In this document: in pieces, positions 1 through 64,000 of the stretch
Layout: every line of letters begins with the position of its first letter
Position numbering within the stretch: the stretch's first letter is position 1
Assembly: GCA_026120035.1 (NCBI GenBank)
Contig: JALRME010000046.1
Coordinates: 165,075 to 229,074, forward strand
Direction: 5' to 3'
DNA from: Coleophoma eucalyptorum
Taxonomy: Eukaryota > Ascomycota > Leotiomycetes > Helotiales > Dermateaceae
DNA length: 64,000 nucleotides
The notes under the pieces: model-generated
Told to the model about the DNA's origin: nothing
The model's database searches: none
Seen by the model: the letters and a program-made list of their open reading frames with translations, nothing else
Program-made: the position numbers and the translations under genes

Positions 1-1735
1 TGACCATTACACATTCTAAGCCAGCTTTTAGGGCAACTGCGGAGTAAACACCAGCGTAGCCACCACAAACTGCAAGTCCTGAAGTTATAGTGTCTTTCGG
101 CTCCACATGCTTAACTCTGTTTCCAAAGAACGCATCTACATCATAAGCAATATTGTGATGTAGCCAGGTAAAGATAGCCCGCGCTTTATCAGTTGCAGAA
201 GAGAAAGGACCGCACAAAACTTGAGCAAGATATCCAGTCATATCACCAGTCCGTGGCAATGACTGACGTGGATACTGCGCAGCTACACCATCGGGGCCAG
301 AGAAGTCTCGACAGAGCAGACAACCCGAAGTTGGGGCAGCAGCAGCTACAGGATTGGCAGCAGCAGCTTGAACTTGGGCTCGAGATGGCTTAGAACTCTT
401 GTTGATTGGCGGGGGCACGCCGCTGGCACAGGGAGGCTGTGGTTTCAATCCAGTCTCCTGCTCCAAAAAGTCCGACATATTATCCAGTTGTCTGCCCCAC
501 TGGTACTTCTTGGGGGTTTCGCTGTGACCATCAAAGAACATGATAGTTGGGTATCCTTGAATATCGAATCTAGTCATATAGGCTTTATACTTGTCAACAT
601 CCATCTTGGCTATAGTCAAAGAGTCTTGAGCATGGCCAAAATTCTGTGCAAGCTCAACGTAGATAGGATCTAACTCTTTACAATATCGGCAGTAAGGCGC
701 ATAGAAATCAACAAGAGCTGGTCGGCCTGACATTACGTAGCTATCAAAATTAGATTGCGTGAGTTCGATGACCTTCGCAGGAGGAATATAAGTTTGCGGT
801 TGAGGCTGCGCCGGCATTGGACTTTCCACAGGCGTTGGTTTATTATTGAATCCCATGGTGAGGATTGATCGGGCTGCAGACGTTGGCGGCAATCTTCTTG
901 GCGCAGGAACAGGTTCCTCCTCGGCAACATTGTTTCTACTTGGTCTCGAAGGAAGAACTGGTCTTGGTCCTTCTTCCAAGAGACTACTTCGGCCAGGCCT
1001 TGTAGGAACTCTAGGTGGAAGACCTGGCCTCATCTCAGGTATCGAAGGCCTCTGCCTTAAGACCTCTGGAGCAGATTTAGTAGAAATCAATGGGGTTCTG
1101 GCAACGGCATTGGCTTTTTCTTCTATGTCTCGTCGGGAAGGAGGCAGCGGGGGTAATTTTGTATCGCCCAGTGCAGGGGGTAGTTTCCTTGGTGTCTCCG
1201 TATTGGTGGACGATAAGCTAGTTGTCGAAGATGCCACCCGACTGAGTGACAGCCCAGAGATACTTGAGCTGGAAGTCATAGTTGAAGCATTGGATCCTCG
1301 CCTAGCCATTTGGGTCGAAGAATTTCTTGGTGGTAACGAGGGCGATGGCTCCGATGGCTTGCGATTGGGCAGAGGCGGCGGTCCAGCAGTGTTACTTCGT
1401 GACGGCAGCTTAGGGGGGATCTTCGCAAGCTGGTTGTTGGGCACCTGGAGCTGATCTCGATCGACTGGAGGGGGAGGTCGCAGCGCAAGACCATTGATGC
1501 CAATCGGCTCGTTGTTCGCCTTCTTGGTCACCGAAGAACCATATGAAGCTATCGGTGGATTATTCGCGGTCTTGCTGCGGGCTTCGAGCGCGGGTCGGTT
1601 GTTGGTTGGTGGTGGGGGAGGAGGGGGCCGTTTCCCTGCGGGTACGGGCATGGGAGGTTTGAAGCCATTCTGTTGCTTCAAGGCTGCAATGCGCGCCGAG
1701 ACAGAGGTGAATTGGGGCTCTTCAACTTCGGCCAT
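1..1735 (-). CDS. Thioredoxin domain fused to transglutaminase-like domain, C-terminus off the left edge
   Basis: The frame is open from an ATG at 1735 to the window edge, about 578 codons, with no stop and no intron needed. Residues 1-310 are Pro/Ser-rich and low in complexity (runs of prolines, many PPLP-type SH3-ligand motifs). Residues about 318-430 form a thioredoxin/PDI-like fold: a VDFYAPYCRYCK segment with CRYC at about 349-352 and a cis-Pro in GYPT. Residues about 515 onward match the start of a transglutaminase-like (TGc) domain: the stretch IFTWLHHNIAYD, then SGLAVCGGYAGVY with the expected nucleophile Cys at about 557. The His and Asp of the triad would lie beyond the window. TGc domains with Pro-rich partners occur in fungal cytokinesis proteins of the Cyk3 type, so a role at the septum or cortex is possible. 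The thioredoxin fusion is unusual to me, and function is inferred only. No signal peptide is seen, so it is probably cytosolic. Confidence 0.85.
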   Translation of the reverse strand, partial: MAEVEEPQFTSVSARIAALKQQNGFKPPMPVPAGKRPPPPPPPTNNRPALEARSKTANNPPIASYGSSVTKKANNEPIGINGLALRPPPPVDRDQLQVPNNQLAKIPPKLPSRSNTAGPPPLPNRKPSEPSPSLPPRNSSTQMARRGSNASTMTSSSSISGLSLSRVASSTTSLSSTNTETPRKLPPALGDTKLPPLPPSRRDIEEKANAVARTPLISTKSAPEVLRQRPSIPEMRPGLPPRVPTRPGRSSLLEEGPRPVLPSRPSRNNVAEEEPVPAPRRLPPTSAARSILTMGFNNKPTPVESPMPAQPQPQTYIPPAKVIELTQSNFDSYVMSGRPALVDFYAPYCRYCKELDPIYVELAQNFGHAQDSLTIAKMDVDKYKAYMTRFDIQGYPTIMFFDGHSETPKKYQWGRQLDNMSDFLEQETGLKPQPPCASGVPPPINKSSKPSRAQVQAAAANPVAAAAPTSGCLLCRDFSGPDGVAAQYPRQSLPRTGDMTGYLAQVLCGPFSSATDKARAIFTWLHHNIAYDVDAFFGNRVKHVEPKDTITSGLAVCGGYAGVYSAVALKAGLECVMV

Positions 1736-3188
1736 GGTGATATAGCGGTGCGGATGGGGGACTCGTATTAGATATCGCGCTTGAGGGGCTGGGCGACAGG
1801 AGGGATTAGGCAGAAGGAAGGGATGAGTAGCGATCGAAAGACAAGCAAAGAGCGAATGTGGATGCGGCGGGCGACGACAGAGAGGGAATGATCATGGCCA
1901 CGCCAGCATATCAAGAGGGTGGTCGAGTATTGGAGCAGCACGATGCGGGAGGTGGAGGAAAAATCATGGTGAGATGAGGGAGGTGGAGGAGGTGACTAGA
2001 TGGATGATCTACTCGCAAGGCTGTGCGGACTGCCAGATCCAGAGCTACGCCGTGCGTCGTGGAGCCAAACTATTTCCAGCGGTCGGCTAACGAGTAAGCC
2101 CAATGGGAAAGACAACAAGTGCATACTCGAGAGTCCGCGTCGTATCCTTCTCCTGCCCAGGGCAAAGCCACTACCCAGCGCCCTCGAATATCAACGGGTT
2201 GGGGGTAAGCACAGTCGAGAGCCGTTCGGCAGTCGCTCAAGAATATACCCCCCAGCCTAGAAGTATCTTTGTAGTCTCTCTTTTGGCATCGCAGTCAAAC
2301 TGACTTTCGCCTGCCAATAGGGCTACTGCCGGAAGGGAGCGGTGGAGCCAGTCGTGCCAGTCCCGTCCATGCCTGGATCAGCCTTTCGACCCATCTTTCG
2401 GTGCCAAACCTTGCCTTAGCCTTTGGGCGCTTGACATAACGTGTACATAATGGTATCATTGCGTCGCCCATAGCCCCTTCGCGAATCGATGATTGGCATC
2501 AGCTAGCTTTTAACCCGTGCTTCCTCCGTTACCAGATCCTATATCAATCTATTTCACGGGTGCAAGGGACCAAGCGCATAGCTTGGTACTGCTCACTCTC
2601 TCTCTTGCTTGCTCAGTATCTTCAAATTTCCCTCCGAGAGGGTATTGGGCCTTCGTTTCTTTGAGACTATCAAAACAGCTAATCGAAGCATCTTTCTTCG
2701 AATCCATTCATTTGGCTCTGTTTGCCATTGTTTGCTTTGGACTGCGTTCCATCCGTAATATCTGCCCAAGTGGGCCCCAAAAAACCCAAACTTCCATGGT
2801 ATATTATAGCTCCCCACAGAGATGGTATCCAAACAAGAAATCAAGAATTCATGGCCCTGTCCAAGGCTAACCCATAACCCCGCATCAATCGACCTACATG
2901 ATGGCCCAGGTCCTTCCGTATCCCCATTCCCTTTCCCTATACCCTCCCCCTCGAATCTACTCAAAGCTACCCCTGCATCAGGGAATCAACCGTGGGGAAA
3001 AGAAATACGCCAAAAACACCCCGTTTATCACTCCCGTTCCTTTTTTCATGCCGTCGTATTAAACACCGTGGAAGACCGTATCGCTAAAACGCTGCCAGAA
3101 GAAAGAGGGAAACCCGAATAGAACAATTAGTACAAGCATAGATCGATCTCGCCAAGCTCGGTGCTCCGAGATCATGGGCTCATGGCTT
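1736..3188. other. Intergenic, between two minus-strand genes
   Basis: This stretch holds the promoter and 5' leader of the thioredoxin/TGc gene (a GA/GGTGG-rich strip at about 1760-2000) and the downstream flank of the receptor gene. Short overlapping reading frames here show no codon pattern or family resemblance. No tRNA-like cloverleaf was recognised by eye. Confidence 0.5.
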
Positions 3189-4830
3189 CTATCTGAGAAG
3201 CCCTCCAACATCCTGCAACGGGTGATTGGTGGTTTGGCGGCTCAGATGCTCCAGTGGTGAGTGCTGTTGACTCATGGGACTGGGTGACCGCTCTTGACGA
3301 ATCGTCTGGAGTTCATATCCGGCCCCGCGTGAGAAATTCCTCGTCCTGGGCCCCAGTAATCCACCCACGTCCGATAGAAACGCTGCCGAACCTCGTCTTG
3401 GCGGTGCTGGGGACAGGCCGTTGCCACCATATTCGTGCGACGTAGTGTGGTGCAGAGCTCCATGACTGGTCTGGCTCTCGAGATCCGTATCGTTGGTTCG
3501 CGTTGAGCTCAGCCGCCTGGGTGGTTCGTCGTCCAATAAACCTCCCACATCAAAAAATGATACCCTCCGTGGTGATGCTAATGAAGAACCATCGCCAAGA
3601 CTGTGGGCTCCCTCCGGAATCTTGTACAGAATGCTGTCCGACTCCCCGCTCGTTTCGCTCCGTGGGAATTCCCAGCCACTCGCCAGGCTCATTCGTCGTG
3701 CTTTGGAAGGCATCGCCTCTCGCCCAACTGATGCCATCGGTGCTGGACGAGCAATCGGTGCCTCTCGAAGATCTACGTCGACACCAAGTCCAATATCTCG
3801 GACTAGGTCCTCATCACTTCCCCAATGCTGCACCACGGTCCCTCGTCGACTCGTCGTCCTTTCTATGCTGTCGCTCAGAGAACCAAACTTCCACCTCTGC
3901 TTCTTGACGCCTCTATCCCGTACAAAAGATCCAAGAACGAGAGCATTGCAGACTGCCGTTGCAAACAAAATTTCAATGGAAGCTAGTAGGGAGCGGTATT
4001 GTTGAGATCCATGCCTATCAAGAATGTTGGGTATCCGGTAGAGCGTGGTCCCGGCCGGGATTAATGAGCCTGCAAAAAGAAGGACTAGCTGTACCTTCCT
4101 TTTCACAGGCATCTGTGATCGGATAATGATGGGAACCGGGAAAAGTACGAGCAATAAGTCTGTAATGACATTAAAAACCCCCATGGTGATTAACTGAGCG
4201 TATCCTTGTCGACATTTCGCCCCCGGATCCGGCGTGACCTGCCAGTAATGGGTGAAGGGCTGGCACTCGGCCAAGTCAGCGATGACAATGGCGATAAAAC
4301 TGATGGCCAGGAAATGCCTGATAAATTGGAGCATGCGCTCATGAGAGCGTTGCCATATCTGGATCGTAAGGCGTTTGAAAAACTCACTGATAGTGAGTTT
4401 AAGCATCCATAACCTGGGATGGAGGTTAGTGAAAGCACTATAGCTTGTCATGCGACCATGCGAAAGACGGGATGAACACTCACGTTGCCGCGTAGAAGAT
4501 CCTCGAAATCAAAACCAACCGGCTCCCAATCGCGCGACGATGTATGCTGGTTTCCGAAAGGTCGGTGGAGATGACATTGTTAGTACCGAACAGGAGAATG
4601 ACATGAACAAAGGCAATGCGACCAAAGAGAGGAATCAGACAGGCGAAAGCCATCCAATCCTCGCGGAACAGCTTCTCGCTCCGAATGTACCTCCCACAGA
4701 CGCGGAACAGAATGATGACGCCCGCAAAACAGGTACACCACCAGCAGACCAGCAGCGTTGATTTATCCTCACGGAAGGTTCGTACTGGTGGTGGTGAGGA
4801 ATATAAAGACATGACCGTCGGGCGCACCAC
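3189..4830 (-). CDS. Fungal rhodopsin-like seven-helix membrane protein (Pth11-related receptor family)
   Basis: Two exons, 4830-4484 and 4413-3189, joined across a 70-nt GTGAGT...CCCAG intron; the joined product is 523 aa. The N-terminal exon has hydrophobic segments (LLVCWWCTCFAGVIILF, then WMAFACLIPLFGRIAFVHVILLF). The second exon has four more helices (FLAISFIAIVIA, LITMGVFNVITDLLLVLFPVPIII, VQLVLLFAGSLIPAG, IEILFATAVCNALVLGSF). The NVITD..L...P.P motif and the CQPF...W segment are typical of the fungal rhodopsin-domain/Pth11-like family of plasma-membrane proteins. The cytoplasmic tail of about 300 residues is Ser/Arg-rich and carries the motif DVGGLL three times, once at the extreme C-terminus. 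Ligand and G-protein coupling are unknown. The start could also be Met7 of this model. Confidence 0.85.
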
Positions 4831-5540
4831 GCTCGTCTACCTCCGTGGAGGGACGAGCGAGGACTCGGGAGTGGTCGCGAGTCGCTGTTGCGCCGCTGCT
4901 GCTCTGTTTGCGTCTCGCAATGGAAGGTAAAGCCGTTGCTGTAGCTCACTTTTCCACATGCCAATTCGGATTTTTCGAGGACGACGAGGCAAAGGGATTG
5001 TGAGAATGGGGTCGTCGTAGATACCGTGGCATGACAGTTTTGGCCAAAAAGTTGCGTCGCGGATTTGGGATGGGGGTGGGCGGTATGAGCTGTGTCTCTT
5101 GCTCTTTCTCAAATGACGTTCCGTTGGCTGGGGTGGAAGCTTTTGGCGAGAGGCAATGTCGAGGTTATCGCGCAAGTGACCGACTGGTAGGTATGTAGGT
5201 AGGCAGCTAGGTGAGGGCGAGAACGAGGACTCGGTCGCGAGAGGGAGATAAAAATATCGGATGGGGTTGCGATGTGATGTGATATGAAGGAGGAAGAAGG
5301 TAAGAGTAAGGTCGGACGGACGGCGCTGGTGATATTGGGGGAATGAGCAGAGAAGGGGAGGGAAGGATGTGCGTGGGTGGACACACGGATAGACAGACGG
5401 ATAGGCAGATAGAACAGATGGGACCAGGCAGGATGGGGGTACCAGATGGAGGGACAAGGTGAAGGAGCACGATAAGGTATTACGGTTACGATGTAAGAGA
5501 GAAGAGATAGATAGCAACGGGGTTATTACCGCACCGCACT

Positions 5541-5560
5541 GCCCAGCCCAGCCCAGCCCA
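5541..5560. repeat. GCCCA pentanucleotide repeat, 4 copies
   Basis: Four tandem GCCCA units followed by related CCAGC/CACCGC words. It is a short microsatellite in the long promoter region of the receptor gene. Confidence 0.8.
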
Positions 5561-6112
5561 GTCCAGCACTGCACCGCACCGCACACAGCATTGTACCTAA
5601 TCATACAAGTGATACAAGGCTTTGTCCTTCTCACCGACCACCCCAAAACTTAAAAATTCCACCCTCTCCCCCGCCCCATCCCTATTCTAATTCTGCCGCG
5701 TAGCCCAGAACAGACAACGAGGCGCGCCCTGGTAGCTGGAGATTGGGCCGGGTCCGGTAAGTGACGGTAACAGTGACGGTGGTAGGAAGACCGTTATCTA
5801 TCGTCCTGTATAGTCCATGCCCTTTAGATGATTTAGCCGCTTTGCAGCGAAGAGGTGGTGGGATAGACGAGAATGAGGATAGGAAGACAGTGATGCCCTG
5901 GTCAAAGCTAGAATTATGGTTTGGCATGATTTTTCGACTACTGGCGATAATTATGGAGTGTGGGTGATGCTGATCTCCAGCTGAGTGGAACAGGAATGCT
6001 GGACGATGATGCGCATATGATGATGATATGGGCTGCCATGCGCGAGCAAAGTTGGCAGCCAGAAGCAGCATGATCCTGTCATTGTAAGTTTCTCCCCTTT
6101 TGCTGTGCTGCT

Positions 6113-6142
6113 CTGCACTGCACTGCACTGCACTGCACTGCA
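6113..6142. repeat. CTGCA pentanucleotide repeat, 6 copies
   Basis: Six perfect tandem CTGCA units, 30 bp, in the gene-free interval. This microsatellite could be polymorphic between strains. Confidence 0.9.
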
Positions 6143-8941
6143 CGGCGCTGCCCTGTATCTACTAAGCCTGCCTACCTCCCCTACTCTCCCGGTACTGTAT
6201 AGAGGTACTGTACGGAGTAATGTACTGCATTGTACTGTTTTGTGTTGTAGCCTTGTCCCAGCTGCTTAATTAATTTCTACCTGCCATACGGAGTTGGGAC
6301 TGTGCTTTCGGTTATACTCCGTCCTGCGTACTGCACCCGACCAGGGTGGCATGCCCCGTCGATCCTCTCTCACCACAGACAGCGATTCTTGGGAATCTCA
6401 GCTTGCGGCCGCACTGGCAATCTCGACTTTTAAGACACACACATATGGAAGCAAGGTACGTTGCCAGGGTCCAAGACACACCCATACGTCCGTAAGTAGA
6501 AGTACCTAGGTTGCAAAAGACCGTCAGTAACTCCCATCGGCGACATCGACATTGACATCAACCTCGACATCAGCCTTCGTACAAGGGCCGCAGCGAGATA
6601 AGAGAGAGCCAGGCTCAGTGTCAGCCACCAAACCTTCTCTCGCCCTCAGGATAGGCTGGCCCTTATCAATTGTGGGCAGCTGTTGTCCTCAGCGGCACAG
6701 CAGATCAAATGGCTCAACGCTGCTTGGCCGTCCTCCATCGCTAAAGCTGAGGGACGGCAAAGCCAGCGGAGGTGAGCGTGCGCGAGAGTGAGTGACATAC
6801 CGTCCATGCCATTATTCCTATGCAATTATGGTCAAGCTCTGCCATATCCTATCCATCGCAATTTCCAACCTCCGTCCCGAACTAACTTGCCGCTGAGCTC
6901 TCGCCGCTTGTCAGCGTTTGCCAAGCAAAGACGAACGAAACCACAGCCCAGCGGAGCTGACTAACAGCGCGCACGCGGGAGGAGTCTGTACTGGGAAATC
7001 TGTCACGCAGGGCCACGGTCGTGATACCAACCTCGTCCACAGCGCCGAACTCAGAGACAAAGATGATTCGAGGCGCGGTTGTGTAAACTGCCTCGTTTAA
7101 ATCGCGCTTGAGCAAAGCTAGACCGGACATCAGGAGAGGAGGAGAGGTTCTCAGCATTCCGTTTGGCCACTTCCATGCTATGGTTACGCCGTTCTGCCGT
7201 GAAGGAGACATTCGTTGCTCCTCTCCCCTACAGCGGCGCCACGGCATGTATTGGCTGCCTACCTTTGGGAGTGACTATTGTACTCCATGTCGTTTGAACC
7301 CGCCAATACTGTATTGCCGACTTATCGTATCCTTCTTTAGCGGACGCACCGAGTGCACCAAACCTAGGGGTAGACTGCTGAGCCGGACGGACGAACCCTT
7401 TTCCAGCTTTCGTGGTTATACGACGCACTGAATATTCCCGCACGAGCCATTCTTTCATCCATTCCTAGTACCGCCGGTAGAGCCAATTATTTTCCTTCCT
7501 ACGCATATGCACTTCTCCATCCTATACAATAAATCCCCAAAACCAAGAGCTTGCGCTAGTCGGCAAGACACTAAGTACAGTATAGAACGGTATGGTGGCG
7601 ACAAAGTGACAAATGGAGGGGCCGCGGAGCGGGCGAAGACACACAGACAGTGGACTGGCTCACTGGCTGTTCACTAAGATCCTTCAAGGCAAATCCTCGT
7701 AGCCAACCACCCTCGTTTCCTTTATGATTTGACAGCGCTTTAAGCAACGCATGGAACAGGGCTCTAGATTGATTGTGTATTGGCAAGTAACTACGAAATA
7801 CACAAAGTCCTGGCTTCCCGGTCCAGATCAGACCGGGCAGCCACGCGAATGCCCACCAAAATACTAACGAAGGCTGAGACGAGAGCTAGCGCAGAGAAGA
7901 CAGAAGAACATACCGAGGCTGGTTACTTGCGAGACCGCGCGTGACTGATCGTATTGCAGGCCGCGGCAACCAAAAGGAAAGAAAGCTCGAATTGATCGAT
8001 CTTATCGGTGCTGCTTTTTTCCCAATTTCTATCCAAAGCGCACAGATGTCCGCAACCCATACCATGGGTGACTTTTGTTGGGGTCGATTTGCATTGCATT
8101 GCATTTCATCTACGTACAGAAAGTGCTCCAGAAATAGACTTCATCAGCGGGTGTAGCACAAATAGGTCACCTGCAGACAAGAAGCACGCTGCAGCAATAA
8201 TACTTAATTGTTTGGTTGTTTTCCCCAGGATTCTTGCGTTATGTAGAAAGGCATCGTGCATCTCTCTCCCCTCTATACTTTCTGTCGTGTTAATCTCTTG
8301 TTGGATCGCTGTTAGTATGCGTCCCTCCCACCTGTAGGTAATTAGCGAGTTGAGTGAGATAAATGAGGTACCTGATGTAGTGCCTTGCAAGTATGCGACA
8401 CTCCCGTCCCTGTTGGACACCTATTCTTACACAACTTGCTGACTTATGAGTGCCCTGATATTACCAACTTCACAAGCCTTGGTAATTTACGTCGTGGTTG
8501 CATTGGTGCAGCTGCAGATTCTGACTGATGCTGTAAGCTGCTCAACCGATGCAAGTGACAGGACCTGCCAAAACTCACTCGCAGGAGCAGGATTCATTCT
8601 ATTCTAGTACCCCAGACAATAGAAGTTTCCGGCTTTGTTCGAAATCTGCACTTGTGAGACTCTGCATCAACCGTGTATTTTATGATGTATTTGCGCGACA
8701 TGACAATGAAGCAGTATTCTATCATCTCGAGAGTTTTACATGCACGGAGAGCAGAAATAGCGCCGGCAGTGATAAGCAAAAGGTGCCTGGTGCAACTGCA
8801 CGTCGCTTCACCCCACTATCAAAACCCCACCTCTTGCAGCAGAGCTTACCTGCGCCGACCTCAGAGCTCCAAATCCTACCACCATGACATAACTAATCAC
8901 CCTTCCCAGCAGTATCACATCTCTAGACCAATCCAGAAAAA

Positions 8942-9913
8942 ATGCCCAGTTCTTTCCACGTCCACGATCACAGCGTGCATCTCAAATGGGACAACGCCAT
9001 CCCGCCCGTCCTGACCATCGACTCCGGCAGTGAGGTCTCCTTCGACCTGCTCGATGGTGGGCACAACCAATTCACGCCCGCATCCACCAGCGCCGACGTG
9101 CCCAACTTCAACCTCGCGCTGGGCGACCCCGCCATTGGCCCCGTGTACATCAACGATGCCGAGCCCGGCGACGTACTGAAGATCGAGTTCCTAGCGCTCC
9201 AAACGGCGCCGTATGGCTGGACCGCAATCCTGCCCGGCAGCTTTGGCTTCGGCATCCTCGCGGACGAGTTCCCGGAGCCGGCCCTGAAGATTTGGGACCT
9301 GGAAACCCACGCTGCTGAGGGCTATGCCGTGTTTAAGGAGGGCATCCATATCCCCGTGCGGCCCTTCCTGGGTGTTGTCGGCCTGGCGCATGAGGCTGCG
9401 GGCCAGTTTAGTACGATCCCGCCGTATGAGACGGGGGGGAATATCGACTGTAAACATATCACGGTGGGCTCCACGCTGTATTTGCCTGTCAAGGTTAAGG
9501 GGGCGCTGTTTAGTTGTGGTGATGGCCATGCGGCGCAGGGTGATGGCGAAGTGTGCGGTACGGCTATCGAGACGCCTATGAAGGCGACGGTGCGGTTGAC
9601 GGTGGAGAAGGGGAAGCCGTGGGTGAAGAGCCCACATTACTTGACTGATGCCGTGCATTCGAAGACGGTCGGGGGTCAGAGGGGTGAGTATGCTGCATTG
9701 GGCATTGATGCGGATATGAGAGAGGCGACGAGAAAGGCTGTGAGAGGCCTGATTGAGTGGCTTGTGGGTGAGAAGGGCCTGACGCGGGTAGAGGCCTATA
9801 TGCTGGCAAGTGTTGCGGGAGATCTGAAGCTGGCTGAAGTTGTGGATATGCCTCATTATGCTGTGGCTTGTTCGCTGCCCTTGAGTGTGTTTGTTGGCGA
9901 GAAGTACCAGTAA
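8942..9913 (+). CDS. Formamidase/acetamidase (FmdA/AmdA family)
   Basis: Intronless 323-aa protein. The family hydrolyses formamide or short aliphatic amides to ammonia and the acid, a nitrogen-acquisition step in the cytosol. Family signatures include the N-terminal HVHLKWDNAIPP-like start, the GGHNQF segment, the GDVLKIEF motif, GVVGLAH, the NIDCKH segment (metal/active-site region), LFSCGDGHAAQGDGEVCGTAIE and the C-terminal YMLASVAGDLKLAEVVDMPHY. Length is close to the short fungal/archaeal family members, and start and stop fit well. High GC and strong codon bias distinguish it from the AT-rich flanks. It lies between the gene-free interval and a convergent dehydrogenase gene, with no sign of damage. 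Confidence 0.93.
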   Translation: MPSSFHVHDHSVHLKWDNAIPPVLTIDSGSEVSFDLLDGGHNQFTPASTSADVPNFNLALGDPAIGPVYINDAEPGDVLKIEFLALQTAPYGWTAILPGSFGFGILADEFPEPALKIWDLETHAAEGYAVFKEGIHIPVRPFLGVVGLAHEAAGQFSTIPPYETGGNIDCKHITVGSTLYLPVKVKGALFSCGDGHAAQGDGEVCGTAIETPMKATVRLTVEKGKPWVKSPHYLTDAVHSKTVGGQRGEYAALGIDADMREATRKAVRGLIEWLVGEKGLTRVEAYMLASVAGDLKLAEVVDMPHYAVACSLPLSVFVGEKYQ

Positions 9914-10043
9914 AGTAAGTGCTATTATCATGACCCCTACCAAGACTACCAAGTATTGATTCCAAATTATTAGGTATCAAAAAAGTAAATAAAAAGACTC
10001 GCTTGTAAACAACAGTTTCTGCTTATTACACCAACAATTACAT

Positions 10044-11223
10044 TTATAGGTATGGCTTCACTTGCTCTTCAGTCCATTCCCAGAATTTCTCTCCATTTCC
10101 TGTACCTCCTTCAGAGGTGGACTTGCTCGCAGCATCGATGTCTTTCCGTAGAGGACCAGAACGTCCCCAGGGAATAACTATCACAATTAGTAAAATACAT
10201 GTATAAATCTCTCGCTGTCACTTACCCCACGCTCCGTTCTTCTCGAGCGTGATATCTGGCGACAGGCCACAGTATAGCTCGGTATAGGCACCATGAATTG
10301 GCGTGTGCAGACTCCATCCGATGAGGACCGTTTGCCAAGAAGGCATGTGGCGCTGCAGATCAGATTTCAGGTTTCCAGGATTACAAGACTAAGACTTATG
10401 TCAGCACATATTGGCAGGAGTATACCTGAATAGGGAGCAAACCGTGCTAATAATCTCTGGGTATCGCTTTGCGAACTCTCTTGCATGCAGAACGTTTCCT
10501 GCCTTGCTCACACCATATTTATGCCACGCAGCCTGGTCTTTTTTGTAATCCATATTTTCCAGATTCACACCACCGGTAGGTGCCATGGCTATAGCTGACG
10601 ATGCTAGCCAAACCACTCTCACATCTCCAGGCTTACTCGTCTTTGCAGTCTCTTGCATGATGGGCGTCAAGAATTTAGTGAACAGGAAAGGCCCGACATT
10701 GTTTGTGCCCAGTTGCAGTTCGTAGCCCTGGGTTGTCTTGCTACCCTGAGGTGGAATCATGACGCCGGCATTATTCCAGAGGACATCAAGACGCTTCTCC
10801 TTGGCAAGAAATTCTGAGGCCGACTTCTTGATCGTAGTCAGGTCGCCAAGGTCGAGGTGGAGGAAGTGCACAGCGCCCTTTGAATCGGGGAATGCGCTCT
10901 TCATGGAAGAGATGGCGGCCTCGGTGCGGTCCTGCGAGCGCGCTGCTGCGTAGACGGTGGCATTCTTGGAGTAGAGGATCTGTGCAAGCTCCTTGCCAAC
11001 ACCTGCTGATGCGCCAGTTACGATGAAGACCTAAAGCGTGAATGAGTTGATGTCCTTCTAATTGAACCCAGTAGCTGCAAGCTTGATCATATGCAACCAA
11101 CTGGCCTCATAACCTTGCTGATATTCTTGAGCTATAATCACTTACCTTTCCTGACTGATCAGGGCAATTCTTCTCGGTGAATTTGGCGGTAGGTGGGAAA
11201 GCTTGACTGTACGCGTTACCCAT
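10044..11223 (-). CDS. Short-chain dehydrogenase/reductase (WWOX/retinol-dehydrogenase-like)
   Basis: Four exons: 11223-11146, 11030-10443, 10388-10226, 10177-10044; 320 aa. The Rossmann signature TGASAGVG follows VFIV near residue 30, the NNAG motif lies mid-protein, and the catalytic region reads ASSAIAMAP ... YGVSKAGNVL, giving Ser, Tyr-x3-Lys. NPGNLKSDL follows the second splice site. The family reduces or oxidises carbonyl/alcohol substrates with NAD(P)H. The closest fungal relatives are generic WW-domain-oxidoreductase-like SDRs of unknown substrate. The second intron uses a weak donor (GTTTGC), chosen because it restores the conserved ST-x-NPG frame; the TTCAG/GTATAC alternative runs into a stop. 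The gene appears intact and cytosolic or membrane-associated. Confidence 0.88.
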
Positions 11224-12067
11224 GATTGCTGTGGTTGACCGTGTAGTTGGGACAGATGGAAGCTTCGGGATTCGAGGTCAATTGTTTCAAGCTATATAGC
11301 TCTGCTACAGATACTTTTGACCTCGAACTCTAGTCACGGACCATGGACCGGGCCATTAATCTCCCGGCCTCGGCTTTCCATTGGAAGTGACATTGCATCC
11401 ATTCGTATCGCCGATAAAATGGCGGGGGCGCAGATGGCATATCCTCTCTGTTAGTGAGGCCCATTGTCACTTGCAAGGAGGTGACCGAGGAAAGCTTGAA
11501 GCTCCACATGATGCCTAAACCAGCCGAATTCCGACCGTTTTTGTTATAGCGAGATGCACCTGGCCAGCTAACCCCTCACTCGAGCTTATACCAGGATTAT
11601 AAAGTGTACAAATGCAGTCTGGTGAACATTTTGCACGGGGTTTGTTGTCGATGAATTTCAAATCTTTTGACATCGGGTAGACTCATGATATCGGAGTTAT
11701 TCGCGAAACGGATGAACTCTTGATACCGATGCTATTCATAGGTGGCCCGTTGAAAGGAATCCCAGGCAGGAAGGACGACGTTGACCTCCAGAAACTAGGG
11801 TTATTCGTAATCCGGTGCCTGTCCTACTAGTATGTACTTACTGTACTCCGCACATCATGTACAGGTGGCCCCACGTCCGCTTCTCTCCCGCACCTGCCAA
11901 GCGTCTCCACCCTTTCACGTCAGACCTTAATATTTCTTCGATCGAGCTTCCCTGCCCTAGTGCTTATCTGCACTTGCATCCGTGAGACAAGAGAAAAGCT
12001 TGATCGCTGTAGGACTGTTCGTGCCTCGGCTTGCTTTGCAAATCTTCTTGCGAATAAGCGCTGCAAG
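11224..12067. other. Divergent promoter region between SDR and tubulin cofactor D genes
   Basis: 844 bp shared upstream region of two divergently transcribed genes. I see no coding potential. The strip just upstream of 12068 has CT-rich runs typical of fungal core promoters. Confidence 0.5.
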
Positions 12068-15000
12068 ATGGCCGTCGCAGGGACGGATGCGCAAGAGCAG
12101 GAGGAAGACGTGAAGCTGCAAAAGGATTCCAAAGAGCTGCTCGCAGAGTTCACGACCTCACTTCCCAAATTTGCATGGAGACAGCCTCCTGGAGACACCG
12201 CGCAGCAGAAGCCGAAGAGCTATGTCGACACAAGAGAGACGGACAGGCTCGTTCTTTTGGTGACTATTTCGACCTATGCCATCATCTTTTAAGCTTACTA
12301 ACCACTACATGTAGCTTGAACCATTCCAAGAACTGCCCCAACTTCTCGATCCTCATCTTCAGCAGCTCATCCCAACCCTTGCCGAAATCCTACTGCTATG
12401 CCTGCAGCGCAATCCTTCCTCCGATGAGCCCAGACCACAATCTCGTGCCACGAACCAGCGCCTGATACCTTTGCAAAGAGCAATCTGCAAAATCCTCTAC
12501 ACGTTTTGCAAGATACGGGGACCTAAGGTTATTGTGAGGTTTTTGAGCACGGAGACAAAGTATATAGAGTTGCTCTTGTGCACTATTGAGGCAGGTGTTC
12601 CCGCGGATAAGGAAGAGTCGAACGAAGCGCCCGACGAGTTGGTGGTTGGATGGAGTTGGGAAGAGAGATATATTGTGCTCCTCTGGCTATCCCATCTCCT
12701 ATTGGCTCCGTTCAGCCTTGCGTCAATTTCCTCAACAAATAGTACGGAGATTGAAGGTCAGATTGCTGCGGGACTGTCTTGGTCAGACAATGTTCCGATC
12801 CTTACCAGGCGAGTAATTGCTCTTGCCACACGCTACCTGACTGTCTCTAGCAAGGATAGAGAAGCTGCAACAGTTTTACTTGTGCGCATTTCTATGCGTA
12901 AAGACATGCAGCAACTAGGCGTCCTGGACAGTCTGGTGAAGTGGGCACTCTCTCAATTATGTGCGTCGCCCCCAGGGACGTCTTCGTATCATTCCATTGG
13001 TATACTTTCTTTTCTTGCAGGTCTTCTCTCTTCCTCCGTCAGTACGATGGATATGGATGCCTATGCATACAATATTCTGCTCTTGATCCAAGAGATTTCT
13101 TCTTCAGACAGCGCATTTTGCAAAGAGATCCGTTCTTCAGCAGTAGCTCGTAAGCTCATCATCAAGATCATCCGCACTATAGCGGTACTATATTTACAGA
13201 ATGAAAAGGACAACAGTGCTGAGGTTGTCGAGAGTGCTATTGGACATATGTTTGATGTCATCTCAGATCCTGCAACTCCAGTAAGAGTAGCTGCAAGCAA
13301 GAGCTTGAGTGTCATCACTATGAAGTTGAGTTCGGATTTTGCAACACAGATTGTTGAGGAGGCGTTAGGAGCTTTGAGTCAAAACACCTCATTAAAGAAA
13401 TGTGACTCTGTTACGATGCGAACTCGCCTAGACTTTTCTCGAGTAAACGCAATGGAATGGCATGGACTAATTCTCACCATCTCTCATCTTACCTTCCGTC
13501 ATTCGTCGCCGAAGTCCACCTTATCCGACATTGTCCCAACCCTCATACATGCCTTAAGTTTTGAGCAGCGTTCAACGTCTGGTCACTCAACCGGGATCAA
13601 TGTCAGAGATGCGGCGTGTTATGGTCTGTGGTCTCTTGTCAGAAGATACAGCACGGAAGAACTACTCGCAATCCCTGCTCCGGTCAATTCTGCAAGTTCA
13701 GCAATGACTGGGAGCTACACTTTTGCCAATGATTCAGTCATCAAATCCGTTGCTAGGGAACTTATCGTGTCTGCATGCCTCGACCCTTCTGGAAATATCA
13801 GACGTGGTTCATCTGCGGCACTACAGGAACTCGTTGGACGCCATCCTGACATAGTGGAAGAAGGTATTGCTCTCATCCAAGTTATTGACTACCACGCTGT
13901 TGCTGTTCGAACTCGAGCCATGAGGGATGTCGTTCTTGCCGCCTCCAAGTTCTCGCTATCTTATGCCCATGCCCTCATCAGTGGTCTTCTTGATTGGCGT
14001 GGAATTGGAGACTCAGATGACTCAATACGACGACTTGCAGCCTCCGTAATTGGTCAACTGATTGCCGGCCCTAGCCTGTATGGTGGGTATGTCCAATGGA
14101 ATTGGTTTAACGAGATCATAACAGACCTTGAGAATGTTGAAATTCAATCTGGATCAAAGATTCGTGCTGTTGAGGAACGGCAAGGACGTATCTTGAGCTT
14201 AGCTCAAATAATAAAGGTTCTTCGGCCTGTCAGGAAGAAGTCCTCGAAGGAAAACATTGAGAATCCAGTATCACAGACTATCGACGTAGATCAACCTACC
14301 ATTGCCCATCTTAGGGTGCTACTACAAGAAATCCTCACGGATCCTTCCCTTCTGCAAAATGTTGCTGCGCGCCGCCAGGAACTTATTGCCGAAGCCGTCA
14401 GCCAATTGATAAATGCAACATATCCTATGCCAGTAACAGACGCCATTCAAACGTATGTTAAGGGCAAGAGTGTGCGCTTTCTTACCAAGGGTATGCTGGG
14501 GGCTGCGGAAATACCTCCTAGTGATGATATTTACGACCATCAAGCGCATATTAGGAACCTATTTCAAGCCAGCACTGCAACCTGGTTACCCCATCTCGAT
14601 ACGGCAAAGACTTTGGTGGAGAAATGGCTTGCCAGGAATGAGAAGGAAGTCATGGATGCCGCATCTGAAGCTGCCGCTGGGTTGCTGTTCCTGTTAGATG
14701 ATACATCCCAGCAAGCATGGATAAAGACTTGGGCCACCACAATATCCAAAGAGAACCCCGGTCGATCTGGACAGAATCTGGGGTATCTCTATGCCATATT
14801 CAATGCCTATCCTCTGGCCGGAGATCTCAAGCAGTCGATAAGCGATGCGATTCACACACGCTGGAAATCAATTTATGATGTTGATGTCCGGGTCACAATA
14901 CTTCAGCGATTAGCATGTAGTGACGTTCTTGATACTGATGCTGCTGTATTCTCAGATCTCATCTCTGAAGGTCTTGATGACTATACTACTGATACCCGTG

Positions 15001-15909
15001 GTGATATCGGTTCTTTGGTGCGCGTGGAAGCACTTAATGCTGCGGAAAGGATGTGGCAAAATTCGAGCTCAGAGTCGAATGAAGGTCTCTTTCGCAGCCT
15101 CTGCGGGAAGATTATCCGACTCGCAGCTGAGAAGATGGATAAAGTCCGAACAGAGGCACAGAAGACGACTTTGTGCTTATGCTCTCAAGGGTATGTCTTG
15201 CGCTATCTTTCAGCCTGCGATTCCCCACTAATATGCTTCAGGTCGGAATTTGGACAATTGTCACCCTCGTCAAGAGAATATTTCTCCTTCTTGCTGCACA
15301 TGCATACTGAGGATCACCGAAGTAGCGTGCCTTTTGAGTCCTCTTGGCTTATCGATATGCTCGAAGGCTATGTCGGCTCTGCAGATACTGGTTCTGAAGA
15401 TCTAGTGCGTGCAAGTCGAGCCGCTCTGGCGGATTTCTGTGACGATAATGCGGATCTCATCAGCTCCGCTATGTGGGAAGTGTTGAAAAGAAATGAAAAG
15501 AATGATAGAGTCTTAGTACCCGCTCTAGAAGTTATGAGTTTTCTGTTTGATATCGGAGCCGCTCAGAAGACCAAATTAAAGTAAGTAGCAGCATATGTCC
15601 ATCTTTGTGCCAGCTAACAATGATAGTTGGTTCAACCTTTACGCCCTACTCACAAGGGCTCACTACCAAACCGGCAATGTGCGGAAAGTGGAAGCATGCG
15701 TCAAGGTTTATGGTGGTCTTGTTGGAGTTTACCCCAAAGTTCTGCAAAAGCTCACCAGTCTTCTTGGACATCCATGGCCCAGGATTCGGAATCAGGCTGC
15801 AGATACACTATTTGTGGTCCGAGGTGTCGGCAAAGGCATTAGTTGGAATAACCCACCCAAGATCAACAAGCAGAATATCGAGGCTCTGAGAAAAGAATTA
15901 CAGATCTGA
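12068..15909 (+). CDS. Tubulin-specific chaperone D (tubulin folding cofactor D)
   Basis: Cofactor D binds beta-tubulin and works with cofactors A, C and E to assemble the alpha/beta heterodimer. The start ATG at 12068 opens a short exon to 12259. A 55-nt intron with a TACTAAC branch precedes the exon at 12315, which gives the family hallmark of a QELPQLLDPHL-like stretch and then KIRGPKVIVRFL. The body is helical HEAT/ARM-type repeat sequence. A 51-nt segment at 15191-15241 has GTATGT, a CTAAT branch and CTTCAG; it lacks stops and is a multiple of three, so it is probably a true intron that reads through if retained. The final intron is 15581-15626, and the last exon ends with the family-like WNNPPKINKQNIEALRKEL tail. 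The spliced product is about 1229 aa, normal for the family. Confidence 0.9.
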
Positions 15910-16408
15910 TTCCTTCGGAGTCAAGAGAGACTTGGAATAGCAGGTTGCATTATTATGGTGTTTAAAGGCAGGAAATTATTCAGGTTTGATACCCAATGAC
16001 ATAAAGCGTTGTAGCAAGTCTTCAAACCATCGAAGCATAGATTTAATCAGCTTGTAAGCTTTTCGGTACCACTACTAGGCCCCATTAGTGACATTAATAA
16101 AAATGTTATAGTTTTTTTATTTTTTGGCGCCTGTCTAAGGGTTTTCTATTAGTTTTATCCTCTATGATACAGGGCGTCAAGTGGAGCATTTGCCATTATC
16201 GTAATCCATAATTGCTACATAATCTGCATTTCCTGTGTTCATGTACGATTGTTTCGAAGATAGTAATGTTCGCGAGATATCTCCCGTGGCATCCGTTAGA
16301 TATATTAAGGTTTTGGTCATATGAGTACCGCATTACCAGGACGTTCGGGCTAGCACTATAATGACTATGGCCGGTCGCTTATATCCTCAGCCGGCGCTGA
16401 TCTCATCT
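15910..16408. other. Intergenic, convergent 3' ends
   Basis: Short AT-rich spacer between the ends of the cofactor D and HET genes, with a T-rich strip near 16110 that may serve termination. It also holds the left copy of a repeat that recurs beyond the HET gene. Confidence 0.5.
16012..16035. repeat. Left copy of a 24-bp imperfect direct repeat flanking the HET gene
   Basis: The words TAGCAAGTCTTCAAAC and TCGAAG occur here and again at 18761-18784 in the same orientation, differing at two bases between them. Confidence 0.6.
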
Positions 16409-18242
16409 TCAGTGTAGGTAGTTGCCCAAAGTCTTAATCGTCCTGCCTATGGCCCCAATCTTCTTTGCTTTAGAATCCTTGCGCCGTCGTAAAGGTCTGG
16501 TTATCACGGGACCTTTCCTCGCCGAAGGTCGTAAGTCAATGAGCCATTTTCGCTGCTCCCGCCGACGCAGAGCGTGCAACTTCAGTATCAAGTCTGGCTT
16601 CAGTGAGCGGTCTTCATCCAAATATCCCTTCTTCCCTCTTGTTTTAGTTGATTGATCCACATTACCCACAGTAAACGTAACCTTGTAAGAAAGTTTACCC
16701 TGTACGTTTTTCAACTTGATTCCCGCCTTTATCACATTCCCGTACGATAGAACTTTCGACACTCTATCGGGGAATTGGCCGGAATTATCTGTTCTAATTC
16801 GTCTTAGTATGGATAAATAGTCGGTGTCATAGAGCCCTTCTTGCTTTGTGTTGGCGTGTATTAGATGTACTGATAAGCGATCATTGATGTCGCCGATGAG
16901 CAGTCCAAAATATCTGGTATCTTCATCCCGAAATAACAATACTGCTTGCTTGTGTTCATCAATATAGCTCTTCTCGAGCGAGAGAACATTTTTGCCGATG
17001 TCTTTCCAAGGACTCTCGTTTTTAGGCAAAATGGGATTGATGCCATGCTTGAGGAGCGGACTCGTCTCGACTAAAATTGAGGATGGCAGGTGTTTGAATA
17101 GCTTCTGGTATGTGGCTGGCACCTTCGACTGAACGGAGTATATCAAAGTTCTTTGAGGATCATAGTCAACTTTCATAAGTTCGTCGAATTGGACAAAGAG
17201 TGATCCTTCACGAGCATAATTCGTGCCGTTTTTCGTCAGTATAAGCGTAATGAACTGATCTTGTGACTCTTCCCTCTTGCAGTTCAGCGGAGCCAGAAAT
17301 GCCTCCCGCCCATCCTCCAGCTGGAAGGGAGCAAGAATAAATTCCGATCGAAGACCCTTGTTAGTCATAGTATGCGGAGGTCTTTCGGGATCGAACGATG
17401 CTGTTCTCACGTTTCCAGCATTTCTGAAAAGCTTCGGAGAAGATGCCAACAGCCCCCCACTGGCAGAGGCTGAGCTCCAGGCAAATATCGACTCATCGTC
17501 CGTCTGGCTCAAGATGGCAAGCTGTAGCCTAATGAAGGCCTTCCCACCTTCTCCGTACATTGTTGGCATGTTCACATCGAACAGCCCCATCAAGCAATAT
17601 GCTTGATCTTCCGTCCTTGTTGTCACTCTCCTCGACGCCCACGACATTTTTTGCGCTACGCTAGCGTCTTCATAATTGGATAAATGCGTAATTCCAGTAA
17701 TTGACTCTATGAGTCCCCCTAAACTCGCTTTGGTGCCAATTTCGGTCCAGTCATGTGCGTAGAATTCTACGTATCGAGGGGCCAGCATCTCTTGTAGAGT
17801 CCACCCCCGCTTGAACCAAGCACTTTTGCGAAAGTAGGATGGATTCTGGTAAGGATCTTCCTCTGAAGAGGGGACGTCAGAAAGGTATGCATAGCATATT
17901 TGGGCCGATCTGTACCATTCGAACATGGAGTTGATGGCCTCAGAAAGCTCAGCACTGCTTCTTTTGTCGATACAACAAGAGTCAATCCACTGTTACACGT
18001 AAGTATTTGAAGATAATAAGCCATTGGGGAATACTTACAACGTGTTGCCAGCCATCCTTGATAGCTTGCCTACAACATCCTTCGATCTTGGCCCAACCTA
18101 GCATTTGCGGGCCTTTCCCATCCTGGAAATCCTGATAACTTACTTCAGAAGCTTCCCAGCGATGTGACAAAATGGCATACATTGGTACTTGATACCCGGA
18201 ATATTCCTCCAAGGCGAGCGTTCGGGTGTTGATCAGCCGCAT
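16409..18242 (-). CDS. HET-domain (heterokaryon incompatibility) protein
   Basis: Two exons, 18242-18039 and 17989-16409, joined over a 49-nt intron; 594 aa. HET-domain proteins are cytosolic non-self-recognition or immunity-like proteins that trigger programmed cell death in incompatible fusions. The N-terminus MRLINTRTLALEEY is typical. The three conserved blocks are visible: YAILSHRW near residue 22, WIDSCCIDK at the exon junction, and KRGWTLQEMLAPRYVEFY. Downstream blocks RTEDQAYCLMGLFDVNMPTMYGEG match the HET/DUF8212-type arrangement. The C-terminal half (about residues 230-594) has no recognised domain and ends in a very basic tail. It lacks an NLR-like partner in the window. Flanking direct repeats hint at insertion. 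Confidence 0.93.
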
Positions 18243-18988
18243 TTTGGTGACGCAGCTCCGCCTCGTTGATATAACGTACCAGCAGCAATGGTCCTAGTGA
18301 TTGAATTCGTCAAGTTAGATAGTTTTGTACATGGGTGCATATTTAGGAAGATATTGGTATAATAAAGGGATTAATATGATTGATCTAGATTTTAGGGTTT
18401 TATCGAGAATATAATAACTTCCGAAGAGGATACCACGTTGTTTTTAGGTTGGGAGCATTGAGGCTGTGCTCTCCAAAGAACGCCTCTTTCTATGCACTGA
18501 TGGCTGTAACCGAAATTGGCTGTTGCCCCTGTCCTCTTCGTATTCAGCTTTCTATCCTGAATCACCCAACATAAGATTTAGAATATCACGTGATGAAGTA
18601 GTATCGGATTAAGGCATTGTGACTATTTCAGTTCATAAGCTTGCGCTATCTTAAGAGAGATGTTGATGAGATTGGAATTAGATACTAATAATGCTATATA
18701 GTATAAGAAGGGAATAAAAAATAATGATACAGCGGCGAAATGCCTATTGAAGGAGTATAGTAGCAAGTCTTCAAACGGTCGAAGTGTTCATGTTTGGTTT
18801 CTATCGCGATTGCTCGCAAGACACAACTACGTCTAACCCTTTCTAACTTCTCATCTATACCAAAGCAATCCTTGTCAGAGTAATACACTCTATAGAGATA
18901 ACATTCCTTCGACTTTGTCTTTGATGGTTATACCACAACACAAAATTGAGCTTTGCAGCACCAGGCATTACTATACCTTTCGTAAAAT
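18243..18988. other. AT-rich intergenic region upstream of the HET gene
   Basis: 746 bp without coding signal. It contains the HET promoter and the 3' flank of the TatD gene. An AT-rich block near 18350-18420 is followed by the right copy of the 24-bp repeat. Confidence 0.45.
18761..18784. repeat. Right copy of the 24-bp imperfect direct repeat
   Basis: Matches 16012-16035 except for two adjacent bases (GG here, CA there). Flanks outside the match are unrelated. Confidence 0.6.
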
Positions 18989-20061
18989 TCATTTTAGCCC
19001 AAACATCTGGTGGCTATTATTCCAAGCTGCCTCGACTACCATCTCTATTGGCACTCCCATTACCCCCGCAACAATCATTGCTACACGGTCAATAGTACAG
19101 CTCTCGTTGCGGCCCTTGACCATCTGGCCTTCAATGAACTTGTTATGCTTTCGGGAAGGTGGCAGTGGGCGAGCATTTTGTAGATACTGCTCAATCTGGC
19201 TCGTTGATACTATTTCGCACCATGGAGCATCCGTCTCAAGCTGCAGCTTGTCCAGCGGAATATGGCGCACCATATCCAACTGCTCGTCTGTGCGGAAGCA
19301 GACTCCATTTACACTAATATCTAGGCCTAGATCTACAAGCTGTAGCATCTCGTCTTTGGTGCCTGCGAAAGAATGTACTAGTCCACCGCGTGGAAGCTTT
19401 AGCAAATATGGCTTAATGATAGAGATAAAGTCGGTCACTGACTCTCTCGCGTGCAGGAACAGTGGAAGTTGGAACACTACTGCCATGTTGAGTTGGTCTC
19501 GAAATGCCCGTTTTTGAGTCTCTTTATCTGCCCGATCGAGATACTCGTAGTCAAGACCAATTTCGCCGAAGGCCACGAGTGTTGATGGCTCTTCAGCTAG
19601 TAACTTTTGGCCAAACTGCTGCATGGTGTCGAGATAATTCTCCCCTTCCCCAGAGTATATGTCACCAACATGGTAGGGGTGTACTCCAAGTGTCATAGTA
19701 CAAGTACCAGGGTACTTCTTGACGAGCTCATGGTTCTCATAGGCGCCGGGCAGTGTCATAGTTGTTAAGATGAGCTTCTCGCAGCCATATTCTTGGGCGC
19801 GTTGTATGACATTGGCAAAATCGGGTTCGTGATATTTCTTCCCCCGATATTTGCCTTGGAATTGGTCGGCGGTGAATGTAACCGCGACCTTGAGTGACGG
19901 TCAGTTACAAATGCTTGTTTGTCTACTTGCGTTTTCAAACGATGACTTACATCTACGAAGCGCCGTTGATAAGTTTGCGATGCGGACATGGTGAGGGTTC
20001 TAGAAAGAGGCCAGATAGAGCAGGACGATGGCAGGGGTAAACGGGTCACAGATTTTATCAT
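18989..20061 (-). CDS. TatD-family metal-dependent hydrolase/DNase
   Basis: Two exons, 20061-19951 and 19888-18989; 336 aa from the upstream ATG. TatD proteins are TIM-barrel, divalent-metal nucleases implicated in DNA degradation and repair. Visible metal and active-site positions: VHP in LGVHPYHV, Glu in GEIGLDYEY, His in FLHARES, His in VHSFAG, and Asp in ETDAPW. FQGKYRGKKYH near the N-terminus is a TatD signature, while the usual first metal-site residues are replaced by VAVTFTAD. The first 24 residues (Arg/Ser/Leu-rich, no acids) resemble a mitochondrial presequence; an internal Met25 at 19989 would give a cytosolic form. The upstream region carries the first copy of the cluster palindrome. 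Confidence 0.9.
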
Positions 20062-20145
20062 GATGAGTTGAAGAGATAGCTTCCCCGAATCCCAACCCTA
20101 TCCGAATTTGATTCGTCGCTTATCTACACCTTTCCGCTTACTTGA

Positions 20146-20163
20146 CCGGGTACGTGTACCCGG
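20146..20163. promoter_or_regulatory. Cluster palindrome copy 1
   Basis: Perfect CCGGGTAC-GT-GTACCCGG inverted repeat, a CGG-N10-CCG arrangement of the kind bound by Zn2Cys6 dimers. It is 85 bp upstream of the TatD start and about 0.8 kb upstream of the amidohydrolase start. Confidence 0.7.
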
Positions 20164-20605
20164 CCCAATCCGTCCAATTGCTTGCTACGTTAGTTTTGTA
20201 GCCACACCAGTGTGACTCGCCTAAACGAAACTCAAGACTAGAACTTAAGATCTGTATCCATGCCGATTCTAGTCACAGACAGGACTGCAATAATGGTATT
20301 TCCGCCATCAGAGTGGATAATTTATTCGGGTAGACCGATACCTAAAGAGATACTTCCGTGGGGTTGAATAGTTTCCCAGGCAAACTAACTAACTAGCATA
20401 CTTCAGGCGATTCTTCTACCATGCTAGCTATGTTCACCATCTTTTCACAAAGAAATCCCACGTCTGATCCAAGGCTTAGATTATTCAGTTATCTGCCCTT
20501 TAAATTCTATGCTCTAGCATACTTGTACCTATTTGAGCTCTCTATGGTTACAGGGTGTACTCCTAGACACGGGTTTATGAACTTGATGACTACCCCTCAC
20601 AAGAA

Positions 20606-20623
20606 CCGGGTACCAGTACCCAA
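20606..20623. promoter_or_regulatory. Cluster palindrome copy 2
   Basis: CCGGGTAC-CA-GTACCCAA: the 6-bp cores GGGTAC/GTACCC are perfect, and the outer two bases differ on the right. It lies about 334 bp upstream of the amidohydrolase ATG. Confidence 0.7.
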
Positions 20624-20956
20624 CCAGCGCAAAATGCTTGTGATAACGGAAAGCTGCATCATTGGCAATCATTTCTAATCTATCTAATTGAGATGCTCTG
20701 GTCATTATCTACTATCGTCTATATGCGTAGCAAGCGACCAAGCCGGAAGAAGATCCCGGAGATGCCCTTGGTGTGGTCAATGCATACATTTCAGTAGAGT
20801 GGGCTATTTTGTTGCCCAGAGCTGCAAGTCAGACTGGCAGGAAATTGTACTATATCTTGGTAGAGGTGCCTTTTATTGAGTGGTACTAGGTTGCATTCAA
20901 CATTTCAAAAATCATTAAGACTTTCACATAACTTACTACCACTGAAGCCACGCATA

Positions 20957-22279
20957 ATGTCAGTTTCTGCAAACTTTATCAAGCCATGGCTACCCACAAG
21001 GTCTCCTAGCTCATATTTATTCACCTCTGCAAACATAGTCGATACTGTCGAGGGTAAAATCTACGCCAATGCTTCCGTTCACATTTCTGGTGGCTACATT
21101 ATCAAAGTCGCTTATGATGATAATATCACGGTACCAGCGGACACGCAAACAATCGACCTTGGAGGGAAATATCTCTGCCCAGGTCTTACCGATTCCCATG
21201 TACATATCTCTGCTGTTCCGGGCGAGATTGATTTCCGTCACGTTGTATCCACACCCGAGCAGCAAGCACTCATTCGGATGACATTTGTATGTCGTGATAT
21301 GCTGCGGCGAGGCTTTACCACCGTACGAGACTGTGGCGGAGCTCCATACGCTTTGAAACAAGCATGCGAGGAGTGGTTGATTGCCGGCCCAAGACTTTTC
21401 ATTGCTGGGCATGCGATAAGCCAGACTGGAGGACATGGAGATTTTCGAAGCGCCCACGACCACAAAGAATGTGTCTCTGGGTTCGTTTCTGGGCTTGGAA
21501 GAGTTTGCGACGGTGTCCCAGAGTGCTTGCGGGTTGCTCGAGATGAGCTAAGATGTGGTTCTGATTTCATCAAGGTCATGGCCGGTGGCGGAGTGGTCAG
21601 TCCGACTGATCATTTGTTAAATATCCAGTTTTCGCCTGAGGAGTTACAGGCTCTGGTTATGGTTGCAACAAATGGGAAGACCTATGTTACATGCCACGCA
21701 TACACGCCAGAAACTATCAAGATGGCGATTGATAATGGTGTTAGAGGCATTGAACATGGCAACTTGCTTGATGTGGAAACTGCTCAGTTGATGGCAGCGA
21801 AGGGTGTGTATCTAACACCTACATTGGTGACATACCACACCCTAGCAGATCCTTCTTTACCCCAATTCCTTACAGCAGAGTCGGTTCAGAAGAATGTGGA
21901 GGTCTTGAACGCAGGATTGAAGTCACTACAAATAGCAAAGGAAGCAGGTGTTACTATGTGTTATGGTTCTGACCTTCTAGGTCCTCTAGGTAAATATCAG
22001 TGCGGAGAGTTTGGGTTGCGATCCAAGGTGCTCCCAGCACTTGACATATTGCAAAGTGCTACCATCAATCCTGCACGCATGATGGGACTCAAGATGGCAG
22101 GGCAAATCCGAGAAGGCTTCTGGGCAGATATATTGGTGCTGAATAGCAATCCACTAGATGACATCACTATGTTTGAGAGATATGAATCGGAGCTTTTGGC
22201 AGTCATAAAGGCTGGAAGATTCTGCCACAGCAAGTTACCCAACATCACTGGACTTCTCGATGATTTCGCGAAGCTGTAG
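20957..22279 (+). CDS. Metal-dependent amidohydrolase (imidazolonepropionase/prolidase-like)
   Basis: Intronless, 440 aa. Family members are TIM-barrel hydrolases with one or two metals acting on cyclic or linear amides and dipeptides. Visible ligands: His81-x-His83 in LTDSHVH, a likely carbamylated Lys206 in SDFIKVMAGGG, His247 in VTCHAYT, His267 in GIEHGN and Asp339 in CYGSDLLG. The TVRDCGG and QTGGHGD segments place it with the fungal imidazolonepropionase-like/aryldialkylphosphatase-like group. The start chosen is the ATG at 20957; no ATG precedes it in frame. Substrate is unknown. Beside a GABA-type aminotransferase, an N-acyl amino acid, lactam or similar compound is a reasonable inference. 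A cluster palindrome sits upstream. Confidence 0.9.
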   Translation: MSVSANFIKPWLPTRSPSSYLFTSANIVDTVEGKIYANASVHISGGYIIKVAYDDNITVPADTQTIDLGGKYLCPGLTDSHVHISAVPGEIDFRHVVSTPEQQALIRMTFVCRDMLRRGFTTVRDCGGAPYALKQACEEWLIAGPRLFIAGHAISQTGGHGDFRSAHDHKECVSGFVSGLGRVCDGVPECLRVARDELRCGSDFIKVMAGGGVVSPTDHLLNIQFSPEELQALVMVATNGKTYVTCHAYTPETIKMAIDNGVRGIEHGNLLDVETAQLMAAKGVYLTPTLVTYHTLADPSLPQFLTAESVQKNVEVLNAGLKSLQIAKEAGVTMCYGSDLLGPLGKYQCGEFGLRSKVLPALDILQSATINPARMMGLKMAGQIREGFWADILVLNSNPLDDITMFERYESELLAVIKAGRFCHSKLPNITGLLDDFAKL

Positions 22280-23070
22280 AGAGATAATCAATTATGGCTT
22301 AAATCAAGTTTAAGTGTTTGATAAGTGATTCATTGTCATACTTTTAATGATTGTGCGTATTGGCCAAAATTTTCCAAGGTGAAGCTGCTCAAAGCTAACG
22401 TTTATTATAACTTAGCGGTTACCCATGCTGTGTTAATAAGCATATAGCATCGAAACTTTACACTTCTCCCGTCATAATAGGGAACTAGAGGCCAGGAACA
22501 ATATATTGGCAAGACTTGCTGTTTCCAGTACAAATCCCATTACGATCTTATCAATGGCTTTCCCATGCCCTATCAAATTCAGAGGATTGGTGAGACTTCT
22601 GCTCCTAGGACTCATTATCTGAGGAGCTACGGGTACTAGTACCCGGACGGTGAGATTGCACACTATTGTAGATTTGGCAGTCGCTAGTGGCGTCAAGTTA
22701 GTGACCAACCAAAGCAGGTTATCAACTCAATATCTCCTTCTGCTGACTTGACCTGCTCTTATCGCTTTCTTCGGCTTATCTTTGCTAGGGCACTTTTGAG
22801 CTTTGTCTACGTGTCTGGGGGTACGCGTGAGCATTGCCGGTGGATAGTTACCCCTTGCTTGCTCAAAACAATGCTTGGCTGGGCCGTGATCTCCGCAAAG
22901 TTATCAGATAACATTATATCAATGAAATAATGGAGGGTTTATAGTAGTTAATAAACCATAGCATAGTATATAATAGTTTCATGATATCTCAGATTTCATG
23001 TAAAAATTAATCACTTCACATCGATAATATCGACATAAACTATTTACTACTTCGTTAACTTTCGGTCAAT
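22280..23070. other. Intergenic, promoter of the permease gene
   Basis: 791 bp without coding signal between two co-directional genes. It contains palindrome copy 3 about 425 bp before the permease ATG. Confidence 0.55.
22629..22646. promoter_or_regulatory. Cluster palindrome copy 3
   Basis: ACGGGTAC-TA-GTACCCGG: one mismatch at the outermost left base relative to the consensus, with perfect cores and CGG-N10-CCG preserved. Positioned upstream of the MFS permease. Confidence 0.7.
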
Positions 23071-24692
23071 ATGTCAACGTCATATTCTCACAAAGAGGGG
23101 GAGGCGATACCACCAACGAAGGATGAGTTCTCCCTCGAAGAAGCAAATCCTATCTCAGAAGGTGAAATGACAATTACCAAATATAAAACCACCACAGATC
23201 ATGATGTTACCGCTACATTCATGGCCCAGGTGGATCAGCAGATTATCCAAGAGCCAATATCTATGAATGAGTCTCGCAAGGTTCTCTGGAAAATAGATAT
23301 TTGTGTCTTGCCGCTGATCGCAGGCTCCGTTATCTTGTCTGCAGTCGATAAAGTAATCATCTCGAATGCGGCCATTTATGGGATGCGGAAAGATACCCAT
23401 CTAGTTGGCAATCAGTTCTCCTGGGTCGGCTCTATCTTTTACTTCGGGTATCTGCTATTCGAAGGACCATCTGCCCTCCTCATCCAGCGCCTACCCGTTG
23501 CAAAGTTTCTTGCAGCAACCATCATTGGTTGGGGAGTTCTCATGCTATGTACGGCGGCAACCCAGAACTTTGCAGGCTTGGCTACGGTACGATTCATAAT
23601 GGGTATGCTAGAAGCACCGGTCTTTCCCATTTGTAGTGTTTTGACAGTCATGTGGTGGACAAATGATGAGCAACCTATTCGTGTGGCGTTTTGGTATAAC
23701 CAGGTCAGTATTTGTAACCCCCCCTCTAATATGAATGTTATTTTAAGTCTATACAGTTCTCTTCAGTTTTCTCGGGTATTGTCAGCTATGGTATCGGACA
23801 CTCTCATACTTCCCTAAGCCCATGGCGACTTCTATACATTGCGCTTGGAGCTTTCTCCCTGCTATGGGGTCTCATCGTGTTGCTATTTTTGCCCGACAAC
23901 CCAGTCAAGGCTCGATATCTATCTGACCGCGAGAAGTACATATGCATCGACCGCATTAAGAAAAACAATACCGGAGTCGAAGATAAGATAATCAAGTGGT
24001 ATCAAGTCCGAGAGGGCTTGGTAGATCCGAAAACCTGGTTATTGTTCGTCTTTGCATGTGCTCAGAATATCCCAAATGGCGGTCTTGTCACCTTCGCATC
24101 CATTATTGTATCAGGCCTAGGCTACTCGGCGCTCAGTACCACTCTTCTTGGCATTCCGACTGGACTGATCGCCACGGCCTGGCAACTACTGCTATCCATT
24201 CCGTGTGCAAAATTCAAGAATTCACGTTGTACCATTATTGCTCTGGCAAACATCGTTTCCATGGTCAGTGCTGTTATCATGTGGAAGCTGCCTCGCAGCA
24301 ACAAGCATGGTCTTTTAGCAGCATATTACATCTTCTACACATATTGGGGCCCGTATGTTCTCTCAGCCTCATTGTCTATGGCGAACACCTCCGGCCACTC
24401 CAAGAAAGTTACGATGAATGCAGTTTTCTTCACCGGCTACTGTATTGGAAACATTATCGGTCCCCAGGTTTTCCGGGCCACAGACGCACCAGACTATAGT
24501 CACGGATACATTGGTCTTTTGGCATGTCTAATCGTTGCCATGATAGCAATTTCATGTTACGGCTTTGTCTGCTATGCAGAGAATAAGCGGCGGGATCGTC
24601 TATCTGACCCTTCTCGGGCTTCAGACGAGGCCGATGGGGCTTTCTCGGATCTAACTGATATAGAGAAGAAGGATTTCCGCTATGTCTATTAG
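23071..24692 (+). CDS. MFS permease, anion:cation symporter (allantoate/Dal5-like) family
   Basis: Two exons, 23071-23703 and 23757-24692, with a 53-nt intron (GTCAGT...ATACAG); 522 aa with about twelve hydrophobic segments. The ACS family takes up organic anions such as allantoate, nicotinate, pantothenate or dipeptides across the plasma membrane. Signatures include the WKIDICVLP start of TM1, DKVIISNA, the loop-2/3 FYFGYLLFEGPSALLIQRLPVAKFL region and the PWRLLYIALG...LLFLPDNPV block after TM6. The N-terminal 80 residues and C-terminus are charged and cytosolic. The cluster setting suggests it imports the substrate that the amidohydrolase and aminotransferase degrade. No damage seen. Confidence 0.92.
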
Positions 24693-24919
24693 GGACCATT
24701 GGAAAGGATTTTGACTTAGGATTGGACAGTTATGTGTACTTAGTAGCTATGTGCTTCTATATAGTTTTTCTGTAAGAGCCATGCAAGGCTTGGAGTCGAC
24801 TTTGATGTGCTTTGAATAGGATGTAATCTAGGTACAAAGTCTCAAACAAGGATTGATGGAGAGATAGGATACTAGCTGAACAATTAAATGTGGTTACTTT
24901 AAGTAGAAGCTCAACTATA

Positions 24920-26321
24920 TTATATAAGGTTTTCGAGTTCTCTCAGCACCAGCGGTATCAGTGTCGACATCATATCCTCCTGCACGATACCGACTTGCCA
25001 GGAAAAGCCCAGAGTCAATACGCCATCCCTTCCAGTGGCCGCACTGATCTTAATAGCCCCACTACAAGCACTCGCGCTCTGGCTGAACAATAAGCTCTCT
25101 ATTTTATACTCCGTTTGTTTCTCTGTTAGAGCCAAGGCTCCTATATTTGATAGCTCGAAAGAACTAAGTCTCTGTCTCCCTATCTTTTGACCAAACCACT
25201 CTTTCATATCTGGGATATGCCGTAGGTATCCAGCACCCGTGTCCACGCCAGGATTCCTTGTCATTTCGTTGATAATTATTTTCGTCTTGCGGGCCTCGTC
25301 CCAGTTGTACGGACCCCTCGCGTATGTTTGCGAAAATGCCCTAACGTAGCATCCCATGGATGATGCATCTATAGGAGGCGGTAGCCATCGTCGTAAAGAA
25401 ACGGCACAATCGGCGACAACGGTCGTGTAGGTTTCTGGCAAGATACGGAAAAGGCTTGCTGCAAGAACTGCCTGTATCACTGCCGTTACAGATGTATTTT
25501 CCGTTTTTGCAGCCCGAAGCAGGGCTTGGGTCGTGGAAAGTGACAACCAAAGCGAAGTGAACCGACTTTTGACTGGGATTGTCTGCATCGCGCCAGTCCA
25601 CGTGTCAGATGAAGGAGGTGTGTACTTTTGCTGAGATTCGATAAATTCTTCTGAAAGCTTGAGGTCCAAAAGTTCTTCCAGAGGGGGAAGAAGATCCACA
25701 GGAGTGCTTATATGGACTATATCATTTGATGGAATTGGTGATGGGTTGGAGAGCGCAGTTTCTAAGTCTTCTTGAAATACGACGGCACTCTGGGTATCAG
25801 CCACGGCATGATGAAAAATAAATGAAAGCGTGAAGTTCGATGGGTCAGTAGCATCCTCTACTACCATGATCCTCCAAAATGGTAAATTTCGGGCGTCGTG
25901 TGTAAATGGACGATTGTGCTGTTCTTCGAGCAGTTCATCTAGGTAGGAACCCACTCCCAATGGTTGGAAGTTACAGCCTTGCTGCACAAACGTCACCGTC
26001 TCCGTTAAATTGATTTTTGGGAGTTGGACGAATCGAGGGCATTTTGTATGGCTGTCAATTGGGATGGATGACAGTACTGGGTGCTTCGAGATGAGCACAG
26101 CGAGGGCACGAAAGAGAGCTGGTTTCAGCTCTTCCCTCCCTTGCTGCCGGTAGCGGGCGGTGAGACAAACGTTAATGTATATACCGAGATAACTGCGTAC
26201 ATCCGAGTACTGTTCAAGCAAACCTGGAACGTCAGGGAAAGACCAATGCTGGTGGAATTGGAGGGAGCTAACCTAAGTTACGAAGATGCTTAAGATTGTT
26301 CTCACCAGCTGTGTCTGCCAT
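24920..26321 (-). CDS. Alcohol acetyltransferase-like acyltransferase (AATase, condensation-domain fold)
   Basis: Two exons, 26321-26273 and 26223-24920, with a 49-nt intron; 450 aa. The AATase family transfers acyl groups from acyl-CoA to alcohols or amines. The start RNLGLLEQYSDVRSYLGIY matches the family's N-terminal block, and the catalytic HHxxxD is seen as HHAVAD at about residues 154-159. A DFGWG-like second motif is replaced by LGFSWQVG near the C-terminus. It lies convergent to the permease, tail to tail with about 230 bp between. In this cluster it could N- or O-acylate an intermediate or toxic amine, which is inference only. Confidence 0.85.
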
Positions 26322-26504
26322 TTTATTGGTTACTTGAAGAAGGAACAACAAATAGATTTGATTTAGTTTAACATTTTGACGAGCGACACGGTAAAGTATT
26401 TATACTTCACGAAACTAACTAACAGTTTCTTCGGTTTAAATCACTAGTTTATTCTAGTTTACTCGAGCTATGCAACCGGCCCGGTGCTAACCGTCTAATG
26501 GTAT

Positions 26505-27221
26505 TTACAATTCTCGATCTAAAGCATCGGCCATATCACCAAGGGTATCAAACTTCCAGTCAAAAAGCTCTTCCTCTCTATTGCCCATTGTTGCTCCAGG
26601 TCTGACGATCCAGCTTGACTTGATGCCCATTTTCTTGGCTGGGTGATGGTCGTGGAATTGGCTCTGGGCGGTTTGTAAAATTTGTGATTTCTCAGTACCA
26701 AACTCTTCCTTAACTTTCGCGATCATGTATTCAAAGTTACGTAGGTCAGGCTTGTAAGAACCCACGTCTTGTGCTGTGATAATGAGGTCAAATGGGAAGC
26801 CTTCGAGAGGCCCGGCATTGCTTCCTCCAAACGAAGTCCGATCAACATTGGAGAGGACGACAAGTTTGTAATGTTTTGAAAGCCGACGTAACGCATTGAC
26901 AGTGTCCGGAAATGCAGGCCATTTACCCACAGATTGTCCAAACTCCTTGGACGTTTCTTGAGTGGGGGCAGCACGTCCAAGTTTGGTGGCTATCTGAGGG
27001 TGAATGGTAGCGAGCAACTCGGCATATGTGAGATCTGGAGTCTTGATTTGTTGCTCGCGTTCGCACTCGTGGTACACCTCCAGGAGATACTGACGCGAAA
27101 ATTCGTCACGGTTGTTGGTATTGAGAGTCTCGCCAAGTGCAGTCAGCACCCCAGATTCCCAATCTATCAGGGTGCCATAAACGTCGAAAGATAACAGACG
27201 GTAATCAGTTAATTTAGACAT
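26505..27221 (-). CDS. HAD-superfamily hydrolase, 2-haloacid dehalogenase-like
   Basis: Intronless, 238 aa from the ATG at 27221. The frame extends 40 codons upstream, but that part shows no conservation. The nucleophile motif FDVYGTLIDWE lies near residue 15, motif II is VVLSNVDRTSF, and motif III is the QDVGSYKPD segment with catalytic Lys. Motif IV is altered: the usual HVAxSxxHD region appears as QTAQSQFHDHHPAK. Family members remove halide from 2-haloacids or dephosphorylate small metabolites; many fungal ones have unknown substrates. It lies in the same orientation as the acyltransferase, and a palindrome copy is 185 bp upstream of the start. Confidence 0.88.
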   Translation of the reverse strand: MSKLTDYRLLSFDVYGTLIDWESGVLTALGETLNTNNRDEFSRQYLLEVYHECEREQQIKTPDLTYAELLATIHPQIATKLGRAAPTQETSKEFGQSVGKWPAFPDTVNALRRLSKHYKLVVLSNVDRTSFGGSNAGPLEGFPFDLIITAQDVGSYKPDLRNFEYMIAKVKEEFGTEKSQILQTAQSQFHDHHPAKKMGIKSSWIVRPGATMGNREEELFDWKFDTLGDMADALDREL

Positions 27222-27854
27222 ATTGGTTGTTATCAGACGGAACTTGACGTCGATAAAATCAGAGACTTGTTGGAAAGAAGTGTGTTGAGATAGAGGTGCA
27301 ATATCGAGATGTCTGGAAACAAATACCAATATTTGGCGCAAGCATTGGTTTTTTATAAAGAGGGGGTTTAGTTATGGTAAGCGAACGATAGAGCGTATTA
27401 TCAACCCGGGTACTTGCACCCGGATTCATGATTCGTCACGTTTAACACTTGGTACAGCTTAACACTACAGAAAAGTTAGTTGTATTGCCAACACTAGAAC
27501 GCTACTTGATTTGGTGGCTCTTTCCCGGATAACTTTCATCTGTTCACTCAAGACCCGGGATCAAAAGTTAAGATTTGGTACATTGATACGGCTCGACTTC
27601 TGAGCCGCCGGGTCTAGTTGAATTGTATTTTCGTAATGAAAACGAGATAACTAACCTTATCTTATCTTTGAATATCAGATCCAAGGTTTTATACTCCATG
27701 ACGGTCACATTTGCTTACGTAAAACCTTTGCGTTCGACATCAATGTGAAGGGTAGTATTGCCAACCAAAGGATAACCTCTGCCGAAAGAACATTTATTGA
27801 TGTGCTTCAAGCACTCAAGTTCTTAGAATCCCATCGGTAACTATAGTCTTGCTT
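27222..27854. other. Intergenic, HAD promoter and 3' flank of the dehydrogenase pseudogene
   Basis: About 630 bp, AT-rich, non-coding. It includes palindrome copy 4 and several additional CCGGG/CCCGG words (near 27547 and 27605) that do not form inverted repeats. Confidence 0.5.
27406..27423. promoter_or_regulatory. Cluster palindrome copy 4
   Basis: CCGGGTAC-TT-GCACCCGG: one core mismatch (GCACCC for GTACCC), outer CCGG kept. Upstream of the HAD gene. Confidence 0.65.
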
Positions 27855-28830
27855 ACCATATCTTCGATACTGTATTTGCTCCTCTCTCCCGAATCCGCTC
27901 AGTTTCACGCCGCCAAATGGGACTGATGGATCACTAAGTGCACCTGGGACTGGCAGTCAGTCGCGTAAATCTCTCAGACGTGTGAATATGGTCTCACCTG
28001 TATTTACTCCTACCTTACCAAACTCCAAAGCTTCTGCGACTCGTCAACAGCGGTTGATGTCCTTGGAAAAGACAAAACATAAAGGGTTAGTAGCTTAATT
28101 GTTAGAAAGTAACCTGCAAGACCGACTTCTGACTCATTTGCAAGTTGAATCGCCTCCTTTTCAGTATCAAAAGTGATTAAGGCAGCCACAGGCCCAAAAG
28201 TCTCCTCGTGAGCAAGCTTCACTGCTGTGTTGACTCCTGTCAAAACTGTCATGGCATAGAGATTGCTACCCAGAGACGGCAAACTATCTCCACCCAGAAT
28301 ACACTTGCAGCAAAGCCGTTGCCAATATTGAATCCCTCAATGACCTCAACGCACTTGTTGACTCTGCTGCCGGCTGTGCTGCTCTGAATGACATCTCCAT
28401 AAATGCGAGGTGCCTCCTCTGAAAACCATTCAAAGAAACCAACAGCATACTTTATTTCAGTTCTCGCATCGGCCATCAGCCTTCCATTCTCCAACGTGAT
28501 TATGCGAGCTAGATCCTCCAAGTTCTCCATTATTAAATCATGCCAGCGGCGGAGCATTTTTGCTCGTTCTCGAGCAGTTGTTTTGCGAAATTCCCGTAGT
28601 GCAACAGAGGCAGCATCAATGGCCTTTTACGTGTCATCGATCTTGAACTCAGTGCATTTGTCAATTTCCTTGCTAGTTGTAGGATCTAGATATTGCTATT
28701 ATTGTTCGCTTTTTTACTACCAAGACCAGATTATTAACCTTCAACAGTAAATGTCTTGCCAGAGCCTGCTTCTACCTATGATCCATCAACATAACATTGC
28801 GATTTAAGAAAGGGGCTATCAGTTAATTAG
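27855..28830 (-). pseudogene. Decayed succinate-semialdehyde-type aldehyde dehydrogenase
   Basis: Family blocks are recognisable in order on the minus strand: QCYVDGS...EAGSGKTFTVE, IDAASVALREFRKTTARERA, LARIITLENGRLMADARTEI, GFFEWFSEEAPRIYGDVIQS, then directly VEVIEGFNIGNGF, GGDSLPSLGSNLYAMTVLTGV, AHEETFGPVAALITF, ESEVGLAG and SDPSVPFGGVK. About 200 residues between the VIQS and VIEGF blocks are missing, including the catalytic Cys and general-base Glu, and a second gap with a frameshift follows NGF. In-frame stops replace expected residues: TAG where Trp is expected after VDGS, TAA before KAIDAA, and TGA where Trp is expected in the NRC-RVAEALEFG region. There is a further frameshift near the C-terminus. 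The intact gene would have oxidised an aldehyde product of the neighbouring aminotransferase; this copy cannot be active. Confidence 0.85.
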
Positions 28831-29652
28831 CAAAGTATGATTTAGCAAAAGCCACATGTGTTGCATCAGGTTTTGGGAAGCTTGCTGTAGGTATGATTGC
28901 TGCCATCATAGGAGATCGAGATGAGGTTGCTCAGGGTGGCGACGTAGAGTACTCAACTTTCCAGATAGCCCAGGAAGAACATTGAATGTAAAATAAGAAC
29001 GAGAAGCTTCCAAGAAAATAATAAATCTATTAATTGAGAACTATCGTGGATTAGTTCCAGAGCCGGTTGGGAGATTGGTGGATAGCTCCATACTCGGTCC
29101 GTCATCTCTGCCATGACGGAGGAAGGCAAAGAAGGGCTACATAATGGACGTAAATATCGGTGCAAATTGTCCGGCTACAGGATAGACAACATGTCTGGTG
29201 ATTAATATCGTTCCACCAGATAAGTGAAACGTATGCTGCCATTTTGAAAATGGTACGATACTGTACCATCATGCTCGATAAATCTTCCACAATGGTAAAG
29301 GTGGAGTAACATTGTATCTGAGTTTATAGATGGGGTAACAAACGTCCAATCATGTTCGCTAAGCATCACTGGACATATGGACCAAGGAAGCAGATCACGC
29401 CGTCACAGATCAACACCGGCAATGATGCCCAGCTATATTTCGTGTACATTGCAAGAGGCCGGGTGCGAATACCCGGCATTGCATGTGTTTATTTCGAAAA
29501 CTCGCCGGTGTAAAGCCACTAAGAAAAGTATATCAACTCTTGGTGGACGTCAACTATTTGAACCAGTCCAGAGCTCCGACATAGGGTAAAGTCTGTTGTC
29601 TATTTTTTATGTCTCAAAATACCAAAACAATTCTACTTAACTCTAAAACAAG
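28831..29652. other. Intergenic, divergent promoter of dehydrogenase remnant and aminotransferase
   Basis: About 820 bp; only short meaningless frames. The first dehydrogenase exon may once have lain at the left end but is no longer recognisable. Palindrome copy 5 is near the right end. Confidence 0.5.
29459..29476. promoter_or_regulatory. Cluster palindrome copy 5 (degenerate)
   Basis: CCGGGTGC-GA-ATACCCGG: both half-sites differ by one base from consensus, but CGG-N10-CCG is intact. It lies about 177 bp upstream of the aminotransferase ATG. Confidence 0.6.
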
Positions 29653-31482
29653 ATGTCGAGCGATTCTGCAGCACCACGGATGCTGACCCAAGTACCCGGA
29701 CCACGGACGAACAGCATAAAAGCCGAACTTGATCCCATGTTCGATTCTCGCGCAGTTCAGCTGGTTGTGGATTATGAGAAATCTCATGGGAACTAGTAAG
29801 CCTATGCCTTTAAGATTACATAGATGCAATCGAAATACCTCAGAAAAACCTAATTTATCCCAATCGCAGTTTAGTCGATGCTGATGGCAATACTTACCTT
29901 GATGTGTACGTCAATATTGAAGATCTATTAATCAAGATTCTATCCTGACCCAACTTTGCTAGATACGCACAAATTGCATCTATTCCACTTGGCTATAACA
30001 ATGCAATTCTTGGTGCGGCAGCTCAGACCCCAGAGATGGTTTCTGCTCTCATCAACAGACCAGCACTGGGAAACTTTCCATCTGTGAATTTTCTATCGTC
30101 AATCAAAGATGGTCTCCTCAGAGCCAGCCCTGCTGGCTTAAATCAGGTCTTCACTGCGCAATCGGGATCTGAAGCGAATGAACTTGCTTTCAAAGCAGCT
30201 TTCATGTACTACCGCCGACTCCAGCGAGGAGAAGGCGTTGAGTGGTCTGAATATGAGCTTCAAACCTGTATGAAAAACCAAAGTCCAGGATCTCCAGATC
30301 TCGCGATACTAAGCTTCTCCAATGCCTTTCATGGAAGGGGGTTCGGTAGTCTTTCAAGTACAAGATCAAAGCCAGTCCACAAAATGGACATCCCGTCATT
30401 TAAATGGCCACAGGCTCCTTTCCCATCTTTACGATATCCTTTAGAGGAATACGCAAAGGCGAATGAAATTGAAGAGTCCAGGTGTTTGCAAGTGGTCAAG
30501 AACATCATCGAGTCTTGGTGAGTTCTTGGCCAGAGCCTACTGGAGATATGAACTTCAATCTGATCGTTCCAGGCATTGCCCAGTTGCTGGCGTCATCATT
30601 GAACCAATCCAGAGCGAGGGTGGCGATAACCATGCTTCTCCTGCCTTTTTCAAAGGTCTCCGGGCACTAACAAAGCAAAACAACATTATCTTGATTGTGG
30701 ATGAAGTTCAAACTGGTAAGATTAAAATTAATGGTGTGTGATCCAGGCTAAAACTAGAACAGGATTTGGGGCGACTGGAAAGTTTTGGGGACATGATCAC
30801 TGGAATTTATCAACCCCTCCAGACATCGTAACATTCTCTAAAAAGGCACAAACTGCTGGTTATTTCTTTAGCGACAAACTGCTACGTCCCGACAAGGCAT
30901 ACCGGCAATTCAATACGTAAGAAATTGATATGATTCTTTACCAAAATAAGTCTAACTCTACACAGCTGGATGGGTGACCCAGCCCGTGTCCTCCTCTGCA
31001 AAACGATTATCGACGTTATTTTGAGCCAGAGATTGGTAGAAAAGACGGTAAATCACGATCAATCGTTTATAATGCGGTGTTCACCATTTGCTTATTATTT
31101 TAATACAGGCTGCCATTGGTGATTTTCTGTACAGCAAGCTGGATGGGCTAGCGAAAAAATGTCCTGACAAGATCTTGAATCTTCGAGGTAAAGGCAAAGG
31201 GTAAGAAACCAAAAGACTCTCAATGTGTGCAAACATCTACTAATAACTATCTAGAACATACATTGCATTCGATACTGTCAACTCCAGCCCTCTCCTTAAG
31301 AACATGAAGAGTTTAGGGATAAATATCGGCAGCTGTGGTGTCAATACGATTCGACTGAGACCAATGCTGATTTTCGAGGAATCCCATGGTAAGCCCCTCG
31401 AGTCTTCCGTGCTTGTATCAGAAATTGATGGAAATTAGTGATCATTTTGATGGAAGCTTTCGAAAAAGCCTTTAGCTTGTAG
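29653..31482 (+). CDS. 4-aminobutyrate aminotransferase-like (class III PLP transaminase, eukaryotic GABA-T type)
   Basis: Nine exons, starting at 29653, 29870, 29963, 30573, 30763, 30966, 31109, 31255 and 31439; all phases agree and give 460 aa. GABA-T moves the amino group of GABA (or a related omega-amino acid) to 2-oxoglutarate, giving a semialdehyde. Visible family blocks: VDADGNTYLDVYAQIASIPLGYNN, AQSGSEANELAFKAA (PLP phosphate region), SNAFHGRGFGSLS, EPIQSEGGDNHASPAFF, IVDEVQTGFGATGKFW (the Asp that contacts the PLP ring nitrogen), VTFSKKAQTAGYF with the Schiff-base Lys at about 319, and RQFNTWMGDP. It is somewhat shorter than mitochondrial GABA-T at the N-terminus, with no clear presequence, so it is probably cytosolic. 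It lies beside a broken semialdehyde dehydrogenase, its natural downstream partner. Confidence 0.92.
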
Positions 31483-31768
31483 TCTGTGTGCAACCAAAGG
31501 GATTTGGCTGAGATTGGACATCACAGTTAGACAATGGAGTATCAAAATATCACGCTCAAGAATGGTTGGGACAGCAGGGTAGAGAAATATCCTGTCTATA
31601 GTAAATTTTATTAAAAGCGGATTGTATATCGTAAAAACACTTCACAAACACCCATAGAAATCGAAGGATATACAAGTGATATTAATATGCTGAAACAGCT
31701 TGACTTACTACATAGCTATTTATGTTTACTGAATTATAATACATAATGCCTTCCACGATATCCTGAGC

Positions 31769-34383
31769 TCAAATAGGGAAAGTCCCGAAACTCTCTTGGA
31801 AAGGGTCACCTGCCATTGGAAACACATCAAAACCATCCATGGTCTGTGGATACGAAAAGAAGCCATCGAGCGCAAATCCCGGCATACTCGTATCCATCGA
31901 GATCCCAGGATCTTCAGGAATATTATATGTATTGAATGATGCCACAGGTTCGTTCGCTATATCAATAGTGTTGTCGAATTCCTTCGGTGACTGTGTCCAC
32001 AGCTGCGCCCAACTTTTGTACTTCTCATATCCAGAAGACTGGTCGTCCTCCTTGTTTGATGTTTGAGACCTTGATTTGCCATCCAGACGGGATATCGCTT
32101 TTTCTAACCTCTCGATCAATGATAGCTCTGATTTCGCTGAGTCCAATCCTCTAGCCATCACTCGCAGCAACTTCATTCCATTTGTGACAGAATCCCGTAA
32201 CCGCTCTACGCCGTCATTCAAGCAATGCGCAAGAAGTACAAGCAATGCAGCACGGCATGAGCTGAATTCTGTATAGGATGCTCTTGCTAAGCAGTGATTA
32301 TCCTTTAATAGCTGGCAGTGGTCTAAGATCTTGTATGCGGCTTCGACACAGTCTGAAATGAGTTCGCGCCGTGCGCTGTATAACTTGGACTTCGGAGGTT
32401 GATTTGATGAGCTGGAGACCTTGCTGTATGTAAAAAGAAAGGGACGACCCATGAATATCTGAGTTAGCAGGAAGGTTAATGTTAGGTGGACATTTGTTCG
32501 AAACAGGCTTTTTTGGGGGTCTAAATCTCTGCAATAGATTTCTGATGGTAAGGAGGTCCACCATTCTTTCAGTTCAAGACTATACTGTGCTAATTCTCGG
32601 AAGCGATCAGCTTGGAGTGCTTTTGGTGAATTCCTTAGCTTTGTGCTGTGGTCTCTTATTAGCTCCCAAGAACTTTGTGTACCTAATGAGACCCATGAAA
32701 AGCCTCAGACATACATTGCTAAGGCGATAAGCTCTAATTGGGTAGTGAGCTTAATCATTGCCTGAATATTGGCATAGTTGAATGACTGATTAGACAAATA
32801 AGGATCACAGAGCTCATTAGGGAGCTCGGCGTCTGTATCTGAGCTTGATATAGAAACTGGCCTTCCGTGAAGAACGCAAATTCGCCTAAGTTATTTTAGT
32901 TTGAGTATACCAAATTTCAGGGGTTGTTACTTGTCCAGTGTATACACGGTCCACCAAAGTCGATTTCTCATTTCTACCGTCCGTAAGTCTAACCCATTGC
33001 CAGAGTATTTCCGGTGCAAGCCATTTTGTATAGCCATCTTAATAGCTATACCAAGGTATGTATAGGACAAGCCTGATGTGTCTAGGGGCAATGTGTATAC
33101 ACCAAAAAGCAAAAAAGCCTGGACACTCTCGATGGATGCAATAGTCATCACATCTGGAATCAGTTGGACAGCAAATCTGTAAAATGTGAGACCGACATCA
33201 TCCTCAGATGACAGTTCAGAGTTGCTCCAGGCTTCATCCGCTTGACCAGTGGCAGCGATATTGGAGGAATCCAAATCAGCAAACTGAGTTCCAATTGCAA
33301 GTAGCATTAACAATATACACCAGGATGGTGAGTCATCGCTTGATATTTTTGAAGGCTGGCGATAGATACCCTCAAGTTTCGCCATCGCCCAGTCCATTTC
33401 AACGTAGTAGTAGTTGGTTTGCCCATATTTGAAGAAGCTTGAAAGAAGGAACTCGCTAACAGGTCGAGGAGGGAACCACTGAGCCACTGTTAGAAGAGCC
33501 GAGCCAGATGACTGTAGCTTTTTAGCTCTATAGTACTCTTCTATGCTGCTCGTACCGTCAGGAACCTGCAAATCATCAGTATGCACCTTTATGTAAAACT
33601 TATAAAAGTAATAGCAAGCACTGTACTAGGTCCGCCGCCGCTGATAACTTCTCAACTTTTTGTTCAATCCGTTTCGAAAAATTCCAGTGCGAGAATTCTC
33701 CTGAGTAATCTATAATTCATGAGCTAATCATCACTAGCGACTAGAAGCAAAGTTAAGATCCGACTTACGGGCAGAGTTTTCTGACAGCGCTTTCACGGTG
33801 AAATCCTCATCAGTAATTTCCAAGTCTTCCATATCATCAGTCTCGTCACTAGACTTCAAGTCGGGTAGCTTTGGCCTTGAGTTGTCTTTTTGCAAGGTTT
33901 CCGCAATTCTTCTTAGGTTTTCGGAATCGCCCAGAACATCACCAACAAGATTTTTGACGATACATTCCAAGTACGCCACTCTCTCATTAGCAGCAGGACC
34001 GTCAAGTCTAGAAATATTTCTCCTGCTATCATTAGTAGTATACTAAGATGTGAAATCCATACTAATTCTCACCTCTGGTTCCCAAGCATCGAAACATCAC
34101 CTTGCAAGGATGCACTCAGCTGGAACTGGCACGTGCGTTGTAACCGGCTGCACCTGTAACACGGTATTCCTCCCTCGCACTTCTCCTTCTGCTTTCGACA
34201 AGCATCACATCTTTACACAATGTCACTACTTTGCCCGTGACAGAAGATAAGAAGCGTAGGTACTCACGCACGAGTAGCCCTCCTTCTACTTTCTTCGGGG
34301 ACACGGGGTCGTTTCCGTCTCCCACCGGGCTTAGCTGGCTGGGGTGTGGACATTTCTGCATCTTCTGCCACTTTTGCAGACAT
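31769..34383 (-). CDS. Zn2Cys6 transcription factor with fungal-specific regulatory domain (putative cluster regulator)
   Basis: Seven exons: 34383-34268, 34210-34073, 34025-33769, 33709-33627, 33565-32931, 32885-32715, 32672-31769; 767 aa with consistent phases. The basic region GGRRKRPRVPEESRRRATRA precedes a canonical binuclear zinc cluster, C-x2-C-x6-C-x5-C-x2-C-x6-C, at about residues 40-66. A leucine/isoleucine-rich segment (VAYLECIVKNLVGDVLG) may form the dimer coiled coil. YSGEFSHWNFS and then the long exon with LLSSFF, SWCILLMLLAIG, ESVQAFLLFGVY, GLSYTYLGIAIKMAIQNGLHR and RNRLWWTVYTLDKRICVLHGRP are the Fungal_trans domain. Such factors bind CGG triplets as dimers. It is the only regulator inside the palindrome-marked region, so control of that cluster is the natural inference. 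Confidence 0.92.
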
Positions 34384-35082
34384 TGTGGCCGGTAGAGGGC
34401 TCCGATTGTGGATTGTCTCTAGCCCAAGGCACCAAGCTACTAATTGGAAGCGGAGTCCTATTTAAGCGGCGTAATGGATAGAAATGAGTCAATTAAACCT
34501 GTCCCTATGTATACTATTGAGGATTTTGATGCTGTTGCGGCTGAATATGAAAAAATGGAAGGATAGTTTTATCTGGTCGAGCATTCATTGATTGTTGCGG
34601 GGCAAAACTGTAAACTGGGTGGTCGATAACAATTATCACGTGTCACTTGCTTAGGTTATCATCCAGTGCATTAGTTCGCTTCACCGCTATCGTATGCGGC
34701 TTCATTTTCCAGGCAAAATTCCCCTCCTTTCACATCCATTACAGTTTAGCACGTACCCTTCCATGACTTGCATGAATTGTTTGGAATGTTAAACAGCTGC
34801 CGGATATTCATTCTTGATAGCAAGATAGAAGTTGGGTTTTCTGCTGGCAAATGTTAAAGTATGGTGTAGATTCTCGAAAACTTAAGTCCATTGCTCAATC
34901 ATTACCGAGATGGTGTAAAATTGTACTGTAACTTCCTACTCGATTTTTTCGTTAGTCTGGACAGTAGTTTTGAGAGGTAGAATCTACTTTGTGTTCGACA
35001 AGATAAGTATTCAACCAATTGAGAGATTACAGAGATAAGATATTTGCCGCACCTGGGGTGAGAGAGGTCTGACAAAAATAGA

Positions 35083-35100
35083 CCGGGTACGTGTACCCGG
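35083..35100. promoter_or_regulatory. Cluster palindrome copy 6
   Basis: Perfect CCGGGTAC-GT-GTACCCGG, identical in all 18 bases to copy 1 fifteen kb away. It is 0.70 kb upstream of the regulator at 31769-34383 and 0.76 kb upstream of the regulator at 35862, so it could mediate autoregulation. Confidence 0.7.
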
Positions 35101-35290
35101 ACGAGAGACGTAAAGGGAAAATGTGGAGTTACAAGTTTGGAATATTTGTTTTGCCAGTGGCGACTGCTGGATAACTAATGTATACTACATATTCTCAGAA
35201 AGCACGCGTAGTTCACACTCTTTTTTCCTGGGTCTTAACACCCTTGGGAGGCCAGCGTCGTTAGCTACAGGCTCAATGTCCTCACTTATC

Positions 35291-35353
35291 TCGTCTGGCT
35301 CGTTTATCTCGTTTAGCTCGTTTAGCTCGTTTATCTCGTTCAATTTGTCTAGC
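35291..35353. repeat. 9-bp tandem repeat, about 7 imperfect copies
   Basis: Unit TCGTTTAKC. The central four copies are near-perfect (TCGTTTATC/TCGTTTAGC) and the outer ones have diverged. Non-coding position between two regulator genes. Confidence 0.8.
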
Positions 35354-35861
35354 TAGTGTTGCTGATTTTACTAGTTTCTGGTTAAAAAAGATATAGTGAA
35401 AGAAATGAAAAGGTTCTCCCCTCCATGACTGTAAGACTCGTAATGATTTATAAATTAGCTCTCTTACAGCTTTCTAATAACAATTGAGAAGCCTAGGACT
35501 GGTCCTCTACTTTTTTGGGGTTCTTATCCCCGCATGTGCATAAATCGATCGGTTGAGGATAAACGATGTTCCAGATGCCAGATGCCATTTCACTTGTAAA
35601 ACCGCTTAACTTAGGTTTCTTCCCTACGCACTACGAATACATCAGCCAAGGCCGCTAATAAGGTTCTGGTAGTTTGAAAACTCGGGATAAAACAGTAGTT
35701 CCCGGGTCATTGATTACGTCTCGTATTCCTCGTACGAAATACCCCCTTTTCCGCTTATAAACGTTCTCAGACAGGGCAACGCCAAACTTCCTCTGGATGT
35801 TCTTTACTTCTCTGTGGTTTGAATAAAGTTCGTTTATCTCGTACTACAATCATAATTAACC

Positions 35862-37179
35862 ATGCCACGGTTAGGTGTACGCCGCAGGCCGCATCAGAAG
35901 AGCCGTTTTGGGTGCACTTCCTGTAAGCTGAGGAGAATAAAGGTAAAGTCCTAGAGTCGATTGAAAGGGAAGGAGTGTGTAAGGCTAGAAGAAGGCACGG
36001 AATTGTGATGACAGAAGTTCGCTGACCATCTTCCCTACCCAGTGCGACGAGGGGAAACCTTCATGCATCAACTGCGTTCGGTATAGGAGTAGTTGTGTAT
36101 ACGAAAGTACTCAGGCCCCCCACTACACATCAGCACTCAAAGGTCAAGTTGCTAGAGACGGACTTCTATTTCCCAACGAGGGAAGCAGCCCTAGAAGTGT
36201 TGCCAGTCCAGCTTCAGGCTCTTCAAGTGCCACTGAGATGTCTTTGACAACCAACGCATATCCTGAAGTTGCCCTGGAATTTACCACCACGGATATGCAA
36301 CTTGTACATATCTATACAACTGAGACTTGTTACTCGATAACAGCCAATACATCACTGCACCATATCTGCCAGTCTAGCATACCCCGAAAGGCTTTCGCGA
36401 ACCCGTTTTTACTACGCGGTATGCTTGCAGCAACAGCTTTATATAAGGCATTACAGTCTCCTCAAGAAACCTCTCTTTTTACTCTAGCCCTAAAACATCA
36501 TCAAATTTCAATCACAGATCATCGCCAAGCTCTTAATTGTATCACCCGAGATAATTGGGATGCAATCTTCGCCTCCGCAAGTTTAATTGTCGTCTTTATT
36601 ACTGCAATGGGCTCCGCGCCGGACATCATACACGACTCTATAGGATCGAATCCCCTTGATCGTACGCTTGAAGTAGCTATGTTCCTACGCGGAGTGGTTA
36701 CAATAATTGAGCATAGCAAGGCATGGCTCCATGAATCGGAATTGGAACCTCTGCTGCATCTGAGCCTAACAAAAGAAACTTCTCAAGACAATCGCATGTC
36801 TTTGGAGAGTTTAGTACATTTACAACAGCGTAATATTCAGATGAATGTTACAAAGAATATGATTGACATGTACTCGGAAAGAATTGGGAAACTGCAAGTC
36901 TGTTATAACCGTGCTTTAAATTGCGATCCAGATCCCGATTTTGCTTTACAATGGCTTGTTGGCTTATCCGATACTTTTATCTTTGCGTTGCGGCAAGATC
37001 GACCTATGGCATTTGCTATACTCGCTCACTTTTGCGCCCTTCTTCATAAGAGTTGCAACCAGTGGTGGTCTCGCGGATGGTCAGTTCGGCTATTAACCTG
37101 GATTAACTCACATTTGGATGCTGAATGGCGACAAACTATTAAATGGGCGAATCAGGAAGTAGGAGTCGATGCACAATAG
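35862..37179 (+). CDS. Zn2Cys6 transcription factor, sterol-regulator/UPC2-like architecture
   Basis: Two exons, 35862-35942 and 36043-37179, joined across a 100-nt intron that falls inside the zinc cluster (after RRIK, before C-DEGKPSC), a common position in this family; 405 aa. The cluster is C-x2-C-x6-C-x6-C-x2-C-x6-C at about residues 18-45, preceded by RRRPHQKSRFG. The remainder is short and helical (LVHIYTTETCYSI, FLLRGMLAATALYKAL, WDAIFASASLIVVFITAMGS), the layout of UPC2-like or C6 factors with a DUF3468-type C-terminus. It lacks the long Fungal_trans middle region. Targets are unknown. It lies just outside the palindrome-marked cluster, divergent from the first regulator. Confidence 0.88.
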
Positions 37180-37702
37180 TATTCGCAAGTACCTATATTT
37201 AGCTACGGGGCCTTAATAATGAGGAATTGCTGCGGCATCTTTTAGATGCATGTAATCAAAACATGTACAAACTGTTATTCAATGTCAATATTCTTTCCAA
37301 GATATGGTTACAGCGGATAAGGTACCGACTACTCTAGCTGCTGATGGAAGCAGCAATGGATCGAATTGGTCGTGTAATGGTGCTCACACTGACCCTGTGT
37401 GCATCAGTATCGAGTTCTCTAGGCACAGGGGTATTCCTCTTCTAACCGGAGAATCTAGTTCATGAGTTGTGAATTTAGTGTTCTGCAGTAGGTTTTTTTA
37501 TCGCTTGATACCAACTCACGGAAATTTAATAACAGGTTATGTCAATAACTTTATTCGATCGTAGCAGAATATAGTCTTTAAGGGACGTTGGACATTTAAG
37601 AAAACACAGCGGTGCAGAAAATTCGAATCTCCGTCCACCCATGATTACTGTTCGTATTGAGCTCAGAATCGTATCATTACTAATATTTATCTCGTTTACC
37701 TC
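37180..37702. other. Intergenic, left flank of a solo LTR
   Basis: AT-rich, non-coding spacer. No gene is seen. Confidence 0.45.
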
Positions 37703-38018
37703 TGTTGGAATATCGATATATCTACCACCTACACGTGAGGTAACATCGTTACACCTCATGCAGGTATTGGTATATCGCTACGCCACCTATAGGTGTATAG
37801 AGTTGGAATATCTCTATACTACTTGCTTGTTCCCGTGTTTGCGCTCAGGCGCAAACACTACATATGACTGTATTACTACGGAGGTCGAATCGATACCCAG
37901 AAGGGGTATTTATAAGACCTCCACCACACTCACTTAAAAGAATCATCTATGTTTTACCTTACCATTTTGACCTGTCTACTACAGCTATTGAAATAAGAGG
38001 TATATAGATCAACCAACA
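37703..38018 (-). mobile_element. Solo LTR of an LTR retrotransposon, 316 bp, intact target-site duplication
   Basis: Begins TGTTGG and ends CCAACA (inverted terminal hexamers) and is flanked by the exact 5-bp duplication ACCTC at 37698-37702 and 38019-38023. The right part is nearly identical in reverse complement to the start of the element at 49195-49506 (shared stretch around GACAGGTCAAAATGGTAAGG on the other strand); the left part has diverged. No retrotransposon coding sequence is present, so it arose by LTR-LTR recombination. Orientation is given relative to the 49195 copy. Confidence 0.88.
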
Positions 38019-38447
38019 ACCTCGTTTGCCTCGATCGTGTCGTGCATTTATGCGAATTCACCCCACCCAACATTCCAACTCGAACAAGCTTTGGTGGGGG
38101 CGGGGTTGGGAGCGGAGTCAACCAAGATGCCGGCTTCCAACCACACCTAGTGCGGCAGTCCTGTATGAATATGACTCGTCTGAAATTCCCCATGCTTTTT
38201 GCGGCTTACTCTTCGTTATTCGGGCCTCGGAGTCCATTTTCTCGGAGACCAATTTCTCGGACAAACAATTCTTTTCTAAAGAACCATTATCCGAGTCCAT
38301 TAAGTTAGAGCAATTGATTTACTAAAACTTGTGCTTAGCTCATACACGGTCTCGGAGATATGTGTCATTGGTGTGTGGACCTCAAAATCTACTCTCTATA
38401 CACAGCTCCCTCACACAAATATCACAACTATCAAAAATATCACAAGC

Positions 38448-40189
38448 ATGTCGTCGCCTCAGTCGCTTGACCCAAGTGCTACCACAGCTCCAGTGGAACT
38501 GCAACCCACACGATCCCACTTATCTAACGCTGTCCATTCCGCAGATGCGGCACAATACCGCCAGACCACACTGAACGAGGAAAATTTCGCAGAGCGCCCT
38601 CTCACTACAGATGGAATCCAAACCTTCCCCGAAGGCGGTTTGCGAGCCTGGTCCGTGGTTGCTGGCTCCTTCGCCGTCATCTGCCCGACTTTTGGCCTCG
38701 CCTCTTGTGCGGGCATCTTCCAGGCTTACTGGGAAGCCAATCAACTATCTACCTACTCTTCCTCATCCATCGGCTGGATCATTGCCGTCAACCTTTTCCT
38801 GACTCTTGGGCTCGGGATCCAAGTCGGGCCGGTCTTCGACCGTTATGGCCCGCAAGGCCTGCTGCTGGTCGGTAGCGTGGGCTATGTCGTGAGTATGGTG
38901 CTTCTCGCGCAGTGTAGCAAGTACTGGCAGATGATGCTTGTGTTTGGGGTGTTGATGGGGTTCAACAGTGCTTTGATAACTACTACAGCCATCTCGGTTA
39001 TTGCGCACTGGTTTAAAGTTAAGAGGGGGCAGGCAAGTGGACTGGCGATCATGGGGAGTAGTCTTGGTGGAGTCTTGTTTCCATTGATTCTGAAGCCAAT
39101 GTTTGATCGGCTTGGATGGGCGTGGTCTATGCGGGCATTTGGGTTGATCGTGGCGGTGTTGATGATTGTGGGGAATGTATGTATAAGGGGACGTTTGAAG
39201 AGGAGGGCAGGTTTAGAGGGACCAGCCATCGATCTGAGGTGCTTCAGGGATAGCCGATTTGTCTGGGCGACGGTTGGATTATCTAGTAAGTCCTCATTCC
39301 ATTTCCTTGAACTGATGTTGCCCAGTCCCGAGAAGTTTCCCTCACAAATATTAGAAGAATCAATAAGGTTCTTCAGCAATTTCTGTCCCAAGACTTACAT
39401 ATAGAATATGTACCATCATTACCATCATATTACCAGAAGCAAAAATCTAATACCTTATAGGTGCAGAGTTTTGTCTATTTGGCGCTGTCGGCCTCCTTCC
39501 CACATACGCCCTTTTCCAAGGATTCTCCCCTCAGACGTCCTTCAACATCATTGCTGTGTATAATGGGTAAGCTTTAACTTCCCAATCTTTTCAAAATCAG
39601 TACCAGATTTCCAGCAACTAACAGGCGACAGCGGCTCCGCCGTTGGCCGGTTCTCGGCGGGCCGCCTCTCCGACACCTGGGGCCGGTACAACAGCATGGT
39701 CCTCTTCATCGCCTTCTCTGCCCTCACTATTTTCTGTCTCTGGATCCCAATCTCAACACCCTACTTCAACTACAACACGACTGGTGAAGACGCGGGGAGC
39801 AATGAAAAAAATATTAGTATAGCAAGTACAGGTCTGCTGTATGCCTTCGCTGCCATTTTTGGCATTGGTTCCGGAAGCATCATCAGTTTGGCTCCGGTCT
39901 GCTTTGGGCAACTGTGCGGTGTCGAGCAGTACGGACAGTATTATGGCACGTCTTACAGTGTTGTGAGTTTTGCGTAAGTTGAGCCAAGCGAAGATTTGAA
40001 TGCAATGGTGCTGATATGACAATCAGGACGCTGATTTGTGTGCCAATCGGAGGCGCGTTACTGCCGGCAGTTGGACCACAGGGCTTTGCAGCTTTCTTTG
40101 GGTGCATGATGGTCCTATCCCTGGCAGGCTTTTCGATGGCAAGATGGGCATGCCTGGACTACAAGTGGAAATGGAGAGCTGTTATCTGA
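38448..40189 (+). CDS. MFS transporter, monocarboxylate (MCT/MCH) family
   Basis: Four exons: 38448-39285, 39461-39566, 39632-39973, 40027-40189; 482 aa with twelve hydrophobic segments. MCT-like permeases carry monocarboxylates or related small acids. Signatures: FPEGGLRAWSVVAGSFAVICPTFG at TM1, SSIGWIIAVNLFLTLG, VGPVFDRYGPQGLLLVG (the MFS loop-2/3 D-R-G motif) and HWFKVKRGQASGLAIMGSSLGGVLFP. Exon 3 begins GGSAVGRFSAGRLSD, which needs the acceptor GACAG rather than the nearer AACAG, because only the former keeps frame. Intron 1 is unusually long (175 nt) for this window. An in-frame upstream start exists, but the ATG at 38448 fits the family. Confidence 0.87.
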
Positions 40190-41794
40190 GAATCGGTAGC
40201 TAAGCGGCTGCCGTAAGCTGATGTCCAACATGTCATCGTATACGAAAGTTTAGATCAAGGGGCATAAAATGGTACTTGGCAGGGCTTGGTAGAACATAAA
40301 AGTTGAAATGAGAAGCGTGTGGACTGTGGGGGGGGGGGGGGTAATTCCGAGAGACTAAGAAAGTCTGAGGAATAGATGTTTCCCAATATAGGAGTGAGCT
40401 AAGCAAGTTGTCATAATGAGAGGATAGCTACTATTAACTTATTTGGCGATTTACAACCCGGTTTGGTGCCGATGCTCAGCGGTACTTTCGCCTCGCTTAA
40501 TCCATAGCCGACCTCAATCAATACTCCCGGAACGAGCCGTCGCCAATTGCTCTGGAGCGAGTTCCGGCCGAGGATCTTTATTTACATCTCAAATTATTCT
40601 GTAGACGACTTGTTTTCCGTTTCAGGCTGGATGGCTGGCCATATGAACCTCAACTTTGCCATCCTGGAGAAACAACACTTTCAATCTCTGTGCCATCAAC
40701 CGGTTCGCCCTCAGTATCAAGATATATCTCCACAAGCTTGTCCTCGATTTCAGATCTAATGGCAGGCCGTATGCTTCGAGTTCCAATATCTGGATGATAA
40801 CTGTTTTACGCAATTGTGCGGCATACAAACGCAGCCCCATTGAAGGTGGGTATTATATTTCTCAGTAGGTTTTCTTCAGTCTCGTTCCTCGAAATATTAA
40901 CAGGGCGGTGAACGTTGCACACAAGCTCAAGAAAATTCGTACTCTTCCCTGTAGTTCTCAATAAACCTCAGTGCCAACTAACTCTTTCAAGCGCTCTACT
41001 AGGCCTCAAGGACTAAACTAATTCTTATTGAAGGTATGCTTGTAGGTTTTCTCTGGCAATAGGACTATTATGTAAATATTACCTTTTAGTGTTGAAGCTC
41101 TTCTTGAAAGGAATTATCTTGCTATACTCTAGCTAAGATAATTTCAAGAAAGAGGTAAAGTACAAAGATTCTTATTAGTTAGCATTGTTATGGGGTTTCG
41201 GACCACCTGTGACGATATGATGGTGCTGGTCTGTCCTGGAGGCGGCTGCGGCTATTTCTATAGAGAAAAGACAACCCACTTTTGCTGATACCCATGAATC
41301 GCGACCCGTTAAGGTGGTGAGACGGGGGTGATTAGGTCAAAACACAGGATGTAAAACATCTCTAAACAGCCCCGTATTAGGCGACAGATTCCACGGATCT
41401 GTGCACATTTATAGTTGAATTAACGGCAGCCTAATATCGTAAGAGTGCCTAGCCACAGTTCAACACTGGCAATTAAAGACAAGCCTCATCCGAGCTTAAG
41501 GTATGCAAAGCTCATCAGGTCTCACGATATTCCAGGCACCAGCTTTCAGCCACTGGCGTTTCAGTATTGAATTGGCTTGATAAATATATCCTCGTGGGAA
41601 TCAATCTGTGAATTTTTTATGACAGGAATATGGAACTCAGACCTCAAATATAACTTAACATCATAGCATCTTTGAATTGTAACGCCATACTTCAAAGCAT
41701 GCTTAAAGGGATCTTAATCCTTTAAAACCCACTTCGGCGTATCTATCAAGCACTCTATTAAGTTAGTCTCGTTCTACAAATTCAGCTAGTAGGA
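40190..41794. other. 1.6-kb intergenic region
   Basis: No coding signal. It holds a 14-base G run at 40328-40341 and AT-rich sequence around 40900-41200 that could be an eroded repeat, but no terminal repeats or duplications were found. Confidence 0.45.
40328..40341. repeat. Poly-G homopolymer, 14 bases
   Basis: Uninterrupted G run 140 bp downstream of the MCT-like gene. Its length is uncertain, since sequencing is unreliable here. Confidence 0.8.
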
Positions 41795-43131
41795 ATGGCT
41801 TCAATTTCTCGACGAAAACCGCCTCAGGCACCCTCGACACTTGTTACTACCCCAGCCGCGATCCTGCAGGAAACTCAGAGTCTTATCGAGCAAGCCCGCC
41901 GGGAACAAGATAAAATTGTGAAAAATGTACAGCCTAGCATGGCGACGTTCGGGAATGTTCTCCTCCCACTTGCTCATGTCGAGAATTTTGTGGCTCTTCG
42001 CACTCATCTCCTTACCTTGTACGAAAATGTGTCGGTAGATTCATCTCTTACGAATGCATCGGGCCAGGCACGGAAACTAATTAATGAATTCCATTCGGGA
42101 ACTGCTCGGGATCGAGGTCTATATGACCTAGTCCATGCGGTATGGGAAAAGAACGAGGTCCTTGATACTGAGTCTCGTCACCTGTTAGAGAGAATGTACA
42201 AAGAGCTTCTCCAAAATGGGATGCATATATGCGACGAGTCGCATCAAGAACGGCTAAAAGAAATTAAAAGACGTATCAATCAGTTACAGGTGGAGTTCCA
42301 GGATAATAGGAAATCTGAGCACGGCAGTATTTGGTTTACACCACAAGAGCTAGCAGGTGCGCCGGAAAACATGATAGCAGAACTACAGACAGATCAAGCG
42401 GACAATGAAGGTAAAGTGGAGTTATTCTTCAGTAACCCAAACCATAAAGATATCATTTCGTATGTGAAGAGTGGTGAGATACGTAAACAGTTCAGTGTCG
42501 CGGAGAGCAATAAGTGTAGCAAAAATGAAGCTTTGTTGAAAGAGGTGGTCGTTCTTCGCGATGAAGCTGCTCGTATTCGCGGCTATCCTAATCATGCGGC
42601 GTACCGCCTAGAAGATAGGTGAGTTTAAAGTGTGGCCATATTCAAGAATATCACTTCTGGCTACACTCAAAAAGGATGGCTAAGAACCCAGAGACTGTGG
42701 GTGCTTTCTTAGATGCTTTAAGATCTCGGTTAGCTGCTAAAGGAAGAGAAGAACTCGAGGACTTGAGAAGACTTAAGCAGACTGACATGGAATCACGAAG
42801 AGAATCATTCGATGGTTGCTTTTACCCTTGGGATTGGGACTTTTACAGGCAAATGATGATGAAACAACATTATTCATACGATAGAATGAAAGTCGCAGAA
42901 TACTTCTCTTTGCAAGCGACTATCAACGGCATGCTGAAGAACTTCGAGCATTTATTCGGGCTCGATTTCCAGGAGGTCACTGAGCTTGGGATTTTCTGGC
43001 ACGAAGATGTAAAGGTATACAGCGTGTGGGATGCGGAAGAGCAGGGAGGTGGCTTTGTTGGCTATCTTTATTTCGACTTGTTTGCTAGAGAAGGAAAAGG
43101 CGAGATGGCCTTCAACTTCAATTTGCAACCA
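41795..43131 (+). pseudogene. 3'-truncated M3 metallopeptidase (thimet oligopeptidase/saccharolysin family)
   Basis: Two well-formed exons, 41795-42618 and 42675-43131, joined by a 56-nt intron, encode about 427 residues matching the helical N-terminal two-thirds of M3 peptidases. They end at FNFNLQP followed by a normal GTAAGT donor. In intact relatives the next exon continues with the catalytic HExGH zinc site (family length about 700 aa). Here the sequence after the donor is antisense to a monooxygenase fragment, and no HExGH-bearing exon follows. The protein would be catalytically dead. The open reading frame is otherwise undamaged, so the truncation may be recent. It is not a normal short isoform, because the cut lies before the active site. 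Confidence 0.85.
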
Positions 43132-43139
43132 GTAAGTAT

Positions 43140-43912
43140 GACCCCAACTCTTGTTAGATTTGATCTGATGCTCATCCCAGTCAGCTGCATGCATAAGTTT
43201 CCCCTTAAAAAGCTCTATCCCGGGAATTTGGGGCCAATTCCATTCCGTAGTAAATCCAGAACCGTTGAAGAATAGATTTGCAGTATCATGTATAACTTCA
43301 CCGTTCTTCTCAATGATGAAATGCCACAAACCTTCATCCTGTTTCCACTCGGCAGAGACCACTTTCGAGTTAAACGACATGAATTCCCTGAGTTCGAAGT
43401 TGTTGACAACTGAATCACAGTAACGACCAATTTCATGCCCGCTACAGTAGAATTGGGACCAATTTGGATTCGGTGCAAATGTGGGTGTAATTTGCTGCGG
43501 GGACCTGATCAGAAACGAAAGAGTCAACAATTTACTTTGTGTAAGTAAGCTTTCCAGGGCAGGGTATTTGCGTACGTCGCTGGCAACACCGGGGTAACGC
43601 CATGTCTTCCACGTGCCTCCAGGTTCGGGTAATCTCTGTAGTCATTGTAAGCATCACTCTGGTGTAGTATAAGGTTGCAAATACTTTGTAAATTTGAACA
43701 TCACAATATTCATCCAGTAGTTTGAACTCATGTTTCACCTTGTATGCCAACATGATCCCAGAGAATCTGGCGCCTATACTAACAATTCGGAGCTTCTTTG
43801 GCTGATAGAGGTAGTAGTCTTCGTCGATCAAGGGCTTAGATGGTGCTGATGTGCCGGCCATATCGTGAGATATGATGCCACTGCTTAAAAAAGAAGCCAT
43901 TTTCGCCCACAA
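43140..43912 (-). pseudogene. Truncated Baeyer-Villiger-type flavin monooxygenase
   Basis: The minus strand shows an N-terminal FAD motif (RIVSIGARFSGIMLAYKV, where the second Gly of GxGxxG has become Arg), then PGGTWKTWRYPGVASD, FAPNPNWSQFY with GHEIGRYCD, and FFNGSGF...WPQIPGIELFKGKLMHAADWD. That last block contains the BVMO fingerprint F-x-G-x3-H-x3-W. At about 43480 the expected NYT-TFAPNPNW block changes frame by one base, and after ...IKSNKSWG (about 43150) the homology ends where the M3 peptidase antisense begins. The second Rossmann motif and the C-terminal half are missing. Intact relatives are about 500-600 aa and insert oxygen next to ketones or oxidise related carbonyls. Confidence 0.82.
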
Positions 43913-43965
43913 GGATTTCTTGGTGTCTGCTTTGGAAAGCTTATGGTAGAGTTGATTTCGGAAAA

Positions 43966-44070
43966 ATGATGTTTATCTTGATGATGTTTATCTTGATGAT
44001 GTTTATCTTGATGATGTTTATCTTGATGATGTTTATCTTGATGATGTTTATCTTGATGATGTTTATCTTG
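43966..44070. repeat. 15-bp minisatellite, 7 perfect copies
   Basis: Seven identical tandem units of ATGATGTTTATCTTG, 105 bp. It lies between the monooxygenase remnant and an esterase gene. Perfect copies imply recent expansion. Confidence 0.97.
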
Positions 44071-44426
44071 AAACGATTTTCAATAGCGCTTGTGCAGCCA
44101 ATATTCATATGAAAGGCAGATTGAGAGGATAACAACACTTAGTATCAACTTTATTTAGTTTCCAGCGGCAGGGGCAGAGTCCACTATCGTCAGAATGCCG
44201 AGCGACTTTCCCCGCATTTTTGCCTGTCTCAAGTAATTATCCTGGCAGCGGGGAAGCTGGAGAAAATGTAGGTTCGCACGGGGTCTCCCCACCAGAACTT
44301 CCACACTTCGTAATGCATATAGGCTCGTATCCATGGTTTAGTCAGAACTCTTTTTGGAGATCAAATCTGAAGGGGCTGATTAAATTACACTTTCCATGAC
44401 CATACGCGACCTTTTATTATGCTCGT

Positions 44427-44575
44427 CTCCACATTTCTTGCCTGCTGTTGGTGCTTGCCACTTATGCCAGGAAGTTCTCCACATCCTGTGTCCGCAAGTG
44501 TGCTTCTCGCTTATGCTAGAAAGTTCTCCACATTATTTGTCCGCTATCAGTGCTTCCAGCTTATGGTAGAAAGTT
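44427..44575. repeat. About 50-bp tandem repeat, 3 diverged copies
   Basis: Units 44427-44476, 44477-44525 and 44526-44575 each begin CTCCACAT, contain GTGCTT in the middle and end with a TTATG...AGAAAGTT-like or GGAAGTT word. It lies upstream of the esterase gene. Confidence 0.8.
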
Positions 44576-44752
44576 TCGCACACCACCATGTCTGGAGCTG
44601 GCCATGCCGAGGCTAGATGTTGTTTGTCCGAGGTCAATACGGTATATACGGATCTAGTTGTTGAAGGAAACGTAGGTCTACCCCAAAGAATGTAAATAGG
44701 AGCTTACTCTTCCACAAACATCTTGAAGATTTCATTAACTTGCAGGACGAAA

Positions 44753-46016
44753 ATGGCCGACCAGGCGCAAAGCTACACAAAGCTCGACCCCGAATGGGTT
44801 CAAGTATGATGCCAAAAGCAGCTGTCCCCGAGTACAAATGCTAACGAATTCTTTCAGTTCTCCCAAACCTTTACAGTACCATCTCTATTGGGAACACCCG
44901 CTGAGCTACGAATCATGTCTGAGGCTATGAAAGCTGTGACGCCTTACACTGAACCTTTAGATTGCTCAATCCGTGAAGAATCCATTCCGGGATACGACGG
45001 AGGCCGAAGCAAAGTCCGGATTTATACACCTAACCACCAGTCGCCACAGAATACTACGATAGTATAGTAAGAACATGCCACACAAAAGGCACACCTAGAT
45101 GTTGACTTTCCCAGCGTTCACGGCGGCGGATGGACGATTGGCAATCTCGACTCGGAAGATCCTGTTTGCCGAATTTTGTGTACAGAGACTGCCTCAGTGG
45201 TTGTAAGCGTCGATTATAGGAAGTACGGTTTGCCCTTATTCCTATTTATACCCTTGCTAATGATGATCAGATCGCCGGAGTTTCCATTTCCAATCCCGCT
45301 GGAGGATGTATGGGCCGGGCTACTCTGGGTTTGACGCACACTCCGGTCTCCCCACCCACAGGCAGGCTGATATTTCTTTCTAAGGTGTCCGAAAACATTC
45401 GATCCTTGGGTGGTAACGCTGAAAATATCTTGATGGCAGGTAATAGTGCAGGTGCCAATATGGTGAGTTCAATAAAACTATAATTTCCAAATAAATCCTA
45501 ACAAATTGAGACTGCTGTTTTGACTCAGCGGGCAAGAGATACTGGAATGTTGAAAATTAAAGGACAAATACTGCGAAATCCAATGGTATGCCACTTCGAC
45601 GCCCAGCCAAAAGGACAGTGTTTCTCCAGTTATGAAGAGAACGCGAATGCTGCACTGCTTCCGTCCGAATCAGTGTACATGTTTACAAGGTTCTACAACC
45701 CACCACCGAAAGATATTCGATTTTCACCATTGCTAGCAAAAACCTTCCAAGGACTGGCTCCCGCATACATACAGGTGGCCGGGGCTGACCCTCTTCGCGA
45801 TGACGGCTTGGCCTATGCTGAGGCACTCGAGAAAGCACGGTTAGCAATTTCTAGCTATCATCGAACATTCAAGTCACTGATCTACTTCTTAGTGTGCCAG
45901 TTACCATGGACATCTATTCAGGGCTTCCACATAATTTCTTCGTCTTCGCAAACTTGAGATCTGCTCAGAAGTGTACCAGAGATTTAATAGAAGGAGTCAA
46001 TCGACTTAAAAAATAG
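44753..46016 (+). CDS. Alpha/beta-hydrolase esterase, hormone-sensitive-lipase (HSL) family
   Basis: Seven exons: 44753-44803, 44858-45066, 45115-45222, 45271-45328, 45385-45462, 45511-45839, 45893-46016; consistent phases, 318 aa. The HSL family hydrolyses short-chain esters. Motifs: oxyanion-hole HGGGW just after the second intron, VDYRKSPEFPFPIPLEDVWAGLLWV, nucleophile elbow GNSAGA, Asp in QVAGADPLRDDG and catalytic His in SGLPHNFF. The third intron uses donor GTACGG and the fourth GTTTGA; both were chosen because they restore conserved sequence, and no stop interrupts the spliced frame. No signal peptide, so it is cytosolic. It sits between two pseudogene groups but appears intact. Confidence 0.85.
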
Positions 46017-47385
46017 TTCTCAGGGCTATGAACGTGGAAACCGACCTGTCTCAGTTGATATAGAATGAGGGTGGTTAACTTCTATAATTCTATTCGTTGC
46101 TATTCAGTGATATTGGTTAGGGGCAATAAGCCCTCCGCACTTCAACCTTTGATTGCTTAGCGTTTCCTGCCTTCTCTTTAATATCCAATTTTGAGACAAC
46201 ATCCTATATTTAAGATTGCCTGGCCTCTGTTCTTCTAATTAAATGAGCGCCCTGGACAATCTCTGTACTTTCAAAAGCGTCGTTAGTATAGTTTTCTCTC
46301 TTATTGCTTGTAATGCGCTGCGTGTCGGCTTGGTAGTGGGGAAACAGGATTTTGGAGGTGGGACATGGACTGGGTATGGGGACGTTGCTTAGTTTAAGTT
46401 CAAAGCTTTTCAATAGATTTATACTTATGCACGCAACCTGGGTAGAACATCCCTGTACGGAGAAAGCTCGGCCTAGGTAGAGAATTATCCTTGCCACCTA
46501 ATTTAGAGGGTACAAAATCAATAACTATCTACAATACTATATAGCTTATAATTAGGGCTATTTGAATACTATTATAATGTTTATATAATATTAACATAAA
46601 GTGATAGATAAATTGTTGAGAGGGGTCACTGTAGGTGCATGAGAGTCCAATTCATCGATGATGTCGAATTCAGAGTATTAATGTAACATGGTGGTGTTGA
46701 GGTTCTTCAGAACAACAACATCCTACTTGAATGGACGCGTCGCGTCATGGGTATTGTGACCTATTGTCACATGATCTACAGGTCAATTACAACTAAGTGT
46801 AATCTTCCAACATAAATAGTATTGATTATAATATTTCTAAATGGTATATACTAAGTCTAGGTATAATATATATTTGGTATACGTATAGTATATACTTAAC
46901 ATATGCTTAGTATATATATAACATAGACTAGGCTTATATATATTATATATATTTTTTAAACCTATAAGAATACTCTTCCTTCTCTAAATAAATCCTGATC
47001 TATATTATTAGTAACTAATTCTATCTATTTAAAGGTAAAAAGATATACGAAAACTAGAATAACTTATATCTTGATTACGATACTAAGTATAAGACAAACA
47101 TATGCTTAGTATATACAGTACTTTTCAAGCTAAATTTACGCGACTCCACTAGTCTATTTATAGTATAGTGCGTACGAACCTCAGCCTGAGTAGAACCTTA
47201 GGCAGCAATAATCTCTACCCAGGCTGAACTTCTTTCTACCCAGGCTGAGCTGTGAGCCCATTTCTGTCCATCCTAGTTTAGAATGGAACTCGTAACGAAA
47301 CATTAAAAGACCAGGAAACTCACATTCAGAAAGGAGCTTTGTATCCAACTTCAGTACATACTGACATTCAATGCACCACCTTATT
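46017..47385. other. AT-rich gene-free island
   Basis: 1.37 kb without coding signal. The stretch 46510-47130 is very rich in TA/AT words (TATATA, CTTAGTATAT), compatible with repeat-induced point mutation of an old transposon. Two short direct copies of CTACCCAGGCTGA occur near 47215-47250. No intact element ends were found. Confidence 0.5.
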
Positions 47386-48778
47386 TCAATTGACCATAAA
47401 TATCTTTCCTAATACACCAGCGTTATCGAATGATGTATCACTGGCTACATTCCCCATTATTTGTCTATAATTGTCCCCAGGTGTTATAATGCCAAGCACA
47501 GTCGGCTCCGTTTTTTCAGCCAAACCAGCAATAGCAACGCTTCGCCCAGAAACAGAAAGAAATCCTAATGTCGCAAACAAAATAGCCTCCTTGACATCGG
47601 GCGGTATACCAGTTGTCTCTTTGTCAAGAGTTCTAATTACAGTTCCAGGCAAACTCGCGGCAAGGTGCTTACGTATATTCGGATTGAAGGTGCCTCCGCC
47701 ACATGTATAAACTTCATCAATATGACCAACTTTAGGGATTATGTACTTTTCGTATGCTTGAACAATCGATTCGGAAGTCATCCGGGTTATCGTCGCCACA
47801 ATTGCGTCGTTTGACAACCCGGACAATTTGAGATTTTGAACAATCTCCTTTGCCATATCGTCTGAGAACAGCTCACGACCGGTCGTCTTTGGTGGTGCTA
47901 CAGCGAAATAGGGCGTTTTCAAGAATGAACTGATAGTTTTCTTGGTCGATTTCTGATTCCCCACGGGCACCTGCCTCTCCATCTTTATCATAGTGGCTCT
48001 GGCCGCCAGACAATAAGCGAATAGTGGCATCGGTCAAACATTTCCAGGACCAGTGTCAAAGGCCATATATGCGGATTTGAGGGCCTTTGGACCCAAACCG
48101 TTCATTGCCGGTACTACGGTTGCATTCCCAATGCCTCCAATATCCTGGCTCACACGAGTAAGGCTTGCATCAGCAATGATGGCTGCCTCAAAGAATCCGC
48201 TCAAAGGAGCCCCTTGCCTTCCAGCAGCTAGTTCAGCACTTCGAAAATTGCTTACAACAGTCCTATTGATAATCAATCATAATTATTGCTTGGCACATAG
48301 GCTGGTAGGAAGAATGAGACTGACTTCTTGGTTTTCTGTGCCATGACAGTTGGTTCTGCCATCTGTAGAGTCGATATGCGTTCGCCGAAAGGAATATGCC
48401 ATAAAGTCTGGCCATGACTAGCGATTAGATCTACCTCATCAAGATCAACAACACCTGACACTCTGATAGCTTTGGCAAATTCTGCACCCAGAGCGAAGTT
48501 TAGATCACAAATGTCTTCTAGAGTCGTACAAACTCCAGACCGACAAAGATTGAGCACCCGAGATCTAAGAGAATTCGTTACAGGTATTTCTGAATATGAT
48601 AGGAGTCGAATCCTGATATCATCGCATAGCGGGATGCTCTCGATCTTGCACAAAGCAATGTCAATGCCTTTGAAGCAACCTTGTCAGTAACATAAGAAAA
48701 ACAAACAATACATTCAAGAGGTAACTTGCCGTCAATGCTTGTCCCGCAATTCATGCCCAGCACATTTAAGCACACCAT
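47386..48778 (-). pseudogene. Anhydro-N-acetylmuramic acid kinase (AnmK) homologue with two compensating frameshifts
   Basis: AnmK phosphorylates and opens 1,6-anhydro-MurNAc, a peptidoglycan-recycling step known from bacteria. N-terminus VLGMNCGTSIDG|IDIALCKIES spans a noncanonical GC-AG intron. Then ASHGQTLWHIPFGERISTLQ, QKTKKTVVSNFRSAELAAGRQGAPLSGFFEA, SQDIGGIGNATVVPA (ATPase motif), FDTGPGN, DATIRLLSGGQSHYDKDGEAGARGE, SSFLKTPYFAVAPPKTTGRELF and EVYTCGGGTFNPNI all match the family in order. At about 48030 one base is missing (GTTTG where the frame needs one more T). The frame is regained before KTISSFLKTPYF, near 47950, by an extra base or two-base loss. About 25 conserved residues are therefore out of frame, so it is probably nonfunctional unless these are assembly errors. 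Confidence 0.85.
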
Positions 48779-49194
48779 TTTGCTTCGAGCGAAAGCCTCT
48801 ACCACTTTGCTGTATACACTGTCGCCGATTAAACAGTCTATATTTTTATTAGTCCAATGTTCCTAAATTCTCAGGAACTATGTGCAGAACGGGCGATATC
48901 AGCCTAGCAGAGTCATTTGTAATGTAGCAGATCCATCCGGGCAGCTTTATCAGTCGCTTAAGAGGCGTTGTTACAAGTAACCTCACACCACTCAGTCACC
49001 CACCCACTCTTGCTCCTAATGTCTCCTGACATTTCCGTAAGAACGCGACTGACAAATTTAATATAGTTCTTAGCGTTGTTACTAGTGAAAGATGGCTTTT
49101 GACACTGAGAGATCAAAGTTTACGTCCGTGCCTTAAAATTAAAATGAGCAAGTGTCAATACGTCGCTTCGATCGATTTCAATGATATGCATAGG
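48779..49194. other. Intergenic between AnmK remnant and solo LTR
   Basis: About 415 bp, non-coding. It presumably holds the former AnmK promoter. A missing N-terminal extension of AnmK could have lain here. Confidence 0.4.
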
Positions 49195-49506
49195 TGTTGG
49201 TTGATCTATATACCTCTTCTTTCAATAGCTGTAATAGACAGGTCAAAATGGTAAGGTAAAACATAGATGATTCTTATAAGTGAGCGTTATGGAGGTCGTA
49301 TAAATACCCCTATAGGGTATTGATCCAACCTCCCTGCGATATGTAGTACTGTACATGTGACTGCCTCCTTGCACGTACATTCAAATACGTATGGTACATC
49401 GATATTCCAAATATATGTATATGTAGGGGTATTGTGATATACCCCTACATATACACCGTATGATAATATTGTGATCACGTGTAGGTGATATAACGATATT
49501 CCAACA
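49195..49506 (+). mobile_element. Solo LTR, 312 bp, intact target-site duplication
   Basis: TGTTGG...CCAACA termini flanked by exact 5-bp duplications ATAGG at 49190-49194 and 49507-49511. It is related in inverted orientation to the element at 37703-38018. It has inserted between the AnmK and MurQ remnants. Confidence 0.9.
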
Positions 49507-49749
49507 ATAGGTATTGTGGGGTTTTAACCAGGCCTCAATGGCTTATTGAAACTTCTTTTCTCTGCCCGTCTGATATTATTCACATATTATATCAACAATC
49601 ATAAAAGCATAAGGAACAACGCCACAAAGAATATGAATAGCCAGAAACTTTTCATATTATTTACAACTCCAACCACGAGGATATGCAGTAGATTATTATT
49701 TCAGCATCGATCTTAACGCTCCTCCAGAATCCTGAACCTTCATTCTTCC

Positions 49750-50060
49750 TTATTCTAGTGTGCAGCCCATTTTACCAAGGACGAGCGCAAGTTTGAGACT
49801 GCCATCACACTTCCCAATCAACTCATCTATAGTATAATCTTGGGAAACATCATAATAGGCTGAGTAAGGGAGAGCTTCACGGAAAATGCGGCGCGCTCTT
49901 ACGATAAGCTTCTCATTCGAGGACCGAAGATCAATCATCTAAGGAGGTTAGCTTGATTAATAGACAAAACTTGGGTTGGAATGGAAACCTACGAGATTAC
50001 CATATGTTTTCCCATTTCGAATCTGCACACCTGTAGAGATCATATTTAGAATCTACATGA
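49750..50060 (-). pseudogene. C-terminal remnant of N-acetylmuramic acid 6-phosphate etherase (MurQ)
   Basis: Reading the minus strand, LNMISTGVQIRNGKTYGNL (ends about 50000) is spliced over a short intron (GTAGGT...CCTTAG) to MIDLRSSNEKLIVRARRIF. It continues to IDELIGKCDGSLKLALVLGK and a stop at 49750. The NM-STG...GKxYGNLM(V/I)D(L/V)...N-KL..RA-RI pattern and the GS-K-A end are specific to the C-terminus of MurQ, which cleaves lactate from MurNAc-6-phosphate to give GlcNAc-6-phosphate. Upstream of about 50060 the homology stops abruptly at permease sequence on the opposite strand, so the SIS catalytic domain is gone. AnmK's product is MurQ's substrate, which makes the neighbourhood meaningful. 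Confidence 0.8.
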
Positions 50061-50066
50061 GAAAAT

Positions 50067-51236
50067 TTTGAGCATATGTTTATCGATGGGATGTTGGTTG
50101 TAAAGTCTGGATTTACCATTTTTGTTGCTGTGCCAGCTTTCAACCGTGTGCTTCATCTACGTCTAATGATGACTGCTATTTACAAAACTATGAATGGCCA
50201 CGCTGGTCTTCCGGGATGGAGATGGGTTTTTATTATCGACGGTGTTATTACATTGCCGATTGCCATCTTCGGATTTCTTTCTTTTCCTGATCTCCCAGAG
50301 AGCACCAAGGCACCATATTTTTCTGCCGAGGAGAAGCTCCTGGCTGTTAGCCGCCTTCCCCTTAGAAACCCAGAAGGGCATAAGATTGGCTTTTCACTGA
50401 TCAGACGGGCTTTATTGCAATGGAATTTGTAAGTTGTCAATTATTCTAATGCTCTGCTGTAGGCAGATAAAAGATTATAGCTAAATGTATATCCATAGCT
50501 GGATCTTCACCATGTTCTGAGTCATCGGTGGCGCCTTAGAAGATTTCAGCACCCAAAGTTGTATGCTATTATGGATGAAGACAACCGGGGAATTCTCTGT
50601 TCCCCAGAATAATGACTACCCCCTTGGCATAACCGCCATCGGTCAACCCCGTCCCATTCGCCGCCACAGATTGCCCCTCATTCTAACGCATGGATAGGAA
50701 TCGTAGTAACCCTCCTAACATCCATTGGTATTGACGCAACACAGAAGCATCTTCCTTGGGGCCTTGCCGCCTGCGGCCTTCAAGCTATTTCCTGTATCAT
50801 TCTCCTCTGCTGGTACAGTATCGGGAACGGCGCCAAAATGGCCGCGTACTACCTCGCTAGCACCGCCTACATGATCCAACCTGTTTGCTTCATCTGGGCA
50901 ACCCAAGTCCTCATGCGCGACGGTGATGATGCCGCCCGCGCTGTGATTCTATACTCCATGAACGGCGCCTTTTCTGTGCTCTTCTCGTTCTGGGGCTTCA
51001 TTCTTTATCCAGCGACACATGCTGTGACAGGCTTCAAGAAGGAAACTATTACTATGATTTGTATTGCAGGTCTTCTAGTCCTGTGGATCGGAGTCGTCTG
51101 GTAGCAGGATAGAAGGACCATGAGACTGTACGGCCAGCCGAGGAGCGTCTTTGATACTAAGACTGAGGAGATGGAGATACAGAATGACAAAGAATTCCCA
51201 GAAACAAAAGACACGGAAGCACCCGTTGTGGATTAG
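50067..51236 (+). pseudogene. Decayed MFS permease (Dal5/ACS-like), N-terminus missing
   Basis: Homology begins mid-protein. GLPGWRWVFIIDGVITLPIAIFGFLSFPDLPESTKAPYFSAEEK is a classical ACS-family loop after TM6. The next exon (after an intron ending near 50500) has TGA in place of an expected residue in WIFTMF-VIGGALEDF, then a frameshift near 50640 before HSNAWIGIVVTLLTSIGIDA (GIVVTLLTSIG continues at about 50700). The C-terminal half AYYLASTAYMIQPVCFIWATQVLMRDGDDAARAVILYSMNGAF is open, but TAG interrupts it at about 51104, after IGVVW; coding-like sequence follows to a stop at 51236. TMs 1-5 are absent. It was probably the sugar or anhydromuropeptide importer of the decayed module. Confidence 0.85.
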
Positions 51237-52061
51237 CACGGCGGTCTCAAGTATAGATGGAGCTATTGGGTTCTCTTCTTTCTTTTTCCATTAATTAGTC
51301 ATTCACTGTTTCTTTAATCAATTTAAGTCAACACTTGATGCATGGTTGTTGGTAGAAAATCTACTGGGATCCATTTGCGAGATCGAAGTTCAGACTCGAC
51401 AGTTATTCAACTTAAGAAGCTTGCTGCCGAGAGTGAATATGCTTCTCTTCTCTAGTATGGTGTCCATTGGCTACTGCCACATATGCCGTCCTCCCCCGTT
51501 ATATGTATGTTTCATAGGTCCTATGGCCAACCTCTCACCTGAATAGGAGCGTAAAGACACTTTAACTCCCTTCTAGTAGGGATTTTTTTACACATATAAT
51601 AGGGCATGAAATCTTCACTTTTATTAAGGGACTTCTGTTTTTAGTATTATATAATTGTGCTCCAAAGCGTATTATTACATCCCTTATGCTAATAAGGCTA
51701 AGCTATAAGCTTCTGTAGCATCATCAACTGAGGAGGGGCTCTATGACGGGTATTTTAAGGTATTGAATATAATGTGCTACGGTCGTATAGCTAAGCTAAT
51801 CTCTGGCCCTTTAGATAAAATTCGGCTCTACATCCAGAAAACTAGAAGAAAGGAAGAAATGGGAGCATAGGAAGCACGAAAAGTAATAGAAATGGGACTT
51901 GCAAGGAGTAGTAAATAATTAAGAAGGAGCAAAACAGAATGAAAGGAGAGACAGGAAAACACAACTCGAGGAAATGAAAGAGAGCTCCATTACACGAATC
52001 CAATTCCGAAGCACCAGCTACTAGCTACCTCACCAACACCAGTACCATGAAACGGTTCGTC
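51237..52061. other. Intergenic region
   Basis: About 825 bp, non-coding, AT-rich around 51580-51800. No repeat ends seen. Confidence 0.45.
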
Positions 52062-53124
52062 CTACAAAGAAAAATCCATTGCTCTAGGCACCACGTCCAC
52101 CGGGGACTTGCTCACGAAGATGCTCATCATCCAATCCTTGAATTGTTGCCATAGCGCACTTATCTTCTCCGAAATGTAACAGAAAGTAGTTTTCAAATAA
52201 CCGAAGAGGTTCTCCCATGGGATGAAGTAAACAGCTGCCGCAGCTGATACCCCTAGAATAACGGCAGGGCCTGCGGCGGTGGCAACCGCAGTCATTTTGG
52301 CACCAACCGCCCCAACCTCTACAGCGTGGGCGCCAAAAGTGTACTTGGTGTAAATGCCGCCCGCGGCTCCACTGACACTTATATTGAAATTTGCCGTTCC
52401 GACAGCAATGGCTATGATTGCGGCAACTGTTCCTTTCACCTCATCCCAGCGGCTCTTGCCGGATAACTCTTCAAAATGCTGACGGAACTCAGATTTTTCC
52501 GATTCACTGAAGTTACTGCGGCATCGTGCCCAGTTATGCCGGTTGACAAAGTCAGTTAGCTTGATTCGGATGCCACTTTGGTAGCCGATAGCAAGAGTGT
52601 GGTTACTGTGTCGGTGCGCCTGCCATTTGTCCAAGCGGACATTATTGTAGGTAGAAGAGCCATCAACAAATGATGTACCGCCATCTCGGTGTTTGGCACA
52701 CCGGAGCACCTTGAGCTGGCTGAAGTGTGACGGCACATGGAAGGAGAATTCAGGAACCTCCGGGCTAACCAGGAGGTTGAGAGTACGGCGTTTGGTTGAT
52801 AAATTAATCCCGACAATGGCATCTTGTAGATCTTCAGCCGTTGTGAAAATCATAAGGGGTCCTTATATGCGTTATCAGAGGGACTCTTGCACAGTTTAGG
52901 GTTTGGTATATATGCTTACCTTCTCGTTCATAGAACCTAGGAGTATATTTACATGCTCTCCTTGTCTTCTTCAAGCTCTGACCCCGAACAACAATAATAC
53001 TCACACTGTTCTTACTCCTCTCCTTCCTACAAACGTTTTCGACAGCGCTCACCTCATCATTAATCGACTGCTGGGATGGAGAGGCAATTGCTGAGCTGAT
53101 GTTAGACCAGCTATCAGACGACAT
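52062..53124 (-). CDS. Unrecognised protein with Gly/Ala-rich hydrophobic C-terminal half
   Basis: Two exons, 53124-52920 and 52861-52062, with a 58-nt GTAAGC...ATAAG intron; phases agree and give 334 aa. I recognise no family. The N-terminal 70 residues are polar. Residues about 70-210 form a soluble-looking domain with LQDAIVGINL, FHVPSHFSQLKVLRCAKH, TYNNVRLDKWQAHRH and YQSGIRIKLTDFVNRHNW. Residues about 210-300 are Gly/Ala/Val-rich (TVAAIIAIAVGTANFNIS, GAAGG, AVEVGAVGAKMTAVATAAGPAVILGVSAAAAVYFIPW), a glycine-zipper-like stretch that could insert into a membrane. They are followed by an aromatic amphipathic region (YLKTTFCYISEKISALWQQF). No N-terminal signal peptide. Neighbours give no functional clue beyond accessory-region location. 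Confidence 0.7.
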
Positions 53125-53780
53125 TTTGTGTGGCCGAAGAATGATAGTGATCTAGGTTTGGTGGTGTTGCCTGTTATATGCAAAAAGTGACCTAGTGCAA
53201 ATAAGATTATGGTGTAGGCTTGATAGTTCGAGAGGAAGAAGCTTGCTATAGACGAGGCACTTAGTAGTACCTGGTATCTAAGACTTGATTAAGATGAGAC
53301 GACTATGAGCGTGTTGGAGAATTGAAAGGGGAGATAAAACTTCCTTACGGTGCTGGGGATTCCTGGGGCTTTATATAGATAGGCAGCCGCTCTATCCAGA
53401 GGTTCGATGCCCCGTCATCGACTATGAGGACTGCTTTTGATCAAGTCCGAGTCTCATGTATGCACCTCATGTAGTTTACATGGATAAGATGCAAGGGAAT
53501 TTCAGCAACCAATCAATTCTTAGTGGTGTACTGCTGCTTTTCAGGTCCCCAGTGGGCCGCATCTAAGTGCGGGGCAAACCTCCGAAAGTCTAGTCACATG
53601 TTTTTGTCCTGATCTATGGTAGCTAAACAGACCCCTTAATCGAATTTCTTAAGATGTCTTCCGCATTTTAAAACTCCTCTCCCCCCCCCCGGCGTTGCCA
53701 GAAACATTACAGCACTACAGAATTAACGCCATCTTGAAGTACTGTTTTGGGCGCCTTAATTCACTTTCGCGAGCAATACC
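53125..53780. other. Divergent promoter between the unknown gene and the Clr5-domain gene
   Basis: 656 bp, non-coding. A run of ten C sits at 53681-53690. Confidence 0.5.
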
Positions 53781-54866
53781 ATGTCTTCCACCTCTATTGT
53801 GAACAGCAAGCCGCCTACTGATGCTGAATGGGAGAAGATGAAGTCAATTATCACCGAGATCTGGTTAAACCGAGCGCGTAATAATGAGGACCTGGTGGAT
53901 ATACTCCGTCGAGAGTACAGATTTATGGCTACGTAGGTGGTACTTCTCGTTTGTCCATGAATAAGCACGCTCTGGCAGTTGACCTAACCATCTCGATTCT
54001 CGTGTAGTAAGAAGACATGCACCATTCGTATTCAGCGATGGGGCTTATCCACCTATAGGAGTCGGTCAGTAGTAAGCGGCTCAGCAAGATCGTCACAGCC
54101 TGTGAGGAAGCGCAAGAGTTTGCTCTTACAACATGAAGCTGGGCCACGACTGCTGCGTCGCATCTATCCCAGCCCGGCGACCAATCGGCTGCTTAGGCCC
54201 AATGTGTATCGACCACCAGAATTGATGCAGTACTCAATTGACCGTATCGTCGCGGTCGTCTTCGGAGACTCCGTTCAGCGGTTCACGTACCGTGACTTGA
54301 TACGACCTAAGCAGAGCGAGAGCCTGGGCTGGGAACGGATAGCAGATTTATACTGGACGGCTGATAATAACTTTCATGCTGGGCGCATGAAAAAGTTTGT
54401 GAAACGCTTGAAAGAGGCCCACCAAGAATTGCTGATTTTGGTCCGCTGGGGCAATCCAGGAAAATTACGCCATTTGGCAAAGATAAAGGACCCATTGACA
54501 AGACAGCGATTGGAACAGGATATAAAGCCTCTATCAAAGGATGCCCAGCGTGTTTACTATCATGTTTTCCTTGCCAAGTTTTGGCGGGTGTGTCATCAGC
54601 TGCTCAAGAAAGACCTAACGTTACAGTTCGACTTCTCGTTTGTCGCAGACTTTCTCCTAGAACTGGAGAAGCTATTACACAGTGATTACGACAAGCACCG
54701 TTCACTCCATGAGCTTGTCTTTGCACTCTGTCAAATATCGAAAGCGGACATGCAGGAGACCTTAAAACTCGGGGTTTCTCGGACTATTCAGGTCATGGCG
54801 CCAGAAGTCACATGCAGCCAGAAACTGGCACTGATCTTCCGATGGTGGACGGCCAATACACAGTAG
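53781..54866 (+). CDS. Clr5-domain protein
   Basis: Two exons, 53781-53932 and 54008-54866, with a 75-nt intron; 336 aa. The N-terminus DAEWEKMKSIITEIWL...LVDILRREYRFMATKKTCTIRIQRWGL is the Clr5 domain, a DNA-binding-like helical domain first seen in fission-yeast Clr5 (heterochromatin silencing). In filamentous fungi it is widespread in otherwise diverse proteins. The intron falls at the usual place inside the domain (AT/KK). The C-terminal region (about residues 110-336) is helical (DRIVAVVFGDSVQRFTYRD, WTADNNFHAGRMKKFVKRLKEAHQ, VYYHVFLAKFWRVCHQLL) with no domain I know. Probably nuclear. No damage. Confidence 0.82.
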
Positions 54867-56203
54867 CCATAGTAGATTACCTTAACTCTAAACAATAAAG
54901 ACCGCAGGGTCCATCGGCAGTAAGGCGGGTTCGCGAACTACCAAATCCAATTTTTATATCTTATATTTCTTCTTAGTTTACGTTAGGTAACGTAATAGGT
55001 GACTCTCAAGTCAAATCAGGTTCAAGTGATGTTCATAAGTAGTTGGTTCATTATGTTCTATTGAAGAGAGTGTGAAGCAGAGAGGTATAAATACCTCTCT
55101 CCCTAAGGGTACTATAATGTCGTTTGGGCACGATTTATATAGTCTATTACGTTACAACCCGAGCGTTCGGTTGTAATGCTAGCCTTTTTGCAGGCTTTAT
55201 GGCCGTGTTGGGACACGCCATACTATGTATTTACAGATATAATAGGCCTGTAAACGAGAATAACATCTGACTAGCTGTAGTGATTGATCTGTAAATGACA
55301 TTCCGACATTTCTAAATTTGTATTAGATAACTCTGAAAGTGGTTTTTTAAGAGATATATAAGCAATATACTAAGTCTTGAGCATATATTTAATATATTTA
55401 CCTAGAAACGAAATTAGCGGTTAAGTAGGATCAAAATTAGCGGTTAAATAATCCTACTTATTAACCTTTTCTTTAATATCTCTCTAACTGTTGGAATATG
55501 ACTATCAAGTCAGTCACAAAATCTAGTCACAAGTCACAGTATTTCAAGCGAGGAAGGTACTTATACCTCTCTCTTTTACTCTCTTCAATACATGATCTAT
55601 GAGCCAATTTACACCAGTTGACTTACAAGGCGACTCTTACATTACTTAACGTAAACCAGCAATAACTGTTGGTTTATGTATGTATGTTACAACATAAAAA
55701 TTAACGACATGTTAATAGGTATTTGGTAAAGTGGTTCTATAGAAGAAGATCGTTACCTACTTTAAGAGTGCAACGACTTAATCGGTGATAAAAATGCTAT
55801 TAACTTGACCGTTTATAAGTGCCCTTCTTCTATAGATGTAGAAATACATCTATCACGAGATCATTTCTTAGTCGTTGATCCGACACAAAGGACCGATAGA
55901 TGCAGTCTATATCCAAATTAGCTTAGGATTAGAGAAAGATAGGGGATGCATGGAAAGGAAATAGTCTGCTCGTCATTTCCTACAACACGAACGGAACTGT
56001 ATCGTAGAAATCATTGCTTCCATCCACTCAGGAAGAGTCCTACTGTACAGGCGGAACTAGCGCCTCAAGTGGGTCCGGGCAGTTCAACCTTCCCCTGAAA
56101 TGGAATAGCACTTTTTCCAACTCAAGATCAATAGTGAGTGCTCTTGGATATTTTACAATGCAACGTACGGCTTCCAGAAATAAATTGATATGCTATCTTC
56201 ATC
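54867..56203. other. AT-rich island with LTR remnants
   Basis: 1.34 kb without genes. The region 54960-55750 holds retroelement-derived sequence: one LTR-like block at 55489-55661 and a second, inverted and diverged relative about 55010-55140, sharing the ATTGAAGAGAGT and GAGAGGTATAA words. Confidence 0.55.
55489..55661. mobile_element. Diverged solo-LTR-like element
   Basis: Starts TGTTGGAATATGAC and ends CCAGCA (one change from CCAACA). The flanks CTAAC and ATAAC match at four of five bases, suggesting an aged target-site duplication. At 173 bp it is shorter than the other two LTRs, and orientation was not assigned. Confidence 0.5.
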
Positions 56204-57291
56204 ATGGTATCTCATTCGCCCTGTCAATTTGATGGATACAAATCCCAGACTATTAGCTACAAGAGCACCTCAGACGGCGACCTTGAACTTGAGATTCTGT
56301 TCCCTGAGATCAGAAGCACTGTCCCAACTACAGTATTGTTGCACTACCATGGAGGCTTTCTAGTATGTAATGAGAGCTGCTACCAAGATGGCTACTATTC
56401 TAACTTCCATGCCTTCAGGTTGTAGGCGACCGGTATGCTTTTCTACCATACTGGCTTGTGCATGCCTGCATTCGCAGAAGATGGGTCTTTGTGAGCCCCG
56501 AATATCGCCTGCTGCCGGAATCAACTGCCCAGAGATCTCTAGAAGACGCTGTTGATGCCTATGAATGGGTGATTTCCTCCCTCTCTAAGACAGTGGGTTG
56601 TGACGTTGGCTCCCTTATTTTGGCGGGATCAAGTGCTGGAGCTTACCTTGCATTGGCAACTGCGGCTCAAATCCAGATACAGCCAAGCGGTCTTTTATTG
56701 ATGTACGGTATGTTAGATGCCACACATGACCGTTACACGACTCCGGGGATGAACATTTTTGGCCAGCCAGCAATTGAAACACGTTCGATCCTCCCCAAGT
56801 TTCCGATGAGCAGGGCGGATAGCCCAGGTTCTACATTATCGGCTTATCCCTTGCCTCAAAACCTGAGAGTAGATTCCCGGTTTCAACTGGTCTTAGCTCT
56901 CCACATTGATGCTCTATTCCTCGACTACATGACTGGAATTGCTGGACTCGGTGCAAAGATTGCTGTCCAAGGAATAGATATCATTCCAAAAGAACACCGA
57001 AATTTGTTTCCTTTAACATTCTCCGAACTAGCTCACCTTGCTCCTACAATGTTGATGCATGGCAAGAATGATTCTGCTGTACCGGTAATACAGAGTTTGC
57101 TAGCCGCGGAGAAGCTCCGGGCGACTGGGGTTGAGGTACATACTGAGTTTCCTGAAGATGCGGAACATGGGTTCGATGCAAGAGTTGGTAGCGTAGATAT
57201 CGAAGGTGCAGACGGGGAGAAGGTCATGGGTTACCAGAGCTTGAGAAATGTCATCAGCTTTTTGGACGCGATCATAAGCAGAAAACTTTAG
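56204..57291 (+). CDS. Alpha/beta-hydrolase esterase/lipase (HSL-like)
   Basis: Two exons, 56204-56362 and 56419-57291, with a 56-nt intron inside the oxyanion-hole region; 343 aa. Motifs: LLHYHGGFL just before the junction, VFVSPEYRLLPEST...SLEDAVDAYEWV (typical of this family), nucleophile elbow AGSSAGAYLAL, Asp in MLMHGKNDSAVP and His in DAEHGFDAR. The family hydrolyses carboxylic esters. No signal peptide. It lies 0.38 kb upstream of a P450 in the same direction, so the two may act on the same compound; that link is inference from position. Confidence 0.87.
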
Positions 57292-57667
57292 ATAGCATAA
57301 TAGGATCTGGTACTTCAGGCAAATTTTGTTATAGGCATGATGTCACTAGGTTTATTCCAACCATATCCATACATCCGAATAGAAGACCACATGTTGAATG
57401 GCAGTGTGGGTTATTGGCTGTCGGAATTAGCGGCTAGCAATATACCAGTCGACGGAAAACTAGTAATGAATTACAGTTCCGCGAGATCTAATACGCTAGT
57501 TCCGCCTTGTGTATTTAGGTTAGGTTCCCCAGAAATAGTCGGCTAATATGTCGGACTTCTTTACTTGCGGCAGAATACATTTTAAGTCGTGCCAAGTGTC
57601 AATTATCATTTTAAATTGGTTTAAGACCACACACTGCTTCACATATTGTCATCCACCAGCAACGATA

Positions 57668-59375
57668 ATGTCGATGGCCATAAACGAAGCCTCGAACGCG
57701 ACGACCATGAGTTTCACAATGGTCATATATCTCAGTATCATCAACTTCCTCGTTATAGGAGCCTATATTACATACTATCGTTACTTTCACCCCCTTGCAG
57801 CATATCCCGGACCTATGCTAGCTTCCTTCTCCAATATATGGAAGGCTTATCAACTATGGAGTTTGCATATGCCTGAGACCCTTTTACAACTGCATGAGAA
57901 GTATGGCAAGGTGGTTCGTGTTGGCCCAAACGATTTGTCCTTCAATGGGGGCACAGCCGTCGCGTCAATCTACAAAGCTGGTCGAGCTTTACCTAAGACC
58001 AAATTTTATGACGGATTCACAACCTTCAATCCAAATCTTTTTGGCACCCAGGATGAAGAAGTGAGTTCCCTGGTAAAAGTCTCAGTGAACGTTAAAAGGG
58101 CTATAACTGACTCAAAGCACTTTCACAAACTAGATACACGCCGTTCGACGCCGCCAAATGGCTCATGCGTTCTCTCTACGGTCAATCAAGGAGATGGAGC
58201 CGTTCATTGATAAGCACATCCTCCTTCTCCGCAAGAACCTCGACCACCATTCGAAAAACGGGGACATCTTTGACTTGAAGGAGTTAATCGCATACTATGT
58301 GCTTGACGTCTTGGGGGAGCTAGCTTTCAGCAGAAGTTTTAATGCTCAGATCGAACAGTCGCAGGAGGAGCTTCCACCGATAAATGATCATATCTTCTTA
58401 GCCTGTTTGCTGGGTCAGCTGCCAGAACTAATGCCTATTTTAAAGGTGCTAGCTGCCTGGATGCCCTTGCCATGGTTCCAAAGGCTATTAGGCGCCCGGA
58501 AGCATCTCAAAGATCTCACTGCAAAGTGCGTCGCGAGAAAACTCAGTGAGAAGGTTGGTGACAGAAAGGATCTCCTCACGTGTCTCATAAATGCGGAAGA
58601 TCCAGAAACAGGAACAAAACTGACCGAGCTTGATATAAATACGGAAGCATTTGCGATGATGTAGGTGGAATCAGCTTCCATTAAACTTACTCTGACTTGT
58701 GCCATGCAGTGTCGCAGGATCTCATACTACATCCGGAACCCTGACCCTCCTATTTTCGCACCTACTTCAGAATCGAGCAATTTTGAAGAGAGTTGTGGCC
58801 GAGATTGATTTGAGAGTTTCCAACGATGCTGAAATGAACGTTCCTATCGAAGAACTTGAGCAGGAGTTGACCTATACACTGGCATGTGTACACGAGAACT
58901 TCAGAATCAACCCCGTCTTCACAATGCCATTGCCGCGCAAGGTGACTGCTTTTGGAGGCGTAGAGATTGACGGCCATGTTGTTCCAGAAGGTGTAAGGAC
59001 GCTTCTTCGCTATAATACTGGATACTGCTTACAAAGTCTAATCAGACGACTGTTTTCAGTCTCAATCACGTAATACATCACAATCCGTCAATATGGGGAC
59101 TTGATCATAACACGTTTGACCCATCCCGATTTCTTGGGCCAAATGCAGAAGCTCTCAAACGAAACTTGACACCTTTTAGCGTCGGACACCGAATGTGCAT
59201 CGGACGGAATATGGCCATGACCAACATTCTTAAGGTACTGACCACTGTGCTAAAATATTACGAGCTGGAGACGGTGAATCCAGAAGAGAAAATCTCAACA
59301 ATCAGTGTTGGAATCTCGGAGAAGGATGGTCCATTACTGTGTCGTGCGAGGAAAAGAGTGTCGATGTCTAAATGA
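57668..59375 (+). CDS. Cytochrome P450 monooxygenase
   Basis: Four exons: 57668-58060, 58134-58660, 58710-58992, 59046-59375; 510 aa. An N-terminal membrane anchor (TMVIYLSIINFLVIGAYITYY) precedes the proline-rich hinge AAYPGP, so it is ER-bound. Then YGKVVRVGPNDLSF and DEEIHAVRRRQMAHAFS (helix C region), I-helix AGSHTTSGT (about residues 309-317), K-helix E369-x-x-R372 in ENFR, PLPRKV, the FDPSRFLG segment and the heme loop FSVGHRMCIGRN with thiolate Cys at about 452. Intron 3 is GTAAGG...CTAATCAG; the nearer TTTCAG acceptor gives a stop. This resembles fungal P450s of benzoate para-hydroxylase or secondary-metabolism type (CYP families not assignable by eye). Intact. Confidence 0.92.
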
Positions 59376-61342
59376 TCATGCCTCGAATACATAGTAAAAA
59401 ACAAATGTTTCTGTAGATTAATTTTAAACTGTGAACGATTTAACCGATCATGGGAGGCTACAAGGTCGTTGACCGCAACAAGATTAACGATGCTTCGTCC
59501 AAGCTCTGATACCATACAATTACCACCATCGAAAGTGACAAGCAATTCCTATGTGCATAACAGCGACAAGCTCTCATAAATTATGTAAAGTTTGTAGCAT
59601 ATGAAATAAACTTCTGCTGAAAAAACATGTAAGATTTTTGAAAAGATTTTGAACTTGTGATATTAACTTCAGATACTATTTGGTCCGAAGGACCTGTTGA
59701 ACCCAGTTTATTCACGAGAATGCTCGCAGTACTTAAAGCAACAAAATCTCATTTACGCTCATTGCTACCTATCGTTTTCCTTATCTAACCACTTAGATTC
59801 AAAGTGTGAAGCATGCACAGATAGAACAGCGTGTGGGACAGAGAAATCGAGTTGCCAAGGTCAAAAGCGGAATCGGTCACGGAAGCGGAAATCTCCTCGG
59901 AATTAGCGCAAGGCTATCTGATTCCATCACTTAACGAGTAGAACATGGAACACAATATGTTCAGAGACAACATCTTGAGCGTATGACGGCCCCCAGTGGA
60001 AATGTTGCCGTAGTGCTGCCCCGCACTTACAGGGAAGCATTCCGATACCCAATTTCTGCCTGCATGATGATTAGCCACTTTTCTTCCTGTAAGAGGTTCG
60101 ATATCAGGCGCCAGAAGCCAATATTGCCACAATTACAGCCCACGAGGGAGAATCGTCCGTCGATCAAGACATCAAGTTTCTTCTTTTTGATGTCTGCTGC
60201 CCCCGGTGCAATGGTCTGCTCTGGTCAGCATTCCGCTGTGCGTCCCGTGCAAGTTCCGATTACATATTGTCCCAGAACTTTACGAGCCTCTCCCAGGTAG
60301 CCCACATCTTCAAAGAGGCTCAGTAGCATCATGGCCTACAACTTCAAGATTTGATTCCTCGCCACCTCTGAGTTTGTATTAGTGAAGATAGCAAACCGAA
60401 AATTGTAGACGAAAAAGGCGGATATGGTAGCCGATTTTGAATCGAAATAGACTTACGGATGGTTGATCAGAAACGAGGCCACATCGTAAACGTTCTCACT
60501 TAGAACGAAACAAATATCACTCTTATTAGAGGGCTATCTTAATTCCTCTGTAGGCTATTTTCTGGAAATTTTTAGCACCAGGCGTTGAAAGAGTTGAATT
60601 CGGAGTAAGGACTAAGAAGGAGGATCATTGTATAGAAGAATAGTCGGCCCGGTGGCTATATCCAAAAGGTGACAATATTCAAAAGACTTACTACCACTAG
60701 CTAATACCTACTGTTGTGTGTTTTTGTTTTGCACTTTCTTTCTACAAACTAGAAGAGTGAACAATATACTCATGCTTGCTGATGTGCGTTCTGATTTGGC
60801 CTACTATTTAGCCTCCAGCGAGATGAGACTTGATGGTGGAACTAACAAACCAACTAAGAGCATCTTAGATGCTCAAATTATGGCCTTTTTATATTTTGCA
60901 CTAACTCCTTCAATCAACTCTCAACCATTTACAACCACAAATTGTAGTTTCGGTTGCTTATCGACCACCTCTCTTGAATCATCCTACATTGCTAGCCTAT
61001 TGCAGGCGATAAGTACTCGCAACTTCTTCGCATCATTTTTCACTTCGCATTATCCAAATCCATGTATAAAACTGGTAGGTAAAAGTGGGGAAATAGGGTG
61101 GAGGAGCTGGCTAATGATTAGCGCCAGGTGGCGTTTTGCGGGGAATGGATGAAGGATGGCGTCGACGGGTTTCGCTCGGTCTGAAGGAGAGAGCCACTCG
61201 CCCTTTTAAAAAATCCCATTACTCAACTGCGCAACTATTTCGCAAAACCTCTGCTACTGGCTATGTTGGCGAATAGATCAGGATCTATATCCTTGCGCCT
61301 ACCTAAACCCCCTCTCTGCATTTGGCGTTTCTAGCTTCTCTA
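59376..61342. other. 2-kb gene-free interval
   Basis: No gene is supported. Minus-strand frames near 59915-60300 keep some protein-like composition but are broken by stops and match no family I know. The right end holds the regulator promoter. Confidence 0.4.
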
Positions 61343-63577
61343 ATGGACACCTCTGAGCCACGGGTCAAGCGCTCGCGCTCCCGCCGAGCACAGTACGTCA
61401 ATCAAGCATGGTAAGGCAGCATAGCATTCGCGAGTCTTTTATTTAATAGCTGATATCATCTAGTAACGAGTGCAAAAGGCGGAAGATCAAATGTGATGGT
61501 GCCAAGCCTTGCACTAGATGCGTATCACTCTCCGCATCATGCATCTACGTTAGACATAACCGGCACCCGTTGCACAGACAGTCGTAGGTATTTAGCAGGT
61601 CATGCTTAACATGGTTAACGAGATCTTTAGACAGCTTACCGCGAGTGAGGATGTCCAGAATCCAGATCAGCCAGTTGAAGATCAAAGCCAGAATCTGCCA
61701 GCAGTCGTCTGCTACCCAGGCAATCCGCTCCATCATGAAGGCCGGTCGACATCATCTAACACCGCCAACTCAGCTTCGAAACAGCAGAATTGCCAATCTC
61801 CTGCTCGCTCTGCCATAGGAATTCCTGACTTTTGGGGACCGTCCAGCTCAGAATTCACCTTGAACGTGGTGAACGGAAATCTCAGGGCATTGGGCATTCC
61901 GGCAGCCATTCTTGAAAAAGAGAACTCTATGCTTGAAAGTGCATCTAGTTCGGCATCTCCAGTAGTACACTACGGCCCCTTCATGAAGATTCTGACCATG
62001 GATCCTCTGTGGGACGTGAACAACGAGAATGCCATCGATTTGATCAATAGTTGGTGTGATGGCGTCGGCTCGCTTTATCCTTTTGTAAGCCGCCACAACA
62101 TGGTTGAGACGGCGAACCGTGTCTTCAATTCTTTGGAACACGCAAAGGTCAACGGGCTCAAATCCAAAGGCAGTTCTGTTGCAGAGACGCTTTTTACAAA
62201 CGAGACAAATAAGATGAAGATTATACTGGCCATTGGGTGTACCCTTGAGGGCAATGGTAAAAATTATCAAGCGCAACGACTTTTCCAGAGTATAACAGAA
62301 GCTGTGGAGGGCCTCATTTGGAATTCGGATGGAATCAATGGCATCCAGCTTCTTGTTTTAGTGGTTTGTTCAAGAATTCAAGATGCTTAAATATAACCTT
62401 ACTTATCTTCTCTAGGCAATGTACCATTACCACCTTGACGATGAAGTGCGTGCAGGCCGAATAATTGGGTTTGCGTCCCGTCTTTGTTTAGAAATGGGCC
62501 TACATCGCAGAGAGATGGTAGAGAAGACCTTCTCGAATCAGGAGGATCGATCTATTGCCTTGCAAACTTTTTGGTCTGTGTACATATTTGAGAGAAGAAC
62601 AAGTCTTGGTCAAGGCACTCCGTTCTCAATCCAAGATGCTTACGTTGATCCCTCACTGTTCACTCTTGTACGTATTGGGCTACAGATTTTGAATGAAACT
62701 TACACGAGTCTAGGACGCGCCGAATACTTTGTTATCAGCCACACTTGAATGGACCGAACTTGCTGGTAAAGCGTGGCAGGCACTAAATTGCCAAGCCGAG
62801 ACAGGGTCCAAGATAAACCAAGTTGACCTGGATTATCTCGACTATCAAATCAATCATTGGTATGACAAGCTACCGGGCTATCTCAAACTTGAAAAGGGCG
62901 GGCTTTCAGACCCAACCCATTTTCAGGATCCTACATTTCACAAAGCTGTCCTCTTTATTCGCAAAAGCCACCTTCGCAATTTAATATATCGGCCAGCGTT
63001 GCAATCATCCTCACGAATCAGCCAAAACAAACAATGTGCCCTGACTGCGAGCAGCATTGCGAAGGATGCAATCAGAACCCTCTCAGAACTTAACGAAAAT
63101 GCTATACTAATTCAGACTCACGCGGTGTTCTTCAAGCACCTTTTGTTGACTGCCTTCGGAAATCTGTTGCTAGCGGTCGTCAATGCGCCGAATATGTTCT
63201 GGGATGGGGTAAAAGGAGAATTTGATATGGCCCTAAGACTGATCCAAATTCTGAGTATGCGATCTTGCCCATTGATGAGACTATGGCGACGCCTACAGGG
63301 CTTGCGGGAAATCCAAAAAAACCTATTTCGTTCTTCAACGGAAAGACCTCGAGATAGTAACCAAGAGTCCATCGATAATACTATCCAGTCTCTCTCATTC
63401 GATGAGCTGTTTCCAGCTTGTCCAGTAATACCGGACCTACTGGCAGAGACTTGTTATCCCAACTTCAATGTAGAAGGCTCACAAATAATGGAGCACGTCA
63501 ATGACTGGTTTGAGCCTCTGACAGGATCTAGTGCCTTCTTTGATTTCCCTTTTGAAGACTGGAGAGACTCGACATAA
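61343..63577 (+). CDS. Zn2Cys6 transcription factor with fungal-specific regulatory domain
   Basis: Five exons: 61343-61410, 61464-61548, 61599-62363, 62416-62667, 62714-63577; phases agree and give 677 aa. The zinc cluster, C-x2-C-x6-C-x5-C-x2-C-x6-C (residues about 23-49), is split by intron 1 after its first Cys. The Fungal_trans domain includes LINSWCDGVGSLYPFVSRHNMV, MKIILAIGCTLEGNGK, GFASRLCLEMGLHRR and ALQTFWSVYIFERRTSLGQGTPFSIQD, then WTELAGKAWQALN. The second intron (61549-61598, weak GTTAGA donor) is inferred because direct reading meets a stop after RQS. Its position, 2 kb past the P450 and in the same direction as P450 and esterase, suggests local control; targets are unknown. Confidence 0.88.
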
Positions 63578-63904
63578 CCAAAGGGAATAAGGTGATGATT
63601 TTCAGATAAGGAGGCCAATACCATTGAATAGATTAGACCAAAGCAAAAGGGATAAGTTCGGACTCAGTCATATATCTGCAAGGGCGAGAGAGGTGGAAGT
63701 CTACTTGGAGATTATCTTATCCTAGCCTATAGTCAATGAAAGTTTCAATTACCCACCAAGAGAAACAGAATAAAATAAGTCTAAGTCAACTATTTCTCTA
63801 TATACTACGATCTAGCTATAATAATTATAGGAGGAATAACCTAACCTTAGGTAGAAATATACTTAATTAGAGTAAGTTGTTTTTTATCTTCTGGTACTCC
63901 TTGA

Positions 63905-63947
<43 letters not shown>

Positions 63948-64000
63948 TAAAATAGTATATGTATATATACCACTAGAGTGTATATATGTTGAAATGTGAG
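63578..64000. other. AT-rich right edge
   Basis: About 420 bp, no coding signal, increasingly TA-rich toward the window end. Contains a (TA)n tract. Confidence 0.5.
63911..63944. repeat. (TA)17 microsatellite
   Basis: Thirty-four bases of perfect TA dinucleotide within a longer TA-rich stretch. Confidence 0.9.

Follow-up and report, generated by a model that had tools for sequence, protein, structure and literature searches.

As the sequence-only reading had proposed, an 18-bp palindrome marks what is well supported as a single local regulon in the genome of Coleophoma eucalyptorum, within the 64,000-nucleotide stretch of DNA analysed here (the window). The palindrome is almost private to a 15-kb cluster, lies in intergenic DNA upstream of most genes and is not a repeat. 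We consider it likely that the cluster forms a pathway-specific regulon, in which the palindromes are operators and a cluster-encoded Zn2Cys6 protein, TF1, binds them and switches its own cluster.

Palindromes and genes of the cluster

A scan of the window with CCGGGTACNNGTACCCGG at up to three mismatches returned six matches, all within 20146-35100 (0, 2, 1, 1, 2 and 0 mismatches, in order), where the sequence-only reading had placed them; at this threshold the remaining 49 kb are free of the palindrome, again as claimed. Copies 1 and 6 do share the same 18 bp, and the GGGTAC/GTACCC core is perfect in copies 1, 2, 3 and 6. The description of the whole set as CGG-N10-CCG holds for five of the six copies and fails for copy 2 (20606), which ends in CCA. 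CCGG-N10-CCGG is exact in four of the six, and the spacer bases are conserved among the palindromes. Two further CGG-N10-CCG occur in the window, one at 29158 and one inside the amidohydrolase frame at 21589, with spacers unrelated to those of the palindromes.

All six copies fall outside the gene models drawn in this analysis, confirming their intergenic placement. The gene-model-free share of 18989-37179 is 28.6%, and random placement would put six of six outside the models with a probability of about 0.0005. The nearest start codon lies 157-700 bp downstream of each palindrome (Table 1). Palindromes are found upstream of most cluster genes, the acyltransferase being the one intact gene without one. 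In the 183-bp gap before this gene there is a CCGG-N-CCGG, the only one of the window; with 195 such sites in the genome, the expectation for the gap is 0.0008. No CCGG-6/7N-CCGG was found in the window.

Table 1. Gene models and candidate regulatory sites of the cluster
Feature	Position	Strand	Model or sequence	Pfam match or location
TatD-type metal hydrolase	18989..19989	-	312 aa, one intron	PF01026, 5.1e-46 (second exon)
Amidohydrolase	20957..22279	+	440 aa	PF01979, 3.5e-45
MFS permease	23071..24692	+	522 aa, one intron	PF07690, 3.8e-35
Alcohol-acetyltransferase-like acyltransferase	24920..26321	-	first exon and start codon uncertain	PF07247, 9.9e-19 (24920-26272)
HAD / 2-haloacid-dehalogenase-like hydrolase	26505..27221	-	238 aa	PF00702, 4.3e-09; relatives named haloacid dehalogenase
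Decayed aldehyde dehydrogenase	27830..28990	-	N-terminal part and C-terminal fragments, interrupted by stops	bounds approximate, by eye
Class-III aminotransferase, 4-aminobutyrate type	29653..31482	+	460 aa, nine exons	PF00202, 3.3e-107
TF1, Zn2Cys6 and Fungal_trans regulator	31769..34383	-	757 aa, seven exons, frame intact	PF00172, PF04082
TF2, second Zn2Cys6 protein	35862..37179	+	405 aa	PF00172, 1.3e-09
Palindrome 1	20146..20163	.	CCGGGTACGTGTACCCGG	157 bp upstream of TatD start codon
Palindrome 2	20606..20623	.	CCGGGTACCAGTACCCAA	334 bp upstream of amidohydrolase start codon
Palindrome 3	22629..22646	.	ACGGGTACTAGTACCCGG	425 bp upstream of MFS start codon
Palindrome 4	27406..27423	.	CCGGGTACTTGCACCCGG	185 bp upstream of HAD start codon
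Palindrome 5	29459..29476	.	CCGGGTGCGAATACCCGG	177 bp upstream of aminotransferase start codon; 5' side of divergent aldehyde dehydrogenase remnant
Palindrome 6	35083..35100	.	CCGGGTACGTGTACCCGG	divergent TF1 (700 bp) / TF2 (762 bp) intergenic
CCGG-N-CCGG, PrnA-type inverted repeat	26476..26484	.	CCGGCCCGG	about 155 bp upstream of acyltransferase start codon as modelled

The nearest solved relatives of the amidohydrolase are 3mkv and 3feq/3n2c (E 4.5e-91 and 2.3e-83 in the PDB; the name listed is prolidase), and a search of the viral contig collection with this protein returned no relative. The aminotransferase matches 4-aminobutyrate aminotransferase in the PDB (E 2.6e-139). In the aldehyde dehydrogenase remnant, positions 33-116 of the 461 in the PF00171 profile were matched within 28252-28626, and pieces were recovered by tblastn.

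The candidate regulator and its relatives

The cluster encodes a regulator with Zn2Cys6 and Fungal_trans domains, and its genes have in common an inverted-repeat promoter site that is rare elsewhere; a regulator together with its own operator inside one cluster is a familiar arrangement. Because the palindromes sit almost exclusively upstream of cluster genes, they are most likely landing sites of a cluster-encoded regulator. Our best inference from the sequence is that TF1 is the binder, because it stands beside PrnA-named regulators, has a Put3-like zinc cluster and is preceded by a promoter that contains a perfect palindrome.

Among solved structures, the TF1 zinc cluster matched Put3 best, although weakly (E 3.4e-4, 31 residues); Put3 is absent from the best 120 relatives of TF1, at least four of which carry PrnA in the name. 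Our comparison with PrnA is with these PrnA-named relatives, not with the A. nidulans protein itself. They share with TF1 the N-terminal pattern KRPRV..E..R.RA.RACD.CR..KEKCEGG.PC.RC, and the group to which the tree assigns TF1 adjoins that of the four PrnA-named proteins without being part of it. The Aspergillus members of TF1's group deviate within the zinc cluster (CLPCRQHKEKC or CNPCRYHKEKC), and the fork uniting TF1's nearest relatives with the Aspergillus set has a support of 84 and is marked open. A protein from the same genome (C14:411718) was placed in the PrnA-named group, a placement flagged as unsure. Tree and identities were obtained with the corrected 757-aa TF1 model; the Pfam and relative searches were run with a preceding version of 766 aa, in which about nine residues were wrong. 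An early model, which seemed to call for an unusual intron of 42 nt or to contain an in-frame stop near 32700, was dropped after alignment by eye with relatives; TF1 has an ordinary intron ending in CACAG, followed by exon 31769-32645. In the stretches read at the loci of the two closest paralogue genes (C37 and C14), there was neither a palindrome nor a CCGG pair at N1, N6/7 or N10; the C37 locus has one CGG-N10-CCG, within the regulator frame and with an unrelated spacer.

Parts of the neighbourhood recur in other fungi. The Aspergillus nanangensis genes FE257_004427 (TF1 group) and FE257_004426 (amidohydrolase) have consecutive tags and lie on contigs of equal size, the consecutive tags being the only strong sign of synteny. 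Contigs of equal size also carry the regulator and the amidohydrolase in A. floccosus, and the regulator and the HAD protein in A. transmontanensis. The equal-sized contigs of P0088/P0139 (499,844) and P0062/P0355 (191,424) are suggestive of synteny, as are the amidohydrolase/HAD pairs of Rostrohypoxylon (530,086) and Pleurostoma (2,304,137). For Mariannaea (P0089/P0310) and Penicillium canescens (P0110/P0354) the sign is weak, because these regulators are not in TF1's group and the contigs measure 2-5 Mb. Twelve species occur among both the best 120 TF1 and the best 120 amidohydrolase relatives, and two of them show equal-sized contigs by eye, a count that covered regulator/amidohydrolase pairs and not HAD pairs. 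The amidohydrolase is at least 60% identical in six of the 12, two of which (A. nanangensis and A. floccosus) have equal-sized contigs; none were seen among the best 120 of each list for A. alliaceus, Thozetella, Pestalotiopsis fici and Penicilliopsis zonata.

As operators of the cluster, the palindromes might instead be bound by TF2, or by a Zn2Cys6 factor whose gene lies elsewhere. TF2 looks intact, has a Zn2Cys6 domain and shares the divergent promoter and the site at 35083, and the best matches of its zinc cluster are Ppr1 and Lac9, both factors of inverted CGG sites. However, these two factors use spacings other than N10, and TF2 has no Pfam domain besides PF00172 and no Fungal_trans match. 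Furthermore, the amidohydrolase gene of A. nanangensis is adjoined by a gene of the TF1 group and not, as far as seen, by TF2, and for a factor encoded outside the cluster one would expect sites in other parts of the genome, where there are almost none. We regard a binder other than TF1 as unlikely.

Rarity of the palindrome in the genome

Genome frequency was the check proposed in the sequence-only reading, and across the 45.26-Mb genome the motif is not as frequent elsewhere. At up to one mismatch the 18-mer occurs at four places, all in the 15-kb cluster, and at up to two mismatches at eight, six of them in the cluster. Allowing three mismatches gave 65 places (6 in the window and 59 outside), which we treat as background since the reversed control pattern gave more (114). 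The exact core GGGTACNNGTACCC is likewise confined to the cluster (4/4 places); with up to one mismatch it occurs at 38 places, five in the cluster and 33 elsewhere, compared with 82 for the reversed control. One of the two outside matches at up to two mismatches (C6:355691) lies inside a coding frame resembling, by eye, gamma-glutamyltransferase, and the other (C35:209508) is not covered by any frame of at least 120 aa.

It is very improbable that a dispersed repeat or mobile element left these palindromes behind and that they have no regulatory role. A repeat search did find two copies identical over 20 bp, but the repeat family is just 20 nt long, and the palindrome flanks have a mean identity of 23-25%, which is the random level and argues that these are not repeat copies. 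Nor is the motif dispersed, its places at up to two mismatches being concentrated in one cluster, outside gene models and before start codons. We rejected a repeat-element origin on the basis of the random flanks and the two outside places, one of them in a coding frame. Clustering by chance or as a by-product of base composition has a negligible probability: CCGG-N10-CCGG by itself is fairly frequent (202 occurrences genome-wide) and the core recurs at one mismatch as above, but none of 100 shuffled windows reached six matches (mean 0.08, maximum 1, at up to three mismatches), the background rate from the two outside matches predicts 0.0007 sites per 15 kb, and local GC is unremarkable (43-47%).

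Known systems and proposed mechanism

In Saccharomyces cerevisiae, Put3 controls proline oxidation genes. Its site is CGG(N10)CCG, and it also contacts the spacer, whose bases matter (PMC5729217). The cluster resembles the Put3 regulon in this geometry, in its conserved spacer and, weakly, in the zinc cluster of TF1, whereas the sequence of TF1 places it next to PrnA-named proteins. In Aspergillus nidulans, PrnA is described (PMC5983819) as encoded in the prn cluster and as using CCGG half-sites in intergenic promoters, arranged as CCGG-N-CCGG and CCGG-6/7N-CCGG, with a specificity unlike that of Put3. Likenesses to the prn cluster are the Zn2Cys6 regulator encoded within the cluster, the CCGG half-sites in intergenic promoters, and the N-terminal tail and zinc cluster of TF1, which are close to those of PrnA-named relatives. 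In contrast, the palindromes are spaced by N10, the other gene content differs and TF1 belongs to an adjoining group. An N10 site for a PrnA-side protein is an extrapolation, because PrnA is described there with another geometry and as differing from Put3.

Unlike both systems, the cluster has no proline oxidase gene. The genome has five PF01619 matches, on C32, C23, C5 and C35 (two), and none on C42; a scan of four of the five proline-oxidase loci found no CCGG pair at N1, N6/7 or N10, and one proline-oxidase locus (L047) has a single CGG-N10-CCG with an unrelated spacer. The cluster also recalls the GABA catabolic pair of aminotransferase and succinate-semialdehyde dehydrogenase: solved mitochondrial 4-aminobutyrate aminotransferases match the cluster enzyme over its full length, and next to it lies the aldehyde dehydrogenase remnant, although here the dehydrogenase is decayed. 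A second aminotransferase elsewhere in the genome (C13:1867788, 60% identical) may be the housekeeping copy. A link to benzoxazolinone degradation (FDB) was also considered. In searches of one open-access library, judged by titles and the openings of abstracts, no described cluster with this gene content and no such site came up, which is not proof of absence.

We propose that TF1, a Zn2Cys6 activator from the group beside PrnA, would bind the palindromes as a dimer, each zinc cluster reading one CCGG/CGG half-site and the remainder of the protein setting the 10-bp spacing and reading the GTAC-N2-GTAC spacer. The inducer that TF1 would sense is probably an amino acid or imino acid, which the prolidase-like amidohydrolase may release. 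Once induced, it would turn on the hydrolases, the permease, the HAD hydrolase and the aminotransferase, as well as its own gene via the site at 35083, and the acyltransferase could be reached through the CCGG-N-CCGG at 26476. The sites, their near-confinement to the cluster, their placement in promoters and the family of TF1 were observed directly; binding, activation, inducer and pathway are what we infer.

It is tempting to speculate, more tentatively, that in several filamentous fungi an undescribed cluster of amidohydrolase, HAD, aldehyde dehydrogenase and aminotransferase genes is run by the group beside PrnA, which would read PrnA-type CCGG half-sites both as Put3-type inverted repeats with a 10-bp spacer and at the 1-bp spacing typical of PrnA. 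If true, this would give a direct view of a zinc-cluster family changing its geometry while keeping its half-site. To our knowledge, many members of the Zn2Cys6 family have no known site; here sequence alone yielded a regulator together with a probable operator and probable targets, and enzymes with no other evident connection are drawn together in one putative pathway. Should TF1 prove to be the binder, the question posed by PrnA and Put3, which do the same metabolic job with different DNA geometry, could be put to the test on related proteins encoded in a single genome.

Distribution of the palindrome

The six near-identical 18-bp inverted repeats (CCGGGTACNNGTACCCGG) that the sequence-only reading had reported in one gene cluster were all recovered at their claimed positions by a scan of the window, with zero to two mismatches. 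When the window was ranked by a symmetrised weight matrix, these palindromes took the top six places with scores of 22.8-30.1 (runner-up 10.8), and in leave-one-out runs every palindrome stayed within the top six. CCGG-N10-CCGG is exact in four of the six and altered at one end in the other two. The 50-bp flanks have a mean identity of 23-25%, as in random DNA.

We then scanned the genome (45.26 Mb, 101 contigs), as the first proposal had turned on how frequent the motif is elsewhere. The observation withstood this check, the close matches proving to cluster here. All four genome places of the exact core GGGTACNNGTACCC lie inside the cluster, as do all four of the 18-mer at ≤1 mismatch and six of the eight at ≤2. 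At ≤3 mismatches the 18-mer gave 65 places, of which six fall in the window; its reversed form, used as control, gave 114. The core at ≤1 mismatch gave 38 places (five here) and its control 82. As these counts fall below the control, loose matches are background and the close matches alone cluster. CCGG-N10-CCGG by itself occurs 202 times in the genome and is therefore common, so that the GTAC-N2-GTAC spacer is what makes the site private.

Cluster genes and their surroundings

Intron-rich genes and fungal domains mark the host as a filamentous fungus; the genes of the cluster were modelled manually and named from Pfam. A palindrome lies 157-762 bp upstream of every intact cluster gene except the acyltransferase, one being common to the Zn2Cys6 proteins TF1 and TF2 and another to the aminotransferase and the aldehyde dehydrogenase (ALDH) remnant. 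In the window scan, it was absent at the flanking HET-domain frame, the tubulin cofactor D gene and the right-hand MFS frames. GC content drops from ~52% (1-10000) to ~44% (18000-64000); the change takes place in the 10-18 kb stretch, to the left of the cluster. The end of the window is also the end of its contig. The AnmK family is better known from bacteria.

Features of the window
Feature	Position	Remark
Palindrome	20146	0 mismatches
Palindrome	20606	2 mismatches
Palindrome	22629	1 mismatch
Palindrome	27406	1 mismatch
Palindrome	29459	2 mismatches
Palindrome	35083	0 mismatches
TatD hydrolase		cluster
Amidohydrolase		cluster
MFS permease		cluster
AATase-like acyltransferase		cluster
HAD hydrolase		cluster
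ALDH remnant	27830-28990	cluster, otherwise intact-looking; stops, middle lost
Class-III aminotransferase		cluster
TF1	31769-34383 (-)	cluster
TF2	35862-37179 (+)	cluster
9-bp tandem repeats, CTCGTTTAG type	35285-35339	between TF1 and TF2; stray copies at 35827, 37686
Tubulin cofactor D gene	12315-15581	left of cluster
HET-domain frame	16409-17992	left of cluster
25-nt direct repeat	16011-16035, 18760-18784	brackets HET-domain frame; 92% identical
MFS frames	38304-39974	right of cluster
Frame matching anhydro-N-acetylmuramic acid kinase (AnmK)	47389-48033	profile 218-366 of 367

Of the solved structures, 3mkv and 3feq/3n2c come closest to the amidohydrolase, and the name prolidase is also given to the second of these sequences. 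One paper, going by its title, reportedly describes cog1228 prolidases, which we take these entries to be. Together with the GABA-AT-like aminotransferase and the decayed ALDH, this prolidase-like enzyme suggests a pathway that degrades some amino or imino acid held in an amide or peptide bond.

Neighbourhoods in other fungi were judged from locus tags and equal contig sizes in protein listings. In A. nanangensis, a TF1-group regulator (FE257_004427) and an amidohydrolase (FE257_004426, 66% identical to the host enzyme) have consecutive tags and equal contig size; in A. floccosus both are listed with one contig size, 499,844, and in A. transmontanensis one size, 191,424, is listed for the regulator and for a HAD protein that carries a fused ALDH piece. 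The regulator, amidohydrolase and HAD/ALDH may thus travel together, equal contig size being an indirect sign of linkage. A further caution is that, by eye, the regulator and amidohydrolase show equal contig size in only 2 of the 12 species common to both relative lists.

The regulator and its candidate operator

TF1 (757 aa) carries Zn2Cys6 and Fungal_trans domains. Among the best 120 of 258 relatives, the nearest come from Cadophora (57%, full length), Thozetella, Xylariales and Coleophoma. Four of the 120, from Talaromyces stipitatus, Aspergillus fumigatus, A. ochraceoroseus and Cephalotrichum gorgonifer, show PrnA in as much of their names as is displayed. A tree built from the 120 relatives together with TF1 and two paralogues places TF1 with its nearest relatives and an Aspergillus set (32 rows, support 84, marked open). 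The neighbouring group (80 rows, support 99) holds the four PrnA-named proteins, so labelled by annotation and with A. nidulans PrnA itself outside the comparison, and a paralogue from another contig, C14, whose long branch led the program to flag its placement as unsure. The C14 gene (C14:410920-413655) adjoins a frame (414003-414788) resembling, by eye, a different HAD-type hydrolase. Across the 17 relatives displayed, TF1 closely resembles both the proteins nearest to it and those named PrnA in its basic tail and zinc cluster, and a few zinc-cluster positions differ in the Aspergillus members of TF1's group. Among solved structures, Put3 is the best match to the TF1 zinc cluster, a weak one (E 3.4e-4).

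Put3 recognises CGG(N10)CCG, the geometry of five of the six cluster palindromes, and also contacts the spacer (PMC5729217). PrnA uses the CCGG half-site seen at both ends of four of the six palindromes, yet as inverted CCGG-N-CCGG or direct CCGG-6/7N-CCGG rather than with the N10 found here, and its specificity is said to differ from that of Put3 (PMC5983819). With these arrangements known, we looked across the window for two CCGG half-sites 0-20 bp apart. CCGG-N-CCGG occurs once, at 26476, in a gap of 183 bp that precedes the acyltransferase, the only intact cluster gene without a palindrome; its 195 genome occurrences give an expectation of 0.0008 in that gap. As this is one site and the acyltransferase start codon is uncertain, it counts as support and not as proof. 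The same scan found no CCGG-6/7N-CCGG in the window. Both PrnA-type arrangements stand side by side on another contig (C13), in the locus L037 at 3612-3653, where CCGGTCCGG and, 19 bp further on, CCGG-N6-CCGG precede by ~545 bp what is by eye the first ATG of a second GABA-aminotransferase-like gene.

The likeliest reading is that the palindromes are the private operator of a Zn2Cys6 activator encoded in the cluster, an ordinary mechanism, and this activator probably regulates its own gene. The unusual part, we infer, would be a regulator on the PrnA side that uses a Put3-like geometry.
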